64,000 bases of DNA, taken from the IMG/VR virus record IMGVR_UViG_3300044640_001495, positions 124,001 through 188,000 of that record, one strand, 5' to 3'. Of this stretch, positions 1 to 64,000 are shown in pieces. Made by a program: the position numbers and the translations under genes. Source of the DNA: a virus. Position 1 is the stretch's first letter. Every line of letters starts with the position of its first letter. The notes under the pieces are model-generated. The model was given only the letters and a program-made list of their open reading frames with translations, ran no database searches and was not told the origin of the DNA.

Positions 1-48
1 CTGCTCTTTTTCGCTTCATATAAGGTTAGCCCTCCTTTTACGTGTAGG

Positions 49-76
49 CACGGACCTCAAACCGTTTGTGTCCGTG
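49..76 (+). other. Inverted repeat in leading intergenic region
   Basis: A perfect 7-bp inverted repeat (CACGGAC at 49-55, GTCCGTG at 70-76) with a 14-nt loop sits in the 160-base gene-free stretch before the first gene. No T-run follows, so it is not a good intrinsic terminator on this strand. It may be the end of an RNA element or transcript that begins outside the window. Nothing else in 1-138 was recognised; no tRNA-like fold was seen. Confidence 0.35.
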
Positions 77-138
77 GCCGAACACAAAAGTATTTAACGA
101 TAACTCAAAAAAGTAATGTGTAATGATTATGTTTTGAC

Positions 139-146
139 GATAAATA
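139..146 (+). promoter_or_regulatory. T4-type late promoter octamer
   Basis: GATAAATA, one base from the T4 late consensus TATAAATA. It is followed after 15 nt by the ATG at 162, with a ribosome-binding site TAGGAGA at 151-157. The DsbA-like and clamp genes elsewhere in the window fit T4-style late transcription. Confidence 0.6.
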
Positions 147-161
147 CAATTAGGAGAAATC

Positions 162-692
162 ATGGCCGATATTAAAGACATCATTACAAACATAGAACAG
201 CTTTACGGCTCAAACAGCAGCTTGAACATGCTCAAAGATTTTGAACGTGTTGTAGATGAGTTGGATGTCTATGTTTACGAAAACTGGATCGATGGCGAAC
301 TGGTTGCCGGTCCCAAAGAATCACGCTACTTTGTAGAGTGTACGTTTATGTGGCCTGAAGAAAAAATGCCTGAACCTAAAGGTGGCAAGCGCCTACTAGA
401 CTACGGTTGCAAAGTTCAATATGCCGAAAGCAGTATTTCTAAAGTAAGAAAGATTAAAACCGTAGATGATGTTCGTCCGGGTACAAAGAAAGGCAAAATT
501 GATCATGAGCCTGTGTGGATGGTTAAAATTGTTATGCCTAAAAAATTAATGAACGACATCAATCGTGGTTATAAAAATCTTGATGCAAATAAGGTAGAAG
601 ATATACTAAATCAAAACGGAGTAGTGGCATCTCAACCAGAAGATGCTGCACCAGCAGAGGGAGCCGCAGATGCCGCACAACCAACAGCTTAA
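162..692 (+). CDS. Conserved T4-like phage protein of unknown function, probably late
   Basis: A 176-residue soluble protein with no signal peptide or membrane segment. The body is mixed alpha/beta and rich in charged and aromatic residues; the last 25 residues are an Ala/Pro/Glu-rich tail that looks disordered. The start is supported by TAGGAGA seven bases upstream and by a late-promoter octamer before that, so a virion or assembly role is inferred. It resembles unnamed proteins of marine T4-like phages as far as I recall, but no specific family is recognised. It is followed by a gene starting 17 bases after its stop. Confidence 0.75.
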   Translation: MADIKDIITNIEQLYGSNSSLNMLKDFERVVDELDVYVYENWIDGELVAGPKESRYFVECTFMWPEEKMPEPKGGKRLLDYGCKVQYAESSISKVRKIKTVDDVRPGTKKGKIDHEPVWMVKIVMPKKLMNDINRGYKNLDANKVEDILNQNGVVASQPEDAAPAEGAADAAQPTA

Positions 693-708
693 CGAAGGAC
701 TGCGTCCA

Positions 709-1416
709 ATGGACCTAGCAGAGATGGTCAATGATACATTTGAAGTTGATACCTTTCGATCAAAGATGGGCGAGGATCGTGATGTATGCGTGTTAACATT
801 TACTGTCCTTGATAGAAATCCTGCAAAGGATCTAATGGAGTTTATTGAAAAGGGCTACGACTTTGTGTTAGACGCTGATGTCAGCAGTGGCGAAAATACC
901 AACGGCGAGTATAGTGTATTTGTTGAACTGTCAAGAACTAAAGACCTTGCTGAACAGATTAAAGAATTAACCTATGGTATTAAAAAACTTACAGGTATTA
1001 GTGATTGGGAATTTCGTTATCACAAAGACGGCAAGAAGTTTCAAGTATCTGAAGAAACTCTTAAGTCAGTTATTCCTCCAACGCCTGGAGCCTATGACGG
1101 CCTAATGAGCAAAATGCGTGTCGAAGGAATCAAACGTTTCTTTAGTAAAACACTAATGGACGACTTAACCTTAGATGGAGATGTAATTACCATTCACAAA
1201 CCGTTTAATCGACAGGTTAAACTTCGTATGGTTAAAGAAGCTGCCACTGATTCTATCCTAGAAGGTGTGGTAGATCCCATCACAATGGATGATGTTTCTA
1301 CTAGTGAAGTGTTTTGGCTAACTAAAGTTTTAGGTGACTATAATATCAACAAGGTTGGTAATAATTTTATGTTTGACAACAAGGGTCAAGCAATGCTACT
1401 TCAAAGGATGGAATAA
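709..1416 (+). CDS. Unknown phage protein
   Basis: Encodes 235 residues beginning MDLAEMV. An upstream in-frame ATG at 643 would overlap the previous gene; the ATG at 709 is preferred because GAAGGA lies at 694-699 with proper spacing. The sequence is soluble and mixed alpha/beta, with no cysteine motif, Walker motif or membrane span. It overlaps the endolysin gene by one base (TAATG), which indicates co-transcription and coupled translation. Its place between a late promoter and the lysis genes suggests late expression. No function can be assigned. Confidence 0.7.
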   Translation: MDLAEMVNDTFEVDTFRSKMGEDRDVCVLTFTVLDRNPAKDLMEFIEKGYDFVLDADVSSGENTNGEYSVFVELSRTKDLAEQIKELTYGIKKLTGISDWEFRYHKDGKKFQVSEETLKSVIPPTPGAYDGLMSKMRVEGIKRFFSKTLMDDLTLDGDVITIHKPFNRQVKLRMVKEAATDSILEGVVDPITMDDVSTSEVFWLTKVLGDYNINKVGNNFMFDNKGQAMLLQRME

Positions 1417-2045
1417 TGAGCTTTACATTTAACTTCACAAAACAACAACTTAAAGAAATGATTCCAAAGAATCCCTATGTGGATCAATGGTTTGAAGCCA
1501 TAAGTGAAATACTTCCCGAGTATGAAATCACAACGCCCCAGCGTGTGGCAGCTTTCCTAGCACAGTGCGCTCACGAAAGCGGTGGCTTTGTTTTCCTAAA
1601 AGAAAACCTAAACTACAAGGCAGCTAGTCTACGCAGAGTGTTTCCTAAGTATTTTCCAGATGATGCCATTGCTGCTCAGTATGCAGGCAAGGGCGAAATG
1701 ATTGCCAACCGAGTCTATGCTAACCGTATGGGTAATGGTGACGAAGCCAGCGGTGACGGATGGCGCTACTGTGGTCGTGGTCTTATTCAATTGACTGGCA
1801 AGAACAACTATACATTCTTTGCAGGATCACTAGATATCCCTGTAGAAGAAGCCAGCGAATACCTACAGACATTTGAAGGCGCTGTGCAATCCGCCTGCTT
1901 CTTCTGGGAACAAAACAAATTGAACCAATGGGCAGATGCCGGTGACATTCTAACACTGACAAAAAGAATCAACGGTGGCACTATTGGTCTAGAAGATCGC
2001 ATCAAGCACTACGAACACGCTCTACATATCTTCGGAGCACACTAA
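1416..2045 (+). CDS. GH19-family endolysin (chitinase-class lysozyme)
   Basis: A 209-residue glycoside hydrolase family 19 enzyme expected to cleave the peptidoglycan glycan backbone at lysis. Visible family signs are AHESGG at residues 52-57 with the probable catalytic acid Glu54, and the GRGLIQLTGKNNY block at residues 120-132 that forms the substrate groove. The length matches single-domain phage GH19 endolysins. There is no signal peptide, so it would need a holin to reach the periplasm. It overlaps both neighbours by one base and is followed directly by spanin-like genes, as expected for a lysis cassette of a Gram-negative host. Confidence 0.92.
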   Translation: MSFTFNFTKQQLKEMIPKNPYVDQWFEAISEILPEYEITTPQRVAAFLAQCAHESGGFVFLKENLNYKAASLRRVFPKYFPDDAIAAQYAGKGEMIANRVYANRMGNGDEASGDGWRYCGRGLIQLTGKNNYTFFAGSLDIPVEEASEYLQTFEGAVQSACFFWEQNKLNQWADAGDILTLTKRINGGTIGLEDRIKHYEHALHIFGAH

Positions 2046-2536
2046 TGACTCAGTTAGGATGGATGTTTGGCCTATTACCTGATGCTTTTTTAAATTGGTT
2101 TTATTGGGCTATAATTGTAGCTGGTATTACCGGAGTGCTTGCAGGATGGTTGGGCAAGTGGATTCCATTCTACGGAAACTATGTAAGGATATTACAACCA
2201 GTTGGCATCGTATTACTGGTACTAGGTGTATGGCTACGTGGTGGGTATGATACGGAAATGGCTTGGCGAGAGAAAGTTAAAGCTGCTGAAGAACGTGTAG
2301 CACTTGCTGAAAAGCAGGCCGAGGAGGCCAGCGGCAAAGTTGAAATTAAAGTTGTTGAAAAGACTAAAATACTTAAAGAAAAAGGCAACGACATTATCAA
2401 ATATGTTGATCGTGAAGTTATTAAGAAAGAAGAAATTATCAAATACATTGAAAGATGCCCAGTTCCTACTGAAATAATCAATCTACACAATCAAGCTACA
2501 GAACTTAACCGTGCAGCAGAAGGGCCAAAGAAATGA
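2045..2536 (+). CDS. Inner-membrane spanin-like protein (Rz-type candidate)
   Basis: 163 residues with two hydrophobic segments (about 16-37 and 48-66) and then a long charged coiled coil (about 73-120). This layout fits an i-spanin or an Rz-like partner anchored in the inner membrane with a periplasmic rod, although classic Rz has a single anchor. The gene lies directly after the endolysin and overlaps a lipoprotein gene by four bases (ATGA), the usual i-spanin/o-spanin order. The assignment is by architecture and context, not by clear sequence similarity. Confidence 0.55.
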   Translation: MTQLGWMFGLLPDAFLNWFYWAIIVAGITGVLAGWLGKWIPFYGNYVRILQPVGIVLLVLGVWLRGGYDTEMAWREKVKAAEERVALAEKQAEEASGKVEIKVVEKTKILKEKGNDIIKYVDREVIKKEEIIKYIERCPVPTEIINLHNQATELNRAAEGPKK

Positions 2537-2799
2537 AAATTTTAATTCTTAGCTTAACATTATTTTTAGTGAGTTGCGCTACATCTGTTCCTGTTGTACC
2601 TAAGTTTCCCGAGGCGCCGCAAGTTTTAAAAGAGAAATGCGAAAGCCTAAGAAAGATTGAAGGCGATAAAGTAGCTATTACAGAAATGTTAAAAGTTGTA
2701 ATACAGAATTACTCTTTGTACTACGAATGTTCAACTAAAGTTGAAGGTTGGCAGGAGTGGTATGATGCACAAAAGAAAATCTACGAAAGCATAAAATGA
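2533..2799 (+). CDS. Small lipoprotein, o-spanin candidate (Rz1-type role)
   Basis: 88 residues with a lipoprotein signal: hydrophobic residues 3-12, then a lipobox ending at Cys15 (LVSC). The mature part has a proline-rich start and two further cysteines. It overlaps the upstream coiled-coil membrane protein gene by ATGA and the next lipoprotein gene by four bases. An outer-membrane spanin is the likely role, but a second lipoprotein follows, so either could be the o-spanin. Confidence 0.55.
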   Translation: MKILILSLTLFLVSCATSVPVVPKFPEAPQVLKEKCESLRKIEGDKVAITEMLKVVIQNYSLYYECSTKVEGWQEWYDAQKKIYESIK

Positions 2800-3020
2800 A
2801 AATTATATTAATTATTGCGGCAGTGTTATTATCCGGGTGTGCAGCCACTAATCCGGAAGTTCAAAAATCATTGTCAAGAGATCAAACCATGGACAAGATG
2901 GCTAAAACAGCACTGATAAACGAAATGTTAAACAGTCCCGACCCCCATGTAAGATCTAAAGGTGCTGCAATTGCAGAAAAGTTTTTAACAGAACCGAAGA
3001 AGAACTTCTTTGGATTTTAA
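2796..3020 (+). CDS. Second small lipoprotein of the lysis cassette
   Basis: 74 residues with a clear lipoprotein signal peptide (MKIILIIAAV, lipobox LSGC, Cys15). The mature chain is a short charged helix. The start overlaps the preceding lipoprotein gene by ATGA. It could be the outer-membrane spanin or an accessory such as a superinfection or lysis-timing protein; the sequence does not decide. Confidence 0.6.
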   Translation: MKIILIIAAVLLSGCAATNPEVQKSLSRDQTMDKMAKTALINEMLNSPDPHVRSKGAAIAEKFLTEPKKNFFGF

Positions 3021-3027
3021 TTAAATA
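3021..3027 (+). promoter_or_regulatory. Weak late-promoter-like box
   Basis: TTAAATA directly after the preceding stop codon and 25 bases before the ATG at 3053, with TAGGAGCG as ribosome-binding site at 3041-3048. It matches the late octamer at the central AAATA only, so the call is tentative. Confidence 0.3.
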
Positions 3028-3052
3028 CTAGTACATTAAGTAGGAGCGAGCG

Positions 3053-3616
3053 ATGTCAGTAGTTGATTCAGTATTAAAATTAATAACAAAAACCCCAAAA
3101 GATCCGGACGCACCTAAGCCGCCAGTAGGATCAAGATCAGAGCGCGAAGCAAAGATCAAAGATCGAGCAGGTATGGTAATCAGTGTGTTTGCACTGTTGC
3201 TGGCTGTAAACGCTTGGTATGGCGGCGGATTATCAAGCAAGGTATTAAACAATACCATTGCTGCCAACAATCAATGGTCGTGGTATCAGGCTAAAAACAT
3301 TCGTGCTGTGCTATACGAAACAGCCGCAGTAGAAGCTCGTAGTCCGGAAGTTAAAGCCAAGTTTGAAGCAGAAGCAGATCGTATGGAAGCAGACAAGAAA
3401 GAAATTGCGGTTAAAGCTAAACAACTTGAAGCAGAACGTGATCTAGCTAAACAGAAATCACCTTGGATTGGATATGCATCAACTGCATATCAAATGAGCA
3501 TTGTTATATTGTCAGCAAGTATTCTTGCTGTTAGTATGCCCCTATTCTGGGGAAGTTTTGCGGTAGCAGGCATTGGTATACTGTTAAGTAGCCAAGGTGT
3601 GTTGCTTTGGTTGTGA
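3053..3616 (+). CDS. DUF4337-like membrane protein
   Basis: 187 residues. A charged Pro-rich N-terminus (1-36) precedes a membrane segment at about 42-60, then an Ala/Glu/Lys-rich helical region with NQWSWYQAK (residues 74-82), and two C-terminal hydrophobic segments (about 142-163 and 165-187). The NxWxxYQAK motif and this membrane/coil/membrane order are typical of DUF4337 proteins, which are found in bacteria and phages and have no known function. Its position between lysis genes and a holin candidate suggests an envelope role. The start is supported by TAGGAGCG. Confidence 0.6.
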   Translation: MSVVDSVLKLITKTPKDPDAPKPPVGSRSEREAKIKDRAGMVISVFALLLAVNAWYGGGLSSKVLNNTIAANNQWSWYQAKNIRAVLYETAAVEARSPEVKAKFEAEADRMEADKKEIAVKAKQLEAERDLAKQKSPWIGYASTAYQMSIVILSASILAVSMPLFWGSFAVAGIGILLSSQGVLLWL

Positions 3617-3636
3617 TAGACAAATAGGAGCGGAAA

Positions 3637-4182
3637 ATGAGCGAACAAGTTAAAAGCGCAAGCGAAACAAAGAAAGAAGATTGGATGAATTCAAAATGGC
3701 GTCCAATGATGGGGTGGATGTACATGTTAGTTTGTACTATGGACATGGTTATATTTCCCGTCCTATGGAGTCTGCTACAAACTACAACAGGCCACCCTTT
3801 AACCCAATGGAATCCATTGACACTTCAAGGCGCTGGTTTATTCCATATTGCCATGGGCGCGGTATTAGGTATTGCGGCATTTGGTCGCACACAAGAAAAA
3901 CTAGGTGGAGCAAACAATGGCGGAATACAAACACCAGGAACAGGATTTCAGAGCGGGGCTCCAGCATTTGGCCAACCTCAAGCAGGAGGCTTCGGCAACT
4001 CCGGTGGTTTTAATTCACCAGCACCAAGTAGCTTTGGCGGCAGTACAGGATTTGGATCGCCAACAAGTGGCGGGTTTAATCCAGCACCAAGCTGGGGTAC
4101 AACACCAGTATCAGCAGCACCAGTAGTAGCAGGTTTTGGCGGTAAGCCAGCACCTATGCAACCAGAACAACCACAAATTTAA
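3637..4182 (+). CDS. Holin candidate with Gly/Phe/Pro-rich tail
   Basis: 181 residues. KWRPMMGW at 20-27 leads into a hydrophobic segment (about 24-48), followed by a second at about 64-82; this resembles the three-helix holin family of gene transfer agents (WRP-G motif before the first helix). Residues 90-181 are a low-complexity Gly/Ser/Pro tail with repeated GF, FG and PAP motifs and no charge clusters, which is unusual for a holin. The ribosome-binding site TAGGAGCG precedes the start. Context next to endolysin and spanins supports a membrane-permeabilising role; the identification is tentative. Confidence 0.5.
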   Translation: MSEQVKSASETKKEDWMNSKWRPMMGWMYMLVCTMDMVIFPVLWSLLQTTTGHPLTQWNPLTLQGAGLFHIAMGAVLGIAAFGRTQEKLGGANNGGIQTPGTGFQSGAPAFGQPQAGGFGNSGGFNSPAPSSFGGSTGFGSPTSGGFNPAPSWGTTPVSAAPVVAGFGGKPAPMQPEQPQI

Positions 4183-4192
4183 AGGAATTATT

Positions 4193-4429
4193 ATGAAAAA
4201 GTTTTTAATCGCATTAAACATTGTAATTTGGAGTTTTGTAGGATATCAAGCAACAGCTTTGGCTGCTGCCGAAGAACCAAAGACAAAACAAATTTGTGTA
4301 GATCTGCAAGGCAAGGACGGCAAGCCCGTAATTGACCCTAAGACTAAGAAGCCCAAGCAAGATTGCAAAACTGTCAAAATACACAAGAAACACGAAGGCA
4401 CCAAGCCCGAGGATGTTAAGAAAAAATAA
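4193..4429 (+). CDS. Small secreted lysine-rich protein
   Basis: 78 residues starting MKKFLIALN. The ATG at 4193 is chosen over an in-frame ATG at 4136 because AAAGGA lies at 4182-4187 and the upstream part overlaps the previous gene. Residues 1-25 form a signal peptide with cleavage likely after ALAAA. The mature part has two cysteines, a QICVDLQGKDGKP-type segment and a Lys/His/Pro-rich tail. A periplasmic location is predicted. It ends the lysis-linked gene run just before a terminator hairpin. Confidence 0.65.
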   Translation: MKKFLIALNIVIWSFVGYQATALAAAEEPKTKQICVDLQGKDGKPVIDPKTKKPKQDCKTVKIHKKHEGTKPEDVKKK

Positions 4430-4456
4430 TAGCAATCTAGTTTAGGTATTAAATAT

Positions 4457-4483
4457 AAGGCTGCTTGACGCAGCCTTACTTTT
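4457..4483 (+). terminator. Intrinsic terminator overlapping a promoter
   Basis: Perfect 8-bp stem AAGGCTGC (4457-4464) and GCAGCCTT (4470-4477) with loop TTGAC, followed by ACTTTT. It would end the lysis-region transcript. The loop and first 3'-stem base form the -35 box of the next promoter. Confidence 0.65.
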
Positions 4484-4493
4484 CGTATATAAT
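4465..4493 (+). promoter_or_regulatory. Consensus sigma70 promoter for dnaJ operon
   Basis: TTGACG at 4465-4470, 17-bp spacer, TATAAT at 4488-4493. The predicted start of transcription (seven bases after the last T) is position 4500, which is the A of the dnaJ ATG. No ribosome-binding site lies between, so the message is predicted to be leaderless. Confidence 0.8.
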
Positions 4494-4499
4494 ATAAAC

Positions 4500-5357
4500 A
4501 TGGACTACTATTCAACTCTCGGTTTACAAAGAAACGCCTCCGAAGACGATATCAAAAAAGCATATCGCAAAATGGCTATGAAACATCACCCCGATCGTGG
4601 AGGTGATGAAAAACAATTCAAACAGGTTTCCGAAGCCTACGAAATACTCAGCGATCCACAGAAAAAACAAATGGTGGACATGGGTGTTGATCCTAAGGCT
4701 CAACAGGCCGGAGGACACAGACATCAACAAGGACCATTTGAGTTCCACTTCAATACAGGAAATTTTGAAGATGTCTTTAGCAATTTTGGATTCGGCGGAG
4801 GTGGTCCGTTTGGATTCGGCGGAAGGCAACCGCAAAGAAACAAGACTATCAACATCACTGTGGATCTTTCGTTGGAAGACGTTTTGAAAGGCAAAGATCT
4901 AGATGCAGAACTTGCCGTGCCCGGGGGTAGAAAAAAAATAATTAATATAAGTATTCCTTCTGGGATTGAGGGTGGTCAGCAGATCAGATATCAAGGCATG
5001 GGAGATGCCAGCATTCAAGGCATACCGCCGGGCGATCTAATCGTTAACATACGTGTGGCACCACATCCCATATTCAGGCGAGAAGGCGATGCACTAATCA
5101 TCGAGAAAAATATTTCAGTGTGGGAAGCCATTCTAGGTTGTACCCTAGACCTACAAACCTTAGACGGAAAAAAATTAACTATCACGGTGCCGCCAGGCAC
5201 ACAGCCAGAAACTGTGTTGAGCTGTCGCAATGAGGGCTTGCCAAATATGCGAAATAGACAAAGAGGAAATCTATTGATAAACATCAAAGTGGTTATACCT
5301 AGAAATTTAACTGCTGCACAAATTGCTGCTGTCGAAAATTGTAAAAATGGATTTTAA
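4500..5357 (+). CDS. dnaJ: DnaJ/CbpA-type co-chaperone (Hsp40)
   Basis: 285 residues. The J-domain (1-65) carries the HPD motif at residues 30-32 that stimulates DnaK ATPase. A Gly/Phe-rich linker (about 76-105) follows, then the two beta-sandwich substrate-binding domains (about 110-280). The four CxxCxGxG zinc motifs of class A DnaJ are absent, so it is CbpA-like (class B). It presumably recruits the host DnaK for phage protein folding or replication complexes. Expression is from the consensus promoter at 4465-4493. The 3' end overlaps the deformylase gene by 11 bases. Confidence 0.93.
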   Translation: MDYYSTLGLQRNASEDDIKKAYRKMAMKHHPDRGGDEKQFKQVSEAYEILSDPQKKQMVDMGVDPKAQQAGGHRHQQGPFEFHFNTGNFEDVFSNFGFGGGGPFGFGGRQPQRNKTINITVDLSLEDVLKGKDLDAELAVPGGRKKIINISIPSGIEGGQQIRYQGMGDASIQGIPPGDLIVNIRVAPHPIFRREGDALIIEKNISVWEAILGCTLDLQTLDGKKLTITVPPGTQPETVLSCRNEGLPNMRNRQRGNLLINIKVVIPRNLTAAQIAAVENCKNGF

Positions 5358-5850
5358 ACTAGATGCTCATGAGAGCTTGATGCAGGTGAGTGAGCCTTGG
5401 GATTTTACCACCCAAGATTCTAAAATGCATGCCAAGCATTTAGCCGATGCCATGATTGAATTCATGACTGCTCAAAAAGGAATAGGACTAGCTGCCAATC
5501 AAATCGGTATTGCACAACGTGTGTTTACCATGGGCAGTTATAACATCGAAGGATTTCCCATTCCTTTTGCTGTGTTTAATCCCAAGATTATAAGTACAAG
5601 TAACACACAAGAACTTGCAGAAGAAGGATGTTTAAGTTATCCTAATTTATGGTTGAAGGTTACCCGACCTTGCAGTATTGTAGCAGAATATCAAGACAGC
5701 GACAGCAACACGCATACCGTGGAAATGTCTGGACTTATTGCAAGATGCTTTCAACATGAATTAGATCACTTGAACGGTGTATGTTTTGTTGACAAAGTCT
5801 CTCCTATGAGACTACAATTAGCTATGAAGAAACTTAGGAAAAGGAAATAA
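5347..5850 (+). CDS. def: Peptide deformylase
   Basis: 167 residues from the ATG at 5347. All three deformylase motifs are intact: GIGLAANQ (45-52), EGCLS (93-97, metal ligand Cys95) and QHELDH (136-141, two metal-binding His and the catalytic Glu). The enzyme removes the formyl group from the N-terminal methionine of new proteins. It is short, with a compact basic C-terminus (KKLRKRK). The gene overlaps dnaJ and is followed immediately by clpA (start codon directly after its stop), so the three are one operon. Phage deformylases are known in marine T4-like phages. Confidence 0.95.
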   Translation: MDFKLDAHESLMQVSEPWDFTTQDSKMHAKHLADAMIEFMTAQKGIGLAANQIGIAQRVFTMGSYNIEGFPIPFAVFNPKIISTSNTQELAEEGCLSYPNLWLKVTRPCSIVAEYQDSDSNTHTVEMSGLIARCFQHELDHLNGVCFVDKVSPMRLQLAMKKLRKRK

Positions 5851-8184
5851 ATGATCGAGCCAAGTCAGAACTTACAGCGTATATTCGATAATGCTGTGCA
5901 AGTTGCCAAACAATTGCAACATGAATATATCACCATAGAACATTTAGTCTACAGTATCATATGTGACGAGGAGTCATTTAAGATAGTAGAAAACTATGGC
6001 GCCGATGCTAACTTTATCAAAAGCAATCTAGATCATTATATCAAAAATAATCTCAAAGAAATTGTTGTTGTAGAAACAGAGTATAAGCCCAAAAAGACTA
6101 GTTCAGTTGAACGTGTGTTAAATCGTTGTTTTACCCAAGTATTGTTTAGTGGACGCCAACGCATGGAAGTGGCTGACATCATAATCAGTGTGCTCAGTGA
6201 AAAAAATAGTTTCAGTTTTTACTTCCTGACCAAAGGTGGGTTAACCAAAGACAAATTTGTCAAATACTTTCAAGAAAATATTGTTGTAGAAGAAGAAGAA
6301 CAACCCATGCAGATAGTTAATAATAATCAGGTAGAAAGAATTCTCAATCAATTCTGTACCAATCTCAGTCTACATGCCAAACAACGCAAGATCGATCCTG
6401 TTATTGGTCGAGATGAAGAACTAGAAAAAATACAATTGATACTGGCTCGCCGTAGCAAATCTAATGTGTTAATGGTAGGTGATCCAGGGGTTGGCAAGAC
6501 TGCCATAGCTGAAGGATTGGCTCGCAAGATCTTTGAAAAGAAAGTTCCCAAGTTCATCCAGGATCATCAAGTATACACTCTTGATATCAGTGCGTTACTA
6601 GCTGGATCAAAATATCGTGGGGATTTCGAAGAAAGAATCAAGGCCGTGTTATCTGCACTAGAAAAGAAAGGCAAGATCATTCTTTTTATTGATGAGGCGC
6701 ACATGATGCAGGGTGCTGGTGCTGCTAATCAAAGTTCCAACGACATGGCCAATATGTTGAAACCTATACTTACCAAAGGTGTTCTCAAACTGATAGCATC
6801 AACAACATGGGAAGAATATCGCAAGCACTTTGAAAAAGATCGTGCATTGATGCGCAGATTCCAACGTGTTACAGTTGACGAGCCAAGTCCGGAAATGTCA
6901 GTAAAGATTCTCAAGGGCATTCGCAAATACTATGAGAAACATCACAACGTTAAGATTACAGATGCCGCAGTAGAACAGGCTGTTAAACTTTCTATTAAGT
7001 ATATGGCAGACAAAAAGTTGCCCGACAAGGCCATAGACATCATAGACTGTGCGGCTGCAAGATACAAACTCAAAGATGACGAAACCATGGATGGTGTTGA
7101 ACAACTTGTAGATGTTGAGCAGGTGGTATACGAACTTAGTAAAATGATCAACATGCCTTTAGAAAGTGTGGCACAAAAAGAAAGTAAAAATCTTGCAGAT
7201 CTAGAAGGCGGCATGAAAGCCGCAGTCTATGGACAGGATGGTGCTGTTGATACCCTGTTAGACAAAATATTTGTAGCGCAGGCCGGAATGAAATCACCAA
7301 ACAAACCTATAGGAAGTTTTTTATTCTTGGGACCCACGGGCTGCGGTAAAACAGAAACTGCCAAGCAATTGGCTGATAAGATGTCAATGACATTGGTAAG
7401 ATTTGACATGGGTGAGTATCAAGAAAAACATTCTGTGGCTCGATTGATAGGTGCACCTCCGGGCTATGTAGGCTACGAAGACAATGCCGGACAATTGATT
7501 ACAAAACTACAGGAAACACCCAACTGCATACTGTTATTGGATGAAATTGAAAAAGCTCATCCTGATGTCACAAACATCTTGTTGGCATTCATGGACAATG
7601 GCTTTGTCACAGGATCTAATGGCAAAGTGGCCGATGGCAGAAATTGTATTCTAATTATGACATCAAATCTTGGTGCCAGAGACAACGAAAACAACACTAT
7701 TGGTTTTGGAGAACTAGAAAAAGATGGTGAAGATGACAAAGCAGTGAAAAAATTCTTTGCGCCGGAGTTTCGTAATAGACTAGATGCTGTAATAAAGTTC
7801 TCTAAATTATCTCAGACTGTGGTTATACAGATTGTTAAAAAGTTTGTGGCAGAGCTCAATGATCAGTTAAAAGACAAAAACATTGAGATAGTTTTGAACA
7901 ATGAAGCTGTAAAGTGGCTGGCAGATCAAGGCTTTGATTCTAAAATGGGTGCAAGACCGCTGGCTCGTTTAATCGACAACAAGTTGAAATCGCCGTTGAG
8001 TCGTAAGGTATTATTCGGTGACCTTCAGAACGGTGGTAGGGTAAATGTGCAGTTACAAGATTCAGATTTAGTATTTGAAATTACGGAACTGCCTAAGCCA
8101 CTGTCTAAAGAAGAAAGAAAAGCTCTTAAAAGAACACAGCCAGTGGTAGAGGTCATTAAAGATGTTGAAAAGCAAGACAACTAG
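5851..8184 (+). CDS. clpA: ClpA-type AAA+ unfoldase
   Basis: 777 residues. An N-terminal Clp-N-like double-repeat domain (about 1-145) is followed by AAA+ module 1 (Walker A GDPGVGKT near 210; Walker B ILFIDEAH near 275) and module 2 (Walker A GPTGCGKT near 493; Walker B LLLDEIEKAH near 558). The long ClpB-type middle coiled coil is missing, so it is ClpA-like. An IGF tripeptide at about 617-619, in the position of the ClpP-docking loop, predicts that it feeds substrates to the host ClpP protease. The last 40 residues are a charged extension. It could degrade host proteins or replace the host's adaptor-controlled ClpA. Confidence 0.93.
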   Translation: MIEPSQNLQRIFDNAVQVAKQLQHEYITIEHLVYSIICDEESFKIVENYGADANFIKSNLDHYIKNNLKEIVVVETEYKPKKTSSVERVLNRCFTQVLFSGRQRMEVADIIISVLSEKNSFSFYFLTKGGLTKDKFVKYFQENIVVEEEEQPMQIVNNNQVERILNQFCTNLSLHAKQRKIDPVIGRDEELEKIQLILARRSKSNVLMVGDPGVGKTAIAEGLARKIFEKKVPKFIQDHQVYTLDISALLAGSKYRGDFEERIKAVLSALEKKGKIILFIDEAHMMQGAGAANQSSNDMANMLKPILTKGVLKLIASTTWEEYRKHFEKDRALMRRFQRVTVDEPSPEMSVKILKGIRKYYEKHHNVKITDAAVEQAVKLSIKYMADKKLPDKAIDIIDCAAARYKLKDDETMDGVEQLVDVEQVVYELSKMINMPLESVAQKESKNLADLEGGMKAAVYGQDGAVDTLLDKIFVAQAGMKSPNKPIGSFLFLGPTGCGKTETAKQLADKMSMTLVRFDMGEYQEKHSVARLIGAPPGYVGYEDNAGQLITKLQETPNCILLLDEIEKAHPDVTNILLAFMDNGFVTGSNGKVADGRNCILIMTSNLGARDNENNTIGFGELEKDGEDDKAVKKFFAPEFRNRLDAVIKFSKLSQTVVIQIVKKFVAELNDQLKDKNIEIVLNNEAVKWLADQGFDSKMGARPLARLIDNKLKSPLSRKVLFGDLQNGGRVNVQLQDSDLVFEITELPKPLSKEERKALKRTQPVVEVIKDVEKQDN

Positions 8185-8839
8185 TAGAAAATTCTACGGT
8201 AAATGGTTATACAAGGCATCTATCAATATTCCAGGTGTTGCAATTCTACGTTCAAAATCTTTAGATGATATTATTGATTTTTTGATAAAACCTTTACCCC
8301 AAACTACAAATTATAGGCATAGTCTCAATGTCAAAGCACATACCAATGCTATATATTTGACCAAGTTATGCAAATTTTTAAAACCACTTGAAATTCAACT
8401 ATGGACAAAACGTATCGAAACCAATCAATTGGATTTCTATACCAACGACCAATCGATATACAATGATTTCTGTAAGAAATTTAGTTTGATTCTTACGCAA
8501 AAATTTGAACCTGCAGCTGATGATCTAGAATTACTTAATAATCAATATACAATTATAACTAAAAAATTACCGCACAACAGGTATAGATACAGAGCATTTC
8601 TTAGACCACATAAAATGAAAAGTGATCTAGATGCCAAACAGAAATACATAGAGTGGATCGAGCTGCAAGGTGATAAAGTGCGCCTAAGTAAGAGAGTCAA
8701 AGAGTGGTTTATTAAAACTGATTGGAATTGGGATCGTAGATACCTATTGGTAGAAGACACTCCAACCTTGCTAATGCTGCAAATGCGTAGTGGAGAGGCT
8801 ATAGGCAAGGTATACGAATACGTGGTAGTCGATAAATAA
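8162..8839 (+). CDS. Conserved phage protein of unknown function
   Basis: 225 residues, basic and rich in aromatic residues, with no signal peptide. A motif-like stretch NRYRYRAFLRPHK (about 139-151) and the C-terminal MRSGEAIGKVYEYV are what I remember as conserved in unnamed proteins of T4-like aquatic phages. The ATG at 8162 overlaps clpA by 23 bases. The stop codon lies inside a late-promoter octamer (8831-8838). Function unknown. Confidence 0.65.
   Translation: MLKSKTTSRKFYGKWLYKASINIPGVAILRSKSLDDIIDFLIKPLPQTTNYRHSLNVKAHTNAIYLTKLCKFLKPLEIQLWTKRIETNQLDFYTNDQSIYNDFCKKFSLILTQKFEPAADDLELLNNQYTIITKKLPHNRYRYRAFLRPHKMKSDLDAKQKYIEWIELQGDKVRLSKRVKEWFIKTDWNWDRRYLLVEDTPTLLMLQMRSGEAIGKVYEYVVVDK
8831..8838 (+). 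promoter_or_regulatory. Late promoter octamer four bases before an ATG
   Basis: GATAAATA followed by ACTG and then the ATG at 8843. This leaves no room for a ribosome-binding site in the transcript; see also 13137-13143 and 13320-13327, which have the same four-base spacing. Confidence 0.55.
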
Positions 8840-8842
8840 CTG

Positions 8843-9199
8843 ATGTCCACTGAAAATCAAGTATTATTATCAAATATCACTGCCGAAGCAGCTGATTCTA
8901 CCTATGTGTATGGCTCTAAACAGCCAGGTGCAGGCTATCATAAACGTAGCGATAGCATGCATACAGCCACATATTCAGTGAATTCATTTGTCGGAGCAAT
9001 CAAACTCCAGGCCACATTGGCGTTGTATCCGGCAGATTCTGATTGGTTTGACATAGATGGCACAGATATAGGACTTGGTTCTGATAGTTCTGCATGGACC
9101 ATTACAAATTCTATTAATTTTACCGGGAATTTTGTATGGCTACGTGCTGCATACAATCTACAGAACGGTACTATTATAGAAATCCGATATAATTATTAA
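8843..9199 (+). CDS. Beta-rich phage protein, probably virion-associated
   Basis: 118 residues, rich in Ser, Thr, Tyr and Asn, with a predicted all-beta pattern and no charge clusters or cysteines. The composition resembles small head or tail decoration proteins. It sits directly behind a late promoter octamer and so is probably expressed late. No family recognised. Confidence 0.6.
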   Translation: MSTENQVLLSNITAEAADSTYVYGSKQPGAGYHKRSDSMHTATYSVNSFVGAIKLQATLALYPADSDWFDIDGTDIGLGSDSSAWTITNSINFTGNFVWLRAAYNLQNGTIIEIRYNY

Positions 9200-9211
9200 C
9201 TCCTAACATTC

Positions 9212-9219
9212 GATAAATA
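9212..9219 (+). promoter_or_regulatory. Late promoter octamer
   Basis: GATAAATA, then TAGT and an ATG at 9224 that opens only a 10-codon frame (9224-9256). The next real gene starts at 9247, inside this frame. The layout copies that at 13320-13335. Confidence 0.55.
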
Positions 9220-9246
9220 TAGTATGACCTTACGGAATCATATTAT

Positions 9247-9585
9247 ATGCTATTGAAAGAAATGTTTAGCCCAGTTGGCGCACCTAAAGACGAGCAGCCT
9301 GACATAGATTGGATCGGCGATCTTAAATTCTATATGGACAATAACGATCAAATGCTGAACAAGCATTTCTTCCCTGCGGTTAAACGACATAAAGAACACC
9401 GTGGCAATCCTAACGCATATAAAATTTATATTCGTACACTAGAAGGCTGCTTAGAAAGCTATTGCGAAAAGTACGAAGTTGAAGATCGTGAAGAAAAGTT
9501 CCCTAAAGAAAAACTAGAAGAGTTAGCAAAGCAAATAGCAACTCAACAAGAAAAGTTTATGGAAAAAGGCGACTACGATAAATGA
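9247..9585 (+). CDS. Small conserved phage protein with MLLKEMF N-terminus
   Basis: 112 residues, helical and charged, with the C-terminal third rich in Lys and Glu. The N-terminus MLLKEMFSPVG resembles the MKxxEhh leader shared by several neighbours. A late promoter octamer lies 27 bases upstream. The stop overlaps the next gene by four bases (ATGA). It resembles conserved unnamed proteins of T4-like aquatic phages; the role is unknown. Confidence 0.7.
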   Translation: MLLKEMFSPVGAPKDEQPDIDWIGDLKFYMDNNDQMLNKHFFPAVKRHKEHRGNPNAYKIYIRTLEGCLESYCEKYEVEDREEKFPKEKLEELAKQIATQQEKFMEKGDYDK

Positions 9586-10763
9586 AACTCCTAGAACTTT
9601 TTGAACAATCAGGCAAAACTGCTGCTGTTGCATTTGGCAGGATGAACCCTCCTACAATTGGCCATCAGAAGGTGGTTGCTGCTATCTTGAAACAGAAAGC
9701 CGATGCTCATTTTCTATTTGTGTCGCAAACTCACAAACCAACTGGCAAGAACAAAACAAGATATGAAAACCCATTGCCGTTTGATGTTAAACTGGGATTT
9801 ATAGAAAAGGCATTTCCCGATATTGATATTGGTGATACTTCAGTGAGTACTGCTATCGGTCTACTGCAATTTTTAGAAAAACAGGGATTTGACAACGTTA
9901 TCTTTGTAGGCGGTTCGGATCGTGTAGCTAGTTTTACTGAACTGTTTAACAATCAAAACGGTGTTGATTACAATTTAAAATCAATTAAAGTTGTGTCTAG
10001 TGGTGCTAGAGATCCTGATGCTGAAGGTGCTGAAGGTATGAGTGCAAGCAAGATGAGAGCCGCTGCTATTGCCAATGACTTTGAATCATTTAAGACAGGA
10101 TTGCCAGCAGGACTGAGTGGCGATGCTGAAGAAGTGTTTGCTGCGGTTAGACAAGGACTCGAGCCTTGGCTAGAATATGCAGAAAGTTTAGATGAAGTTA
10201 GTTGGCAAGGAATTAAAAAAGGTGCTGCTGCTGCTGGACTTGCTGGGGCAATGGCTTTCGGTGCTTCTGGGGCCAATGCTCGAGTTACTCCTGGCGATGA
10301 TCCCAATATCAATCGATTAACAGGCAAACCAATCGCTACGCAACAGGCAACTGATACCGCACCTGCAAAAGCAGAAGCACCAAAAGGTTTCAGTAAAGAA
10401 TATCTACAGGCTGTAGTAGATGGTAAACATCCGAGACCTATGGTCAGTGTTGAAAAAGCAAAAGAATTATTAAAAAATATGACAGAAAAAGAATCTGTTG
10501 AAATTACAGAACTTGCTGATGACGATGCCTACTACAAATATATTGTAGCAAAAGTAAAAACCTCTAGACCTTTAAGTAATCGAGAAAAAGAGTTTTTAAA
10601 AACCTATACACTACTCAATAAAAAAACCGAGAGTTCAAAGATTCCCTTTGCTGGTGCCAAGGTAGGACATAAGGAAGGTCCTGCAGGTCAATGGCGTAAT
10701 AAAGGCCCTAAGGCAAACAAGCCAGCAAAAGTTGGAGACCTAGTAGGCGGATCGGCATCTTAA
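9582..10763 (+). CDS. Nucleotidyltransferase-like (NadM/RibF-fold) protein with structural-type tail
   Basis: 393 residues. After an MKLLELFEQSG leader, residues 15-160 form a cytidylyltransferase-like domain: GRMNPPTIGH (19-28, the HxGH-type nucleotide motif as TIGH) and MSASKMR near 152-158 (the ISTTKxR-type motif). Such enzymes join a nucleotide to a phosphorylated substrate, for example NMN adenylyltransferase. Residues 205-240 are Gly/Ala-rich and hydrophobic, and the C-terminal third is basic and low-complexity (VGHKEGPAGQW, GPKANKPAK). The substrate cannot be read from sequence. The leader suggests packaging in the head, an unusual place for such an enzyme. Confidence 0.7.
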   Translation: MKLLELFEQSGKTAAVAFGRMNPPTIGHQKVVAAILKQKADAHFLFVSQTHKPTGKNKTRYENPLPFDVKLGFIEKAFPDIDIGDTSVSTAIGLLQFLEKQGFDNVIFVGGSDRVASFTELFNNQNGVDYNLKSIKVVSSGARDPDAEGAEGMSASKMRAAAIANDFESFKTGLPAGLSGDAEEVFAAVRQGLEPWLEYAESLDEVSWQGIKKGAAAAGLAGAMAFGASGANARVTPGDDPNINRLTGKPIATQQATDTAPAKAEAPKGFSKEYLQAVVDGKHPRPMVSVEKAKELLKNMTEKESVEITELADDDAYYKYIVAKVKTSRPLSNREKEFLKTYTLLNKKTESSKIPFAGAKVGHKEGPAGQWRNKGPKANKPAKVGDLVGGSAS

Positions 10764-10781
10764 GGTGTTAAGGAAAATTAA

Positions 10782-11639
10782 ATGAAAGCAAAAGAATTTA
10801 TACCAGCAACTAAGCCTAGAAACTTTGTGGCAAAAAATCAAAAGACCGCAGGTGCTGGCCCACACAAAGATAAGAAACGGGCCGGGGCGCGGGGCGATAT
10901 TAAACATAAGGCTAAACAGTACGAGGAAGGTGTGGCGGAAGGTGACTATCCGGATGGATCATCTGTTAAAACACCAGATTCATCTGAATGGCAACAGCAG
11001 TATCAACAAGCAGTTGACAAAGTGAATAATGCCAAGACTCAACAAGAATACGAAGCCGCAAGTGAAAGAGCTGGCAAGATTAAAGATTTTCTAGCAAGCA
11101 AAGGAATTAAAGTAGGACCAGTATTAGGAAAAGGCATGGCGGAAGGTACGCCTGGTAATGACTTCCGTGTCGGACAACGAGTAATCTATACTACAGGCAG
11201 GGGAGAAAAGTTTCCTTCTATAGTTACTGCTGTTGATTTTGACGAAGACGCTGTTAAAATTAAAAGTGCAAACAACAAACCGTTCCCCAATAGTGGCGGC
11301 GATATTGAAATAGTAGTCGATCCAGGTTGGAAGTTTTTAACTCCGGAACCAGGTGTTGACCCTAATTCTGTTATTGCTGTGTCACCAAGTATGAGAAAAA
11401 CTACAGAACGAGTGCGAGATCCAGAAGATTGGGACGAAGGCAACACCGAACCTCCAAACAACTTCGCTGTATATATTAACGGCAAGAAATGGAAAGTATT
11501 CAAAGGTCGTGGACAGTATGCAGACGACGATCGTGAACAAGCTCACTATGAACAGCTAAAAGGTTGGGCTCGTAAGAAATCAGAAGAGACTGGCAAGAAG
11601 TGGGAGATTTCTATTACAGGCGAAGGTCCAACTGCATAA
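10782..11639 (+). CDS. Putative internal head protein with MKAKEFI leader
   Basis: 285 residues. The leader MKAKEFIPATKPR matches the pattern of T4 internal-protein capsid-targeting sequences. Residues 15-50 are strongly basic (KDKKRAGARGDIKHKAK). EGVAEG and GMAEGTPG motifs at about 48-53 and 115-122 resemble repeated Glu-Gly cleavage-type sites. A beta-rich segment (about 125-190) and a C-terminal domain with INGKKWKVFKG (about 229-239) follow. The ribosome-binding site AAGGA precedes the ATG. Role as a DNA-associated internal protein is inferred. Confidence 0.6.
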   Translation: MKAKEFIPATKPRNFVAKNQKTAGAGPHKDKKRAGARGDIKHKAKQYEEGVAEGDYPDGSSVKTPDSSEWQQQYQQAVDKVNNAKTQQEYEAASERAGKIKDFLASKGIKVGPVLGKGMAEGTPGNDFRVGQRVIYTTGRGEKFPSIVTAVDFDEDAVKIKSANNKPFPNSGGDIEIVVDPGWKFLTPEPGVDPNSVIAVSPSMRKTTERVRDPEDWDEGNTEPPNNFAVYINGKKWKVFKGRGQYADDDREQAHYEQLKGWARKKSEETGKKWEISITGEGPTA

Positions 11640-11860
11640 TGGATGAACTTGCTGACATCAAACGCCTAGCAGGCATTACTGAGTTCAAAGGTTTAAAGCC
11701 TTACGGCGGTAGCAATATCAGTGTTACAGGAATGACCAATCAAGAACTTGAACGCAAGCACGATATTAGACCAGGAACACCAGAATGGTTCCAATTATGG
11801 TTTAGTTTGCCTTACCTAACCGGCGAAAAGAAAATAGGGGATACCAAATGGTTGAGATAA
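11639..11860 (+). CDS. Small phage protein of unknown function
   Basis: 73 residues beginning [13 protein letters not shown]; the ATG at 11639 overlaps the previous stop (TAATG). The [11 protein letters not shown] segment looks like an amphipathic helix. The remainder includes [21 protein letters not shown] (about 45-65). It overlaps the Fe-S carrier gene by 13 bases. No family recognised; a small internal or DNA-associated protein is possible from context only. Confidence 0.6.
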
Positions 11861-12174
11861 CAGAATCAGCAAAATCAAAGATTATGGATTTGCTGCTAGA
11901 AGAAGATAATCCAAAACTGGCATTACGTACCTTTGTACAAGGTGGCGGATGCAGTGGCTTTAGCTATGGCTTTACATTCGATGAAGAAAAGAATGAAGAT
12001 GATTTTGAATTTCCTATCAACGAACAATACAATGTGCTAGTGGATGCAATGAGCATGCAATATCTACAAGGTGCTGTTATTGATTACAAAGAAGAAGTTA
12101 TGGGTAGTCAATTTGTTATTACTAATCCCAATGCACAATCAACTTGTGGTTGTGGATCAAGTTTTTCAGTATGA
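11848..12174 (+). CDS. A-type iron-sulfur carrier (IscA/ErpA/HesB family)
   Basis: 108 residues, the usual length for the family. The three conserved cysteines are present: GGGCSGF (Cys35 region) and CGCGSSFSV at the C-terminus. These bind a transferable Fe-S cluster or iron. The C-terminal signature is closest to ErpA. The gene lies in a late-type cluster and is coupled to a 25-codon gene by an ATGA overlap. It could mature the five radical-SAM proteins encoded in this window. HesB-like genes occur in T4-like cyanophages. Confidence 0.92.
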
Positions 12175-12248
12175 ACCCAGATCAATATCCAGTGTATCCA
12201 GAAGATGACGGCCACGATAGATTTCGTAATCCCTATTCACCAGTATGA
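12171..12248 (+). CDS. 25-residue micro-ORF coupled to both neighbours
   Basis: Starts [14 protein letters not shown] and ends PYSPV. It is acidic, aromatic and proline-rich. It overlaps the stop codon of the Fe-S carrier gene (ATGA at 12171-12174) and the start codon of the next gene (ATGA at 12245-12248), so it bridges two genes that otherwise would be separated. The exact double overlap supports translation; function unknown. Confidence 0.5.
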
Positions 12249-12583
12249 AAGCCAAAGAATTTATCATTGAAAGAAAAAAATCTAAACGTAGATCAAGAAG
12301 TGCTGCTTGGGGTCCTGATCCCTACGGTGGCTATGGTTATTATGCAGGATATAGCGGAGATTCAAGCGGTGAAGGTGGTGGTGAAGGTGGTGGTGAAAGC
12401 GTAGAACACGAAAACTTTGCTGACGGAAAGCGTCCACAGGACAAAGGCGATAGCAAGCGCCATGGGATAAATACCAAAGCATCAGTAAGTTCGCTTCGTA
12501 AAACTGCTAAACAGGGCGGTCGCAAAGGACAACTTGCACATTGGTTAGCTAATATGAAAGCTGGTAGGGCTAAGAAAAAATGA
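12245..12583 (+). CDS. Putative basic internal head protein with MKAKEFI leader
   Basis: 112 residues. The leader [16 protein letters not shown] has an IIE tripeptide that fits the T4 prohead protease pattern (I/L-x-E). It is followed by Arg/Lys-rich, Tyr/Gly-rich and GEGGGEGGGE segments and a strongly basic C-terminus (residues 75-112). This composition suggests DNA binding or packaging. It is coupled to both neighbours by four-base overlaps. No named family recognised. Confidence 0.62.
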   Translation: MKAKEFIIERKKSKRRSRSAAWGPDPYGGYGYYAGYSGDSSGEGGGEGGGESVEHENFADGKRPQDKGDSKRHGINTKASVSSLRKTAKQGGRKGQLAHWLANMKAGRAKKK

Positions 12584-13137
12584 AATTATACGAAATTTTA
12601 ACAGAAGGTGTGGCAGGACCAAAAAACTGCTGGCCAGGCCATCGTAAAGTTGGTACACAGCCCGGTACTGGTAAGAACAAAGGCAAACGTGTCAACGACT
12701 GCGAAGAGATTAAAAAAGAAGATGTCGAAGAAGAATTTGACACTATTGAAGAAACAATCAATTACATAGCAGAAGCAAATGGCGTTGATCCTGAAGTTGT
12801 TTGGGAAGACTTAGAAACACTCACAGATGACGAGCTGTATGTATTTGCGTTCACACATGAGCCTGTTAACGAAGATTGGCAAAAGGCCAACAAGCGAGAC
12901 AAGACTGATGGTATGAGCAAGAAGGCTGTTAATGCCTATCGTCGCGAGAATCCAGGTAGCAAACTAAAGACTGCTGTGACTACCAAGCCAAGTAAGTTAA
13001 AGAAAGGTTCTAAAGCCAGTAAACGCAGATCAAGCTATTGCTCACGCAGCCGTGGACAAATGAAAATGCATAGCATTAGCTGTGCTAAAACTCCCGATAA
13101 AGCAATTTGTAAAGCCCGTAGACGCTGGAACTGCTAA
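12580..13137 (+). CDS. Putative internal protein with DUF6321-like basic C-terminus
   Basis: 185 residues. The leader MKLYEILTEGVAG contains LTE-G, a good match to the T4 gp21 cleavage pattern. An acidic middle (about 45-100) is followed by a very basic C-terminal domain with DGMSKKAVNAYRRENPGSKL (about 110-129) and conserved cysteines, ending in RRRWNC. I recognise this C-terminal pattern as that of DUF6321-type phage proteins of unknown function. Late promoter ATAAATA lies just after the stop. DNA condensation inside the head is inferred. Confidence 0.6.
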   Translation: MKLYEILTEGVAGPKNCWPGHRKVGTQPGTGKNKGKRVNDCEEIKKEDVEEEFDTIEETINYIAEANGVDPEVVWEDLETLTDDELYVFAFTHEPVNEDWQKANKRDKTDGMSKKAVNAYRRENPGSKLKTAVTTKPSKLKKGSKASKRRSSYCSRSRGQMKMHSISCAKTPDKAICKARRRWNC

Positions 13138-13143
13138 TAAATA
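13137..13143 (+). promoter_or_regulatory. Late promoter box four bases before an ATG
   Basis: ATAAATA, then CATT and the ATG at 13148. It overlaps the stop region of the preceding gene. No ribosome-binding site fits between box and start. Confidence 0.55.
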
Positions 13144-13147
13144 CATT

Positions 13148-13324
13148 ATGAAAATTAAAGAGTTGTTTGAAACAGCATCTAGCATGGGTGCTGGCGATGT
13201 TGCTACATTTATCAAGGGTGGTTCTGGAACAGATGTAGGCACACTCTTTGGGGGTAGTTATCAGCAAAAAACTGTTAAAAAACCCAAGTCTAAGAAGCCT
13301 CGCGAAAGTATATTAAGAAGATAA
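13148..13324 (+). CDS. Small basic protein with MKIKELF leader
   Basis: 58 residues from the ATG at 13148; an in-frame ATG at 13082 lies inside the preceding gene and is rejected. The leader MKIKELFETASSMG resembles T4 capsid-targeting sequences and has LFE as a possible protease site. The middle is Gly-rich (GAGDVATFIKGGSGTDVG) and the C-terminus basic (KKPKSKKPR). It is placed directly behind a late promoter. Probable internal head protein. Confidence 0.6.
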   Translation: MKIKELFETASSMGAGDVATFIKGGSGTDVGTLFGGSYQQKTVKKPKSKKPRESILRR

Positions 13325-13327
13325 ATA
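13320..13327 (+). promoter_or_regulatory. Late promoter octamer four bases before an ATG
   Basis: GATAAATA, then TAGT and the ATG at 13332. Same arrangement as at 8831-8845 and 13137-13150. Confidence 0.55.
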
Positions 13328-13331
13328 TAGT

Positions 13332-13634
13332 ATGGACTTTAAAAAACACGATCACGAAGCAAGTATGGCAAAAGCAGAGCTAGCTCAAATAGCTAAAAAT
13401 GCCATGGCTGTTTATCGTATGATCAAAGAAGGCGACAATTTAGATGGTTGGATCAGCAGTTATATCTCTGTGGCCAATGATCATTTGAATTCTGTTCATG
13501 AAAAGATGGATTACGAATCTCAAGCACAAGGAGCCGTTAATCAGGGTCCTCGAGAATTTGAAGAAACAGTGCAGTACGAAATTAAAAGCAATCTGTGCGA
13601 GCAGTGGCTAGCGAAAAAATATCAAGGAAGATAA
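13332..13634 (+). CDS. Conserved phage protein of unknown function
   Basis: 100 residues, mostly helical, beginning MDFKKHDHEASMAKAEL. No cysteines or known motif. As far as I remember, similar short proteins occur beside head or core genes in T4-like aquatic phages. It is expressed from a late promoter directly at its start. Role unknown; a head assembly factor is possible. Confidence 0.65.
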   Translation: MDFKKHDHEASMAKAELAQIAKNAMAVYRMIKEGDNLDGWISSYISVANDHLNSVHEKMDYESQAQGAVNQGPREFEETVQYEIKSNLCEQWLAKKYQGR

Positions 13635-13637
13635 AAA

Positions 13638-14624
13638 ATGGATTTCAAATCATTACTTAACAAATTAGACAGCATGGAAGCTCCTCCACAGACACCGGCT
13701 GCACCAGTTTTAGAAAAAGCTGTTCAACTAAACGAAGATGCACAATTACGTGTTCTAAGTGGACGTTCTACATATGTTGCTGAAGCTAAGAAAAAAGCCG
13801 AAGAAGATGTTAAAGAAGAAAAATCTTCAACTGGTGGCACTATTGATCGTTCTACAAAAGGTGTTACCAAACACAAAGAAAATCCCAATCGTTTCAGTGA
13901 TGAGCCACACACTGAACCAAAGTCAGGGGCCAAATCACAAAGTGCAGCAGACAAAGCAGATGACAAAGCTGCTGACAAAGCTGCCGCTAAAGATTCTAAA
14001 GATTACGAAAAGAAAAATCCAGGCACAGTAACTCGTGTTAAAGATGGCAAGAAAGTAGAAAGCATCGAACCACAATTCAAAAGCAAATTCATGAAGATGG
14101 TGGAAGCAGCTAAAGAACAAAGCGAAGCTGAAAAAGCAGAGGCCAAGAGAAAGAAAGAGCAAGAGAAAGAAGATAAGAAAAAGAAAATAGCCAAGATCAT
14201 GGACGAAGCAATGGATCCGGTTGGCAAGGAAGATGACGACGTCAACAACGATGGTGAGAAAAATAAGACCGATGACTATTTAAAGAATCGTCGTGCCGCA
14301 GTCAGCAAGGCTATTGGCGGCAAGAAAGAAGGCGGCAAGACAGGAATGAGTGCAAAGCAAGAAAAATTCTTTGGAAAAAAGAAGACTGTTAAAGAGTCAA
14401 TTGAAAATATCCTATCATTCAAAGACATGATCAAACTTGTGCAAGAGAGTGGCGGTCAACAACAAATTGATGCAGTTGATCAAGAACTGTTTGCATGGGC
14501 TCAACGTGTTGCAAAACAAAAAATTGGTGAAGGCCTAAAAGCTGATGTGTATGCAGGTATGGTATACGAGCGCATGGGTGGTGTATTTGAAATGTACGAT
14601 GTACTAAGCGAAGACCAAAAGTAA
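13638..14624 (+). CDS. Highly charged Lys/Glu-rich protein, possible prohead core or internal protein
   Basis: 328 residues, with about residues 50-235 dominated by Lys, Glu, Asp and Ala in long charged runs (KAEEDVKEEK, KADDKAADKAAAKD, KEQEKEDKKKK). The N-terminus is MDFKSLLNKLDSMEAP. A folded helical domain occupies residues about 250-328. Scaffold or core proteins of T4-like heads have such composition, but gp22 itself is not recognised. It ends the late cluster just before a strong terminator. Function is inferred from composition and position only. Confidence 0.6.
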   Translation: MDFKSLLNKLDSMEAPPQTPAAPVLEKAVQLNEDAQLRVLSGRSTYVAEAKKKAEEDVKEEKSSTGGTIDRSTKGVTKHKENPNRFSDEPHTEPKSGAKSQSAADKADDKAADKAAAKDSKDYEKKNPGTVTRVKDGKKVESIEPQFKSKFMKMVEAAKEQSEAEKAEAKRKKEQEKEDKKKKIAKIMDEAMDPVGKEDDDVNNDGEKNKTDDYLKNRRAAVSKAIGGKKEGGKTGMSAKQEKFFGKKKTVKESIENILSFKDMIKLVQESGGQQQIDAVDQELFAWAQRVAKQKIGEGLKADVYAGMVYERMGGVFEMYDVLSEDQK

Positions 14625-14641
14625 TTTAACCAATCGCACTC

Positions 14642-14674
14642 AAAAGCCGGCAATTTAGTTGACCGGCTTTTTTG
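14642..14674 (+). terminator. Strong intrinsic terminator overlapping a promoter
   Basis: Stem AAAAGCCGG (14642-14650) and CCGGCTTTT (14663-14671) with a 12-nt loop, followed by more T. It closes the late block upstream. Its loop and 3' arm contain the -35 box of the promoter for the next gene. Confidence 0.85.
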
Positions 14675-14687
14675 TTGACTATATAAT
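14659..14687 (+). promoter_or_regulatory. Sigma70-type promoter embedded in terminator
   Basis: TTGACC at 14659-14664, 17-bp spacer, TATAAT at 14682-14687. The predicted transcript starts near 14694, followed by TAGGAG and the ATG at 14707. Confidence 0.75.
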
Positions 14688-14706
14688 AGCTATATAGGAG
14701 AAAATT

Positions 14707-14970
14707 ATGTCAACTAGAATGTACGGTCCCGAAGAAAAAGCAAAACTAGAACGTCTTATTAACGAAGGCGGAAATGTACTACGTGAAGTAGAAGATCTTA
14801 AAGAGGGACTTAAAGAAACTGTTAAAGCTGTTGCAGAAGAACTACAGATCAAGCCATCAGTTATTAACAAAGCAATTTCTATTGCACATAAAGACAACTG
14901 GAAAGATCACGAACAAGAATGGAATGACATTGAAATGATTCTTGGTGTCACTAAACGTCTACCAGAATGA
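14707..14970 (+). CDS. dsbA: DsbA-like double-stranded DNA-binding late-transcription protein
   Basis: 87 residues, all helical. The C-terminal half (AHKDNWKDHEQEWNDIEMIL, residues 59-78) matches the HKDNxxxxExExxxVE pattern of T4 DsbA, a small protein that binds duplex DNA at late promoters and assists gp45-dependent late transcription. Length (T4 DsbA has 89 residues) fits. The gene is first after a sigma70-type promoter, so it is probably made early or middle. It overlaps the next gene by four bases. Confidence 0.7.
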   Translation: MSTRMYGPEEKAKLERLINEGGNVLREVEDLKEGLKETVKAVAEELQIKPSVINKAISIAHKDNWKDHEQEWNDIEMILGVTKRLPE

Positions 14971-15260
14971 TTGACAAAATCTTTGCGCCAACTCTACAAT
15001 GGATAAAAGATGACTTTAAATCCCATCGAGTTCGCTTTGTTGTTGAGTTGCTTGCTTGGGCTATCAGTATTGGCTGTTCAATTACTATGGCACTTACCGT
15101 ACCCACACCTCCGTTACTTACTCTTTACCCTGTGTGGATCCTTGGTTGTGCTATGTATGCTTGGGCTAGTTGGACTAGGAAATCTTTTGGCATGCTGGCT
15201 AACTATATACTGTTGACCACAATTGATAGTGTTGGACTAGCAAGAATGCTAATTAATTAA
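14967..15260 (+). CDS. Small membrane protein
   Basis: 97 residues with three hydrophobic segments (about 23-44, 47-66 and 70-90) separated by short loops and a positively charged N-terminal region (DDFKSHRVR). It overlaps dsbA by ATGA. Similar unnamed membrane proteins accompany DNA polymerase genes in T4-like aquatic phages as I recall. Function unknown. Confidence 0.65.
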   Translation: MIDKIFAPTLQWIKDDFKSHRVRFVVELLAWAISIGCSITMALTVPTPPLLTLYPVWILGCAMYAWASWTRKSFGMLANYILLTTIDSVGLARMLIN

Positions 15261-15305
15261 ATAAAGTAAGAAGGTAGGCGTGGCCATAAACCGCACATTG
15301 GTATT

Positions 15306-15329
15306 TGCAAGCCCTAAATTGCATAGGAG
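15306..15329 (+). promoter_or_regulatory. Hairpin at the DNA polymerase ribosome-binding site (putative translational operator)
   Basis: Perfect 5-bp stem TGCAA (15306-15310) and TTGCA (15319-15323) with an 8-nt loop GCCCTAAA, followed at once by the Shine-Dalgarno TAGGAG (15324-15329). T4 gp43 represses its own translation by binding a hairpin of 5-bp stem and 8-nt loop in front of gene 43. The geometry agrees; the loop sequence differs from T4. Confidence 0.55.
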
Positions 15330-15335
15330 AAAAAT

Positions 15336-18005
15336 TTGAGTTACGTAGACGCTTTCTATAATAGAGAGCAGGATATCATCAATGTTGTTGAACGCAATGA
15401 TAAAGGCGAACGACATTACAAAGAATATCCTGCACGACATGTTTTTTATTACCCGGATGCCAAGGGTAAATTTACAAGTATTTTTGGACAGTCATTGTCC
15501 AGAGTAAGTTCCAAAAATGTCAAAGAACATCGCAAAGAACTTGCAATTCATTCAAACAAAAAACTGTTTGAAAGTGATATCAACCCAATCTATCGTTGTC
15601 TAGAAGACAACTATCTTAATCAAGACGCACCAAAATTAAATGTAGCGTTCTTTGACATTGAGGTGGACTTTGATCCAGAACGTGGCTATGCATCACCTGA
15701 AGATGCGTTTATGCCAATCACTGCTATTGCTGTCTACCTACAATGGATGCAGACTATGGTCTGTTTAGCAATTCCCCCTAAGACATTGTCAATGGAAGAA
15801 GCTACTAAACAGGTAGCAGAATTTCCTAACACTATGCTGTTTGACAACGAAGCAGATATGTTAGACACATTCTTAGATCTAATACAAGATGCAGATGTAC
15901 TGAGTGGTTGGAACAGTGAGGGCTTTGATATTCCTTACACAGTTAATCGTGTGACCAAAGTTTTGAGCAAAGAGGACACACGCAGATTCTGCTTGTGGGA
16001 TCAATTCCCCAAGAAACGAGAGTATGAAAAATACGGCAAGGCCGCTGTCACATACGATCTAATTGGCCGTGTACACCTAGACAGTCTTGAACTATATCGC
16101 AAGTACACATACGAAGAACGCCATACCTATCGACTGGATGCTATTGGAGAGATGGAGATCGGTGAAAACAAGACTGTGTACGAAGGCACACTGGATCAAT
16201 TGTACAACAACGATTTCCGTAGATTTATCGAATACAACAGACAAGACTGTATGCTGTTAGAAAAACTAGACAAGAAGCTAAAGTTCTTGGATCTTGCTAA
16301 CACACTGGCACATGAATGTACTGTGCTGTTGCAGACCACAATGGGTGCGGTAGCTGTTACTGAGCAGGCCATTATTAACGAAGCTCACAAGCGTGGAATG
16401 ATTGTTCCTAATAGAATATCTCGTGAAGAAGGCTTTAGTAATCAGGCTGCTGGTGCGTATGTTGCCTATCCTAAGAAAGGTATTCATGAGTGGATCGGTT
16501 CACTAGATATTAACTCGCTGTATCCGTCAGCAATTCGTGCGCTCAACATGGGTCCAGAAACTATTATTGGGCAGTTGCGTCAAGATGGCACCAAGGCATT
16601 CATTGACGGTGAGATTGCCAAAGGCAAAAGTTTTGCATCAGCATGGGAAGGCATCTTTGGTTCATTAGAATATGCAGCCGTACTAGAAAAAAATGTTGGT
16701 CGTGAAATCGTTATTGACTGGGAAGACGGTGGCTCTGATACACTAAGTGCTGCTCAGGCCTATGATCTAATCTTTGAAAGTAATCAGCCGTGGATGGTTA
16801 GTGCCAACGGAACTATTTTCACTTATGAAAAAGAAGGTATTATTCCGGGCTTGCTCAAGCGTTGGTATGCAGAACGTAAAGACATGCAGGCCAAACTCAA
16901 AGACTGCATTGCAGCTGGCAACAAGATTGAAGAAGAATACTGGGACAAGCGTCAGTTGGTCAAGAAGATTAACTTAAACAGTTTGTATGGTGCTATTTTG
17001 AATCCAGGTTGCCGCTTCTTTGATAACCGTATTGGACAAAGTACCACGCTAACAGGTCGTGCCATTGCCAAGCATATGGCTGGCAAAGTCAATGAGATCA
17101 TTACCGGCGAAAACAATCACACAGGTAAAGCAATTATCTATGGTGATACAGACTCTTGTTATTTTTCGGCTTACACCACCCTTAAGAAAGAAATAGATCG
17201 AGGAGCTCTGCCGTGGACAAAAGAAAGTGTTGTTGAACTCTATGACACCATCGGTGAAGAAGTAAACTCAACATTTCCTAAGTTCATGCAGGATGCGTTT
17301 CACTGTCCTAAGACTCGTGGTGAAGTTATTAAAGCTGGTCGTGAAATTGTTGCCAGTCGTGGCTTATTCATTACTAAGAAACGATATGCTGTGCTTTACT
17401 ATGACAAAGAAGGCAAACGTGCAGACGTAGACGGTAAGCCGGGCAAGATCAAGGCCATGGGTTTAGATCTGAAGCGCAGTGATACTCCTGTGATTATCCA
17501 AGACTTCTTAAGTGAAGTCTTGACCAAGGTTTTAAATAACGGCACCAAAGAAGATGTGCTGGAATATATCACTAACTTTCGAACTGAGTTCAAGACTAGA
17601 CCAGGTTGGGAGAAAGGATCACCTAAACGTGCCAACAACATTACAGAGTACGCTGCTAAAGAAAAGAAAGCAGGTAAGACTAACATGCCCGGACACGTTC
17701 GTGCAAGTCTTAACTGGAATACACTAAAACGTATGATGGATGACAAATACTCTGTGGCAATTACCGACGGTGCTAAAGTGATCGTTTGTAAGGTCAAAGA
17801 TAATCCAATGGGGTATACATCAGTAGCCTACCCCGTAGATGAACTTAGACTACCTCAATGGTTTAAGGACTTGCCTTTCAACGATGCTGAAATGGAAAAT
17901 GCAGTTATCGATGAAAAGTTAGAAAACTTGATTGGTGTTTTGGAATGGGACATCAGTTCAACTCGCAGTGATAATACATTCGCAAAATTGTTTGACTTTG
18001 AGTAA
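15336..18005 (+). CDS. 43: Family B DNA polymerase (T4 gp43 type)
   Basis: 889 residues, close to T4 gp43 (898). The 3'-5' exonuclease shows FFDIEVDFD (about 105-113), SGWNSEGFDIPY (about 190-201) and YNRQDC (about 301). Polymerase motifs are SLDINSLYPS (motif A, about 389-398), KKINLNSLYG (motif B, about 544-553) and YGDTDS (motif C, about 602-607). The start codon is TTG, supported by TAGGAG seven bases upstream. Translation is probably controlled by the hairpin at 15306-15323. It would replicate the genome together with the clamp encoded next. Confidence 0.97.
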   Translation: MSYVDAFYNREQDIINVVERNDKGERHYKEYPARHVFYYPDAKGKFTSIFGQSLSRVSSKNVKEHRKELAIHSNKKLFESDINPIYRCLEDNYLNQDAPKLNVAFFDIEVDFDPERGYASPEDAFMPITAIAVYLQWMQTMVCLAIPPKTLSMEEATKQVAEFPNTMLFDNEADMLDTFLDLIQDADVLSGWNSEGFDIPYTVNRVTKVLSKEDTRRFCLWDQFPKKREYEKYGKAAVTYDLIGRVHLDSLELYRKYTYEERHTYRLDAIGEMEIGENKTVYEGTLDQLYNNDFRRFIEYNRQDCMLLEKLDKKLKFLDLANTLAHECTVLLQTTMGAVAVTEQAIINEAHKRGMIVPNRISREEGFSNQAAGAYVAYPKKGIHEWIGSLDINSLYPSAIRALNMGPETIIGQLRQDGTKAFIDGEIAKGKSFASAWEGIFGSLEYAAVLEKNVGREIVIDWEDGGSDTLSAAQAYDLIFESNQPWMVSANGTIFTYEKEGIIPGLLKRWYAERKDMQAKLKDCIAAGNKIEEEYWDKRQLVKKINLNSLYGAILNPGCRFFDNRIGQSTTLTGRAIAKHMAGKVNEIITGENNHTGKAIIYGDTDSCYFSAYTTLKKEIDRGALPWTKESVVELYDTIGEEVNSTFPKFMQDAFHCPKTRGEVIKAGREIVASRGLFITKKRYAVLYYDKEGKRADVDGKPGKIKAMGLDLKRSDTPVIIQDFLSEVLTKVLNNGTKEDVLEYITNFRTEFKTRPGWEKGSPKRANNITEYAAKEKKAGKTNMPGHVRASLNWNTLKRMMDDKYSVAITDGAKVIVCKVKDNPMGYTSVAYPVDELRLPQWFKDLPFNDAEMENAVIDEKLENLIGVLEWDISSTRSDNTFAKLFDFE

Positions 18006-18041
18006 ATTGCGGTTGCTTTTTACTCTAGATCTAAATATAAT
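18000..18041 (+). promoter_or_regulatory. Promoter with overlapping inverted repeat upstream of the sliding clamp
   Basis: GAGTAAA (18000-18006) and TTTACTC (18019-18025) form a 7-bp stem; the 12-nt loop ends in TTGCTT (18013-18018), which lies 17 bp before TATAAT (18036-18041). It repeats in weaker form the terminator/promoter overlap seen at 4457 and 14642. The AT-rich stem without a T-run is not a good terminator. Confidence 0.5.
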
Positions 18042-18064
18042 CTTAATATACAGGAGAACTTTCA

Positions 18065-18802
18065 ATGAAAGATATTTTACAAGACATCGTGTCACACACA
18101 CAAAACCTAGGCTTCTTAACCACAGTTAAAGTCACAGGCACAGACAAAGGCACAACTATCAACTCAATGGCCGATGACCGTTCAGTGATTATGGAGGCAG
18201 AAACTGCTAATCCGTACCCAGACATGATTGGTGTGTTTGGCATGCCACAATTAAACAAATTAAAATATTTGTTAGATGGTGCTGAATACAAAGAAAATGC
18301 TAAAATTTCTATTACCACAGCAGATCGCAATGGTGAAACAATTCCAACAGGCTTACACTTTGAAAACAAAGACGGCGATTTTAAAAACGACTATCGTTTT
18401 ATGAATGCTGAAATTATCAACGAAAAGATGAAGACTGTCAAGTTCCGTGGAGTTAAGTGGGATGTAGAACTAGAGCCAACTGTATCCGCAGTTCAACGTT
18501 TTAACTTCCAAGCAGGTGCTCATAACGAACATCCAACATTCTTGGCAAAGACAGACGGTGGCAACCTAAAGTTTATCTTTGGTGATGCATCAACACACGC
18601 AGGTGAGTTTATATTTGCACAAAACGTTGTAGGCAAACTTGATCGTGGTTGGACTTGGCCTGTTATGCCAATCTTAAGTATTCTTAAGATTGCAGATGTC
18701 AACAACACCAAGATGTCGTTGAGCAATGAAGGTGCTATTCAAATTACTCTTGACAGCGGCCTAGCATCATACAAATATATCATTCCAGCACAAGCGGCCT
18801 AA
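18065..18802 (+). CDS. 45: DNA polymerase sliding clamp (T4 gp45-like)
   Basis: 245 residues, near the length of T4 gp45 (228), mainly beta with two similar halves. Identity is weak by eye; the assignment rests on the size, the beta pattern, the C-terminal LASYKYIIPA strand and the position right after gp43. The protein would form a trimeric ring that tethers the polymerase and also activates late transcription. The ribosome-binding site is CAGGAG. The next gene begins two bases after its stop. Confidence 0.75.
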   Translation: MKDILQDIVSHTQNLGFLTTVKVTGTDKGTTINSMADDRSVIMEAETANPYPDMIGVFGMPQLNKLKYLLDGAEYKENAKISITTADRNGETIPTGLHFENKDGDFKNDYRFMNAEIINEKMKTVKFRGVKWDVELEPTVSAVQRFNFQAGAHNEHPTFLAKTDGGNLKFIFGDASTHAGEFIFAQNVVGKLDRGWTWPVMPILSILKIADVNNTKMSLSNEGAIQITLDSGLASYKYIIPAQAA

Positions 18803-18803
18803 T

Positions 18804-20348
18804 ATGAAAGAACCAGTCAATTTAACTCCACTACAAAAAGACTATGCGGTATACTTACCTGCTATTAGTTCTTTTTATAGTACCTACGTTGCTAAACAGC
18901 GATTAGAAGAATTTGTACCCAACGATCGTATTCCTGCAGGATTCGATCGTGGCATTGAAGGTATGAACTTTTTAAATCCCGAACAAGGCTACTTTACCTA
19001 CAAGTATGCTTTATATTCAGCAGGTCATGCACAATTAGATTTGAATAAGAGCATGACACAGGAGTCGATGATTCAACAGAGAGATCGTGCTAACACAATG
19101 ATCTTGGGCGACTCCGGTGGATACCAAATTGGTAAGGGTGTGTTAAAGTTTGATTGGCTCAACTTCGAAGGCCCCGCTGCAAACAAGACACGACAAAATA
19201 TTTTAGAGTGGCTTGAACTAACTGCTGATTGGTCCATGATGCTAGACGTTCCAACATGGGCATGTGATCACATTCACAGTCCCAAGACTGGATTGAAAAC
19301 ATTTGAAGATTGTCTAGAAAAGACACGATTCAATAACGATTACTTCTTGCAAAATCGTCTAGGCCAGACCAAATGGCTCAACGTACTGCAAGGCGGAGAC
19401 TGGGATACTGCTGAAAAGTGGTATAACGGCGTGAAAGAATTTAGTGATCCCAAAGGCAAATATGCCGGTAAGGAAGCAGAAGGTTGGGCAATGGGTGGCG
19501 CTAATATGTGCAAGATGCCCATTACACTAAAGAGGTTGATAACATTGAGAGACGAAGGTCTCTTAGAAGGCAAGGACTGGATGCACTTTTTAGGTACAGC
19601 ACAGCTTGACTGGTCGTGTTATCTTACATTAATTCAACGTGAAATTAAAAAGCACATAAATGAAAACTTTACCATCTCTTTTGATTGCGCCTCACCGTTC
19701 ATTGCAACAGCACACGGACTTGTCTACACCAACGCCCAGCACACCAACAAACGGTGGAGTGTTATCATGGACAAAGCCCCAGACACAAAAACCCTTAGCC
19801 AGAATTTTAACATCCCCTTCCCATTTGAAAGTGAATTCGGAAGTAGATTATCAATAGGCGATATCTGTTGGTACAAGCCTGGAATGCTTAACAAGATCAA
19901 CAAAGAAGGTAAAACTTCTTGGGATAGCTTCAGCTATGCACTAATGATGGGGCATAATGTTGAATGTCATATTAAGGCCGTACAACGTGCTCAACAATTC
20001 ATGGATATTGAATGTGCTAAACATAAGCCTGACTGGCGTATGTGGGGCGTTGAAGGCAAGAAAGAAATTGAATTCAGCGAATGGGTTCCACGCAAGATCC
20101 TTTACTTTGCCACATTCATTGAAGAATTGTTCAATACTAAAACTAAAGCCGAAGCATTTACATTGATCGACAATGCCAATCAATTCTTGACCAGTCTCGA
20201 AGGTGCTCGACTACAAGGCGGGCCAGTTGCCTATGGCAATAAAGATCTGTTTGATTGGGGTGATGCCAAGAAAGTTAAAGAAGAAGAATTTGATCAACAA
20301 GATGATGATGAGCTACGTGCATTGGAAGAAATCGTTCAAGGAGCATAA
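18804..20348 (+). CDS. dpdA: DpdA/TGT-like DNA base-exchange enzyme
   Basis: 514 residues with a TGT-type barrel. LGDSGGYQ at 101-108 corresponds to the DSGGFQ catalytic segment of tRNA-guanine transglycosylases (Asp103), and MMLDVPTWA at 146-154 holds a second conserved Asp (149). VLQGGD and the WAMGGANM segment fit the substrate pocket. Phage DpdA proteins exchange guanine in DNA for a 7-deazaguanine, which blocks restriction enzymes. FolE, a QueD-like protein and QueE nearby would supply the base. The C-terminal 100 residues are helical and acidic. A tRNA-directed role cannot be excluded. Confidence 0.8.
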   Translation: MKEPVNLTPLQKDYAVYLPAISSFYSTYVAKQRLEEFVPNDRIPAGFDRGIEGMNFLNPEQGYFTYKYALYSAGHAQLDLNKSMTQESMIQQRDRANTMILGDSGGYQIGKGVLKFDWLNFEGPAANKTRQNILEWLELTADWSMMLDVPTWACDHIHSPKTGLKTFEDCLEKTRFNNDYFLQNRLGQTKWLNVLQGGDWDTAEKWYNGVKEFSDPKGKYAGKEAEGWAMGGANMCKMPITLKRLITLRDEGLLEGKDWMHFLGTAQLDWSCYLTLIQREIKKHINENFTISFDCASPFIATAHGLVYTNAQHTNKRWSVIMDKAPDTKTLSQNFNIPFPFESEFGSRLSIGDICWYKPGMLNKINKEGKTSWDSFSYALMMGHNVECHIKAVQRAQQFMDIECAKHKPDWRMWGVEGKKEIEFSEWVPRKILYFATFIEELFNTKTKAEAFTLIDNANQFLTSLEGARLQGGPVAYGNKDLFDWGDAKKVKEEEFDQQDDDELRALEEIVQGA

Positions 20349-20351
20349 TTT

Positions 20352-20537
20352 ATGTACGAACAGAGAATTAAACATTTGGAAGAAGCACATCATGCTTTGG
20401 ACAAACAAGTTGACACTTTGGAAAGAACAGGCCTGTTTGAAGACCTAAAATTAGAGCAATTGAAAAAAGAAAGGTTGCTCTTAAAGGATAAAATTGCTAT
20501 ACTAAAGCATAAGCAACAACTTCACACACAGGCATAA
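20352..20537 (+). CDS. Small coiled-coil protein (DUF465/SlyX-like)
   Basis: 61 residues forming one or two charged helices with heptad leucines (KHLEEAHHALDKQVDTLE, residues 7-24). The size and HxxLD pattern resemble DUF465 (YdcH) or SlyX proteins, which have no settled function. Ribosome-binding site AAGGAG lies just upstream, inside the end of the dpdA-like gene. Confidence 0.6.
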   Translation: MYEQRIKHLEEAHHALDKQVDTLERTGLFEDLKLEQLKKERLLLKDKIAILKHKQQLHTQA

Positions 20538-20538
20538 C

Positions 20539-20730
20539 ATGGTCCAACTGAACATATTTGAATTGAACAAAATTAAAACAATCTGCGAAGCTGTTGGCAC
20601 AGAGTATTTTACTCTTGAGCAAACAAATAGTTCAGGCATTGGTAGGGTATTAACAATGATTTATGATACAGAAATAGCAGACTATCCTGCTAGTGTTCGT
20701 GTCGAAGTATCTGGCGTGGAGACGTGGTAA
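20539..20730 (+). CDS. Small phage protein of unknown function
   Basis: 63 residues, alpha then beta, no recognisable motif. Its start is two bases after the preceding stop and its stop overlaps the next ATG (TAATG). It belongs to a run of short overlapping genes between the dpdA-like and folE genes. Confidence 0.6.
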   Translation: MVQLNIFELNKIKTICEAVGTEYFTLEQTNSSGIGRVLTMIYDTEIADYPASVRVEVSGVETW

Positions 20731-21215
20731 TGAAACAAGAACTAGATAAGTTGTTGTGTGAGAAGTATCCTAAGATGATGGTGAACCGCAACAAGAACAT
20801 GCAGGAAACTTGTATGTGTTGGGGGTTCGAATGTGGCGATGGTTGGTTTAATATCCTAGATCAGCTTATGAGCAATATCCAACATCATATTGATTGGAAT
20901 AATCAAAATTTTGACAAAGGTTACAAGCAATACAAACAAGTTGCGCAGGTAACTCTGGATCAGGTTAAGGAAAAGTTTGGTACACTACGTTTTTACTACA
21001 CAGGTGGTGATGACATTATTGACGGTATGGTACGTATGGCAGAAAGCATGAGTGGATGTACCTGTGAGGAATGTGGCAATATCGGAAAAAGTCGCGGCGG
21101 CGGTTGGATCCATACTTACTGTGATCCTTGCGAAGAAGCACGTGAACTAGCACGTAAAAAGGCAGCTGATGAATACGAATTTAAAAAACTTCTCAAAGAA
21201 GGCAGTGAACAATGA
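20730..21215 (+). CDS. Phage protein with C-terminal zinc-ribbon-like cysteines
   Basis: 161 residues. The ATG at 20730 is preferred over a GTG at 20724 because it overlaps the preceding stop. The C-terminal part has CTCEECG (about 109-115) and YCDPCEEA (about 129-136), together a plausible four-cysteine zinc site, within a segment containing LRFYYTGGDD. No named family recognised. It overlaps the next small gene by ATGA. Confidence 0.65.
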   Translation: MKQELDKLLCEKYPKMMVNRNKNMQETCMCWGFECGDGWFNILDQLMSNIQHHIDWNNQNFDKGYKQYKQVAQVTLDQVKEKFGTLRFYYTGGDDIIDGMVRMAESMSGCTCEECGNIGKSRGGGWIHTYCDPCEEARELARKKAADEYEFKKLLKEGSEQ

Positions 21216-21367
21216 AATGTACAACCTGTGGTCAAGCTATTTCAGAAACTTGTTCTTGGAACCAAGGACGATGCCCGCATCTGCCTAGTCTTGCAGAACA
21301 AATCATAAACAATCCCTACAAGGCACGTTTTCTTAATCTACTTAAATTTTTTAAAATCATAAAATGA
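21212..21367 (+). CDS. 51-residue zinc-ribbon-like small protein
   Basis: Begins MKCTTCGQAISETC and has a further cysteine in GRCPH, giving CxxC...C...C, a likely small zinc site. The C-terminus is a basic hydrophobic helix. It overlaps both neighbours by exactly four bases (ATGA at 21212-21215 and 21364-21367), which supports translation. Confidence 0.6.
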   Translation: MKCTTCGQAISETCSWNQGRCPHLPSLAEQIINNPYKARFLNLLKFFKIIK

Positions 21368-21891
21368 AAAGAAATTATTCCACTGGTATAGAAACTGCTA
21401 TAGAGTTTTTTACAGGCATTGAGATCGAAAAGACTCCTGCACATGGCATGAAAACACTGTTTGTTGTAGGAGTGCATGACGATCAAATTATTACCACCAT
21501 GGCCAAGAACAATGATTGCACACACATCTATTTTGGTGCTAATCAAAGTTTTAAAACCGATGGCGTTAATGATGCACACAATTGGCGCATGTGGGAAGAC
21601 ATGATCTATGTCTGCTTGGAAGAGGGCTACTGGTGTACACTAGACTTAGATGTCAGTGAAGTTGAAGGACTTCTTGAAAGCGGGCTTGTTGAGAAACAGC
21701 AGTTTATTCCGCAGATTTCGGTTAAACTGCCCTATTTACAACAGCTGGGATATAATGCTACAATAAAGATAGACGACAAAGATTTTAAGGCAACAAATCC
21801 TGGAGTGTGGTGCCATAACCTCCATGACCTACTTGGTAGAGACAAGTTTACCAGTTGGGATCAATATGGCAAAGATGAGATTATAAAATGA
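21364..21891 (+). CDS. Conserved phage protein of unknown function
   Basis: 175 residues, soluble, mixed alpha/beta. Segments FVVGVHDDQIITTMAK (about 33-48), CTHIYFGANQSF (about 52-63) and CLEEGYWCTLDLDV (about 85-98) look conserved and enzyme-like. I recall related unnamed proteins in T4-like aquatic phages, but the function is unknown. Overlaps its neighbours by ATGA. Confidence 0.65.
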   Translation: MKRNYSTGIETAIEFFTGIEIEKTPAHGMKTLFVVGVHDDQIITTMAKNNDCTHIYFGANQSFKTDGVNDAHNWRMWEDMIYVCLEEGYWCTLDLDVSEVEGLLESGLVEKQQFIPQISVKLPYLQQLGYNATIKIDDKDFKATNPGVWCHNLHDLLGRDKFTSWDQYGKDEIIK

Positions 21892-22268
21892 GTGGTGGAT
21901 ATGCAGTAGCATCAACAGCAAAGCAGAGACGGGTTCCGCGAATGACCGGCTCTAATCAAGTAAATCGTGCAAGACAATATATACAACAAAAACCTATGAA
22001 ATTATCAATTAGAGAACGAATTCGAAACTGGCTGTTAAAAGACGTTGACGACGCCGAGCTAGTATACGCTGAGGATTGCGACGGCGTTGACCTACATTCT
22101 CAAGGTTTCCGTTTACAAGTTTATGGTGCTAGCGGTGGTACTATTGTAGAGACAACTAAGTACGACCAAAAGAAAGATGAGAATCGTCACAGTCTATACG
22201 TGGTCACTGAAGACAAAGATCTCGGTCAAGAATTAGCAAAAATTATAACCATGGAGCAACTGCGATGA
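21888..22268 (+). CDS. Conserved phage protein of unknown function
   Basis: 126 residues. A basic N-terminal third (KQRRVPRMTG; KPMKLSIRERIRNWLLK) is followed by an acidic beta-rich part. It probably contains an N-terminal nucleic-acid-contacting region, but this is only an inference from charge. Overlaps neighbours by four bases on both sides. Confidence 0.6.
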   Translation: MSGGYAVASTAKQRRVPRMTGSNQVNRARQYIQQKPMKLSIRERIRNWLLKDVDDAELVYAEDCDGVDLHSQGFRLQVYGASGGTIVETTKYDQKKDENRHSLYVVTEDKDLGQELAKIITMEQLR

Positions 22269-22492
22269 AACATCCCAATCTAGATGTAAAAAAAATCACG
22301 ATAAAAGAAACTGATGCATACAGAGTTCGTGTTGAAAGTTGGGAAAGTATAAGTCCACAAGGACTGTTTGCAGTAGATATCATTCAAGAATGTTTAGACA
22401 CTGAGAAAAATATCACTGAATCCAGTACCTACAATTTTCACATGACTAGAGAAGAAATTAAAACGCTGTGCGAAGGACTGTTGTCATTATGA
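22265..22492 (+). CDS. Small phage protein of unknown function
   Basis: 75 residues, acidic, beta strands followed by a helix (MTREEIKTLCEGLLSL). No motif recognised. Overlaps the preceding gene and the QueD-like gene by ATGA, so it is translated with them. Confidence 0.6.
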   Translation: MKHPNLDVKKITIKETDAYRVRVESWESISPQGLFAVDIIQECLDTEKNITESSTYNFHMTREEIKTLCEGLLSL

Positions 22493-22878
22493 TTATCAAA
22501 CAAGACATTAGACCCAACAAAATGATTTGGGTTACCTTTCAGAAAGAAGGTATGCACAAATATCCAGCGGCGCTGACAGACCCAGCACTTGCTACAGGAG
22601 ATGAATATGATGTAAGTTTCCTAGGCTATCCGCATCGGCATATCTTCCACTTTAAAGTTTGGATTGGTGTTACCCACGATGATCGAGATATTGAGTTTAT
22701 TCAGTTTAAACGATGGTTGCTAAATCTTTATAAAGATGCTACACTTAGTTTAGACTACAAGAGTTGTGAAATGATGTCAGGCGATTTGTATGACGTCATT
22801 AACAAAAAGTATCCAGGTCGTGAGGTTTGGATTGAGGTCTCCGAAGACGGAGAAAATGGTTCATTTATTAAGTACTAA
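22489..22878 (+). CDS. QueD/PTPS-like T-fold protein (divergent)
   Basis: 129 residues from the ATG at 22489, which overlaps the previous stop; QueD of E. coli has 121. Three histidines fit the zinc triad of the QueD/6-pyruvoyl-tetrahydropterin synthase fold: MHKYP (His23, after TFQKEG, compare TFEAAH) and PHRH (His49, His51). IEFIQFKRWL (68-77) matches the DFxxLK helix, and SCEMMSGDLYDVI (92-104) the TxExLAxxI helix. The catalytic Cys before HxH and the Asp-His pair are not evident, so activity may differ. With FolE and QueE it would complete early steps of 7-deazaguanine synthesis. Identification is by visual motif matching. Confidence 0.5.
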   Translation: MIIKQDIRPNKMIWVTFQKEGMHKYPAALTDPALATGDEYDVSFLGYPHRHIFHFKVWIGVTHDDRDIEFIQFKRWLLNLYKDATLSLDYKSCEMMSGDLYDVINKKYPGREVWIEVSEDGENGSFIKY

Positions 22879-22891
22879 AAGGAAAGCTATA

Positions 22892-23149
22892 ATGGCTAAG
22901 AATTACAGAGATTATTCCTATTTTGAAAATCGTCCCGACGTTGTTCGGATCTTTGATGACTTGGATACATATCTAGATTGGTGTAGATTAGAACTGCAAC
23001 CATTTAATCCTGCAGATCTCTATAAGAGAGATTCTGTAACTTATCAGTCTTACCTGGCAAGTCGTCGTCCAGCAAGACGCCCATATTTAGGCAACAAGCC
23101 TCGTTGGGACAATAACGGTCGTCGCAATGAGCAGAATTTTTCTCGTTGA
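22892..23149 (+). CDS. Small basic phage protein
   Basis: 85 residues starting MAKNYRDYSYF; the ATG at 22892 has AAGGAAAG upstream and is preferred to an earlier in-frame ATG inside the previous gene. The C-terminus is rich in Arg, Asn and aromatic residues (RRPARRPYLGNKPRWDNNGRR). Nucleic-acid binding is possible. Overlaps the glycosyltransferase gene by 23 bases. Confidence 0.6.
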   Translation: MAKNYRDYSYFENRPDVVRIFDDLDTYLDWCRLELQPFNPADLYKRDSVTYQSYLASRRPARRPYLGNKPRWDNNGRRNEQNFSR

Positions 23150-24230
23150 TCTAGAAGCAGTTGAGACAAGGTACACGGGTCAATGGAAGACTCATGTACC
23201 TGCACTCTTACGAAAGGCAGGACACAATGTCAACATTATATCAGGTCCTACGGACATTCCTAGTGCTACCACTCCTGGGGCATTTCTCAACTTTGGCGGC
23301 ACTAATATCTACAAGGCTAGTCAAGTTGAGCAGATGGGCCGTTTATTTTGTTCCGGAGCAGTTAAGCCTGGCGATCATTTTTTGTTTACTGACGCTTGGC
23401 ATCCTGGTATCATAAACTTAAAGTATATGAGCGAGTTGCTGGGCATTCCAATAACAACACATGGCTTATGGCATGCTGGTTCATATGATCCGCAAGACTT
23501 CCTAGGACGTCTTGTTGGCAACAAGCCTTGGGTGCGTAATGCAGAGAAATCGTTCTTTTCTGCCTTTGATCACAACTACTTTGCCACTGACTTTCATATT
23601 GAATTGTTTAATAGAGAATTACTGAACAATGGGCATACTGTAGAAAATCCTTGGTACGAGGAAGAACTTAAAGAAATACTTGCAGGCGAGTATCCTAAGT
23701 TTGTACGCACAGGTTGGCCTATGGAGTATATGCAGGACACTTTGCTAATGTATAAGAACATGAAGAAGCGTGATCTTATTCTATTCCCGCATCGTGTTGC
23801 TCCAGAGAAACAGGTTGAAATATTCCGTGATCTAAAACATCAGTTGCCGCAATATGAATTTGTTGTTTGTCAAGATCAACAGTTGACCAAAAATGAATAT
23901 CACAATTTGTTAGGTGAAGCAAAAATGGTATTCAGTGCCAATCTACAAGAAACACTGGGTATCAGTTGGTACGAAGGTGCTATTGTGGATGCTATTCCAA
24001 TGGTGCCGGATCGCCTAAGCTATAGCGAAATGGCTCTTGATACATTTAAGTATCCTAGCAAATGGACTGAAAGTTTTGAAGCATATACTGTATATCGTCC
24101 AGACATCTGTAAAACAATTATAGAACATATGGAAAATTACAGAACTCGTATATCTAGCCTAAATAAACAGGTAGATATACTAAAAGAAAACTTTTTTAGT
24201 TGCAATAAACTATTAGAGATGTTAAAATAA
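23127..24230 (+). CDS. GT-B-like glycosyltransferase
   Basis: 367 residues. The C-terminal half shows GT-B signs: LILFPHRVAPEKQVEIFRDL (about 214-233), KMVFSANLQETLGISWYEGA (about 270-289) with a paired Glu arrangement, and PMVPDRLSYSEM. The N-terminal half has THGLWHAGSYD, a possible acceptor site. LFPHRxxPEK followed by ETLGxxxxEA recalls the queuosine-mannosylating GTDC1/QTMAN-type proteins, but similarity is loose. It may glycosylate a modified DNA base, a tRNA base or a surface group. Position between QueD-like and FolE genes makes a link with 7-deazaguanine attractive but unproven. Confidence 0.6.
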   Translation: MSRIFLVDLEAVETRYTGQWKTHVPALLRKAGHNVNIISGPTDIPSATTPGAFLNFGGTNIYKASQVEQMGRLFCSGAVKPGDHFLFTDAWHPGIINLKYMSELLGIPITTHGLWHAGSYDPQDFLGRLVGNKPWVRNAEKSFFSAFDHNYFATDFHIELFNRELLNNGHTVENPWYEEELKEILAGEYPKFVRTGWPMEYMQDTLLMYKNMKKRDLILFPHRVAPEKQVEIFRDLKHQLPQYEFVVCQDQQLTKNEYHNLLGEAKMVFSANLQETLGISWYEGAIVDAIPMVPDRLSYSEMALDTFKYPSKWTESFEAYTVYRPDICKTIIEHMENYRTRISSLNKQVDILKENFFSCNKLLEMLK

Positions 24231-24272
24231 TATAACAAATGTCATCCACGACATTAACTCGGAGAAATAAAA

Positions 24273-25016
24273 TTGACAAGTAAAGAAACAGGCTTGGACG
24301 CAATGGCAGGCGATGGCGGATATGAAGAAGCATACCTATCAGATGTACTTCGCTTTAAAATGAAGCGTGAAGGAAAACGCTTTTGGGCAGGCGATAACAT
24401 CAGCGACTATCTGTATGAAGGCGATATAGAACGACTAATTGACGAAGCAACGCCCGCATTTGAACAAGTGCTAGACAAGTTGCTCATTGATCGCGAGAAC
24501 GATCCTAACAGTAAAGGTACAGCCCGTCGACTGGCTAAAATGTACTTCAATGAAATCATGGAAGGTAGATATCAAGCTGCTCCAGATTGTACTGCTTTTC
24601 CCAACGATAGTGAGGATAGATATGAGGGTATGTTGGTTGTTCGCAGTGAGCTTCGTAGCATGTGCAGTCACCATCACCAGCCTGTGGCTGGCGTCGCGTA
24701 TATCGGTATCATCGCCGCACAAAAACTTATCGGCTTGTCAAAGTACACAAGAATAGCACAGTGGTGTGCTAGACGTGGTACTCTGCAAGAAGAACTATGT
24801 AACGACATTGCCCGTGAGATTAGCAAGGCAACTGATAGCGACAATGTAGCAGTCTATATACAGGCCACACATGGTTGCTGTGAGAATCGTGGCATCATGG
24901 CACACTCTAGTCTAACACAGACTACAGTACTTAAAGGTTCGTTTAAAGATGATCCTCACACAAAGAAAGAGTTTTTTGATAACATCAAACTACAACAAGA
25001 GTTTGCACCACGATAA
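24273..25016 (+). CDS. folE: GTP cyclohydrolase I
   Basis: 247 residues; start codon TTG with CGGAGA upstream. Family residues are clear: MCSHHHQPVAG (Cys and His zinc ligands, about 130-140), KLIGLSKYTRI (about 151-161), RRGTLQEEL (about 167-175) and THGCCENRG (third zinc ligand, about 199-207). The enzyme turns GTP into dihydroneopterin triphosphate, the first step to folate and to 7-deazaguanines. Given QueE and a DpdA-like enzyme, the deazaguanine route is more likely than folate here. FolE occurs in several T4-like cyanophages. Confidence 0.95.
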   Translation: MTSKETGLDAMAGDGGYEEAYLSDVLRFKMKREGKRFWAGDNISDYLYEGDIERLIDEATPAFEQVLDKLLIDRENDPNSKGTARRLAKMYFNEIMEGRYQAAPDCTAFPNDSEDRYEGMLVVRSELRSMCSHHHQPVAGVAYIGIIAAQKLIGLSKYTRIAQWCARRGTLQEELCNDIAREISKATDSDNVAVYIQATHGCCENRGIMAHSSLTQTTVLKGSFKDDPHTKKEFFDNIKLQQEFAPR

Positions 25017-25024
25017 GGAATATC

Positions 25025-25528
25025 ATGAGCCAAGTATATGTAATTAAACCTCTAGAGAAGAAAAGCATTGTCTACCATGTAGAAATGTATCGTAATAATC
25101 CAGACGGTAGCGTCGGTTGGTTTAACCTCGACGAAACATATCGTTGGGGGCAAGGCTTTGTAGAAGGCGACCTAGATTGCAATCTTCCTTGGGAAGGTGA
25201 CGATGTTGCCTATGCCAGAGCAGATGTGGGCTGGGGTTGCGAGTTCGATGATAGTTGTAGCATCGAATTTGAATTCAGCGATGATATCGACGAGGCTGAA
25301 CAAGAATCTATTCGTGAAGCCTATTACGAAGGCGGCGCTGGCTGGCTGTTTGACGGTGAGCATGAATGGCTGGAAGAAGACACTGCTGTACACATCATTG
25401 CGCCTTATCAGGTAGATCTGTGCGAAGATGATGGTACAGTCATTGAAGAAAATGTTAAACTTAAACCAAGGCCTGATCCAAGAACTTCTTGGCCGTGGAG
25501 TGTAGATAATCCTAAACCAGAAGAATAG
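25025..25528 (+). CDS. Very acidic phage protein of unknown function
   Basis: 167 residues with an unusually high Asp/Glu content in the central part (FDDSCSIEFEFSDDIDEAEQE, about 75-95) and a Pro-rich C-terminus. The charge could mimic DNA, which would fit an inhibitor of a DNA-binding host protein, but nothing else supports that. Ribosome-binding site AAGGA is present. No family recognised. Confidence 0.65.
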   Translation: MSQVYVIKPLEKKSIVYHVEMYRNNPDGSVGWFNLDETYRWGQGFVEGDLDCNLPWEGDDVAYARADVGWGCEFDDSCSIEFEFSDDIDEAEQESIREAYYEGGAGWLFDGEHEWLEEDTAVHIIAPYQVDLCEDDGTVIEENVKLKPRPDPRTSWPWSVDNPKPEE

Positions 25529-25532
25529 CATT

Positions 25533-25751
25533 ATGACTACCGCAAAAGAACTAACCGATAATTTAATTAATCGTGCAAAAAACTTGCAGGAGTTTGTTGT
25601 AGAACGAGACTGGGATTTAATTCCCGCTGGTGTAATCAAATATAACATACAGCACACTGTGGGCCAACCTGCACGTATCTTTGTACACGCAATGACACAA
25701 CAAGAAGCAGAGCGTCAAGTAGATGATTGGTTTGGTGAAGGTGTAGAATGA
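25533..25751 (+). CDS. Small phage protein of unknown function
   Basis: 72 residues, alpha/beta, with a C-terminal QQEAERQVDDWFG helix. No cysteine or catalytic motif is visible. It overlaps the DNA glycosylase gene by ATGA and so is probably co-translated with it. Confidence 0.6.
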   Translation: MTTAKELTDNLINRAKNLQEFVVERDWDLIPAGVIKYNIQHTVGQPARIFVHAMTQQEAERQVDDWFGEGVE

Positions 25752-26167
25752 TTAAACCTCTACGTAATGACCTAATGGTACAACAACAGGTAGACGATGC
25801 TTGGCAGCATTTTGTCGGTGTAATCATGCTGAATCAAACTGGACGCAAAGCTGTAAAGACCACGCTACCAGAATTCCTATATTGGTTTCCTACAGCACTA
25901 TCTTTGTTACACGCAGACGAAGAGTTTGTCAAAAGCATTATCCAACCCTTGGGAATGGTTAATGTTCGCTATAGTCGTTTGATTAGAATGAGTCAAGACT
26001 ATTTGACTTGGGACGGAAATGATGCTACAAAGTTATATGGCATTGGAAAATACGGCAGCGACAGCTATGAAATTTTTTACAAGAACAATTATGGCGTAAT
26101 GCCTACGGACAAAGAATTAATAAGATACCTCAAGGAAGAAGTTGAAAATGTTTTTGAAACTGCTTGA
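25748..26167 (+). CDS. MBD4-like HhH-GPD DNA glycosylase
   Basis: 139 residues matching the glycosylase domain of MBD4. The pattern MLNQTGRKAV (27-36), FPTALSL, QPLGM (66-70) and the helix-hairpin-helix LYGIGKYGSDSYEIF (96-110) follows the human protein closely; Asp121 in MPTDKEL aligns with the catalytic Asp560 of human MBD4. Such enzymes excise thymine or uracil opposite guanine. The endonuclease III Fe-S cysteines are absent, as in MBD4. It may protect AT-rich phage DNA from cytosine deamination, or act on another modified base. Overlaps neighbours on both sides. Confidence 0.75.
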   Translation: MIKPLRNDLMVQQQVDDAWQHFVGVIMLNQTGRKAVKTTLPEFLYWFPTALSLLHADEEFVKSIIQPLGMVNVRYSRLIRMSQDYLTWDGNDATKLYGIGKYGSDSYEIFYKNNYGVMPTDKELIRYLKEEVENVFETA

Positions 26168-26600
26168 ACAGTTAGGTCGCAAACGTATCATTTTTGATCG
26201 TGTTTGCAACGAGCCTTACCTAGAACGCTACTATGTGTTTTTAAAAGATCGAACGCACTTTCCATTCAACATATTCTTACACAAATTCCTAAAAGGTGAT
26301 CCCGATGATGTACATGATCATCCGTGGCCTTACGCCACTCTAATTTTAAAAGGAGGTTACTACGAATACACTCCTAATTTTGAATATGGCAAAATGGTCG
26401 GAGAAACTAAGCATTGGCGCGGGCCTGGACACTTTCGAATCTGTAGTTCTAATAGCTATCATCGTATCGAATTAAAACAAGGAGTCACTGCTTGGACTCT
26501 GTTCATGCCCGGCCCACACAAACGCGATTGGGGATTTTTAGTCAACAACAAATGGATTCAACACGAGCAGTATCTTAAGGAGCGTCATGGAAAAGCGTAA
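26148..26600 (+). CDS. Cupin-fold protein, possible metal-dependent enzyme
   Basis: 150 residues from the ATG at 26148 with AAGGAAG upstream. The cupin core shows DVHDHPWPYATLILKGGYYEY (about 52-72, HxH metal ligands) and a second motif with SYHRIELKQG (about 103-112, third His). One metal and a small-molecule substrate are expected for this fold; the reaction cannot be deduced. It overlaps the DNA glycosylase and phosphoribosyltransferase genes, forming one tight operon. Confidence 0.75.
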   Translation: MFLKLLEQLGRKRIIFDRVCNEPYLERYYVFLKDRTHFPFNIFLHKFLKGDPDDVHDHPWPYATLILKGGYYEYTPNFEYGKMVGETKHWRGPGHFRICSSNSYHRIELKQGVTAWTLFMPGPHKRDWGFLVNNKWIQHEQYLKERHGKA

Positions 26601-27132
26601 AGTAAGTTGGCAAGAGTTTCAAGGCCTAGTGGCAAAGATTTGTAGAGATATTTCTCTAAATAAATGGCGCCCAGATTACGTAGTAGGCATTACCCGAGGC
26701 GGGCTATTGCCTGCTGTCATGATCAGTCAGTATTTTAATATTCCCTGCGAAACACTGAAAGTAAGTCTACGAGACAACGGCGGTGATCATGCCACTGAAA
26801 GCAATCTTTGGATGTCTGAAGATGCATTCGGTTATCCTATATACGACCTTATGGTGTCAGGCGGTGAAAAAAAGAATATACTGGTAGTAGACGATATCAA
26901 CGATACAGGTGCAACTATTAACTGGATTTTAAACGATTGGCAATCTGGATGTTTACCCGATGACGAAAGATGGCTTGACGAAATATGGAATCAAAATGTA
27001 AAGTTTGCCACAATATTCGATAACCTTGCCAGCGAGTCCAAAGTCAAAATGGACTATGTTGGGGAAGAGATCAACAAAGCAGAAAATCCTGTATGGATTG
27101 AATTTCCCTTTGAAGAGTGGTGGACTAAATGA
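26587..27132 (+). CDS. Phosphoribosyltransferase-family protein
   Basis: 181 residues. The PRPP-binding signature ILVVDDINDTGATI (about 98-111) is intact, and VVGITRGGLLPAVMIS (about 31-46) is the second conserved loop of type I phosphoribosyltransferases. The family attaches ribose-5-phosphate to bases such as xanthine or guanine. A long insertion with SLRDNGGDHATESNLW (about 60-75) separates the loops. Substrate unknown; in this context a purine or deazapurine base is plausible. Overlaps both neighbours. Confidence 0.88.
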   Translation: MEKRKVSWQEFQGLVAKICRDISLNKWRPDYVVGITRGGLLPAVMISQYFNIPCETLKVSLRDNGGDHATESNLWMSEDAFGYPIYDLMVSGGEKKNILVVDDINDTGATINWILNDWQSGCLPDDERWLDEIWNQNVKFATIFDNLASESKVKMDYVGEEINKAENPVWIEFPFEEWWTK

Positions 27133-27509
27133 GAAAAGAAGATTACATACTAGCAGATGCAGAGAAGGAAGGTATTGCACCGTGGAAGGACTTGGTCCGG
27201 GAAGACTTCCATGTCAAGGTCTTTAAAGATAAGTACCCTGTATCCGAAGGTCATTTGTTGTTTGTGCCGCAGTATGCAGCCGATGGAGTGATTGTCGACT
27301 GCTTTAGTGATGCACTAACACACGGCAAAGATATGGTAGAGAAAGGTGAGTGGGATGGATTTAATATTGGAATCAATTGGGGTGAGGCAGCGGGTCAGAC
27401 CGTAATGTACCCGCATATACATCTAATTCCAAGACGCAAAGGAGACATGGCGGATCCTCGTGGCGGTGTTAGACATGTTATTCCAGAAAAAGGAAATTAT
27501 AAAAAATGA
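27129..27509 (+). CDS. HIT-family nucleotide hydrolase/transferase
   Basis: 126 residues. AGQTVMYPHIHLIPRRKGD (about 91-109) is the HIT motif; the last two histidines, including the nucleophile position, are present, while the first position of HxHxHxx is Tyr. HIT proteins cleave or transfer nucleoside phosphates, for example AMP from dinucleotides. The N-terminal part PWKDLVREDFHVKVFKDKYPVSEGHLL fits the family. It overlaps the phosphoribosyltransferase and SGNH genes by ATGA, suggesting a shared pathway. Confidence 0.85.
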   Translation: MRKEDYILADAEKEGIAPWKDLVREDFHVKVFKDKYPVSEGHLLFVPQYAADGVIVDCFSDALTHGKDMVEKGEWDGFNIGINWGEAAGQTVMYPHIHLIPRRKGDMADPRGGVRHVIPEKGNYKK

Positions 27510-28324
27510 GCAGAGCTTTATTCATAGGTGATAGTCAAACTTGTGGCTACTGGAGTCACCCGACTAAAGTAGGGCCGGGTAGTTATTCTTATTGGAACGA
27601 CAACAACTATGCAGAAATCTACGGAGAAGATAATAACAAACCCGTAGCTATATATGCAATGGCAGGTGTTTGTAATCGAGTCTACACTGATTGGCTAGCT
27701 AACATGTTTAAAAAATATGATGATATAGACGAAGTGTTTATATGTCTAGCACCATTCAATAGATTTAGACTGGCTTTTGACGGTGAGTTGTCTGACGAAA
27801 TTATACCCATTGACTACTTTACCGAAAAGATGAGTGCGTCCGATGGTGTCGTTGATAGGTATTGTGATCAAACTATACAAAATGAAAAAATACAACTATT
27901 TCAGAAATCACGCGATAAAGACTACAGTAATTTTCCCGGGCTAGATATTGACATGGGCAAAGGACTGGCATCACCAAATCTTCGTAAAAACACCTATATG
28001 GAAGTTAAGTTATTTTTTGAACTTAATACATTTTTAGAAAAACGTGATTTTTTACTAGATGTCTATGTATGGGATCGCATGTGTGCGGAACATGGTGCCA
28101 AACTTTATCTTTTTAATTTTACAGAACGATTAAAATTTCCTAGTAATTTTGAATATTATGGAAAATTAAACAATACTGTGATTGCTACTAAAACCGTTGA
28201 AGCCTATCTCGCTGACAAACTAATAGACCATACAAAATTCTATCTAGAAGACAACGAACATTATAATCGTGAATATCACAAGTATATCTCGGATAAATAT
28301 CTGCCCTGGTTAAAGACACAATGA
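27506..28324 (+). CDS. SGNH-hydrolase-like protein
   Basis: 272 residues. The N-terminus LFIGDSQTCG (5-14) is the GDSx block I with the nucleophile Ser; AMAGVCNRVYTDW (about 52-64) fits block II, and CLAPFNRFRL block III in modified form. DNEHYNREYHKYISDKYLPWL near the C-terminus offers the usual Asp-x-x-His. The family contains esterases and acyl-transfer enzymes for lipids and glycans. A second SGNH gene overlaps it by ATGA. Substrate unknown. Confidence 0.75.
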   Translation: MSRALFIGDSQTCGYWSHPTKVGPGSYSYWNDNNYAEIYGEDNNKPVAIYAMAGVCNRVYTDWLANMFKKYDDIDEVFICLAPFNRFRLAFDGELSDEIIPIDYFTEKMSASDGVVDRYCDQTIQNEKIQLFQKSRDKDYSNFPGLDIDMGKGLASPNLRKNTYMEVKLFFELNTFLEKRDFLLDVYVWDRMCAEHGAKLYLFNFTERLKFPSNFEYYGKLNNTVIATKTVEAYLADKLIDHTKFYLEDNEHYNREYHKYISDKYLPWLKTQ

Positions 28325-28896
28325 AAATATTGATTGCGGGAGACAGTTTTGCTACTGTATGGCCGAATGCCGAGTTGGGTTGGCCTACACTGCTCGCTGC
28401 AAAATACAATGTGGTTAATCTAGCACAGGCGGGCATAGGAGAATACAAGATTCTAAAACAAATCGAATCTCAGCATGTTGCAAGTTTTGACATGGTGATT
28501 GTGAGTCATACCAGTCCCAGTCGACTGCATACCCCGCAACATCCCATACATAAACAAGGGCTGCATAAAGATTGTGATTTGATTTTAAATGATCTGCTCG
28601 ATAGGTCTTCATTTAGAAATCCCAGTCTTAAGGCCGCACAAGAATATTTCAAATATCATTATGATGATCAATATCAAATAGACATTTATAATTTAATTAG
28701 AAAACAGATCAAACTGTTGATCACTGTGCCATATATCAGCATGAGTCATATTGATATTGTTAATCAACTTGCAGTAGAAAACAATCATATTGATTTTAGT
28801 GGCCTTTGGTCTAAGGAGCGAGGAAATATAAATCATTATACCATTGAAGGCAATTCTAAAATATTTGAAACATTAAAGGACATCATCAGTGCATGA
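28321..28896 (+). CDS. SGNH-hydrolase-like protein (short)
   Basis: 191 residues. ILIAGDSFATVWP (3-15) is the GDS block, NLAQAGIGEYKILKQI (about 33-48) block II with the Gly, and VIVSHTSPSRLH block III with Ser/Thr replacing Asn. A C-terminal His (GNINHYTIEGN) could complete the catalytic set. It is paired with the preceding SGNH gene through an ATGA overlap; the two share little beyond the fold motifs. Confidence 0.7.
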   Translation: MKILIAGDSFATVWPNAELGWPTLLAAKYNVVNLAQAGIGEYKILKQIESQHVASFDMVIVSHTSPSRLHTPQHPIHKQGLHKDCDLILNDLLDRSSFRNPSLKAAQEYFKYHYDDQYQIDIYNLIRKQIKLLITVPYISMSHIDIVNQLAVENNHIDFSGLWSKERGNINHYTIEGNSKIFETLKDIISA

Positions 28897-29086
28897 AATT
28901 CTGGTTCCGTGGAATAAAGAACAAACTGGGTTTTGGTGGAATGAAACTTGTGCTATGGTATTGGAACACTTTGGCCTGCCAGGCGATCGATATACCAGTC
29001 ATCCAGAGACCGATCAGATGACATTTAAATTTCATAACGAACACGATGCTATGATGTGCAAAATATTGTTAAGCGACAGAATATGA
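28889..29086 (+). CDS. Small phage protein of unknown function
   Basis: 65 residues, aromatic-rich N-terminal half (WNKEQTGFWWNETCAMVLEHFG) and an acidic middle. No motif assigned. It overlaps the SGNH gene by eight bases and the next gene by ATGA. Confidence 0.6.
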   Translation: MHEILVPWNKEQTGFWWNETCAMVLEHFGLPGDRYTSHPETDQMTFKFHNEHDAMMCKILLSDRI

Positions 29087-29280
29087 TCAAATACATTGTT
29101 GGATTTATTGTTGCTTGCGTCCTTTGGATAATTGTACTTTCTCGAGTAGAGCTTCCCGAATATCGAGTGTACGATTGTAGTATGGCTGAATGGCATCCTG
29201 ATATTCCCATCGATGTAAAAGAAGAATGTCGTAAGCGTAGATATCAAGATTGGAAACATAAAAACGACAATGCCATTTAA
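29083..29280 (+). CDS. Small single-span membrane protein
   Basis: 65 residues from the ATG at 29083, which overlaps the previous stop. Residues 4-21 are a membrane anchor (IVGFIVACVLWIIVL); the rest is a charged soluble domain with two cysteines and a Lys/Arg-rich end. Probably inner-membrane with the C-terminus outside; role unknown. Confidence 0.6.
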   Translation: MIKYIVGFIVACVLWIIVLSRVELPEYRVYDCSMAEWHPDIPIDVKEECRKRRYQDWKHKNDNAI

Positions 29281-29293
29281 TTAGGAGTTGAAA

Positions 29294-29476
29294 TTGAAAA
29301 ATTGGACAGTTACCGTTGAAGAAGATCTCGACACAGGTGATCTTGTTTTGCCGTTACCTCAAGATATGCTCAATCTACAAGGTTGGGTAGAAGGCGACAC
29401 ATTAGAATGGATAGATCAAAAAGATGGTAGTTGGCAACTCAAAAAGGTTGACACAACTAGTGAAAAGAGTGTATAA
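29294..29476 (+). CDS. AbrB/SpoVT-like small DNA-binding-fold protein
   Basis: 60 residues from TTG at 29294; an in-frame TTG at 29288 directly abuts the Shine-Dalgarno TAGGAG and is rejected for spacing. The sequence WTVTVEEDLDTGDLVLPLPQDMLN with GWVEGDTLEW is typical of SpoVT/AbrB swapped-hairpin domains used by antitoxins and regulators. No toxin gene is adjacent. Its end carries the -35 box of the queE promoter, so regulation of that promoter by this protein is conceivable. Confidence 0.6.
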   Translation: MKNWTVTVEEDLDTGDLVLPLPQDMLNLQGWVEGDTLEWIDQKDGSWQLKKVDTTSEKSV

Positions 29477-29477
29477 T
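29448..29477 (+). promoter_or_regulatory. Consensus sigma70 promoter of queE
   Basis: TTGACA at 29448-29453, 18-bp spacer, TATAAT at 29472-29477. The predicted start of transcription falls at about 29484, one base into the queE ATG at 29483, again predicting a leaderless message as for dnaJ. Confidence 0.75.
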
Positions 29478-29482
29478 ATACT

Positions 29483-30346
29483 ATGAGCAAAATTAAAATC
29501 GCAGAGCTGTTTTACAGCATACAAGGTGAAGGTAGATACATGGGTGTGCCTAGTGTATTCTTACGCACATTCGGGTGTAACTTTAAATGTGCCGGCTTCG
29601 GTATGCCTCGTGGGGAAGTAAGTCACGAAGCTACTGACATTGCGGCTACACATAAAATGATTACGCCTTTTACAAAGTATGAAGATTTACCATTAGTTAG
29701 TACTGGATGTGACAGCTACGCTAGTTGGCATCCTGACTTTAAAGAGTTGTCGCCTATGCTTACTAGCGAAGCAATCGTAGAACGAATTATGGAAATTATT
29801 CCGTTTGAAGAATGGCGTGATGAACATCTGGTTATCACAGGTGGCGAACCTTTGCTAGGTTGGCAACGTGCTTATCCTGATTTGTTGAATCATCCAAAGA
29901 TGGGCAAGTTAAAAGAAATTACTTTTGAAACAAATGGTACTCAGAAACTAACTCCAGAGTTTAAACAGTATCTAAAACAATGGGCACAGAATCCGCCATT
30001 TGCCTCTAGAGAAATTACATTCTCAGTAAGTGCTAAACTTCCTTGCAGTGGCGAAAAGTGGGAAGAAGCTATCCTTCCAGAAGTCGTTTGCGAGTACGAA
30101 GAAGTTGGTACAGCATATTTGAAGTTTGTTATTGCTACAGAACAAGACTTTGCTGATGCCGAGTGTGCGATTGCCGCATATCGTAAAGTAGGCTTTACAG
30201 GTCATGTATATCTAATGCCGGTAGGCGGCGTGGAAAGTGTCTACGCATTAAACAATAAGAATGTAGCATTGCTAGCAATGAAAAACGGACTACGTTATAG
30301 TGACCGTTTACAAGTGCCGCTGTTTAAAAATGAGTGGGGTACCTAA
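29483..30346 (+). CDS. queE: 7-carboxy-7-deazaguanine synthase
   Basis: 287 residues, a radical-SAM enzyme making 7-carboxy-7-deazaguanine from the QueD product. IAELFYSIQGEG (6-17), VFLRTFGCNFKC (25-36) and LVITGGEPLL (SAM-binding GGEP) are typical. The third cluster cysteine is not at the usual CxxC distance: Cys32, Cys36 and then Cys76 in TGCDSYASW, after an insertion of about 37 residues with GFGMPRGE. I recall this variant in other T4-like phages. The gene is first behind a consensus promoter, without a ribosome-binding site. Confidence 0.9.
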   Translation: MSKIKIAELFYSIQGEGRYMGVPSVFLRTFGCNFKCAGFGMPRGEVSHEATDIAATHKMITPFTKYEDLPLVSTGCDSYASWHPDFKELSPMLTSEAIVERIMEIIPFEEWRDEHLVITGGEPLLGWQRAYPDLLNHPKMGKLKEITFETNGTQKLTPEFKQYLKQWAQNPPFASREITFSVSAKLPCSGEKWEEAILPEVVCEYEEVGTAYLKFVIATEQDFADAECAIAAYRKVGFTGHVYLMPVGGVESVYALNNKNVALLAMKNGLRYSDRLQVPLFKNEWGT

Positions 30347-30786
30347 TGAAGAAGTTTATAGAAAAACTGTTTGGCATTGACAAGATCAAGGCCGAAACTG
30401 CGGCAGCAGTACAACTGGCCGAGGCCTCAACAAAAATTGCCAAAGATGCAGTCGAGGCTGCGGAACGTGCTGTAGAAGCAGAAGAAACTGCTAAACTAAG
30501 TCCAAAAGATCGTGCTACCAAACTAAAGGAACCTTGGGTAGGTGTACTTAACACTCACGTTAATAAAGATAATATCCGCAATGGCTTTTTTGAGCTTGAC
30601 TGGAACGAGCAGTTTGTGTTAAAATTAAAGCAAGAAGGATATGGTTTCGACGGCGATAAAGACGAAGAGATTGTAGATCGTTGGTTCCGTGAACTATGTG
30701 CTAATGTAGTAGTTGACGGAGATTTTGGCGGCGCTGTAAACACTGGCGTTATTGATATTAATGAAGTTCGAAAGAAGAATCTATGA
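30346..30786 (+). CDS. Phage protein with N-terminal coiled coil
   Basis: 146 residues from the ATG at 30346 that overlaps the queE stop. Residues 1-57 form an Ala/Glu/Lys-rich coiled coil; the remainder has a compact domain ending in VVDGDFGGAVNTGVIDINEV. I recall related proteins of unknown function in T4-like phages. It overlaps the nuclease gene by four bases. Confidence 0.65.
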   Translation: MKKFIEKLFGIDKIKAETAAAVQLAEASTKIAKDAVEAAERAVEAEETAKLSPKDRATKLKEPWVGVLNTHVNKDNIRNGFFELDWNEQFVLKLKQEGYGFDGDKDEEIVDRWFRELCANVVVDGDFGGAVNTGVIDINEVRKKNL

Positions 30787-31769
30787 CATATATTTTAGTT
30801 GATACTGCAAACACCTTTTTTCGTGCAAGACACGTTATCAACGGTGACGCTGATATCAAACTAGGCATGGCATTTCATATCACACTTAACAGTATTAAGA
30901 AAGCATGGCAAGACTTTGATGGGAAACATGTGGTATTCTTCTTAGAGGGGCGCAGCTGGCGTAAAGATTTTTACAAACCCTACAAGGCACAACGCACTGC
31001 GGCTCGGGCGGCACATACAGAGCGAGAAGCAGAAGAAGAACGTGTATTTTGGGAAGCCTTTGACACATTTAAAGATTTTGTTACAGAAAAAACTAACTGC
31101 ACAGTACTACAACATCCACGCCTAGAAGCTGATGATTTAATTGCAGGTTGGATACAAAGTCATCCTAGCGATAATCATGTGATCATTTCAACAGATACAG
31201 ATTTCGTACAACTAATTTCACCTAATGTAAAACAATATAATGGCGTCACAGAAACCACAATCACGCACGAAGGCTACTTTGATAAAAAAAATAAGCCCAT
31301 CATTGATAAAAAAACTCAAGAAGTCAAAGCGGCTCCGGATCCACAATGGCTACTTTTTGAAAAGTGCATGCGAGGCGATACCTCAGACAATGTATTCTCT
31401 GCATATCCGGGAGTACGTGAAAAAGGCACAAAGAATAAGGTTGGTCTCCGTGAAGCCTACGGTGATAGAGACTCAAAAGGCTATGCGTGGAACAATCTCA
31501 TGCTTCAACGCTGGTCCGACCACAACGGTCAAGAACATCGTGTGCTAGATGACTACGAACGCAATCGTCAATTGATTGATCTGGCTGCACAACCAGCCGA
31601 GATTAAACAAATTATGGTTGACACAATTACAACAGCAACGCAGGCAAATAAAAACGTCAGCCAAGTTGGTATTAGATTAATGAAATTTTGCAATCTGTAT
31701 GATCTTAAAAAGATTGCCGATCAGGCACAAGCCTATGCTGAGCCACTGAATGCGAGATATATACTATGA
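30783..31769 (+). CDS. FEN/PIN-type 5'-3' exonuclease (T4 RNase H-like)
   Basis: 328 residues. Acidic metal-binding residues appear in ILVDTANTFFRAR (4-16), LEADDLIAGWI (about 117-127), ISTDTDFVQL (about 137-146) and RGDTSDNV (about 198-205), the order of FEN-family nucleases. WRKDFYKPYKAQR (about 59-71) is the DNA-threading region. T4 RNase H removes RNA primers from Okazaki fragments, which fits a phage with its own polymerase and clamp. T5-type exonuclease is the alternative. Confidence 0.88.
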   Translation: MTYILVDTANTFFRARHVINGDADIKLGMAFHITLNSIKKAWQDFDGKHVVFFLEGRSWRKDFYKPYKAQRTAARAAHTEREAEEERVFWEAFDTFKDFVTEKTNCTVLQHPRLEADDLIAGWIQSHPSDNHVIISTDTDFVQLISPNVKQYNGVTETTITHEGYFDKKNKPIIDKKTQEVKAAPDPQWLLFEKCMRGDTSDNVFSAYPGVREKGTKNKVGLREAYGDRDSKGYAWNNLMLQRWSDHNGQEHRVLDDYERNRQLIDLAAQPAEIKQIMVDTITTATQANKNVSQVGIRLMKFCNLYDLKKIADQAQAYAEPLNARYIL

Positions 31770-32242
31770 CAGATTTACACGCAAAACCAATCATTGAAAA
31801 TAAATTCTGGATTGTTGAACGAGATGGTACAAAATTTGCCACTTTAAGAAAGAACGAAGACAATCGTTTTGTTCTTAGCAACGAATTAGGAATTAAAATC
31901 TATGACACCAAAGAAAGTCTAACTCGTCAATTTGGTAAAGATTTCTTTGTTGCAAAAATTATTAAAGAAGCAGACAATGCACTGCCAAACGAAATTCATG
32001 GATACTCAACAAGTACTGAACCGCACAATGCAATGTTTGATATCAAACGTAAATTACCTTTGTTTACAAAAAGCATTGATTCAAAAAGTTTGTATTGTGC
32101 AGGTTACTATGTAATTAAATTTGACAAAGGATGGGTTAAATCATTTTGCCCTAAGTTAATTACCCTGCAAAGATATACCTATCAAGGTCCCTTTAAAACT
32201 GAACTAGAAATGCGGCAGGTTCTGGCAAATGTCTCAAAGTAA
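31766..32242 (+). CDS. Conserved phage protein of unknown function
   Basis: 158 residues, beta-rich in the first half (IENKFWIVERDGTKFATLRK, 10-29) and with YCAGYYVIKFDKGWVKSFCPKL (about 110-131) later. As I recall, similar unnamed proteins occur next to nuclease genes in T4-like cyanophages. Overlaps neighbours at both ends. Confidence 0.65.
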   Translation: MTDLHAKPIIENKFWIVERDGTKFATLRKNEDNRFVLSNELGIKIYDTKESLTRQFGKDFFVAKIIKEADNALPNEIHGYSTSTEPHNAMFDIKRKLPLFTKSIDSKSLYCAGYYVIKFDKGWVKSFCPKLITLQRYTYQGPFKTELEMRQVLANVSK

Positions 32243-32483
32243 TTTACCTACAAATTTACCTAGTGTTGAAAGATTGCTGGCCAGAGTAGCTGCCGCTGAA
32301 CGTAGTCAACAAAAAGACATTAGAATATCAATACAAGAAGCCAAAGACTTAACCGCTGAATTAGCGGTATTAACATCTAAGTTAGGTCGTACAGTTCAAG
32401 AAATACATGCTATGCTAGCGGAAATACGTGAATCGACCACTAAAATTGACGTTAAGTTCGATGGAGGCGGGTTCGGTTCTTGA
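32229..32483 (+). CDS. Small coiled-coil phage protein
   Basis: 84 residues. Apart from an Asn/Pro N-terminus and a Gly-rich end (DGGGFGS) it is one long charged helix with heptads (about 14-66). It resembles no named T4 protein that I can confirm. A late-promoter-like octamer overlaps its stop. Confidence 0.6.
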   Translation: MSQSNLPTNLPSVERLLARVAAAERSQQKDIRISIQEAKDLTAELAVLTSKLGRTVQEIHAMLAEIRESTTKIDVKFDGGGFGS

Positions 32484-32489
32484 TAAATA
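32482..32489 (+). promoter_or_regulatory. Late promoter octamer
   Basis: GATAAATA, 30 bases before the ATG at 32520, with TAGGAAA as ribosome-binding site between them. Confidence 0.5.
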
Positions 32490-32519
32490 TATACGTGGTT
32501 AATTAGGAAACACGTATTA

Positions 32520-32804
32520 ATGAGTAGACCAAAACCCAAAGTTATATTAGAACATGCTAATAAGGACACTTTTAAGATTGAACAAATTCTTGAGAGCGAT
32601 GCCATCTGGGCTGTGTTTTATAAAGGCGAGCCATTCAATCTAAAGAGTGGTAGTCTAGTGGCTAGCTATCCCGGTCCTAAATACAAAAAAGTTTCATTTA
32701 GCAATCCTGGCCATGCACACAACCTTGCAAAAAAACTTAATCGACTTTTCAAGACTCAAGACTTTGCAGTTTATAAACTCAGTCAAGGTGAAAAGATAGA
32801 GTAA
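32520..32804 (+). CDS. Conserved T4-like phage protein of unknown function
   Basis: 94 residues, basic, with ILESDAIWAVFYKGEPFNLK (about 23-42) and a GHAHNLAKKLNRLF helix (about 65-78). I recall such a protein in many T4-like cyanophages, without known role. Preceded by a late-type octamer. Confidence 0.65.
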   Translation: MSRPKPKVILEHANKDTFKIEQILESDAIWAVFYKGEPFNLKSGSLVASYPGPKYKKVSFSNPGHAHNLAKKLNRLFKTQDFAVYKLSQGEKIE

Positions 32805-32807
32805 GAT

Positions 32808-33206
32808 ATGGACCGTAAGGATACCTATACTTCGGTATTCCTCAAAGCTGCGGGACAACCGCATGATGCTGAATACGTCAAAAAATTTCGTGCCGTTTGG
32901 TGGTTAAGTACTCGAGGCAAAGACGTAGGTGGATTACGAATGACCGATCAATGCCTAGAGTTTGTAGAAACCAAATCAGAAATTAAAACTTATAAAATAG
33001 AACTTCCAAAAGATCTAACAATAGGACCGCAAGTTTTAGTTTGGATGGATCAATATCTAGATTCGCCCTTCCATTTACAAAAACGATATATTAAAGTCTT
33101 ATCAGAAAAAGCAGCCTTTGAACTGTATCTATTTGCTGGCGATGTTAGAAAAATGGGTGCTGCTAAGGCGTTGAATAAAAGGCTAAGCCAAGAATCATCT
33201 CAATAA
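32808..33206 (+). CDS. Phage protein of unknown function
   Basis: 132 residues, mixed alpha/beta. RAVWWLSTRGKDVGGLRMT (about 28-46) is a distinctive segment. No cysteines in a metal pattern and no known motif. It starts three bases after the preceding stop. Confidence 0.6.
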   Translation: MDRKDTYTSVFLKAAGQPHDAEYVKKFRAVWWLSTRGKDVGGLRMTDQCLEFVETKSEIKTYKIELPKDLTIGPQVLVWMDQYLDSPFHLQKRYIKVLSEKAAFELYLFAGDVRKMGAAKALNKRLSQESSQ

Positions 33207-33218
33207 ATTATCTTTGAA

Positions 33219-33225
33219 TTAAATA
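33219..33225 (+). promoter_or_regulatory. Weak late-promoter-like box near an ATG
   Basis: TTAAATA, then TCACT and the ATG at 33231. It departs from the octamer consensus in its first half; listed because of the repeated close spacing to a start codon. Confidence 0.3.
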
Positions 33226-33230
33226 TCACT

Positions 33231-33506
33231 ATGTTAAAACTAAACGCTCTTGACATCTTAAATCATAGACAGGTTGATTCAGTAGCTCCACATTTTGCTA
33301 AAATAAAACTGGCTGATGTAGACCTATTTGGGTCAGATGTTGAAACTTGGATCAGATCCAAATTGGTAGGAAGATTCTACATAAAAAGACAGCCTGGCAT
33401 TTCACAAGATGGAAAACTTAAGACTGCCACATATGTAGGATTTGAAGATCACAAAGAGCTGACTTATTTTATGCTAGCATGTCCACATATAAGGAGAAAC
33501 ACATGA
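33231..33506 (+). CDS. Small phage protein of unknown function
   Basis: 91 residues, starting MLKLNALDILNHRQV. Basic, mixed alpha/beta, with GRFYIKRQPG in the middle. No ribosome-binding site is evident upstream, only an AAATA box. Overlaps the next gene by ATGA. Confidence 0.55.
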   Translation: MLKLNALDILNHRQVDSVAPHFAKIKLADVDLFGSDVETWIRSKLVGRFYIKRQPGISQDGKLKTATYVGFEDHKELTYFMLACPHIRRNT

Positions 33507-33721
33507 CCGAAGAAGTTAAAGCACCAGAAGCAGCAGCCGCTGCCCCAGAGACACAACCAGCAGCACCCGATTTGAATATCAACGACTTGTCCGCACTGAG
33601 AAGCATATTAGATGTGGCTAGTCAACGAGGAGCGTTCAAAGCAGCCGAACTAGAAGCAGTTGGTAAGATTTATAACAAACTTAACTCATTCTTGGAAGCT
33701 GTTACTAAAAAGGAACAGTGA
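33503..33721 (+). CDS. Small Ala/Glu/Pro-rich phage protein
   Basis: 72 residues from ATG 33503 with AAGGAG at 33491-33496. The first 25 residues are low-complexity Ala/Pro/Glu; the rest is a helical pair (LNINDLSALRSILDVASQRGAFKA; YNKLNSFLEAVTK). I recall similar helical endings in conserved small proteins of T4-like phages. Overlaps the next gene by one base. Confidence 0.65.
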   Translation: MTEEVKAPEAAAAAPETQPAAPDLNINDLSALRSILDVASQRGAFKAAELEAVGKIYNKLNSFLEAVTKKEQ

Positions 33722-34362
33722 TGAAATCATTAAAACATGTAGGAAAAATGAAAAAAGCAGGCTCTAAGGTTCTAGTGGCTTTTAGAACATTACCCGGCGA
33801 ATCCAATCAAGCATTAGTTATTCCAGTATCCAGTCTGTCAGACAACTATCATGACGATATCATGAAGTTGGTTGAGACCACCGAAGCACAATCTGCTTTT
33901 GAATTTGGTGAAGTATTATTTACAAGATCATTTTCCGACGGCCGTCCAATGTTACAAGCTCTGAGAGCTGATAACAGAATGGTTAAGGTTCCTACAGACG
34001 ATGTGTTGATGATGCCATCGCCTGGCAGCGAAATTGCTCTGCACCAGCTTAATACACTTATTGCTGAACAAAAAAACTGTGCAGTGGATGACTTATGTAC
34101 ATTTGTTTCCGGTTCTAAGAAAGACACTCCGGAAGTTCAAGAACTTGTAACGGTTAAAGACCTTGCTCCTCCGTCAACACCTGCAGTGGCACCTCTCAAG
34201 GCAGCCGCTAATGAAGTTTTATCTGATAAAGATATTGCTAAAAGTTATCGCAGTCAAGCTGATTCGATGTACAAAGAAGCTGCCCGTCTACGTAAAGAAG
34301 CAGATGACTTAGATCCGCCGGTAAAGAAAGCGGCAAAGGCCAAAGAAGCCGAAAGTGCCTAA
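33721..34362 (+). CDS. Phage protein of unknown function with charged tail
   Basis: 213 residues from the ATG at 33721. A beta-rich N-terminal domain (about 1-115; KVLVAFRTLPGE, FEFGEVLFTRSF, GRPMLQALRADN) is followed by a linker and a Lys/Ala/Glu coiled coil (about 160-213). I do not recognise a named family. The stop overlaps the next gene's GTG start. Confidence 0.6.
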   Translation: MKSLKHVGKMKKAGSKVLVAFRTLPGESNQALVIPVSSLSDNYHDDIMKLVETTEAQSAFEFGEVLFTRSFSDGRPMLQALRADNRMVKVPTDDVLMMPSPGSEIALHQLNTLIAEQKNCAVDDLCTFVSGSKKDTPEVQELVTVKDLAPPSTPAVAPLKAAANEVLSDKDIAKSYRSQADSMYKEAARLRKEADDLDPPVKKAAKAKEAESA

Positions 34363-34663
34363 ACCGTTATTTAAACCGCCAAAGCATCTTGTTCAGGAAT
34401 GGCCAGAAGTCTTTGAAGATCTTTATATGAATACCATGCCGGTTCACTACCTAGAATCAATTAGGTTGGAATTCGGTAATGGTAGGATATGGGAAATTAA
34501 TATTGCTGAACAGCTGTCTAGCAGTCACAGTGATATAATTGCCAATAGATTGGTAGAAACATTTGCTGAATACAAAGAAGATATTAAAAAAATTGATTTT
34601 AAAATTGATGTTGAAAAATTAAAAAAAGATATACAAAATCAATCTAATGACTTTTTTAAATAA
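34355..34663 (+). CDS. Conserved T4-like phage protein of unknown function
   Basis: 102 residues with GTG start at 34355, overlapping the previous gene by eight bases. The segment VQEWPEVFEDLYMNTMPVHYL (about 12-32) is one I remember as strongly conserved in T4-like cyanophages and relatives, with IWEINIAEQL following. The role is not known to me; a transcription or replication accessory has been considered only from its wide conservation. It is the last gene before the radical-SAM block. Confidence 0.7.
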   Translation: MPKPLFKPPKHLVQEWPEVFEDLYMNTMPVHYLESIRLEFGNGRIWEINIAEQLSSSHSDIIANRLVETFAEYKEDIKKIDFKIDVEKLKKDIQNQSNDFFK

Positions 34664-34686
34664 AACGGTTGAAACAAAAAGAATAC

Positions 34687-34716
34687 TTTTTTAGGAATTT
34701 CGAATCACCTAAAAAA
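34687..34716 (+). other. AT-rich perfect hairpin ahead of the radical-SAM operon
   Basis: TTTTTTAGG (34687-34695) pairs exactly with CCTAAAAAA (34708-34716) around a 12-nt loop. On the + strand no T-run follows, so it is not a standard terminator for the upstream gene; on the - strand it would be followed by T. It sits in the 122-base gap before the first radical-SAM gene. A TATAAT at 34760-34765 lies downstream, but no convincing -35 box goes with it. Confidence 0.45.
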
Positions 34717-34785
34717 ATTAATTGATGATATTAGTCTCACTCAATTTACGTGACCAAGTTATAATAAGATGAAAACAATTATCAT

Positions 34786-36120
34786 ATGAGTGAACACGAA
34801 AAATTTCAAAAAGTTATTCCAATCCTAAATGCTGTTAGTCCTAGTTTTTGTTTAGCCAAATGGTATCAACTAACATTATATCTCCAAAACGGTTTTAACC
34901 ATAGTTGCCACCATCCATCACCTCATAAGATTCCATTAGACGAGTTAGAGCAAAATCACAAGGCTCTACATAATACTAATTTTAAAAAAGAACAAATGCA
35001 AAAAATGCTCGATGGCGTTAGACCCGCCGAGTGTGACTATTGTTGGACCGCTGAAGATAACGGGCATGTAAGTGATAGAAGTTATAAAAGTGCAACATCT
35101 TGGGCCTATCCTCACATTGGCGAAGTTGTTAAAAATAAAACAGCTGATGTTGAACCTACATACGTTGAAATTAGTTTTAGCAATGTGTGTAATTTTAAAT
35201 GCGCTTATTGTAGTCCAGATCTTAGTAGTCAATGGTATGAAGAAATAGACAAGCACGGTGGGTATCCTACTAGTCAAAACTTTAATGGGTTTGATTGGTT
35301 TAAACAAGTTGGAAAGATGCCTATCAAGCATAGCGATCACAATCCTTATGTCGATGCGTTTTGGAAATGGTGGCCGGAACTTTATCCTAAATTAAACACG
35401 CTAAGACTAACAGGCGGGGAACCACTGTTGAGCAAAGATGTCTGGCGTATGTTAGATGCTATAGAAGCTGATCCCAAACCAGAGTTTTGCTTTGCTATTA
35501 ACACTAACTTAGGAATCCCAGACGAGTTAATTAATCGTATGATTATAAAGCTCAATAGTATTTCTAGTAAAATTAAAGAAGTACAAATCTTTACCAGCGG
35601 AGAAGCAGTTGGCGCTCCTGCTGAATATATTAGATATGGATTAGATTATTCAGCATGGACTAAAAACTTAGAAAAAGTTTTAAATAATACCAATAACATT
35701 GTTGCTGTAATGACTACTGTTAATTTAACTAGCATTACAACCTATTGTAGTTTTATACGATACTTGTTAGACTTGCGTAAGCATTATAATAAGAATGCCA
35801 CATTTAATAAAGTTCAGTTTATGACTAACTTTTTACGGTATCCAGAATTTCTGTCATTACCTATTTTAGACTCTGCTAGCAAACAAAGATTTACAAAAGA
35901 AGTAGCAAAATTAATTTTAGAAAGACCTGACTTATCAGAAAGTGAAATAGATCAGTTGCGTCGTATGATTGACTATATGAACAGCACTGATATCAAGGAA
36001 TTACAATTAAGAAAAGACTTTGCATCTTTTATCACTGAATATGATATTAGACGGGGAACCAACTTTAATAAAACATTCCCTGAACTTACAGAATTTTATC
36101 AACTATGTCAACAAATGTAA
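34786..36120 (+). CDS. Radical-SAM protein 1 with N-terminal SPASM/twitch-like domain
   Basis: 444 residues. The radical-SAM cluster motif CNFKCAYC is at Cys135, Cys139, Cys142, followed by LRLTGGEPLL (SAM-binding GGEP). Before it, residues 20-90 carry FCLAKW (Cys22), SCHHP (Cys41) and CDYCW (Cys83, Cys86), the pattern of an auxiliary Fe-S (SPASM/twitch) domain that normally sits at the C-terminus. Such enzymes modify peptides or small molecules by radical chemistry. No substrate peptide gene was recognised beside it. It starts an operon of four related genes. Confidence 0.85.
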   Translation: MSEHEKFQKVIPILNAVSPSFCLAKWYQLTLYLQNGFNHSCHHPSPHKIPLDELEQNHKALHNTNFKKEQMQKMLDGVRPAECDYCWTAEDNGHVSDRSYKSATSWAYPHIGEVVKNKTADVEPTYVEISFSNVCNFKCAYCSPDLSSQWYEEIDKHGGYPTSQNFNGFDWFKQVGKMPIKHSDHNPYVDAFWKWWPELYPKLNTLRLTGGEPLLSKDVWRMLDAIEADPKPEFCFAINTNLGIPDELINRMIIKLNSISSKIKEVQIFTSGEAVGAPAEYIRYGLDYSAWTKNLEKVLNNTNNIVAVMTTVNLTSITTYCSFIRYLLDLRKHYNKNATFNKVQFMTNFLRYPEFLSLPILDSASKQRFTKEVAKLILERPDLSESEIDQLRRMIDYMNSTDIKELQLRKDFASFITEYDIRRGTNFNKTFPELTEFYQLCQQM

Positions 36121-37433
36121 AACGCACAATAGAAATTATTAACGAAATAAGTCCTAGCTTTTGTGCCGCAAAGTGGTACAATGCTACTATATGGTTAGGC
36201 AACGGACGAACAGCCAGCTGTCATTTGCCACCTGCTCATACTATACCCATAGCTGAAATCAAACGAAACCCGTCTGCTCTACACAATACCGTCTTTAAGA
36301 AGGACCGCCGATTAGAAATGCTAATAGGTGAGCGATGTGACGAGTGCGCTTATTGCTGGACTGTTGAGGATAATGCAGCACCTGATGTATATAGTGATCG
36401 AGTTTATAAGACTAGGATTTATGAAGAAGAAGAAATACTTCAGCTGGCTAAATTAGATCCTGGATCAGATGTTGACCCAAAAACTTTAGAGATCAGTTTT
36501 GATAATTTATGTAATTTAAGTTGTAGTTATTGTAATGCAGAGTTCAGTACTACTTGGGCTAGTGATATTAAGGTTAATGGTCCGTACATTGAATTAAAAA
36601 CATCAGGTGGTGGTGCGTTTCAAAATGCCGGGGAACATGCGTTACCTTACGGGATTAAAAATGAAAACAATCCCTACATCGAAGCGTTCTTTACATGGTT
36701 TCATGCTAGCCTTAAAAATAATTTACAAGAACTAAGAATCACCGGGGGTGAGCCTACTCGTAGTCCATCATTTTGGAAATTGTTAGACGAATGCGAAGGT
36801 ACAAATTTTGATTTTGCTGTTAACAGTAATCTTATAATGGATCAAGTAAAGTTAAATCAACTTATTAGTGCTAGTAAAAAGTTTAAGAAATTTGATCTAT
36901 ATACCAGCGGTGAAGGCTACGGGGCCCACGGAGAGTTTATTCGTCATGGGTTAGACTATACATTATGGCGTAACAACTTAATACAATTTGCCAAAGAAGG
37001 TCAATATAATATGATACATGTTATGATGACTATTAGTGCTCTAAGCATTTGGACCGTAACAGAGTTTATGACAGATATGTTAGAGCTACGTAAACAATTT
37101 GGTGGCCATCAGTTCCATATGAGTCTTAATTTAGTACGCTTTCCTAGTTTTCAAAACTTAAACGTATTACCTGAACACTTAAAACAAACACAAGCGGCCA
37201 AGATTGAAACTTGGCTAAGTAGTGTTGTTGGGCTAAGTCCTGCCGAAGCTAATCAAATAGAGAGAATAGCTGTGTATCTTCGAAACGTTGATCGTAGTCA
37301 AGAAGATACCGACAGCCAAAACAATAAGGTGCATGATTTAAAAAGTTTTACACAACAATATGCTGATAGAAAAAATATCACATTAGCTAGGGTATTCCCA
37401 ACAGAATTTATAGAATGGTTTAACACAATATGA
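36105..37433 (+). CDS. Radical-SAM protein 2 with N-terminal SPASM/twitch-like domain
   Basis: 442 residues and a clear paralogue of the preceding gene (shared SPSFCxAKW, SCHxP, ALHNTxFKK, CxYCWTxED). Cluster motif CNLSCSYC at Cys136, Cys140, Cys143; LRITGGEPTR gives the SAM site. Auxiliary cysteines are Cys20, Cys39, Cys78, Cys81 and Cys84. The start overlaps gene 1 by 16 bases. Because genes 1 and 2 share residues along their whole length, they arose by duplication and may act on similar substrates or as a complex. Confidence 0.85.
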   Translation: MSTNVKRTIEIINEISPSFCAAKWYNATIWLGNGRTASCHLPPAHTIPIAEIKRNPSALHNTVFKKDRRLEMLIGERCDECAYCWTVEDNAAPDVYSDRVYKTRIYEEEEILQLAKLDPGSDVDPKTLEISFDNLCNLSCSYCNAEFSTTWASDIKVNGPYIELKTSGGGAFQNAGEHALPYGIKNENNPYIEAFFTWFHASLKNNLQELRITGGEPTRSPSFWKLLDECEGTNFDFAVNSNLIMDQVKLNQLISASKKFKKFDLYTSGEGYGAHGEFIRHGLDYTLWRNNLIQFAKEGQYNMIHVMMTISALSIWTVTEFMTDMLELRKQFGGHQFHMSLNLVRFPSFQNLNVLPEHLKQTQAAKIETWLSSVVGLSPAEANQIERIAVYLRNVDRSQEDTDSQNNKVHDLKSFTQQYADRKNITLARVFPTEFIEWFNTI

Positions 37434-38644
37434 GCGAAGACAAATTTTGTATAGTGCCATGGATACATCTTAATACAGAACCTAACGGTCGTGTTAAGCC
37501 TTGTTGTGCGTATCTTGGACAAGATTTTGGAAACTTAAAAGATACTACACTAGAAGAAATATGGAATAACGAACATACTAAATCTATGCGTAGAAGCTTT
37601 TTAGAAAATAAAATTCCAGAAGGATGTCTAACCTGTACTAAAAAAGAAGACAGCGGTGGTGTAAGCTATAGAATGGCGGTTACTGAAAGATTCAGCCATC
37701 ATATTGAAAAAGCTAAAAGTAACACATTGCCCGACGGTACTTATGAAACGTTTGAAATAATTTTTTGGGATTTTAGATTCAGCAATATCTGTAACTTTAA
37801 ATGTCGTATGTGCGGACATGGTAGTAGTAGTTCTTGGTTTGACGACTTTACACCTGAAGAAAAGAAAACTAAGGTAAAGTTCCTTGACAGTGCGTATTAT
37901 GGAACTAATTTAATGAAATATGTTGATCAGTTTATTGACGATGTTGAAGAAATCTATTTTGCTGGCGGTGAACCATTACTTATGGCCGAACACTATCAGA
38001 TACTAGATAAGCTAATTGCCAAAGAACGATATGATGTATTTTTGCGTTACAACACCAATATGAGTACTATCAAGTATAAAGATTACGACCTGGTTGATAT
38101 CTGGAAACGATTCAAAGATGTTAGAATTTTTGCAAGTATTGACGGCATTGATGAAAATGCAGAGTACAGTAGATCTGGAACTGACTGGCCTAGAGTAGAA
38201 GAAAACTTAGTCCGTTTATCACAATCAAATGTTGATTATGTAGTATCAACTACTATAAACATTCTCACAGTTTTTAATTTTACTAAACTAGTTGATCGAC
38301 TAATAGAATTAAAAATGTCGACTAGGAAAGTACTAGTAAGTCACGTTAACTGGCCTAAGCACTATATGTCGTCAATTTTGCCCGAAGAGCTAAAAGATCA
38401 AATACGTTTACAACTGGATCAACATTTAGAAAAAATAACGCTGGCCGTAACCGAAGAAGAAAGTCGATGGTTAGCTAACCTATACAACGAAATTAAATTT
38501 TATTTAATCTCAACAACATCAACAGAAGAAACCACGACCTTACAACAGCGATTTAAAAGAGATACTATTAAGTTAGACCGTATTAGAAAAGAAGATATAA
38601 GAACGGCTGTACCAGAATTAGCCGAATGGTTTGATACATTATGA
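37430..38644 (+). CDS. Radical-SAM protein 3 with N-terminal SPASM/twitch-like domain
   Basis: 404 residues. FCIVPWIHLNTEPNG (6-20), PCC (Cys25, Cys26) and GCLTC (Cys66, Cys69) form the N-terminal auxiliary site; GNLKDTTLEEIWN is a typical SPASM linker. The radical-SAM motif CNFKCRMC is at Cys121, Cys125, Cys128, then FAGGEPLL. ATGA overlap with the previous gene. It is a more distant relative of genes 1 and 2 and closer in layout to gene 4. Confidence 0.87.
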   Translation: MSEDKFCIVPWIHLNTEPNGRVKPCCAYLGQDFGNLKDTTLEEIWNNEHTKSMRRSFLENKIPEGCLTCTKKEDSGGVSYRMAVTERFSHHIEKAKSNTLPDGTYETFEIIFWDFRFSNICNFKCRMCGHGSSSSWFDDFTPEEKKTKVKFLDSAYYGTNLMKYVDQFIDDVEEIYFAGGEPLLMAEHYQILDKLIAKERYDVFLRYNTNMSTIKYKDYDLVDIWKRFKDVRIFASIDGIDENAEYSRSGTDWPRVEENLVRLSQSNVDYVVSTTINILTVFNFTKLVDRLIELKMSTRKVLVSHVNWPKHYMSSILPEELKDQIRLQLDQHLEKITLAVTEEESRWLANLYNEIKFYLISTTSTEETTTLQQRFKRDTIKLDRIRKEDIRTAVPELAEWFDTL

Positions 38645-39849
38645 GTGATAAATTTATTTGTGATTTTCCCTGGATTCATTTAAGTGTGTTTCCACAGGGC
38701 AACTGTACTGTATGCTGTGTGGCTAAACATTCGGGTAAGGGCAACGGACATAGTTGGAACAGAGTCAGTGAGGATAAAACTAAAACTATAACAGTTATGA
38801 ATAGTTCTATACCAGAGATTGTTAACTGCGATAATTATAAAACTATTAGACTAGATATGTTAGCAGGCAAGGTACCGACTGCATGTGAGGGGTGCCATCA
38901 AATTGAACAGGCTGGTGGAAAAAGTAAACGACAGCAAGAAACTACTCGAAATTTAGATCATGCGGCATTGACCTCAGTTGACGGTTCTATCAAGACAGAT
39001 CTTCGTCACATTGAATTACGATTAGGAAATTTTTGTAATTTAAAATGTCGAAGCTGTAACGCAGACTCTAGTACAAGCTGGATTCAAGATTACTATAAAT
39101 TAAAAGATACAGTCAAGTTAGCTAGTGGTTATCATTGGATTAAAAGTAATCCTGATTTTAGTTTTGATTGGGTAGACGATGAATCTTTTTACAACAGATT
39201 AACAGAATTTGCTCCTAATCTAGAACAAATACATATAAGTGGTGGCGAACCATTCCTTGTACCTACTCACTTTAAACTATTAGAAAAATTAGTGCGAGAT
39301 GGTAAAACAGATATCGCTATTCACTACCATACAAATTTAAATTATAAATGGGATAAAATTACTCCAGCATTGGATCTATTGACTAAATTTAAAGAAGTAC
39401 ATATTAGTTTCAGCATTGATGATGTTGGAGAGCGCAACACTTATATTAGAAGTTTAAGCGATTGGGATTTAACCATTAGTAACTTAAAATTATTTTTAAA
39501 TAATTACAAATTCATTTATCGTGTAACTCAAACTGTCAGCGTCTATAATTTTATGTATGTTGAAGAATTAGAAAGGTATTTAGCCAACAATAAAATACGT
39601 ATTAGAGTAGGTTTAAATCATGTTCAGAGCCCAGACTACTTATCAGCTAATATATTATCTAAACAAATGCGACAAGATAAAATTAATTCACTATACGGTA
39701 TTATTGATCGACGCAATTGGGAAGATCTTTATGGCCATTACTATACTCCAAAAGACAACGGACAGTGGGAATACTTTAAATATTTTACAGAAAAAATTGA
39801 TACTGTGCGTAACGAAGATTTAAATAGTATTTTTCCAAAACTAGCATGA
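38641..39849 (+). CDS. Radical-SAM protein 4 with N-terminal SPASM/twitch-like domain
   Basis: 402 residues. ICDFPWIHLSVFPQG (6-20), TVCC (Cys25, Cys26) and ACEGC (Cys82, Cys85) make the auxiliary site; two further cysteines are at 22 and 63. The cluster motif CNLKCRSC is at Cys132, Cys136, Cys139, followed by ISGGEPFL. ATGA overlaps join it to gene 3 and to the following unknown gene. Four such genes in line in one phage is unusual. Confidence 0.87.
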   Translation: MSDKFICDFPWIHLSVFPQGNCTVCCVAKHSGKGNGHSWNRVSEDKTKTITVMNSSIPEIVNCDNYKTIRLDMLAGKVPTACEGCHQIEQAGGKSKRQQETTRNLDHAALTSVDGSIKTDLRHIELRLGNFCNLKCRSCNADSSTSWIQDYYKLKDTVKLASGYHWIKSNPDFSFDWVDDESFYNRLTEFAPNLEQIHISGGEPFLVPTHFKLLEKLVRDGKTDIAIHYHTNLNYKWDKITPALDLLTKFKEVHISFSIDDVGERNTYIRSLSDWDLTISNLKLFLNNYKFIYRVTQTVSVYNFMYVEELERYLANNKIRIRVGLNHVQSPDYLSANILSKQMRQDKINSLYGIIDRRNWEDLYGHYYTPKDNGQWEYFKYFTEKIDTVRNEDLNSIFPKLA

Positions 39850-40646
39850 AATTTATTTTTTTAAAATCGGGCGACTATTTAGAATTAGAACCCAACAACA
39901 CTCCTATAGCATCTGTTTGGTTTGAAAGCATTTTTTCTAAAAAAATGAATATGAGTTATTTTGCTAGAGATACTTCGTTTATAACTCGTTCTAACGAGAC
40001 TATTAATAATCTAAATACTGCAATTGATATAGTTAATAAGTTTGCTGTAGAAAAAAATCTACCTCAAATCATGTTTGATAAAATTGTTGGTATTGATCAA
40101 CAATGGCTCAATGCGTCACATAAAAAATGGGTATTGCACACTGACAGATTAAAGAATATAGTTAATGGCGACGATACAAAACAAAACTATCCCGGCTTTG
40201 TGAAATCTTGGCAAAATATCAATTTATACATTCATTCTTTAGAATATTATTATTCTGTTTATTTTACTAATACAAAAGGAGCATATTTAGAAAATATTGA
40301 TATTAAAATACAGCCGGAAGATTGCGAATACTCACAACACGATCTAATTTTAAGATTTGACGATTTAGGAAAACATCAGTATGACCAATGGATTACTGGA
40401 AGCGCAGTTGATGAAGAAACTAGCAATTACAAAACAATTTCGGCTAGATTTGAATATGCATTTAATCCGCAATTAAATAAAGGAATTCTTCCTAATCCAG
40501 CATATATAGAGTGGTGTAATCAAAATAATTTACAAGTTATGCCACCGTGGATTATTTTAGGAAACTTTAAAAAGAATAAATGGGAAATTAAACAACTCAT
40601 ACATCAAAATTTATCTCGAGGATTAGAAGTAGGATTTGAATTATGA
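39846..40646 (+). CDS. Unknown protein of the radical-SAM operon
   Basis: 266 residues, soluble, mixed alpha/beta, starting MKFIFLKSGDYLEL. Segments such as DLILRFDDLGKHQYDQW (about 170-186) and PAYIEWCNQ (about 220-228) look structured, but no family is recognised. It overlaps radical-SAM gene 4 and the SGNH gene by ATGA and is therefore part of the same translation unit; it could be a carrier or substrate-binding partner. Confidence 0.65.
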   Translation: MKFIFLKSGDYLELEPNNTPIASVWFESIFSKKMNMSYFARDTSFITRSNETINNLNTAIDIVNKFAVEKNLPQIMFDKIVGIDQQWLNASHKKWVLHTDRLKNIVNGDDTKQNYPGFVKSWQNINLYIHSLEYYYSVYFTNTKGAYLENIDIKIQPEDCEYSQHDLILRFDDLGKHQYDQWITGSAVDEETSNYKTISARFEYAFNPQLNKGILPNPAYIEWCNQNNLQVMPPWIILGNFKKNKWEIKQLIHQNLSRGLEVGFEL

Positions 40647-41506
40647 AAATTTATGTAAATGGAGATAGTTTTACTGCTGGCGACGGATTGTCTGATCCAG
40701 AAGTTTTTCCAGATTTGTATCCAGGGCATCATTCTTGCGACATAGAATTTGACGTAGCATGGTGTAATAAAAGGCATGCAATGCTAGATAAAAATCTTGA
40801 TTTACACAATCACTGGCAAATTAATAATAAGAAATATGTGTGGTCTACAATATTAGGAGAGCTAGTTAATACTATGTTAGTTAATGACAGCGTTACTGTA
40901 GTTAATGGTGCCATTGGCGGATCATGTATGACAGGCATATCAACTAGAACTATTGCCTATCTTGAATCATTAAGAAGTCGAGCAGACTTGCCAGATCATG
41001 TTTTCATAGGCTTAACAAGCATTGGAAGATTAGGTTGGTATCACGAAGATACACAAGATATTGGTAAAATTTTTAATTGGGTTAAATCGACTATTCCAGG
41101 ATTTCATTATCGAGGACATGAAAGTAAACATAAAAAATTGTTTGAAACTATTTGGACAACACTCAGTGATGAAGAACTGCTTATTAATTATCTAAAAGAA
41201 TGTTTACAAATTAAAAATTATGTCAAGAGAAGAATTGGACGAGATCCTATTTTCTTAAACACTGTGGGTGAATTTTGGCAATACAAAGAAATAGTCAATA
41301 ACTCTAAAAATCAATGGCTTCGAATGCTTTGGTTTGATTTATTAGAATTTGATAAGATTAACAATCGATGGTTCAATAAAGGAGCGTTTGAACAAATGAC
41401 TGCGTGTGGACACGTACTTCCGCCTGGTCATGCTGAATATGCTAGAGATTTAGCAAGAGAACATTTTGGATGGGGTAAAAATCCGGATGATAGGGATGCC
41501 AATTAA
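40643..41506 (+). CDS. SGNH-hydrolase-like protein of the radical-SAM operon
   Basis: 287 residues. VNGDSFTAGDGL (4-15) is the GDS block with nucleophile Ser; NGAIGGSCMTGI (about 88-99) fits the Gly block and IGLTSIGRLGW the third block. Near the C-terminus CGHVLPPGHAEYARDLA offers the catalytic His. Esterase or acyltransferase chemistry on a glycan or lipid is the usual role. It ends the + strand run; 17 bases separate its stop from that of the converging gene. Confidence 0.78.
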   Translation: MKIYVNGDSFTAGDGLSDPEVFPDLYPGHHSCDIEFDVAWCNKRHAMLDKNLDLHNHWQINNKKYVWSTILGELVNTMLVNDSVTVVNGAIGGSCMTGISTRTIAYLESLRSRADLPDHVFIGLTSIGRLGWYHEDTQDIGKIFNWVKSTIPGFHYRGHESKHKKLFETIWTTLSDEELLINYLKECLQIKNYVKRRIGRDPIFLNTVGEFWQYKEIVNNSKNQWLRMLWFDLLEFDKINNRWFNKGAFEQMTACGHVLPPGHAEYARDLAREHFGWGKNPDDRDAN

Positions 41507-41523
41507 GTATCTAGTATAGATTA

Positions 41524-43509
41524 TTATTTTTTTACTAAGGATTGAAATGTATTAAATTGCTTTTGCAACCATTCAAAATCGTTAATTTTTCTTAACTGAT
41601 CGGCATCAGCAATATTCAATAATCCGTACTGTTTTCCAGCTCGAGCTCCTGCTATACTATATTCTCCATAAAGTTTATCAGATCCAATACTACACCAAGT
41701 AATTAATCGATCTTCAGTTTCTTCTTGATATCCAGAATCAACAGGACGGCTGGCTAATTTTACACACTCTCTAAACGCAGATTTCCAAGTATTAAACGGA
41801 TCGGTATTAAAAACTGTTAGATTACTAACTTCTTTTATAACTTTAAATTTTTTGCTTATTGCCATAGTCATGTCAACACTAGACATGTCCATATTAATAG
41901 TTAAGTTTTTAGGCAATAATTTAACACCGCCATAGCCGTATGTTAATCCGTTGATAGGATTTTTGCTTAACCAAACATGAACAATATCTGTATCGTGTTT
42001 AGGTAGTAGTAGGTCAAATTGAAAATCATCTTCTATTATTGCATCACCGTCTACTACCCAAAACATTGGAGTTGTTGCTAATTTTGCGGCTGCAATGTGT
42101 GCTTGGTGAATACCTTTTACGCCGTGTACACGTTTGGCTCTCGGAAATTGATCAATTAATTTAGCAAAATTTTCATCTGCATTAGGTTCGTTATAAGATA
42201 TAAACACAATATCGTATAATTTTAATTTACTTGCCACAAGGTCATATTCTTTTTTTTCAATCAAATATCTATATTCAACTTCTCTTGCAGAAATAAGTCT
42301 TTTCTTCGATAATAACATTATACCGTTGTACTTAATTTCTTCAACATCAATATTTTTAAAGACGTGATTTATACTAAGCTCATACTTATTTTGGTATGGA
42401 AATTGAAGATCAAATTTAAAATCTGGCGCAGGTTCAACTTCCGGAGGAATCGCCCAAAACATATCTGTATCAGCTGTGTTAAGAGCATGTTCGTAATCAC
42501 TAAACGTATCGATTACAAATTTGTCGTACGGTTTATATTTGCTGGCCACTAGATCGTGTTCTTTTTTATCTATAAAAAATCTATGTTCAATCTCTTTCTT
42601 AGATACTGGCTTATTTGTAGAAAATAACACAACACCGTTAACGAACGATTCCTGATCGTTAGATATATTTTTAAACACGTGATTTTCGTTTCGATCATAG
42701 GAATTATGGTGACTAAAATAAGTTTCAAAAATTTGATCATTAATTATTTCAATATTTGGCCATACTCCCCAAAACATTGTTAAAGGTGAATTTTCTAATG
42801 CAGATCGATATTCTTCATAATTGTTAATAATAAAAATAGGATATGTTTTAGGTTTACTAGCTACTATATCAATTTCTTTTTTGTTAACATAAAATCTATG
42901 ATCAAATTCTTTTTTACTAATTTCTTTGTATTTTGAAAACAACGCTATTCCGTCAAAAAATTCTCCGTTTTTAAATACATGAGTTATGTTTCGATGAAAT
43001 GCATCGTATGTTGGAACATAATAATCAAAAAGAAAATTTTCGGCTACAACAACATCATCCCATACTGCCCAGAACATCGCTGTTGAAGATTGCTCTTTTG
43101 CATTTAAATAATCGTTGTATGTTTTTATATTATGAATTTCAAATTTCTTAGGAGTTGATGCAATTACATCCATCTCCTTTTTGTTCATAAAAAATCTATG
43201 ATCAAATTCTTTTTGTGTAGTATTGGCTGTTTTAGGAAATAGATTTATTCCGTCAAATGTTGTTCCGTTTAACCAAACGTGGGTATATTCTTCGTCCCAC
43301 TTAGATACTCTGTATTCAAAATTAAAATCGTCAGCTACAACAACATCATCCCATACGACCCAAAAGAATTTTGTAAATGCTTTCTTTTTAATGTCATCGA
43401 ACGATTTTACATTATCAATTTTTTGAGAAGATGGAAATTTAGAACGAAATTGTTTCCAATTTTGTTCATCAATAATATTTTTACTTACATAAAAAATATC
43501 ATAGACCAT
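41524..43509 (-). CDS. Glycosyltransferase-like protein with four tandem degenerate repeats
   Basis: 661 residues. Four repeats of about 100 residues fill 1-430, each with (M)FWxVWDDVVV, then HVFKNG, DGIxLFxK, KEFDHRFxxxKKE and DxVAS; the FW pairs are at 49, 146, 246 and 351. Residues 430-661 are a GT-A-like domain related to the neighbouring gene (DIVFISYNEPNAD, RVHGVKG, FWVVDGDA with DxD at 487-489, YGYGGVKL). The repeats look like worn copies of the DxD part. It is probably a sugar-adding enzyme plus binding modules. Confidence 0.75.
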   Translation of the reverse strand: MVYDIFYVSKNIIDEQNWKQFRSKFPSSQKIDNVKSFDDIKKKAFTKFFWVVWDDVVVADDFNFEYRVSKWDEEYTHVWLNGTTFDGINLFPKTANTTQKEFDHRFFMNKKEMDVIASTPKKFEIHNIKTYNDYLNAKEQSSTAMFWAVWDDVVVAENFLFDYYVPTYDAFHRNITHVFKNGEFFDGIALFSKYKEISKKEFDHRFYVNKKEIDIVASKPKTYPIFIINNYEEYRSALENSPLTMFWGVWPNIEIINDQIFETYFSHHNSYDRNENHVFKNISNDQESFVNGVVLFSTNKPVSKKEIEHRFFIDKKEHDLVASKYKPYDKFVIDTFSDYEHALNTADTDMFWAIPPEVEPAPDFKFDLQFPYQNKYELSINHVFKNIDVEEIKYNGIMLLSKKRLISAREVEYRYLIEKKEYDLVASKLKLYDIVFISYNEPNADENFAKLIDQFPRAKRVHGVKGIHQAHIAAAKLATTPMFWVVDGDAIIEDDFQFDLLLPKHDTDIVHVWLSKNPINGLTYGYGGVKLLPKNLTINMDMSSVDMTMAISKKFKVIKEVSNLTVFNTDPFNTWKSAFRECVKLASRPVDSGYQEETEDRLITWCSIGSDKLYGEYSIAGARAGKQYGLLNIADADQLRKINDFEWLQKQFNTFQSLVKK

Positions 43510-44410
43510 CAGTGGTCCTCATATATGTATTTGTTAATTTAATAGTTTCTTCGTACAAATCTAAAGTATATTTGCTCTGTTGACTATCTAGATAGGGATA
43601 ATCAAAACCTAGTTCTAATTTAATTTTTTCACCTAATGATTTAATTTCATCATCTAGACCATCACCGCCTACTTCTTCAAATGGGCGGCCATATTGATTC
43701 CAAATACCTTTAAGGATTTCAAAGTCTCGAACCTCTACATAATTCCAGTCGGTACAGTTTGCTAACCAAGTGCCTAATCTAGCACCATATATAGCATAAA
43801 GTCCGTTTTCTTCATGAGCACCAACTGTTGACCACATACGTAATCTATGCAAATTGTGCCACCAAACACGTTCGCTAATCTCTTGTGGTGACACTTTAAC
43901 TCCATCGAGTAAGGTCATTTTAACGCCTTCACGAAATCCTGCTCTCCATGCTTGAAAAGGACTTCCGGTAATATCAGTATCACTATAACATTCTTTAAAT
44001 TGACGATACCCATCTTCCCAACAAAAGTCTACTTGAGCGCGATCGCTTTCACTAGCTTCATGGGTTTTCATATTGAGAATAAAATCTCGTTTCCATATTT
44101 TAAGCCCGCCATTACCGTAGAGTAAGCCATTAAGTTTGTTTTTTCCTAGCCAACTATATACCTGTATCTTAGGATTACTTGTATCGATGTCTAGATTAAA
44201 AAATTTAGGATTAACTATATTATCAGCGTCAACCGTAATAACCCATTCAGTTTCACTTAACTCAGCTGCTGCCTTATGTGCAGCATCACTACCCTTCACC
44301 CCGTGAACTCGTTTAGCCCAAGGAAGTTTATTACATAAATCAGCATAATGCTTATCTGCATTGGGTTCGTCATAACTTAAAAATACAATGTCAAGTTCTA
44401 TTGTTTTCAT
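43499..44410 (-). CDS. GT-A-like glycosyltransferase
   Basis: 303 residues, a paralogue of the C-terminal part of the downstream repeat protein. LDIVFLSYDEPNAD (6-19), RVHGVKGSDAAHKAA (34-48) and WVITVDADN (56-64, metal-binding DxD at 61-63) define a GT-A nucleotide-sugar site, and LYGNGGLKIWKR a conserved acceptor-side loop. Overlaps the next gene by 11 bases and the upstream gene by ATGA on the - strand. Confidence 0.8.
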   Translation of the reverse strand: MKTIELDIVFLSYDEPNADKHYADLCNKLPWAKRVHGVKGSDAAHKAAAELSETEWVITVDADNIVNPKFFNLDIDTSNPKIQVYSWLGKNKLNGLLYGNGGLKIWKRDFILNMKTHEASESDRAQVDFCWEDGYRQFKECYSDTDITGSPFQAWRAGFREGVKMTLLDGVKVSPQEISERVWWHNLHRLRMWSTVGAHEENGLYAIYGARLGTWLANCTDWNYVEVRDFEILKGIWNQYGRPFEEVGGDGLDDEIKSLGEKIKLELGFDYPYLDSQQSKYTLDLYEETIKLTNTYMRTTDGL

Positions 44411-45000
44411 ATTGTTTCAAATATATATTTGTCAAAAATTCGCCTTGTATAAACACTAAATCTATTTGGCAAATCTAATGTAAATAATTTTGTATTTTCT
44501 GTAATGTCGCCTGCCCTAATGCTTAACATATGAAGGAGGACATTGGGGTCGTTGTAATCAGTTACTAAAAAAATCATTTCAGTTGCACCGTCCCAAATAA
44601 TATTATTTGAGTATTTGTCGCTCATTGAAAATATTAATGTACTATTTTTTGTATCATGTGAAATTGTGATATCAGGATCTTGCATATTTGACCACTTTTT
44701 ATCTATTATTCTATGCAAGATGTCATCGATCTTTATTAGACTATGGGTGGAAAATTTGTTTAATTTAACTAATTTCTTAGTTGGTAAATCAACCCTATAA
44801 GAAAATAGATTTTCCTCTCCTGTAGAAACTGCTGTGGCAATTTCTTCATCAATTTTTATATTATTTGTATTATCAAATACCGCATGAGAAGGATATATTC
44901 CAATTAAAGATCCGTCATCTTTAAATGTTGCATAGTATTCGACGGTTTGATTGACTGGTAATTTAATCCACTCGTCAAAGTCCATTAATTCTTGTTCCAT
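44407..45000 (-). CDS. Unknown protein within the glycosyltransferase operon
   Basis: 197 residues, acidic, beta-rich, no signal peptide. It begins MEQELMDFDEWIKLPVNQTVEYYA and contains YATFKDDGSLIGIYPSHAVFDN. No catalytic motif is seen. Tight overlaps with glycosyltransferase genes on both sides suggest a partner or acceptor protein. Confidence 0.6.
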   Translation of the reverse strand: MEQELMDFDEWIKLPVNQTVEYYATFKDDGSLIGIYPSHAVFDNTNNIKIDEEIATAVSTGEENLFSYRVDLPTKKLVKLNKFSTHSLIKIDDILHRIIDKKWSNMQDPDITISHDTKNSTLIFSMSDKYSNNIIWDGATEMIFLVTDYNDPNVLLHMLSIRAGDITENTKLFTLDLPNRFSVYTRRIFDKYIFETI

Positions 45001-45827
45001 GCAATCTCCTCTAACATACTAACTATTTCGTCATTAACTAGATCTTTTTCAACATAATGCACAATATTATATTGCTGATAATTTCCAATTTTTAAATTTC
45101 CCTGTGTATTAAAATAAAAACCTGCATGTTCAGTGACCCTTTCGGCAGTCCAGGGCCAATTTTGAATCATCGGTTTCATATGTACTATATTAGGAAACGC
45201 TAAATCATAACTTATAATATCACTTATATCTAAAATCTTTGCGCTTAGAGCGAATGCTTCATCTGTTCCAACAACTTTTGGTTTATGTTTAGTAAGATAT
45301 AAATTACTAAACTCTAAAGGGTTTTTTATAATATATCTACCTAAATTGAAAAATTCTGTTGCAAGCTCGGATCCTTGTTTAAAAAAAGTAAACATGGAAT
45401 ATAAATTAGGAAGATTGTTTTTTGTAAATGTTTTTCTATAAAAATCATTTATGATTGTTTCACCTCTATAGGTTAAGGCCTTTGGAGGAATGTATAATTC
45501 ACAATTTTCAATAAAGTAATCAATCCAATGGCTATGATCCCTAAGAAAAAGCATGTCTGCATCAAGGCATACTGTATTTTCAAAAGGAGATAGTTGATCC
45601 ATCCAGCTACGGCCATCCCAATGTGTTTCTTTATCCCAGGTAATTACATGATCAAAAACCCAAGGACTTTTTAAATTATTAACTAGCTGAGGTTTATCGA
45701 TTACTAAAGCAACTTTATTGTATCCTGGTTTCTGAGTATTTTTAATACTTAATGCAAGAGCATAGGCCAGTTTAAGATAGTCTATATTATCATTCGAAGC
45801 AACAAAAATTAAGTAACCAAAGTTCAT
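44985..45827 (-). CDS. GT8-like glycosyltransferase
   Basis: 280 residues. The layout is that of GT-A enzymes similar to family 8: YLIFVASNDNIDYLKLAYALALSI at the N-terminus, then NTVCLDADMLFLRD (84-97) with the DxD metal site at 89-91, and KVVGTDEAFALS later. Sugar and acceptor unknown. It overlaps both neighbours, and its upstream neighbour is a second enzyme of similar layout. Confidence 0.78.
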   Translation of the reverse strand: MNFGYLIFVASNDNIDYLKLAYALALSIKNTQKPGYNKVALVIDKPQLVNNLKSPWVFDHVITWDKETHWDGRSWMDQLSPFENTVCLDADMLFLRDHSHWIDYFIENCELYIPPKALTYRGETIINDFYRKTFTKNNLPNLYSMFTFFKQGSELATEFFNLGRYIIKNPLEFSNLYLTKHKPKVVGTDEAFALSAKILDISDIISYDLAFPNIVHMKPMIQNWPWTAERVTEHAGFYFNTQGNLKIGNYQQYNIVHYVEKDLVNDEIVSMLEEIAWNKN

Positions 45828-46684
45828 ATTAACTCCAGTAGTTTTTCTTTATTTCTAATAATACTTTGTTTGTTCATAACGTGAACATCAGAACCTTGTG
45901 TAGTTGCAGCCCAAAAATCTCCGCAATTAAGTGGTTTGTCAATTAGGAACGTTAGCCGATCTCCATTTACATCATGTAAAATATCTTTATCAAATACTGT
46001 TAGAATAGGAGGTAATGTATAAACAAACTCAGTTTCAAACCCGTTCATGATATGTTTGGCAACGCTAAATGAAATGTCGTTTCGATATTGCCTTGGGTCA
46101 AATCTAAATAGGTCGGCATAATATCTATAATTGTCTTTAATATAATCAACTAATTTAAAAAAGAATCTACTTTCTTCGTTTTTAGTAAACATTACAGTAG
46201 TGGCCCAAAACATATGAACTCCGGTTTCACTTACACGTTGATCTAATATACCGCTGCGGTCACCTGTTATATCATTCATAGAATGTCCTAACATCACACT
46301 ACTATCTGTGTTCCAGTACTCATTTAGTTTGTTAGAAAAGATTAAATAATCACTGTCAACTAACAGGGTTTGATCGTAAGGACTTAAATCCCAAACTGAA
46401 AATCTATTTGAATTTACAAAAGGAATTGTCTGGCTGTAAAAACCATCATGAAGTTTTCTTGTATTTTTTGTTCTAGGCTTTTCAATTTCAATAATCTTAT
46501 CAAAAATAGATTCGGCTCTAGCATACATCTCTGATTCTTTTAACCAAGCAATTGTCCATTTGTCTGTTATTAAACTAACTGGTAATCCCAAATGTTTTTT
46601 TGCTAGGCCGCCAGAAATTATACCCATTACACCATAATCTACTTCTGGGCCATTATGAGCAAAAATTAATACGCCTTTAGTCAT
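45824..46684 (-). CDS. GT8-like glycosyltransferase
   Basis: 286 residues. VLIFAHNGPEVDYGVMGIISG opens the nucleotide-binding part; YDQTLLVDSDYLIF (103-116) has DxD at 110-112; residues 116-205 include the acceptor-side loop MFWATTVMFTKN. Related in design to the next gene downstream. Both probably decorate the same acceptor, such as a virion protein or host surface sugar. Confidence 0.78.
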   Translation of the reverse strand: MTKGVLIFAHNGPEVDYGVMGIISGGLAKKHLGLPVSLITDKWTIAWLKESEMYARAESIFDKIIEIEKPRTKNTRKLHDGFYSQTIPFVNSNRFSVWDLSPYDQTLLVDSDYLIFSNKLNEYWNTDSSVMLGHSMNDITGDRSGILDQRVSETGVHMFWATTVMFTKNEESRFFFKLVDYIKDNYRYYADLFRFDPRQYRNDISFSVAKHIMNGFETEFVYTLPPILTVFDKDILHDVNGDRLTFLIDKPLNCGDFWAATTQGSDVHVMNKQSIIRNKEKLLELI

Positions 46685-47031
46685 ATATTCAATAATTTTT
46701 CTACGGTTCTGCTAGATTTAATTTTTTCGTATTCTTCGTGATATTCGTAGGTGGCAGTAAAATACCTATCTAGAATTTCATCTCGAAATATTTGTAGGTC
46801 TGGAATTAAAATTGGGTTTTCATTTTGATCAATTAAGGGAACATTTTCTGTTCTGTCTTGATCAATTAGCATTTGAACAAAAACTAATAGTGTTCTATCA
46901 ATCTTAAATATACCGCCGGAGTGGCCGTAAGTCAATTTACCCTCAATTTTTTCTTTAAGGGTTTTTCTTTGAATTGCTAGGGTTTGTCTATAATTAGAAA
47001 AATCTAAGGCAGCTTTTAGACGGTCGTCCAT
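46681..47031 (-). CDS. Conserved phage protein of unknown function
   Basis: 116 residues, helical and charged. YGHSGGIFKIDRTLLVFVQMLID (about 35-57) followed by ENVPLIDQNENPI is the most distinctive part. I remember similar proteins near tail-fibre genes of T4-like phages. It is the first gene behind a perfect TATAAATA late promoter on the - strand, with TAGGAGAT as ribosome-binding site. Confidence 0.65.
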   Translation of the reverse strand: MDDRLKAALDFSNYRQTLAIQRKTLKEKIEGKLTYGHSGGIFKIDRTLLVFVQMLIDQDRTENVPLIDQNENPILIPDLQIFRDEILDRYFTATYEYHEEYEKIKSSRTVEKLLNI

Positions 47032-47056
47032 GGTATCTCCTATAAAACACGCACAT

Positions 47057-47064
47057 TATTTATA
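47057..47064 (-). promoter_or_regulatory. Perfect T4-consensus late promoter
   Basis: Reads TATAAATA on the - strand, 25 bases before the start codon at 47031. It would drive the glycosyltransferase operon late in infection, with the tail genes. Confidence 0.7.
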
Positions 47065-47088
47065 TGGCGTCTTATAGAGGATTAAAAT

Positions 47089-48000
47089 TTATGAACCAGA
47101 AATTGCGCTCAAAGAAGACGACGAGGGGCCTACAGTGGTAAATGTCCCACTTGGTTGTAAAAATCCAGAAGGACGAACCTGATCAACTGTTAGAGTAAGC
47201 GTACCGTCAACTAAATCTCCAGGAGGAATTGCCGGTGTTCCGCCTCCTGGCACTGGATCAGTGTATGCATCTAACCACGTTATTCTAAAATTAACAATGT
47301 TTGCTGTTCCTAACAAGTTATTAGAAACATTACAAGACGCTTCTAACCGCCATTTATTATTAGAATATGCCGAGCTACCTGAAATTTCAGCAAAAGTTTG
47401 AAAACTACTAGTTAAAGAAAAGAAATTAATTCCAGAGGGGCCACCTACAAATGCTTGAGCTCCTGCAGAATTCAATAAATTACTCCACGATGTATTTTGT
47501 GCTTCACCGTTGCCGCCAGTTCTAGTACTAGCGAATCGAATTTTTCCGCCGGCATTAAAGAAGAATCTTGCCTGTTCTGCTGTAGAAAATGTAACTGATG
47601 CTGTAGCACTAACTGATTGATACCACGAAGAAGTAAATGATGTGCTGTTGATTGCTTCTGTAACAAATTGTCCTGTACCTAGGTCAAATCTATTTGTAGT
47701 TGCTGTATCTGCAAAGGTATTGTATTGAAAATTAGGTTGGCTGGCACCAAATCTCACCACATCGCCTACAGCCACTGTGGTCAATGCGGCAGCTGATCCT
47801 GTTTGATGTAACAGCGCATTATAGATATCATATCTCAAGGCATCCCATTGAGTCTTTGTTACTGAATTTCCTGCTGCTACTAAAGAACTGAATGTGTTTT
47901 GTCCGTAACCAGAATTACCAGCTCCCGTGGCCATTACATTGAATATTTTTGTTCTGATTGTGTTATAATCAGTTGCAGAAATAAAATCACCGATTGCCAT
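47089..48000 (-). CDS. Virion structural protein, probably tail-fibre or adhesin related
   Basis: 303 residues, Ser/Thr/Asn/Gly-rich and beta-patterned, with almost no Cys or charge clusters. The N-terminal 65 residues (IGDFISATDYNTIRTKI, TKTQWDALRYDIYNALLHQTG) form a helical module often seen at the start of tail-fibre accessory proteins. The C-terminus contains PVPGGGTPAIPPGD and a Ser-rich end. It lies between the fibre genes and the glycosyltransferases. Role inferred from composition and position. Confidence 0.65.
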   Translation of the reverse strand: MAIGDFISATDYNTIRTKIFNVMATGAGNSGYGQNTFSSLVAAGNSVTKTQWDALRYDIYNALLHQTGSAAALTTVAVGDVVRFGASQPNFQYNTFADTATTNRFDLGTGQFVTEAINSTSFTSSWYQSVSATASVTFSTAEQARFFFNAGGKIRFASTRTGGNGEAQNTSWSNLLNSAGAQAFVGGPSGINFFSLTSSFQTFAEISGSSAYSNNKWRLEASCNVSNNLLGTANIVNFRITWLDAYTDPVPGGGTPAIPPGDLVDGTLTLTVDQVRPSGFLQPSGTFTTVGPSSSSLSAISGS

Positions 48001-48009
48001 AAATTTTCC

Positions 48010-49764
48010 TTATAATACCAATGCTTCAACTAGTTTGCGATCTAGGTCTGTGTTTGATTCTAATGCAATAGCAAACACATCGTTGTCCTGCGGTTCGGCT
48101 GCCACGGCATTGCCATTATTTGCAGCTACAAGACGTTGACCTTTTTTCACTGCTCCTGTAACATACACAGGCACACGCCCTTTGAGAGCAATATATGTTC
48201 CGCCTTCAAGATCTTTGTTCATCATAAATCCAGGATTGGCCGATACCACTCCTACAGCTCGGTCGCCATACTGTGCAGCGGTGACTTCTTTGTCTCCGCC
48301 TACTGCTACCACTGTGCCTACTTCATATTCTTTATCTGCTAGATATTTTTCAGCAAGATCTGCATATTGCGCTGCGGTTGCTGTGCCGTCGAAGGTATTG
48401 GCCAATAAATTTCCTGAACCATCTCTAGCTGCAATTGTGTTGGCTGTTTTTGTAGTCTTAGCAGACCTGTAATCGGGATCTGTGTCTACTGCTGCATCAT
48501 TTATCCTAGTTCTATCTGATTTATCTACAACCCCAATAAATCTAGTAGCAGTAATATTACCACTGCCATCTCTCAAAGCCACAGAAGTTGCCACTGCGCC
48601 AAGTTCTCCAACTAGACTGTTCAAAGTCAAAGCGTTGGTGGCTGTACCTGTGACTGAACCTATCACGTTGCCTGTGAGTGTTCCCGAGAAGCTGCCTGAG
48701 AATATTTTTGTAACCGCGGTATAGGCCACAGAATTGTCGTCAGCAAGTATATTACCTTTGTGTACACCTGTGGTATTTCCGGTTACATTACCAGTTAACG
48801 CACCTGTAAATGTGGTTGAATGCACGTTGGCCCATTTGGAAACAGCAGAACCAAGAGTAAAGAAATTGTCTGTACCTGGAATCATGCCGGTTGCGGTTAT
48901 AATGCCAACATTGCGAAGATCACTATCCGATACTCTTATTCTCAAGGTTATAGTGTTGCCTAATCTGTTTTCAATAATAGGTTCATCGCCGTTTTCAACA
49001 CGGATTCTTAAATCATTTTGATCGCCTACTGTAAGACCGGCATCGGCGAAAGCAATTGCATTGGTAAAGGATACCTCACCCAGTCTAACATATTCACTAG
49101 CAGGAAAGCCGCCTAATCTCAACGCATTACTTGCTGATCCCCAGAAATAATGATCTGTGGTTGTTACTCCGGTAGTTCCGTTAGTGTTAACTAAGTTGAC
49201 ACCTTTTTTGATCACCGAAAATCCTGTTATAGGATTTAAAACGCTGTTTAAGGTAAATGCATCTTTGCTGACGATTGATATTACATCACCGCCAGATTGA
49301 AATTTTACTATGGTATGATTGTTGTTGAGAGTGTCTTTGACTACCTGTGCTTGTACTGCTGATGCACCTAGATCTGGCAAGGTTTCAGGGCCAATTAATA
49401 CAAATTCAGTGCCAGTATAGGCATACAGTTGTTCGGCTCCGGTATCAAACCAAAAATCTCCGGCCTGCAATCCGCTAGGAGGAGTAGGTCCTATCTCTGC
49501 GCCGCTGGCTGTTCTAAATTTTGTGCCGTCGTAAAATCGTAGTTTTTTTAGGCCACTGTCATACCAAATTTGACCAGTTACTCTTTTTGGAGGGGCTGAT
49601 GTATTGGCAAAGTTTTCCAGCAAATGTAGGAAATTCTCGTTCTGTACTTCGCCGTAGCCAGCGTAATTTTTACCTACAAAACGCAAATCAGTGGTGGTAT
49701 CAATGGTACCGTCGTCGACAGAGACTAAGAACGTTCCATTAAATTTGTCTACTTGATATGCCAT
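48010..49764 (-). CDS. Tail-fibre-like protein 1 (paralogous family)
   Basis: 584 residues. The first 195 are shared with the next three genes (MAYxIxxF, KNYxGYGExxNENFLxLLENFA, GQIWYD, LYxYxGTxFxLIGP, SKDAFT, GFSVIKxG). The middle is a fibre-like beta region with TG/TN repeats (GALTGNVTGNTTGVH). The end (about 465-584; AAQYADLAEKYLADKEYEVGTVV) is a C-terminal domain shared with paralogue 2 and resembling self-assembly or chaperone-type fibre ends. Expected in the distal tail and receptor binding. Confidence 0.8.
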   Translation of the reverse strand: MAYQVDKFNGTFLVSVDDGTIDTTTDLRFVGKNYAGYGEVQNENFLHLLENFANTSAPPKRVTGQIWYDSGLKKLRFYDGTKFRTASGAEIGPTPPSGLQAGDFWFDTGAEQLYAYTGTEFVLIGPETLPDLGASAVQAQVVKDTLNNNHTIVKFQSGGDVISIVSKDAFTLNSVLNPITGFSVIKKGVNLVNTNGTTGVTTTDHYFWGSASNALRLGGFPASEYVRLGEVSFTNAIAFADAGLTVGDQNDLRIRVENGDEPIIENRLGNTITLRIRVSDSDLRNVGIITATGMIPGTDNFFTLGSAVSKWANVHSTTFTGALTGNVTGNTTGVHKGNILADDNSVAYTAVTKIFSGSFSGTLTGNVIGSVTGTATNALTLNSLVGELGAVATSVALRDGSGNITATRFIGVVDKSDRTRINDAAVDTDPDYRSAKTTKTANTIAARDGSGNLLANTFDGTATAAQYADLAEKYLADKEYEVGTVVAVGGDKEVTAAQYGDRAVGVVSANPGFMMNKDLEGGTYIALKGRVPVYVTGAVKKGQRLVAANNGNAVAAEPQDNDVFAIALESNTDLDRKLVEALVL

Positions 49765-49786
49765 TGATCAACTCCGTTGTAACTAT

Positions 49787-49794
49787 TATTTATC
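49787..49794 (-). promoter_or_regulatory. Late promoter octamer
   Basis: Reads GATAAATA on the - strand, 22 bases before the start codon at 49764, with CGGAGTT as ribosome-binding site. Confidence 0.6.
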
Positions 49795-49808
49795 GTAAAT
49801 ACACCCAT

Positions 49809-51626
49809 TTAAACTCTGCCCACTGCTACTTCTATAACACCACTTACACCATCAAAATCAACTAGAGCTTTACCTATAATTGTACCTATTTGAGGATTAA
49901 TTGCTTTTCTAGCATATCCTTCGCCTGCACTCATTAGCATATCACCTTTAGATATTTTACCGCGGACCTTACAAGGGGCTCTACCCTGTAATGCAATGGC
50001 AACTACATAGTTACCACTACATTCGCTGTTCATTAGGTATGCAGGATCTGTTGAGACAATACCCGCTAGTCTATTTGTGCCGTCTTCTGCTAGAGTTACT
50101 TCAAACTCACCACCAAATTCAAGTACTGTACCTGGCTCATAATCTTGATCTGCTACATATTTTTCAGCAAGATCTGCGTATTGTGCAGCAGTGGCTGTAC
50201 CTACAAAAAAGTTGGCATGCACGTTGTTCCATTTTGCAGTGGATATTCCTAGATCGGTAGTAGCAGTATTTACTGGGATCATAGCTGGAGCATTGAGTCC
50301 CCCTAACGCCAATGCGGTAGCTGCATTTACCATAGAGATTGCAGCCGTACTTGACGGTTGCGTTGGATCAAGAATTGTGAAATGTATTCCAGAATTACGT
50401 GAATGTAATGTTGGTATTGTGGATGCGTCTAAATATATTCTCAAAGGCGCCACACTGGTGCTAGGTCCTCCGAGTGTAATGCCGGTTGCGCCAGCGACAT
50501 CTAGAGAAGATAGAGTTCCTACATTAGTAAGGTCGGAATCTACTATGTTGGTTGCCAATTGAGTGCCAGTCAATGTGTTGCCGTCTGCAGGTACTGTGAT
50601 ATTTGCACTACCGTCAAACAGTACTGTGTTGATTGTTCTTGCTGTTTGTAATTTTGTAGCTGTGAATGCATTACCGGATAAAGTGGCCCCTATAAATTCG
50701 TTGGCTGATACTATGTTAAAAGTACTAGTTCCACTGGCAGTGGTCACGTTACCTGAGACATTGCCAAGTAGATTAGCAGTGATTGTTCCTGCTGAAAAAT
50801 CTCCGGCACTATCTCTAGCCACAATTTTACCTATGACATTACTGGGGCTAGCATCCACACTCCAAGTAGTGGCTGTTGATCCATTAAAATTTGCACCTGT
50901 AAGATACGTGCCTCTTGATAATGTGTTTGTGGTGTTGGATGTTATGGTTATGTCTGTTTGGCCATCGAAATACACCCCGTTAATGAGTCTACCAGGATTC
51001 AATTTACTGGCAGATTCTGCATTTCCCACCAGTGAGCCTATTACTGGCCTAGCTGTTGAGATATTGGTTCCTGCCTGCAGGATTGAAAATCCAGGTATAG
51101 CGTTGGCATCATCAATGGTAAAGGCATCATCGACACATACCGCCAACACTGTGCCATCTACTACCACCTTGATAGCTGCATGTTCAGTGCCATTGCTATC
51201 CATAATTTTTTCAGCTAGAACTTTGGTTGTATCAAAACCTTCAATAGCTTCAGGTCCTATCAATTTCCAAAATCCAGAATCATATACAAAAAGTTGATCT
51301 GTGATATCTTTGTACCAAATGCCGCCGTCGAATCCTTCTGGTTCAGTGTCACTAATAACAGCAGATCCCACAGGAGTCCAGGCTGTACCATTATAAACAT
51401 TCAGTGCGCCAACATCGGTGTTATACCATGTTTGTCCTGTGATTGGTCTAGACGGTGGATTTTCATTGGCAAAATTTTCAAGCAAAAACAAAAAATTTTC
51501 ATTTTGTGTTTCACCATAGCCAGTGTAGTTTCTGCCAAGCAATCCTAGACTGGTTGAGGTATCTAGTGTGCCATCTTCTAGCACTACTAATTGCTGACCG
51601 CTAAATCTGTTTATGATATATGCCAT
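49809..51626 (-). CDS. Tail-fibre-like protein 2 (paralogous family)
   Basis: 605 residues. It has the shared N-terminal module (about 1-200; GRNYTGYGETQNENFLFLLENFA, GQTWYN, KLIGPEAIEG) and the C-terminal AAQYADLAEKYVADQDYEPGTVLEFGG domain also found in paralogue 1. The central part differs, with SLVGNAESASKLNPGR and many Thr/Ala/Asn repeats. Homologous ends and divergent centre suggest recombination or duplication of fibre modules. Preceded by CGGAGCG. Confidence 0.8.
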   Translation of the reverse strand: MAYIINRFSGQQLVVLEDGTLDTSTSLGLLGRNYTGYGETQNENFLFLLENFANENPPSRPITGQTWYNTDVGALNVYNGTAWTPVGSAVISDTEPEGFDGGIWYKDITDQLFVYDSGFWKLIGPEAIEGFDTTKVLAEKIMDSNGTEHAAIKVVVDGTVLAVCVDDAFTIDDANAIPGFSILQAGTNISTARPVIGSLVGNAESASKLNPGRLINGVYFDGQTDITITSNTTNTLSRGTYLTGANFNGSTATTWSVDASPSNVIGKIVARDSAGDFSAGTITANLLGNVSGNVTTASGTSTFNIVSANEFIGATLSGNAFTATKLQTARTINTVLFDGSANITVPADGNTLTGTQLATNIVDSDLTNVGTLSSLDVAGATGITLGGPSTSVAPLRIYLDASTIPTLHSRNSGIHFTILDPTQPSSTAAISMVNAATALALGGLNAPAMIPVNTATTDLGISTAKWNNVHANFFVGTATAAQYADLAEKYVADQDYEPGTVLEFGGEFEVTLAEDGTNRLAGIVSTDPAYLMNSECSGNYVVAIALQGRAPCKVRGKISKGDMLMSAGEGYARKAINPQIGTIIGKALVDFDGVSGVIEVAVGRV

Positions 51627-51642
51627 TTATCGCTCCGTTACA

Positions 51643-51649
51643 TATTTAA
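51643..51649 (-). promoter_or_regulatory. Weak late-promoter-like box
   Basis: Reads TTAAATA on the - strand, 16 bases before the start codon at 51626. Only the AAATA core matches the octamer. Confidence 0.3.
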
Positions 51650-51652
51650 CCA

Positions 51653-53491
51653 TTAAGATACAAATACCCATGCTCCAGAAATAATCTGGAATGTTTTAAC
51701 TATCCTTGAAACCACCAAGCCAGGCGCTGCCACTGTAGCAGTGGTAAAACTAACGTTGTTTATACCAAACGCTGTGCCTGTTGGAGTCACAAATTCAGTT
51801 GAAGAAGTTGATAACAATGGATTAATATCAAGATTGGTAGTACTGTTGATCAACAGTGAACACAGCACTCTAGCAATGGTGCCATTGTTGTATTCTGCTA
51901 CCGGTGATATTTGTTCTAATAGTGTGGCAATACCTGCATTAGAAATACCGTCGGATATGTCTAGGCTGAGCACAATACTTCTAGCTTTGATGGTATTATC
52001 AACATAATTTTTTGTGGCAGCATCTTGTGCAGAAGTTGGGTCTGCTACTGATTTGATCTTTTTGCTGCCTAGGTTAAGGCCACCTGTGCCGTCAATAAGC
52101 AATGACAGATCAGTGTTTGATGTTGTTACTTGTATAGCTGCATCATTGAGATATAGACTATCCACAGATAATTGTGTTTGTACACCGAAGCTGGTTACAC
52201 CTGGAATGCTGGTAATTCCAGGACCCAGTGATGTACCCGACAACACAGTCACTCCGTCAATTTTAAATTCTTTGCCTGTGGCTAAATTTATGTGTTCTGA
52301 ACTAGTCCATGCAGCACTGGCCAATGCAGGTAGAGCATCATTGTAGCCTTCGGCAGTTGCAGTACCGCTGGTAGCCTGTGCTGCTTGACCTACATCATGC
52401 CATAAAAATACATGGCTAGCAGCTCCTTGTAGTACCACTCCGCCGCTAGCCGCATTTGCATCTGTGGGCACAATACCGGTTTGTTTGGCCAACACTATGT
52501 TTTTGTCTTCAATAGTCACAGTACTGGTATTCACTGTGACTACATCTCCATTCACAGTTAGGTCTCCCTGCACTGTGAGACTTCCACCTATTTGTACTTC
52601 ACTAGTAGGAAAGCCATCATATAAACTAATTCGACGAGCATCAGCTTCTATGGTGACTGCTGATTCTGCGATAACATCTCGTCTAACGTTGAAAGTCATC
52701 TGCTTGTTTGAAGCAATGTTGGCAATGATTAAATTACCGTCTTGAACTTGAAATTGTCCTTGGTTGGCATCTCCAATAATCAAACCTAAATTTGATGAAA
52801 TAATAATCTGTCCGTTAACAATATTACTTGTATCGTTTCTAACATATAGGCTTGCAGGTTGTCCTCCAAGTTTTTCACTGTTTGTCACAGTGACGTTGAA
52901 TTTAAGATTAGTCAATGTTCCTGCGCTGAATCCAGGTATGATGCTGCCACTGAATCCATCAATGGGAAGTTTGGGAGTGAATGCGTCTTTGGAAAAAATA
53001 CCCAGCAATATACCGTTGGCATAGAGATATACCACCACTCGATTTTGATTTAGTGAGTCTAGAATATTCACTACCTTTAAACCACTAATACCTTGAGTTA
53101 CAGAATAATCTGGCCCTAATAATATTGTGTTTGTGCCGTCAAAGAAATACAACTGCTTAGCCACATCATTGAACCATAGATCTCCCACACCCAGATTCAA
53201 GGGTTGTTGACTGGATATTGTAGCAGAGCTTACTGGTACAAAGCCGGTTCCGCTGTAGACTTTTAATTTTAATTCACTTACATCGAACCAAATCTGTCCT
53301 CTAATAGGACTTGTAGGTTGGCTAGAGCTGGAAAAATTTTCCAACAGTTTGACAAAATTTTCATTAATTGATTCACCAAAGCCACTGTAGTTTTTTCCTA
53401 CCAGTGTAAGATCTGTTGATAACTCATCTATCTGACCATCTGCCACTGTGGCTAAAATTGTTCCGTCAGTTTTGTTAATTGTATATGCCAT
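51653..53491 (-). CDS. Tail-fibre-like protein 3 (paralogous family)
   Basis: 612 residues. Shared N-terminal module (KNYSGFGESINENFVKLLENFS, GQIWFD, LYFFDGTNTILLGP). The middle has long beta stretches with SLTVQGDLTVNGDVVTVNTSTVTIEDKNI in the order often seen in phage fibre shafts (about 310-340). QDAATKNYVDN (about 490-500) is a trimeric fibre coiled-coil motif. The C-terminal 100 residues differ from the other paralogues and would form the tip. Confidence 0.8.
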   Translation of the reverse strand: MAYTINKTDGTILATVADGQIDELSTDLTLVGKNYSGFGESINENFVKLLENFSSSSQPTSPIRGQIWFDVSELKLKVYSGTGFVPVSSATISSQQPLNLGVGDLWFNDVAKQLYFFDGTNTILLGPDYSVTQGISGLKVVNILDSLNQNRVVVYLYANGILLGIFSKDAFTPKLPIDGFSGSIIPGFSAGTLTNLKFNVTVTNSEKLGGQPASLYVRNDTSNIVNGQIIISSNLGLIIGDANQGQFQVQDGNLIIANIASNKQMTFNVRRDVIAESAVTIEADARRISLYDGFPTSEVQIGGSLTVQGDLTVNGDVVTVNTSTVTIEDKNIVLAKQTGIVPTDANAASGGVVLQGAASHVFLWHDVGQAAQATSGTATAEGYNDALPALASAAWTSSEHINLATGKEFKIDGVTVLSGTSLGPGITSIPGVTSFGVQTQLSVDSLYLNDAAIQVTTSNTDLSLLIDGTGGLNLGSKKIKSVADPTSAQDAATKNYVDNTIKARSIVLSLDISDGISNAGIATLLEQISPVAEYNNGTIARVLCSLLINSTTNLDINPLLSTSSTEFVTPTGTAFGINNVSFTTATVAAPGLVVSRIVKTFQIISGAWVFVS

Positions 53492-53502
53492 TTGTTTTTA
53501 CC

Positions 53503-55575
53503 TTAGAATGCTGGCGGACCAGAATGAATAATATAATTCAATGTCAAAAACGGATTTATAACTGAAAATTCTTGCCCCAGTGTTCCGGATGTTTTAATGC
53601 CTCCCGAACTGGGGATATATTGACTTTGTCCCACAGTGGTTGGACCTTTTTCTGAGAAAGATCCCACATCACTAGGTATGGCACTATCTACTCTAGTTGC
53701 AAAGTATTGTTGTCCAGTTGATCCTTTCATGTTGTGTTCATGATCTGGTAAATTCAATACAGTAAGCGTGTTGGCACTTTGTCCACCGCTGTCACCGAGA
53801 TTGTCGGGAGCGGTGCCGGATACTCTATCTACATTTCCGCCACCTGCATCAATAAAGCCACCTGTGCTATTAGGCACAGTAAAAGCATTATCCATATTGT
53901 CTTTGCCAAGAGGAAATCTACCTCTGAGATCCGGTACCTTAAACGTATTGATACCGTTAAGAGCTGCCGCTCCATTGTAGGTTGTGCCAATAACATCATA
54001 TAAATCAGAATATTTTGTCTGTTCAAGTTCGCTGCCGTCGCATAAGATATAACCATATGGAGCTTCTGCCCCGGCATACGGCAATATAGCTCCAATCGGC
54101 ACAGCTAAATCAGCAACAAAGGTGTTTCGTGTTTCTTTGATCAGACCAATACTAGGTCGAAAAACCAATACAGTATCTTGCGGGGTCGATATTAAAGGAA
54201 AAGGTTCGTCTTTGCTACTGATTAATGCAGAGGTCAAGGTAGTAGTAAATGTTTTAGTATTTCCGCCCACCTGTCCATCGAATATAAAAGATGGAGCTGT
54301 TACGTCTCCTTCCATTTTAAATGTTGATGTAAATTTTAAGTTTGTTGCCGTAGATGCATTGCCGACAATGTTTCCGGTCAAAACTCCTTCAATAGTTTCA
54401 GCTATTAAATTTTTAGTTCTAACATTTTTCCAACGTTTCAACACCGTACCACTGTCATAAAAATCTGTAGCAGACGGCTGTATATTATCAAATTCGCTGA
54501 CTCCGGTAACTTTGAGCCCATCTCCAATAATTAGATTCTTTGTAATAGCTGCGCCGCCGGCAGTTCTAAATGTACCGTTATTGAAATTAGAACTTGCTGT
54601 GGTGCCTGTTAGAATTAGTGAACCATTGGTTTTAATATTGCCATCAACATGTAGGGCCTCATCTGGCGATAACACATTGATACCCACGGTGTTGCCAATT
54701 ACTCGTAGTACTGTGGATGGAATACCATCATTATTAATTTGCAAATCGATACTGCCGCCGGGAGTTGAATCATAAATCCTAGAAGCTACATCTGAAGTGG
54801 TAAGACTAAATGTACCATTGACTCCGATAGTAACACCTTGATTATTTCTAACATTGATGCCAAATTCGGTGGTATTGACAATATCAGAGCGCAAGAATTT
54901 GGCTGCAGGAATTTCAACATCTGAAACAATCAGTGACTCGGCAGATGTTGCAGCTCCATATATTTTGGTATCAAATCCGCCAAGACCAATATTGTTTTCT
55001 GTAATGTTTAGTCCAGACTTGATGGTAATAAATCCTGAAAGAGATAATTTTGGAGTAAAACTATCCTTGCTGAATATAATTACTGGAATATCTTCAATGT
55101 AAAATATCAATATCACTCTAGATACGTTATCTGAATCTGTAATAGATTCCACTATAGGACCGCTTCGTAGTCCTGTTGAAAAGTTAGGTCCTACTAGAAT
55201 CCAGCGTGTGCCACTGTAGACATATAGCTGTTGATTGGTGGTGTCTACCCATAGTTCTCCAACTTTTGACTGTTCAGTAGAAGGTTCAACTCCACCTTTC
55301 TGGATGTTGCTGGCTGCCTTCCAGGCTGTACTGTCCCACAACTGAAGTACACCGTCAGTTGTGTTATACCACAGTTGACCTTCAACAGGATTTACTGGTT
55401 GTGTTTCTTTGGCAAAATTTTCTAACAGTGCTAAAAAATTTTCAGCTATTGTCTGACCGTATCCTGTTACGTTTCTACCAGGGAATGTTAAACTGGTGTC
55501 TGTGCTGGAAGTATTGTCGTATACCGTGATTGGTAACTTGTTGTCTTTGTCTGTAAAATTAACAATATATGGCAT
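53503..55575 (-). CDS. Tail-fibre-like protein 4 with phage tail-collar domain
   Basis: 690 residues. The shared N-terminal module is present (GRNVTGYGQTIAENFLALLENFA, GQLWYN, RWILVGPNF). The C-terminal part holds a phage tail-collar domain: GAILPYAGAEAPYGYILCDG (about 498-517), YSDLYDVIGTTYNG and FKVPDLRGRFPLGKD (about 549-563), followed by a long loop with PDHEHNMKG. This domain occurs in short tail fibres such as T4 gp12. The collar type differs from the ends of paralogues 1 and 2. Confidence 0.88.
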   Translation of the reverse strand: MPYIVNFTDKDNKLPITVYDNTSSTDTSLTFPGRNVTGYGQTIAENFLALLENFAKETQPVNPVEGQLWYNTTDGVLQLWDSTAWKAASNIQKGGVEPSTEQSKVGELWVDTTNQQLYVYSGTRWILVGPNFSTGLRSGPIVESITDSDNVSRVILIFYIEDIPVIIFSKDSFTPKLSLSGFITIKSGLNITENNIGLGGFDTKIYGAATSAESLIVSDVEIPAAKFLRSDIVNTTEFGINVRNNQGVTIGVNGTFSLTTSDVASRIYDSTPGGSIDLQINNDGIPSTVLRVIGNTVGINVLSPDEALHVDGNIKTNGSLILTGTTASSNFNNGTFRTAGGAAITKNLIIGDGLKVTGVSEFDNIQPSATDFYDSGTVLKRWKNVRTKNLIAETIEGVLTGNIVGNASTATNLKFTSTFKMEGDVTAPSFIFDGQVGGNTKTFTTTLTSALISSKDEPFPLISTPQDTVLVFRPSIGLIKETRNTFVADLAVPIGAILPYAGAEAPYGYILCDGSELEQTKYSDLYDVIGTTYNGAAALNGINTFKVPDLRGRFPLGKDNMDNAFTVPNSTGGFIDAGGGNVDRVSGTAPDNLGDSGGQSANTLTVLNLPDHEHNMKGSTGQQYFATRVDSAIPSDVGSFSEKGPTTVGQSQYIPSSGGIKTSGTLGQEFSVINPFLTLNYIIHSGPPAF

Positions 55576-55577
55576 TT

Positions 55578-56237
55578 TTAGACCTCAGTGAAACTGGTTA
55601 AACTTTGAATACGTATCGTGTAGTCAATTTGTAACAGTCTATTTAATGACTTTTGCACAGGATGGAATATCACATGCGTTAACAGCTTTCCGGTTCCCAA
55701 TGGGTCAAAGGATACTAATCCTAATTCATCAAACACAAAATTGCCACTCATATCCACACTGTTGTCAAATGCTTCCTGACCGTCTGGCTCACCGTAGTCT
55801 AATATGCAACTGATGATGATATCACTATAGGTAGCTCCGCTGACATGGCGAATCTGCATTTTATTTCTTATAGGATCTACGTTTTCTATAGCAGTTTGAT
55901 CTATGACTTTTTGGAATGTTTGATTATATAGGCTGGTGTTTATGCCCACTGTATTGGGTGTTAGATACGTGATAAGACCTGTGGGATCAACGTTTGTGCC
56001 ACCATTGCCAAACACCATTTGATATAGCGTGCCTTGGCCTTGATTGCTAAGACTGTTTACCATGGCCACACTCATATTTTCATAATGAATTGCGTTTCTT
56101 TTGTCGATTAAAACTTCACCGCTGGTTGGATCAAATATCTTTATATGACCTTCAAAATGAAATCCACCGGTTTCATTAGGCAGTTTTTCAGGTTTTTCGC
56201 TATTGTTTGGCATGATGTTTTCTTGTTGGTTATTCAT
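55578..56237 (-). CDS. Virion structural protein
   Basis: 219 residues, or 211 if the start is the second Met (MPNNSEK), which has an AAGAAAA stretch upstream. FHFEGHIKIFDPTSGEVLIDKRNAIHYENM (about 27-56) looks like a baseplate or fibre-connector strand region. It is preceded by a late box five bases from the first ATG and followed two bases later by fibre gene 4. Structural role inferred. Confidence 0.65.
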   Translation of the reverse strand: MNNQQENIMPNNSEKPEKLPNETGGFHFEGHIKIFDPTSGEVLIDKRNAIHYENMSVAMVNSLSNQGQGTLYQMVFGNGGTNVDPTGLITYLTPNTVGINTSLYNQTFQKVIDQTAIENVDPIRNKMQIRHVSGATYSDIIISCILDYGEPDGQEAFDNSVDMSGNFVFDELGLVSFDPLGTGKLLTHVIFHPVQKSLNRLLQIDYTIRIQSLTSFTEV

Positions 56238-56242
56238 AGTAG

Positions 56243-56250
56243 TATTTATT
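56243..56250 (-). promoter_or_regulatory. Late-promoter-like octamer near an ATG
   Basis: Reads AATAAATA on the - strand, then CTACT and the ATG at 56237. It overlaps the stop codon of the giant gene upstream. Confidence 0.45.
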
Positions 56251-59200
56251 CGGGCAATTCAGAGGTCTTGGCAGCAATGAATTCTGCAATAGGAGTGCGA
56301 TTAGACAACAGTGTTACACCCTTGCTAGCAGAAAACTCACTTCTTTCATACCATATTCTTCCCAATTTCCTTATAATTGTAATTTTAGCTCCCACTGCTA
56401 CAGGTTCGGTCAATCTAATGTATGGAGTAGTTCCATTCACTGAAAATTCAGCTTCTACAATCTCGTCGGCCGATGGACTGCTGGCTCCATTAGATTCCAT
56501 GTATATATCTAAAGGATTTTTACGTAATCGTCTGCCTGAAACAAACACCTCCACTTGATCGCAGGCACCATAGCTAGAAGGAATAGAATGTCTGTACCAA
56601 CTGGTTCGAACTGCCTGAGTTGGTGTAAAATCTAAAGGGCCAATTAACAATGTACTACCGTCACTGATAAAATTAGATTTTTCTTGATTCTCTGTATAGG
56701 GCAGAGTATCATCGGCACCTGCATTAATAACATAACTGCCTGCGGCATGAATTTCTGCAATACCTGTGCCAAAACAACCACGACGTATCTGTGACAAAAT
56801 ATTGCCATTCTTTTCAAAATAGTCAATACGCTCATTATTGATGATAACCACTCCGGGAATTCTTCTACTCGGTATAGGATCAGATAATTCACTGCTGTCA
56901 GTGACTTCAATTTCTGTGTCATAGTAAGTCAGTGCTTTGGCCAGGCTAATAGAGTTAGATATTGAATGCCGTTTGTAATGATAGTTGTTAAGCATATCTT
57001 TGAAAATTTCAAATGCACGATTTGGTTTGTATATAATGTTGCCAAACTGCACTATTTTTATAAGATCATCAACTGTTGAATCTTCTGTGAGATATATCAC
57101 TGATCTTGGAGCATCTAATCTGTAGTCTGCATCTTTGGTCAGTCGTTGACCATTTTTATACACCCAAACAAAATTCTCATCTATGGGTTGTCTTGGCAAT
57201 TGAAACTGTACCCGACCTCCGGTATATTCATCTGTAATCATATTCAGTGTGGGATACTCACTAAAACAGATTATCTGTATATCATCATTGAGAGACAGAT
57301 TTACTGTGGCAGGAATTACTAGATTATTTCCAACTATAGAATATTCGGCTCTCACATTAGTTTCTATTCTTATAATATCTCCTAGTGTGAGATTTTCTGT
57401 GGGAATGTTGATTAAATTTGCGTTTCCGTTATAGGTAAAATCAATCACAAACTGCTGTAGTACTTCGTTGATATAGACCTTTATACCACCTGACGTAATA
57501 GTTCCAATAGACTCTGCAGGATCTACTCCCAAGGTGATATTATTGTTTGTGCCATCGTATACGAGATAGGTGGTATCGATTCCCTGCAAGAAAGTTCCAT
57601 TGACATTGACTAGCACCGAAGATATTTCAGATGACCTTTGTAAATTAACAAATTGATCTACAGGAATACTACGAGTGCTGCCGTCAAATGGCACAGTCTG
57701 TTGATTTATTCTAACAAAACTGAGATTATTAGAATTGGCATATTCGCTGGATTCAAAGCATATTATTTTTATCACTTGCCTGAATCCCGGAGCTATTCCA
57801 AATTGAACCATGGTTTTATTTTCAACGCTGATAAAATCAGAGCTGTTTACAAATCCGGTATCTATTTCTTCGCCATCTAATGTGACCAGTACTGCTGAAG
57901 TCTGCGCATACTGAGCATTGGTTAAAAATAAGTTTGTTGTGCCATCTGCTACAAATTCTTGATAGTCAATTATTCCAATACCGCCTATGCCTATAGATAC
58001 AATTTCTATTATATCGCTGATTGCAGGAGCAAGATTGAATTCAATTTCATTAGCCACAAAATCAATACTGAAATTAATGGTGCTGTCTCCAATATATTCC
58101 TGTTTGATTTTATTCACATACACTGTGACTGCTTTAGATTCTACTATAGTAAGTCCAATTTTAAATCTACGAGTGGACCCATCACCTATGTATCCACGAT
58201 GTTGCAAAGGAGCGGCTCCTGGATCAGTTTTGTTAAAAACTTTTATACTCACACTGTCTAGAATTTGACCTGGAACATTTTCCTCAGGTGCTGGTACCTG
58301 GTCCGGACTGACAAATTTTTCACCATCTATGACTATTTCTTCTGGAGTCATTCCAGATGCTGAAACATAAGCACCGCCTATATTGGACAGTGTACCTCCA
58401 CTAATCCTAGTGTCTAGAAGATTTACATCACTGATTGTTACAGATCCGTCACTGTCTAATTTCCTAAAGATCAAGGTGTCGCCAGGCTGAGTACTCAGGT
58501 ATCTGTGTATTTCTATAATTTTTGTAGAACCATCGCCGATAAATGTTGGCATTTCTGCGTTGGCATTTGTGCGCACACTAGAATCTAAACTAGGATCGTA
58601 TAATGGATCGTCAATTCTAATAGGTCGACTAGTTCCTAACCGTTGGATATAGATTGATATTAGCTGATTGTTTTCTGGAGTATAGGGCAAAGATACGAAT
58701 GTGGTGCTGCCGTCTGCAACATAATAAAAATCGTTGCTGGATTCTACACTGTCCCAACTGTCAGTGAACCATGGAAGAGCATCCCAACCTCCAGTAACTT
58801 CAAAGGTTGTACCCTGAACTTGTACACCTCCAAAATCTATACCGGTCATTAGCTGGACTAATTCTTGTCCTTTCATGCCACTTGTAGGAGCATAGTATTT
58901 GTTGATTCTATCAATGCTGTCTAATAATAGATCATTCTTTTCATAGGTAATAACAATTATATCTCCAGCCAATGGCGGTATATAGAATTTTATTTTTCCT
59001 TTTAATAAACCATAGGTGTCCGTGCTGGATGTGTAAAGATTTATTTCATAGTCTGTGTTCAACACTGTTTGATTGTTTTTTGTTACTGAAATCTTGGTTT
59101 TATCTCTAGTAGGTGCATAGATTAAATCGAAGATTGCACTCGAACCAGTGGCTGTAAACGATTGAGTATTTGACAGTTGACTATATGTTCCTGTTTTGTT

Positions 59201-62200
59201 AGTTCTGTCAAATCTCATAGTAATGTCAAAAGATCTTACCTTGCTGTTACCCAGCACTGCTGCTGCTTTTGCAATGTTGACTGATGCTCCATTACCGCCA
59301 ACAAGACTAACTACAGGAATATCTGTGTACCCAGATCCTTGAGTGATGACCTGTATGCCTGATACTTTGCCGCTGGAAACGTATGCCTGTGCTGTGGCTC
59401 CTGATCCGTTGCCTTGAATTAATACCGTAGGAGGGGATGTGTAGTCACCACCACCATAGGACACAGAGATAGCAGTGATAGAATATCCGTTGTTTTCTTG
59501 CCAAGACTTCCAAGGATATTCATCAAATCTATTGTAGTATTGATTTACGGGCAGTATCTTTCCATCTCTAACCGAATATGCTGGTGGCAGATCAAAGTCA
59601 GAAGTTGCAGCTCCGTTAACATCAAGATTAGTGTATCTGCTAGTATATTCTCTAATGCTAGTTCTATACGGTTTTACTTCTTCTATGTATTGTTGAAAAC
59701 TTTGTAGATTATCATTTTTATAATTTTTAGGTTGCTCTAATGCGCCAACGTTATGTATAGCATTTAAGAAGCTGGTCTTGAATGCCCAATCAATGTAGGT
59801 CTGTTCTGAGAAAGCATACTTGATGGATGAGAAAAACAATTTGTTCCATTCCACCGTGAGATCATCAACAAAAATATTTTCTTTGGCGGCCTTGAGAATA
59901 AATCTTAGTTCTTTGGTTGGTTGAAGATCGTACAGAGCAGCGTCATAGGATCCCACATTGTCGTAACCCAAGCTATTGACCATTCTATTGTACAATATAT
60001 CTTTGATTTTTATTGTGCCACGCTGTTTACCCACAAGATTGTAGTTGTCCAACAGGGTTCCTTGACCCTCTTCTGTTTTCGCCAATACGGCCCACCCGCC
60101 GTTAGAATATTCTTTTATTCTAATTAGATCTCCCACTTGGGCTTCTATAGAAGGTTCTTGATAGATATTGCCAATTTCTTTGATTATTCGTGAGCTTGGA
60201 GAATATCCTTGATCCCACCAATCTATAAATTCCCAATAGACCGTGGTATCGTAACCCTGAGATTTGCTACGGTAAAAAATTCTGCGTTGTTGGTCCCAAC
60301 CATAAATGCTCCAAAATCCATTGGCTGTGCTGTCACTGACCAGCAGCACTGAAAATGGTCTAATTTTCACTATGGCTGTGGAGTATTTTCTTCCTTTTGA
60401 TGTTACTGTTATAGAGTTAACCTTGCCCTGAGTGTTAAGTGTTATCACTGCTGTGGCGCCAAATCCATCTCCTTGGATTTCTACATATGGCACAGTTCTA
60501 TATCCAAATCCTGGATCTACAATATCAATGGTATCAATTTCGCCGTTGATGATATTTGCAGAAAACTCTGCTTGGCGCACTTTTACAGTGCCCACTTGTT
60601 CGAGATCAATATTAGAATCAACAATAACATCGTACTGATTTAATAACTCTCCAGGAATAGGATCTAATTTATTAAGATTTTCAAAGTTGATAGTATCTGC
60701 AAACGGTCTAGTCAATAAAATATCATTGATATTGTCTATGGCAATTTTCAATGCTTTGTCTCTGTTCACAAACATGCTTTGACGGGGTCTTACGCTAAGT
60801 CCATATTTTTTCTTTGCAGGAAGTTTTGGATCTGGGACTGTATTGCCGGCGCGATCCTCACCCACAAGACTATCTAACCATTTTTCTTCAAGCGTAGCCG
60901 TAGGCAGGCTGTCAGCAACACCGTTGGTCAACAATTGGTATTCTCTGTGAACTGCATTCAATTGCTTACGATTTTTAATGTATTCAAAATTAATTAAAGC
61001 GGTATCAGTGCTTATCACCGTAGGCAAATTATAGGCCAGGAATTTGTCCTCACCAATCACTGCCATAAATGCAGCACCCGAACCTATGGGATTTTCAATG
61101 GCCAACTGTATATCTCTGGCGGAAATTTTTCGCTGAGCTAATGACGGCACGATAGTTTTAGATTTTACCCAATAATAGTGTAGTGTGCCTGTAGCAAGAC
61201 CAGTATTGGGGTTGAAAAATACTTTAGTGTTGTACACCGTATCATCTATGAATTTTGGCTGACCAGATATACCCTCTGCAAGACCTTCTACGGTATCTGC
61301 TAAGATGCTCCATTCTGATGGCAGTAACGGACTTGCCACCCATTCATAGATATCTATAGAAGACCCCACTACCTGTGAATTCCAATTGCCAATTCTGTAG
61401 GCAAAATCATCTTGTTCATAATTCAAATATTTTACCGTGCTAAGGTCCCACCATATCTGTCCCACAGGTTTTTCAAACCATGCCTGAGTTTCATCTATAA
61501 CTTGTTCTTCTGTGGCAGTGATATAGATCGCAGGATCATACACAGTTTTAAAGCTGATTTCCTGTTCGGCCTGACCCAATATTTTTAGTTTATATCCATC
61601 TACAATGTCCAGATCGGTGATTTTTATGTTGTTAACATTGTCAAATAATTCAATGTTTTGCAGTAGATCAATATCTGTAAGTTTGCTTTGTTGACCAATA
61701 GTTTTGAAACTATCTGTATCGGCGGATGTTTTAAACAGTCTTACTCGTCCCGCTGGAGCACCGTCAACTTGATAAGTGGGTGATCCCACCACAATGATTG
61801 AGCTGGTAGTGTCGATAGAGTACCCAAACGATTCTCCTGACTGAAACTCTGCTTCTAGTTTTTCTACCAAGAAATAACCTGTGTCTTTTCTTTGGTAGAC
61901 ATAGACCTGTCCAGGAAAACCTCTTGGATCGGAAAATGTAGTTCTACGTTTGTCAAAGGTTGTAAAATTAAATTGCGTGGTAATGGAGTATCCTGCATTC
62001 TTGGCAGCCACTACAATTTTTTCTGTGGATGGACTTATAGATATGCTAGAACCAAAATATTCATTGGTAAAATATTCAAAACTTTGTAATTTTTGTTTCA
62101 ATCTAAATTGACGCACAGAAGAATCGCTGTCAAATTTAAACACATAGGCAGCGCCTTGATTCTGCTTGGTAATATCTGCCAACGGGCTGCTGGCCACAAT

Positions 62201-64000
62201 GGTAGTAGCAGCAGCGTCTATGTCTATGGCAAATCCAAATTGATCTCCAGATGCTATGATTCCACCATTGCTAGTGTCGTTGATATCTGACAGTGAATCT
62301 GCAGTTATGGTCTGTAACAGGGAATATCGGTTACCGGCATCTCTTTCATATATAAAAATCTTGCCGGTGGAGGGTGACGCACTATCTCCTACATTTGACC
62401 AAGGCAATCCCGCATCTGGATACTGTGCTAGACTAGTTATAGATGATGTAGTTGCGTCTATCAACCTGTGATATCCGCCCTGCCATTTGACTACATCGCC
62501 TTCTGTGTATTCCTGGTACAGATTCCAATTACCCTTGTAATTAGAAAAATACTGTCCGTCTGAATTAGGTGCTCCTACAACTAGAACCGCACCATCTCGA
62601 CTCATGGTCAAACTTATACCAAATTGATCTCCGTCCTTGACTAGTTCTGCCAACTGACTTGAACTCAACAGGCCTTCTGCAAGTGTTGATCCGTCATCAT
62701 CCATAGCCACATTTGTTGGCAATGAACATTGTGTGGACACAGGATCTAATTTTCTCCAATTAGTTGGCACGGTAGGCAATATTATGCCGCCTTGATTGTC
62801 AACTACAGATTCATACAAATCTCCCTGATACCATACTATCGATTCAGCTGGATAAAATACTAGAGACGATGATTGATATAATCCTAGATACTTGGTATTT
62901 TCTAAATGCTGCCATTCTGTACCGTTGTAGAAATATAGATATACTCGACCTCGACCTGTATTAGCGCCTAGTGCTGGATCGCACAACGACCCCACTGCTG
63001 ACACTGCCATATAATAGGTATTGCCGGACACACCAATTGAAATAGCACTACCAAATTGTTCAAACGCTGCTTGGCGGGGACTTACAAAACTATGAGCAAT
63101 TTCCCACTGTCCTTGAGAATATCTATACAAAGAGATCATGCCCTGATCTGTAAAGCCATTTCCTCTGGCTGCTGGATTGGCATTCACTATAGTAGCTGGT
63201 TTCCAATCTTCACTGTTGAAATTTATAGAACTGCCATCTCCTGCACTGATATTATTCACGGCTTCCCAAAGTTTGCCCTGATACAATACAGTTTCGCCTA
63301 CAAGATAACTGACAAACTGATTTAACTCTCCTAGATAGCCACTTTTTACACCGCTGGCATTTGGTGAGCCAACTGCTAACCATCTATGATCAGGACTTAC
63401 TGCCAATACCTTACCAAATGATCCTAGTACTGCTGTATCAAAACCGTCAGGTGGGGGTACTATCTGTTTCAATATCAATTGTGATCCAGCAGTCTGTGCT
63501 GTATAAATCATCACGTATCCAGAGTCCGGTATGCTGGTGGCAATTTGTTTGAGGCTGTCTAGATACAACACCGCGGTACCTGTGCCGAGAGGGGCGGTAA
63601 TTCCGTATTCAGCAAATTCAAAAGTTGAATATTGTTTGGTTTTTTCTATGACTTCCCACTTGTTGTCGCCATTGTTGTCCACCCATAGTTTTGATCCAAG
63701 ACCAAGCAGTGCAGTTTTTTGGTCATCTAATTGTGCGTATGTTGCGAATCTCACTGTGGTGAAAATTCCTACCACTGCCGAGGTGCTGTCTTCTATTTCT
63801 GGATCATCTGTAGACGACGGTGCTATAATAATGGTGTTGCGTGTTACCGCAGTAATCTTAAAGAATCCATTGAGATTTAGCACATAGGTGATGCCTACAA
63901 TATCGTTAACTGAAAAATTATGCAGTCTTTCAAAAGTTAGTTCTATTTCAGTTTCGGATAATTTTTCAACTCTGCTGATTCTCAACGCTAATTCTTCATT
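56246..64000 (-). CDS. Giant virion structural protein with FG-GAP propeller, 5' end outside the window
   Basis: At least 2,579 residues. The frame stays open to the right edge, so the TTG at 63985 need not be the start and the gene is treated as partial. The first third has about six FG-GAP/integrin-like blades (FGxSIxxS...VVGAP, for example near residues 195, 311, 458, 585, 645 and 720 counted from the TTG). Later parts repeat GxGYxxxPxVxIxGxGxGAxA twice (about 1180 and 1530). Length and position before the fibre genes suggest a baseplate or tail adhesin. Confidence 0.85.
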   Translation of the reverse strand, partial: NEELALRISRVEKLSETEIELTFERLHNFSVNDIVGITYVLNLNGFFKITAVTRNTIIIAPSSTDDPEIEDSTSAVVGIFTTVRFATYAQLDDQKTALLGLGSKLWVDNNGDNKWEVIEKTKQYSTFEFAEYGITAPLGTGTAVLYLDSLKQIATSIPDSGYVMIYTAQTAGSQLILKQIVPPPDGFDTAVLGSFGKVLAVSPDHRWLAVGSPNASGVKSGYLGELNQFVSYLVGETVLYQGKLWEAVNNISAGDGSSINFNSEDWKPATIVNANPAARGNGFTDQGMISLYRYSQGQWEIAHSFVSPRQAAFEQFGSAISIGVSGNTYYMAVSAVGSLCDPALGANTGRGRVYLYFYNGTEWQHLENTKYLGLYQSSSLVFYPAESIVWYQGDLYESVVDNQGGIILPTVPTNWRKLDPVSTQCSLPTNVAMDDDGSTLAEGLLSSSQLAELVKDGDQFGISLTMSRDGAVLVVGAPNSDGQYFSNYKGNWNLYQEYTEGDVVKWQGGYHRLIDATTSSITSLAQYPDAGLPWSNVGDSASPSTGKIFIYERDAGNRYSLLQTITADSLSDINDTSNGGIIASGDQFGFAIDIDAAATTIVASSPLADITKQNQGAAYVFKFDSDSSVRQFRLKQKLQSFEYFTNEYFGSSISISPSTEKIVVAAKNAGYSITTQFNFTTFDKRRTTFSDPRGFPGQVYVYQRKDTGYFLVEKLEAEFQSGESFGYSIDTTSSIIVVGSPTYQVDGAPAGRVRLFKTSADTDSFKTIGQQSKLTDIDLLQNIELFDNVNNIKITDLDIVDGYKLKILGQAEQEISFKTVYDPAIYITATEEQVIDETQAWFEKPVGQIWWDLSTVKYLNYEQDDFAYRIGNWNSQVVGSSIDIYEWVASPLLPSEWSILADTVEGLAEGISGQPKFIDDTVYNTKVFFNPNTGLATGTLHYYWVKSKTIVPSLAQRKISARDIQLAIENPIGSGAAFMAVIGEDKFLAYNLPTVISTDTALINFEYIKNRKQLNAVHREYQLLTNGVADSLPTATLEEKWLDSLVGEDRAGNTVPDPKLPAKKKYGLSVRPRQSMFVNRDKALKIAIDNINDILLTRPFADTINFENLNKLDPIPGELLNQYDVIVDSNIDLEQVGTVKVRQAEFSANIINGEIDTIDIVDPGFGYRTVPYVEIQGDGFGATAVITLNTQGKVNSITVTSKGRKYSTAIVKIRPFSVLLVSDSTANGFWSIYGWDQQRRIFYRSKSQGYDTTVYWEFIDWWDQGYSPSSRIIKEIGNIYQEPSIEAQVGDLIRIKEYSNGGWAVLAKTEEGQGTLLDNYNLVGKQRGTIKIKDILYNRMVNSLGYDNVGSYDAALYDLQPTKELRFILKAAKENIFVDDLTVEWNKLFFSSIKYAFSEQTYIDWAFKTSFLNAIHNVGALEQPKNYKNDNLQSFQQYIEEVKPYRTSIREYTSRYTNLDVNGAATSDFDLPPAYSVRDGKILPVNQYYNRFDEYPWKSWQENNGYSITAISVSYGGGDYTSPPTVLIQGNGSGATAQAYVSSGKVSGIQVITQGSGYTDIPVVSLVGGNGASVNIAKAAAVLGNSKVRSFDITMRFDRTNKTGTYSQLSNTQSFTATGSSAIFDLIYAPTRDKTKISVTKNNQTVLNTDYEINLYTSSTDTYGLLKGKIKFYIPPLAGDIIVITYEKNDLLLDSIDRINKYYAPTSGMKGQELVQLMTGIDFGGVQVQGTTFEVTGGWDALPWFTDSWDSVESSNDFYYVADGSTTFVSLPYTPENNQLISIYIQRLGTSRPIRIDDPLYDPSLDSSVRTNANAEMPTFIGDGSTKIIEIHRYLSTQPGDTLIFRKLDSDGSVTISDVNLLDTRISGGTLSNIGGAYVSASGMTPEEIVIDGEKFVSPDQVPAPEENVPGQILDSVSIKVFNKTDPGAAPLQHRGYIGDGSTRRFKIGLTIVESKAVTVYVNKIKQEYIGDSTINFSIDFVANEIEFNLAPAISDIIEIVSIGIGGIGIIDYQEFVADGTTNLFLTNAQYAQTSAVLVTLDGEEIDTGFVNSSDFISVENKTMVQFGIAPGFRQVIKIICFESSEYANSNNLSFVRINQQTVPFDGSTRSIPVDQFVNLQRSSEISSVLVNVNGTFLQGIDTTYLVYDGTNNNITLGVDPAESIGTITSGGIKVYINEVLQQFVIDFTYNGNANLINIPTENLTLGDIIRIETNVRAEYSIVGNNLVIPATVNLSLNDDIQIICFSEYPTLNMITDEYTGGRVQFQLPRQPIDENFVWVYKNGQRLTKDADYRLDAPRSVIYLTEDSTVDDLIKIVQFGNIIYKPNRAFEIFKDMLNNYHYKRHSISNSISLAKALTYYDTEIEVTDSSELSDPIPSRRIPGVVIINNERIDYFEKNGNILSQIRRGCFGTGIAEIHAAGSYVINAGADDTLPYTENQEKSNFISDGSTLLIGPLDFTPTQAVRTSWYRHSIPSSYGACDQVEVFVSGRRLRKNPLDIYMESNGASSPSADEIVEAEFSVNGTTPYIRLTEPVAVGAKITIIRKLGRIWYERSEFSASKGVTLLSNRTPIAEFIAAKTSELPE

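Follow-up and report, generated by a model that had tools for sequence, protein, structure and literature searches.

A six-gene unit with four N-twitch radical-SAM genes

The window analyzed here is the whole stretch of 64,000 nucleotides, from position 124001 to position 188000 of a virus record 353,123 bp long. It contains, in the tail/host-recognition region of a jumbo (giant) phage, a cassette of four radical-SAM genes, R1 to R4, followed by two further genes, X5 and S6 (Table 1). R1 and R2 overlap by 16 nt, and the R2/R3, R3/R4, R4/X5, and X5/S6 junctions are each 4-nt overlaps. An earlier note on this DNA had described four overlapping genes, each with CxxxCxxC and GGEP, and the + strand ORFs bear this out, as both motifs are present in each of R1, R2, R3, and R4.

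Table 1. Features of the radical-SAM cassette and the convergent operon beside it (positions are those of the window)
Feature	Position	Strand	Description
R1	34786..36120	+	N-terminal-twitch radical-SAM enzyme; 444 aa; auxiliary Cys 22/41/83/86, core C135xxxC139xxC142, GGEP; NF033640 344.5 bits
R2	36105..37433	+	N-terminal-twitch radical-SAM enzyme, old R1 paralogue; 442 aa; NF033640 272.9 bits
R3	37430..38644	+	N-terminal-twitch radical-SAM enzyme; 404 aa; auxiliary Cys 7/25/66/69 plus an extra C26; NF033640 382.7 bits
R4	38641..39849	+	N-terminal-twitch radical-SAM enzyme, old R3 paralogue; 402 aa; NF033640 326.3 bits
X5	39846..40646	+	Found only in the cassette (all 17 viral-contig matches lie in cassette contigs; checked with an HMM)
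S6	40643..41506	+	SGNH/GDSL-like; invariant G7-D8-S9 and H257..H263
Unit left boundary	34664..34785	.	Point where relatives show the unit inverted
Unit right boundary	41507..41523	.	Point where relatives show the unit inverted
d661	41524..43509	-	Convergent; has ~100-aa repeats and, at its C terminus, a DxD domain akin to d303; weak Glycos_transf_2 match (E 0.1), putative glycosyltransferase by motif and position only
d303	43499..44410	-	DxD protein, same family as d661 C terminus; D61 and D63 invariant in 20 homologues; sugar-transferase-like by motif only
d280 and d286	44985..46684	-	Paralogous GT8-like proteins; SPYDxTLLxDxDxL motif
Tail-fiber genes of convergent operon (584, 605, 612, and 690 aa)	48010..55575	-	PHROG tail fiber; Pfam Collar / Peptidase_G2

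All four proteins match the NCBIfam profile NF033640 ("N_Twi_rSAM, twitch domain-containing radical SAM protein") from profile position 1 or 2 to position 394-398 of 398, and their scores of 272.9-382.7 bits compare with a curated cutoff of 170 bits. In profile match, domain order, and core motifs alike, R1-R4 are members of N_Twi_rSAM. Because the matches run end to end, the placement of the twitch domain at the front is that of an already named family and is no discovery; there is no structural difference, as the family has the same N-terminal twitch followed by a radical-SAM core. NF033640 describes single proteins; here an operon combines four paralogues with X5 and S6, and in relatives two such enzymes are fused into a protein of 817 aa.

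The N-terminal cysteines that had been named for R1 and R3 are real and conserved. In R1, C22/C41/C83/C86, the core C135/C139/C142, and G210-P213 were invariant among 58 homologues (37-71% identity); in R3, C7/C25/C26/C66/C69 and C121/C125/C128 were invariant among 10 diverse homologues. The core motif with a preceding C..C..CxxC pattern was found in 211 of the 212 family members of 380-540 aa from virus loci. Pfam Radical_SAM matched all 58 R1-type homologues at E ≤ 0.1 and the R3 core with an E value of 6.6e-14.

Several comparisons locate the twitch domain. Pfam SPASM scored above its cutoff at the N termini of R3 (residues 7-70, E 4.7e-12) and R4 (residues 7-86, E 1.4e-4). The R1-type N terminus gave no Pfam SPASM match of its own; in profile-profile comparison it matched the R3-type N terminus with the cysteines in register (prob 95.9, E 5e-9). 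Against the PDB, positions 5-72 of the R3/R4-type profile aligned with residues 187-258 of BtrN (E 2e-4), an enzyme with a sugar-like ring as its substrate. Since these BtrN residues form its C-terminal twitch, the domain order of R1-R4 is permuted and differs from that of BtrN. Together with the four NF033640 matches, these results uphold the SPASM/twitch-like domain that the earlier note had placed at the N terminus. Judged from the sequences, each of R1-R4 combines a SAM-binding [4Fe-4S] motif with a permuted twitch that carries four conserved cysteines. An auxiliary [4Fe-4S] cluster is predicted from the conservation of these four ligand cysteines and from a fold modeled with high confidence (AlphaFold model of R1, mean pLDDT 95.5, pTM 0.92). 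All full-length matches in a fold search with R1 were viral "radical SAM" proteins (best TM 0.83). Its PDB matches (SkfB, NifB, SuiB, viperin, QueE, and BlsE) were partial, which is what a sequential aligner should give with a permuted protein.

R1 and R2 are 35.6% identical, R3 and R4 are 27.2% identical, and each of the four can be followed through relatives as a separate line of orthologs. The grouping into an R1/R2 and an R3/R4 pair, also proposed earlier, therefore stands; the accompanying claim of a recent duplication behind genes 1 and 2 does not, as an identity of about 36% marks an old divergence.

Conservation and inversion of the unit

The order R1-R2-R3-R4-X5-S6 is kept in related jumbo-phage contigs. 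The coupling of the radical-SAM genes to X5 and the candidate SGNH hydrolase S6, suggested from the window alone, is seen both in the overlaps and in the conservation of X5 and S6 with R1-R4. The structure model of X5 was poor (pLDDT 52). S6 matched DUF6071-type relatives in profile-profile comparison (E 4.5e-15); it gave no Pfam SGNH/GDSL match, and the Asp expected in a DxxH motif is not evident.

The unit has a flanking block on either side, one reading rightward (QueE-like, exonuclease ... 102-aa gene) and the other leftward (tail fibers, d286, d280, d303, and d661). Contigs related to L042 and L044 carry the six genes turned around with respect to both flanks. In either orientation, the unit reads out of the abutting block, and in the inverted form it joins the convergent operon of tail fibers, GT8-like proteins, and DxD proteins. 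In L051-L056, the slot is in the L042 orientation and holds a different gene set, composed of an R1 homologue, the 817-aa fusion of two N-twitch enzymes (two stretches matching NF033640, 656 bits), a radical-SAM protein of 319 aa that is of a different type, and an N-twitch enzyme of 411 aa.

Trees of the flanks separate the window, L036, and L046, which have one orientation, from L042, L044, L051, and L054, which have the other. In more distant viral relatives, the radical-SAM genes lie downstream of the tail-fiber/d303 block on the same strand, so the orientation in the window looks derived. A search for an inverted repeat joining the two unit borders found none. With no such repeat and an orientation that follows lineage, a site-specific invertible switch was set aside, and the rearrangement is to be read as an evolutionary inversion rather than as demonstrated phase variation. 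R1-R4, X5, and S6 are inherited and inverted as one unit.

The nearest annotated relatives of the flanking exonuclease are those of Pseudomonas phages PA5oct and Paride, of the Arenbergviridae (53%). Paride has the same QueE-hypothetical-structural-exonuclease order as the window, with no N-twitch cassette annotated at this locus. The cassette is therefore accessory to the backbone.

Tail-fiber and sugar-type neighbors

The N-twitch family is abundant in aquatic viruses, with at least 570 confirmed matches. Among 70 non-redundant virus loci, 34 have two or more radical-SAM genes and 59 have a sugar-type neighbor, or 32 if the count is restricted to Pfam-supported families. The gene immediately upstream of the first radical-SAM gene belongs to the d303/d661 family in 28 of the 70 loci and encodes a Glyco_transf_7+laminin-G protein in 21. 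Further viral neighbors include UDPG/GDP-mannose dehydrogenase, NDP-sugar epimerase, carbamoyltransferase, GT2-type, methyltransferase, and SGNH-like genes, and DUF6071-type relatives of S6 are frequent beside the family. The islands span the region from tail fibers to tail sheath; that of L095 ends at the tail sheath gene. A 440-aa protein (cluster 5) is common downstream in relatives. In Vibrio phage K566, three N-twitch radical-SAM genes are interleaved with GT8 and GT4-like genes.

The PDB profile matches of d280 and d286 were to glycogenin (GT8) only and were weak (E 0.011-0.035). For d303 and d661, Pfam, PDB, and profile comparison gave no support for a glycosyltransferase, and the idea that such a function is proven was set aside. 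Bacterial homologues showed no single consistent neighbor theme; seven "bacterial" loci with a phage tail block probably come from viral contigs that were binned into MAGs.

Candidate functions of R1-R4

The open-licence papers found assign no function to the N-twitch radical-SAM family. Because relatives keep the family beside tail-fiber and sugar-handling genes, decoration of a sugar or protein on the phage or host surface is the most likely role, and the neighborhoods favor glycan or virion-surface modification without proving it. We propose that R1-R4 are putative radical modifiers of a glycan or glycoprotein on the surface of the virion or the host, a reading to which we give about even weight for and against.

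BtrN is a twitch radical-SAM dehydrogenase of 2-deoxy-scyllo-inosamine, an aminocyclitol, and in BtrN and other twitch enzymes the twitch cluster is known to serve as an electron acceptor or donor. In the proposed scheme, the sugar transferases of the convergent operon would assemble a glycan, either on a part of the virion (tail fiber or adhesin) or on the host surface, and R1-R4 would abstract hydrogen atoms from it through the 5'-deoxyadenosyl radical while the twitch cluster takes or relays an electron. The reaction might be a dehydrogenation, epimerization, or deoxygenation, modeled on BtrN-type aminocyclitol chemistry. S6 may add or remove an acyl group. A surface sugar modified in this way would change receptor binding or keep rival phages out.

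The glycan reading is strengthened by the family identity, the permuted twitch, the conservation and inversion of the unit, the sugar-type neighbors, the GT8-like genes represented by K566 and d280/d286, and the published pelagimyophage clusters of comparable gene content (PMC7029224). It is weakened by the standing of d303/d661, which have no database support, and of d280/d286, with their weak GT8 match, and by the varied neighborhoods of the bacterial homologues. It is weakened as well by the position of the window cassette on the strand opposite the sugar-type genes, and proximity is not proof of a shared pathway.

A further weakness of the glycan reading is also an argument for protein maturation: most characterized SPASM/twitch radical-SAM enzymes are peptide maturases, and the best core folds include the RiPP maturases SkfB and SuiB. 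R1-R4 could accordingly be posttranslational maturases of a virion protein, such as a tail fiber or adhesin, that introduce epimerized residues or thioether or carbon-carbon cross-links into the polypeptide. The tail-fiber genes of the adjacent operon would fit such a role, and serial paralogues would suit repeated sites, d661 being a repeat protein. However, the inverted six-gene unit contains no leader-like or short precursor gene; a search for a RiPP precursor gene found no extra coding-strand ORF of at least 80 aa in the window's unit and none of at least 60 aa in that of L043. The recurring sugar-nucleotide and glycosyltransferase neighbors would also be superfluous for a pure peptide route. 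We regard protein maturation as somewhat unlikely, and as the best placed of the competing explanations.

The cassette might instead serve low-oxygen metabolism, as an auxiliary metabolic or host-takeover module unlinked to surface chemistry. Such a role has been proposed for the interchangeable modules of five radical-SAM genes in Campylobacter phages CP220/CPt10 (PMC2853527), and the varied neighbors of the bacterial homologues are compatible with it. The strong and repeated placement of the family in tail/host-recognition islands argues against this, and we consider it improbable. A role of R1-R4 in the synthesis or alteration of a hypermodified DNA base or nucleotide, in connection with the nearby QueE-like radical-SAM gene (29483-30346, phrog_2076), is very improbable and was set aside, as that gene belongs to the Arenbergviridae backbone shared with Paride and the cassette keeps company with tail and sugar genes rather than with genes for DNA modification.

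Multiple radical-SAM genes in phages have precedents. Timms et al. reportedly studied the Campylobacter phage module, Nishimura et al. a marine T4-like genome, and Zaragoza-Solas et al. the pelagimyophage host-recognition clusters. Campylobacter phages were described in 2010 as having 11-12 radical-SAM proteins, with an interchangeable module of five genes (PMC2853527), and a marine T4-like genome has 12 radical-SAM proteins (PMC5332604). The CP220/CPt10 module likewise arranges several serial radical-SAM genes as an exchangeable cassette, but its enzymes are different ones and are paired with a glycine amidinotransferase instead of X5 and an SGNH-like protein (PMC2853527), and R1 gave only partial fold matches to Campylobacter phage radical-SAM proteins. 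In a 2020 account of pelagimyophages, radical-SAM cassettes lie in host-recognition clusters with tail fibers and glycosyltransferases in one variable region, a setting like that of the present cassette; these clusters belong to SAR11 myophages, unlike the jumbo-phage cassette (PMC7029224). Genes of the MoaA/NifB/PqqE family in KVP40-type Vibrio phages are distant homologues with the same architecture and glycosyltransferase-like neighbors. They differ in their low identity (20-26%) and in their occurrence as one to three scattered genes, and KVP40.0261 scored 128 bits against NF033640, below the cutoff.

The earlier note had suggested that a serial radical-SAM pathway in a phage, acting on a peptide, sugar, or base, would be a new system. 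The multi-radical-SAM cassette is confirmed; "new system" is too strong, because the architecture is that of a named family and multi-radical-SAM phage modules have been published (PMC2853527, PMC5332604, PMC7029224). Already known are the N-twitch family, named by NCBI, and such modules. Added here are the evidence from BtrN homology for a permuted twitch, the fixed unit of four paralogues with X5 and S6, and its inversion as a block, together with the fusion of two enzymes, the GT8-like partners, and the counts over 70 loci.

Returning to the glycan reading, a more specific version is a serial pathway, in which four N-twitch enzymes would successively edit a tail-fiber-linked or host-surface glycan into a sugar absent from the host. 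Swapping or inverting the cassette as a block might then change receptor specificity or superinfection exclusion. We put this version forward tentatively, as rather unlikely in its full form. With its fixed place among tail-fiber and sugar genes, the family offers a testable claim, namely that its radical chemistry acts on surface glycans of phage or host; the six-gene unit is compact enough to be expressed whole.

Fused and split N-twitch genes in relatives

At the slot that R1-R4, the four overlapping radical-SAM genes with an N-terminal twitch domain (N-twitch), hold in the window, the related locus L053 encodes an 817-aa protein in which one N-twitch radical-SAM enzyme is joined head to tail to a second. 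In one contig, L038, R2 is found in two frames, with the break at residue ~258-267, possibly owing to an assembly frameshift.

Other radical-SAM regions on contig G000:C1

Gene contents here were read by eye only. Besides a second radical-SAM region, this contig carries a 320-aa radical-SAM gene that is overlapped by a YqgE-like gene and adjoined by a D-Ala-D-Ala-carboxypeptidase-like gene.

Locations of the features described
Feature	Location	Basis
Double N-twitch fusion	L053:10001-12454
R2 in two frames	L038:4027-5327
Second radical-SAM region	G000:C1 76,500-84,300 = L013:525-8218	by eye only
307-aa radical SAM	same region	by eye only
TauD-like oxygenase	same region	by eye only
Two fatty-acid-desaturase-like genes	same region	by eye only
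478-aa radical SAM, B12-binding-like N-terminus	same region	by eye only
320-aa radical-SAM gene	within G000:C1 331,459-333,668 = L023:7459-9668	by eye only
d661	window 41524-43509 (-)
Tail-fibre protein	window 48010-49764

d661 and the tail-fibre protein

The product of d661, a gene convergent to R1-R4, contains repeated ~100-aa units (MFWxVWxDV...). This gene differs by 252 nt between the near-identical phages L036 and L039, a difference that would fit an insertion or deletion of repeat material. The tail-fibre protein matches Peptidase_G2 (intramolecular chaperone autocleavage) at its C-terminal end.

Cassettes on contigs binned into bacterial MAGs

N-twitch cassettes and a phage tail block were present together on seven contigs assigned to bacterial MAGs of Pelagibacter, Rickettsiales, Rhodobacteraceae, and others (L142, L148, L149, L152, L156, L159, and L171); these contigs therefore probably represent viral contamination of the MAG bins.
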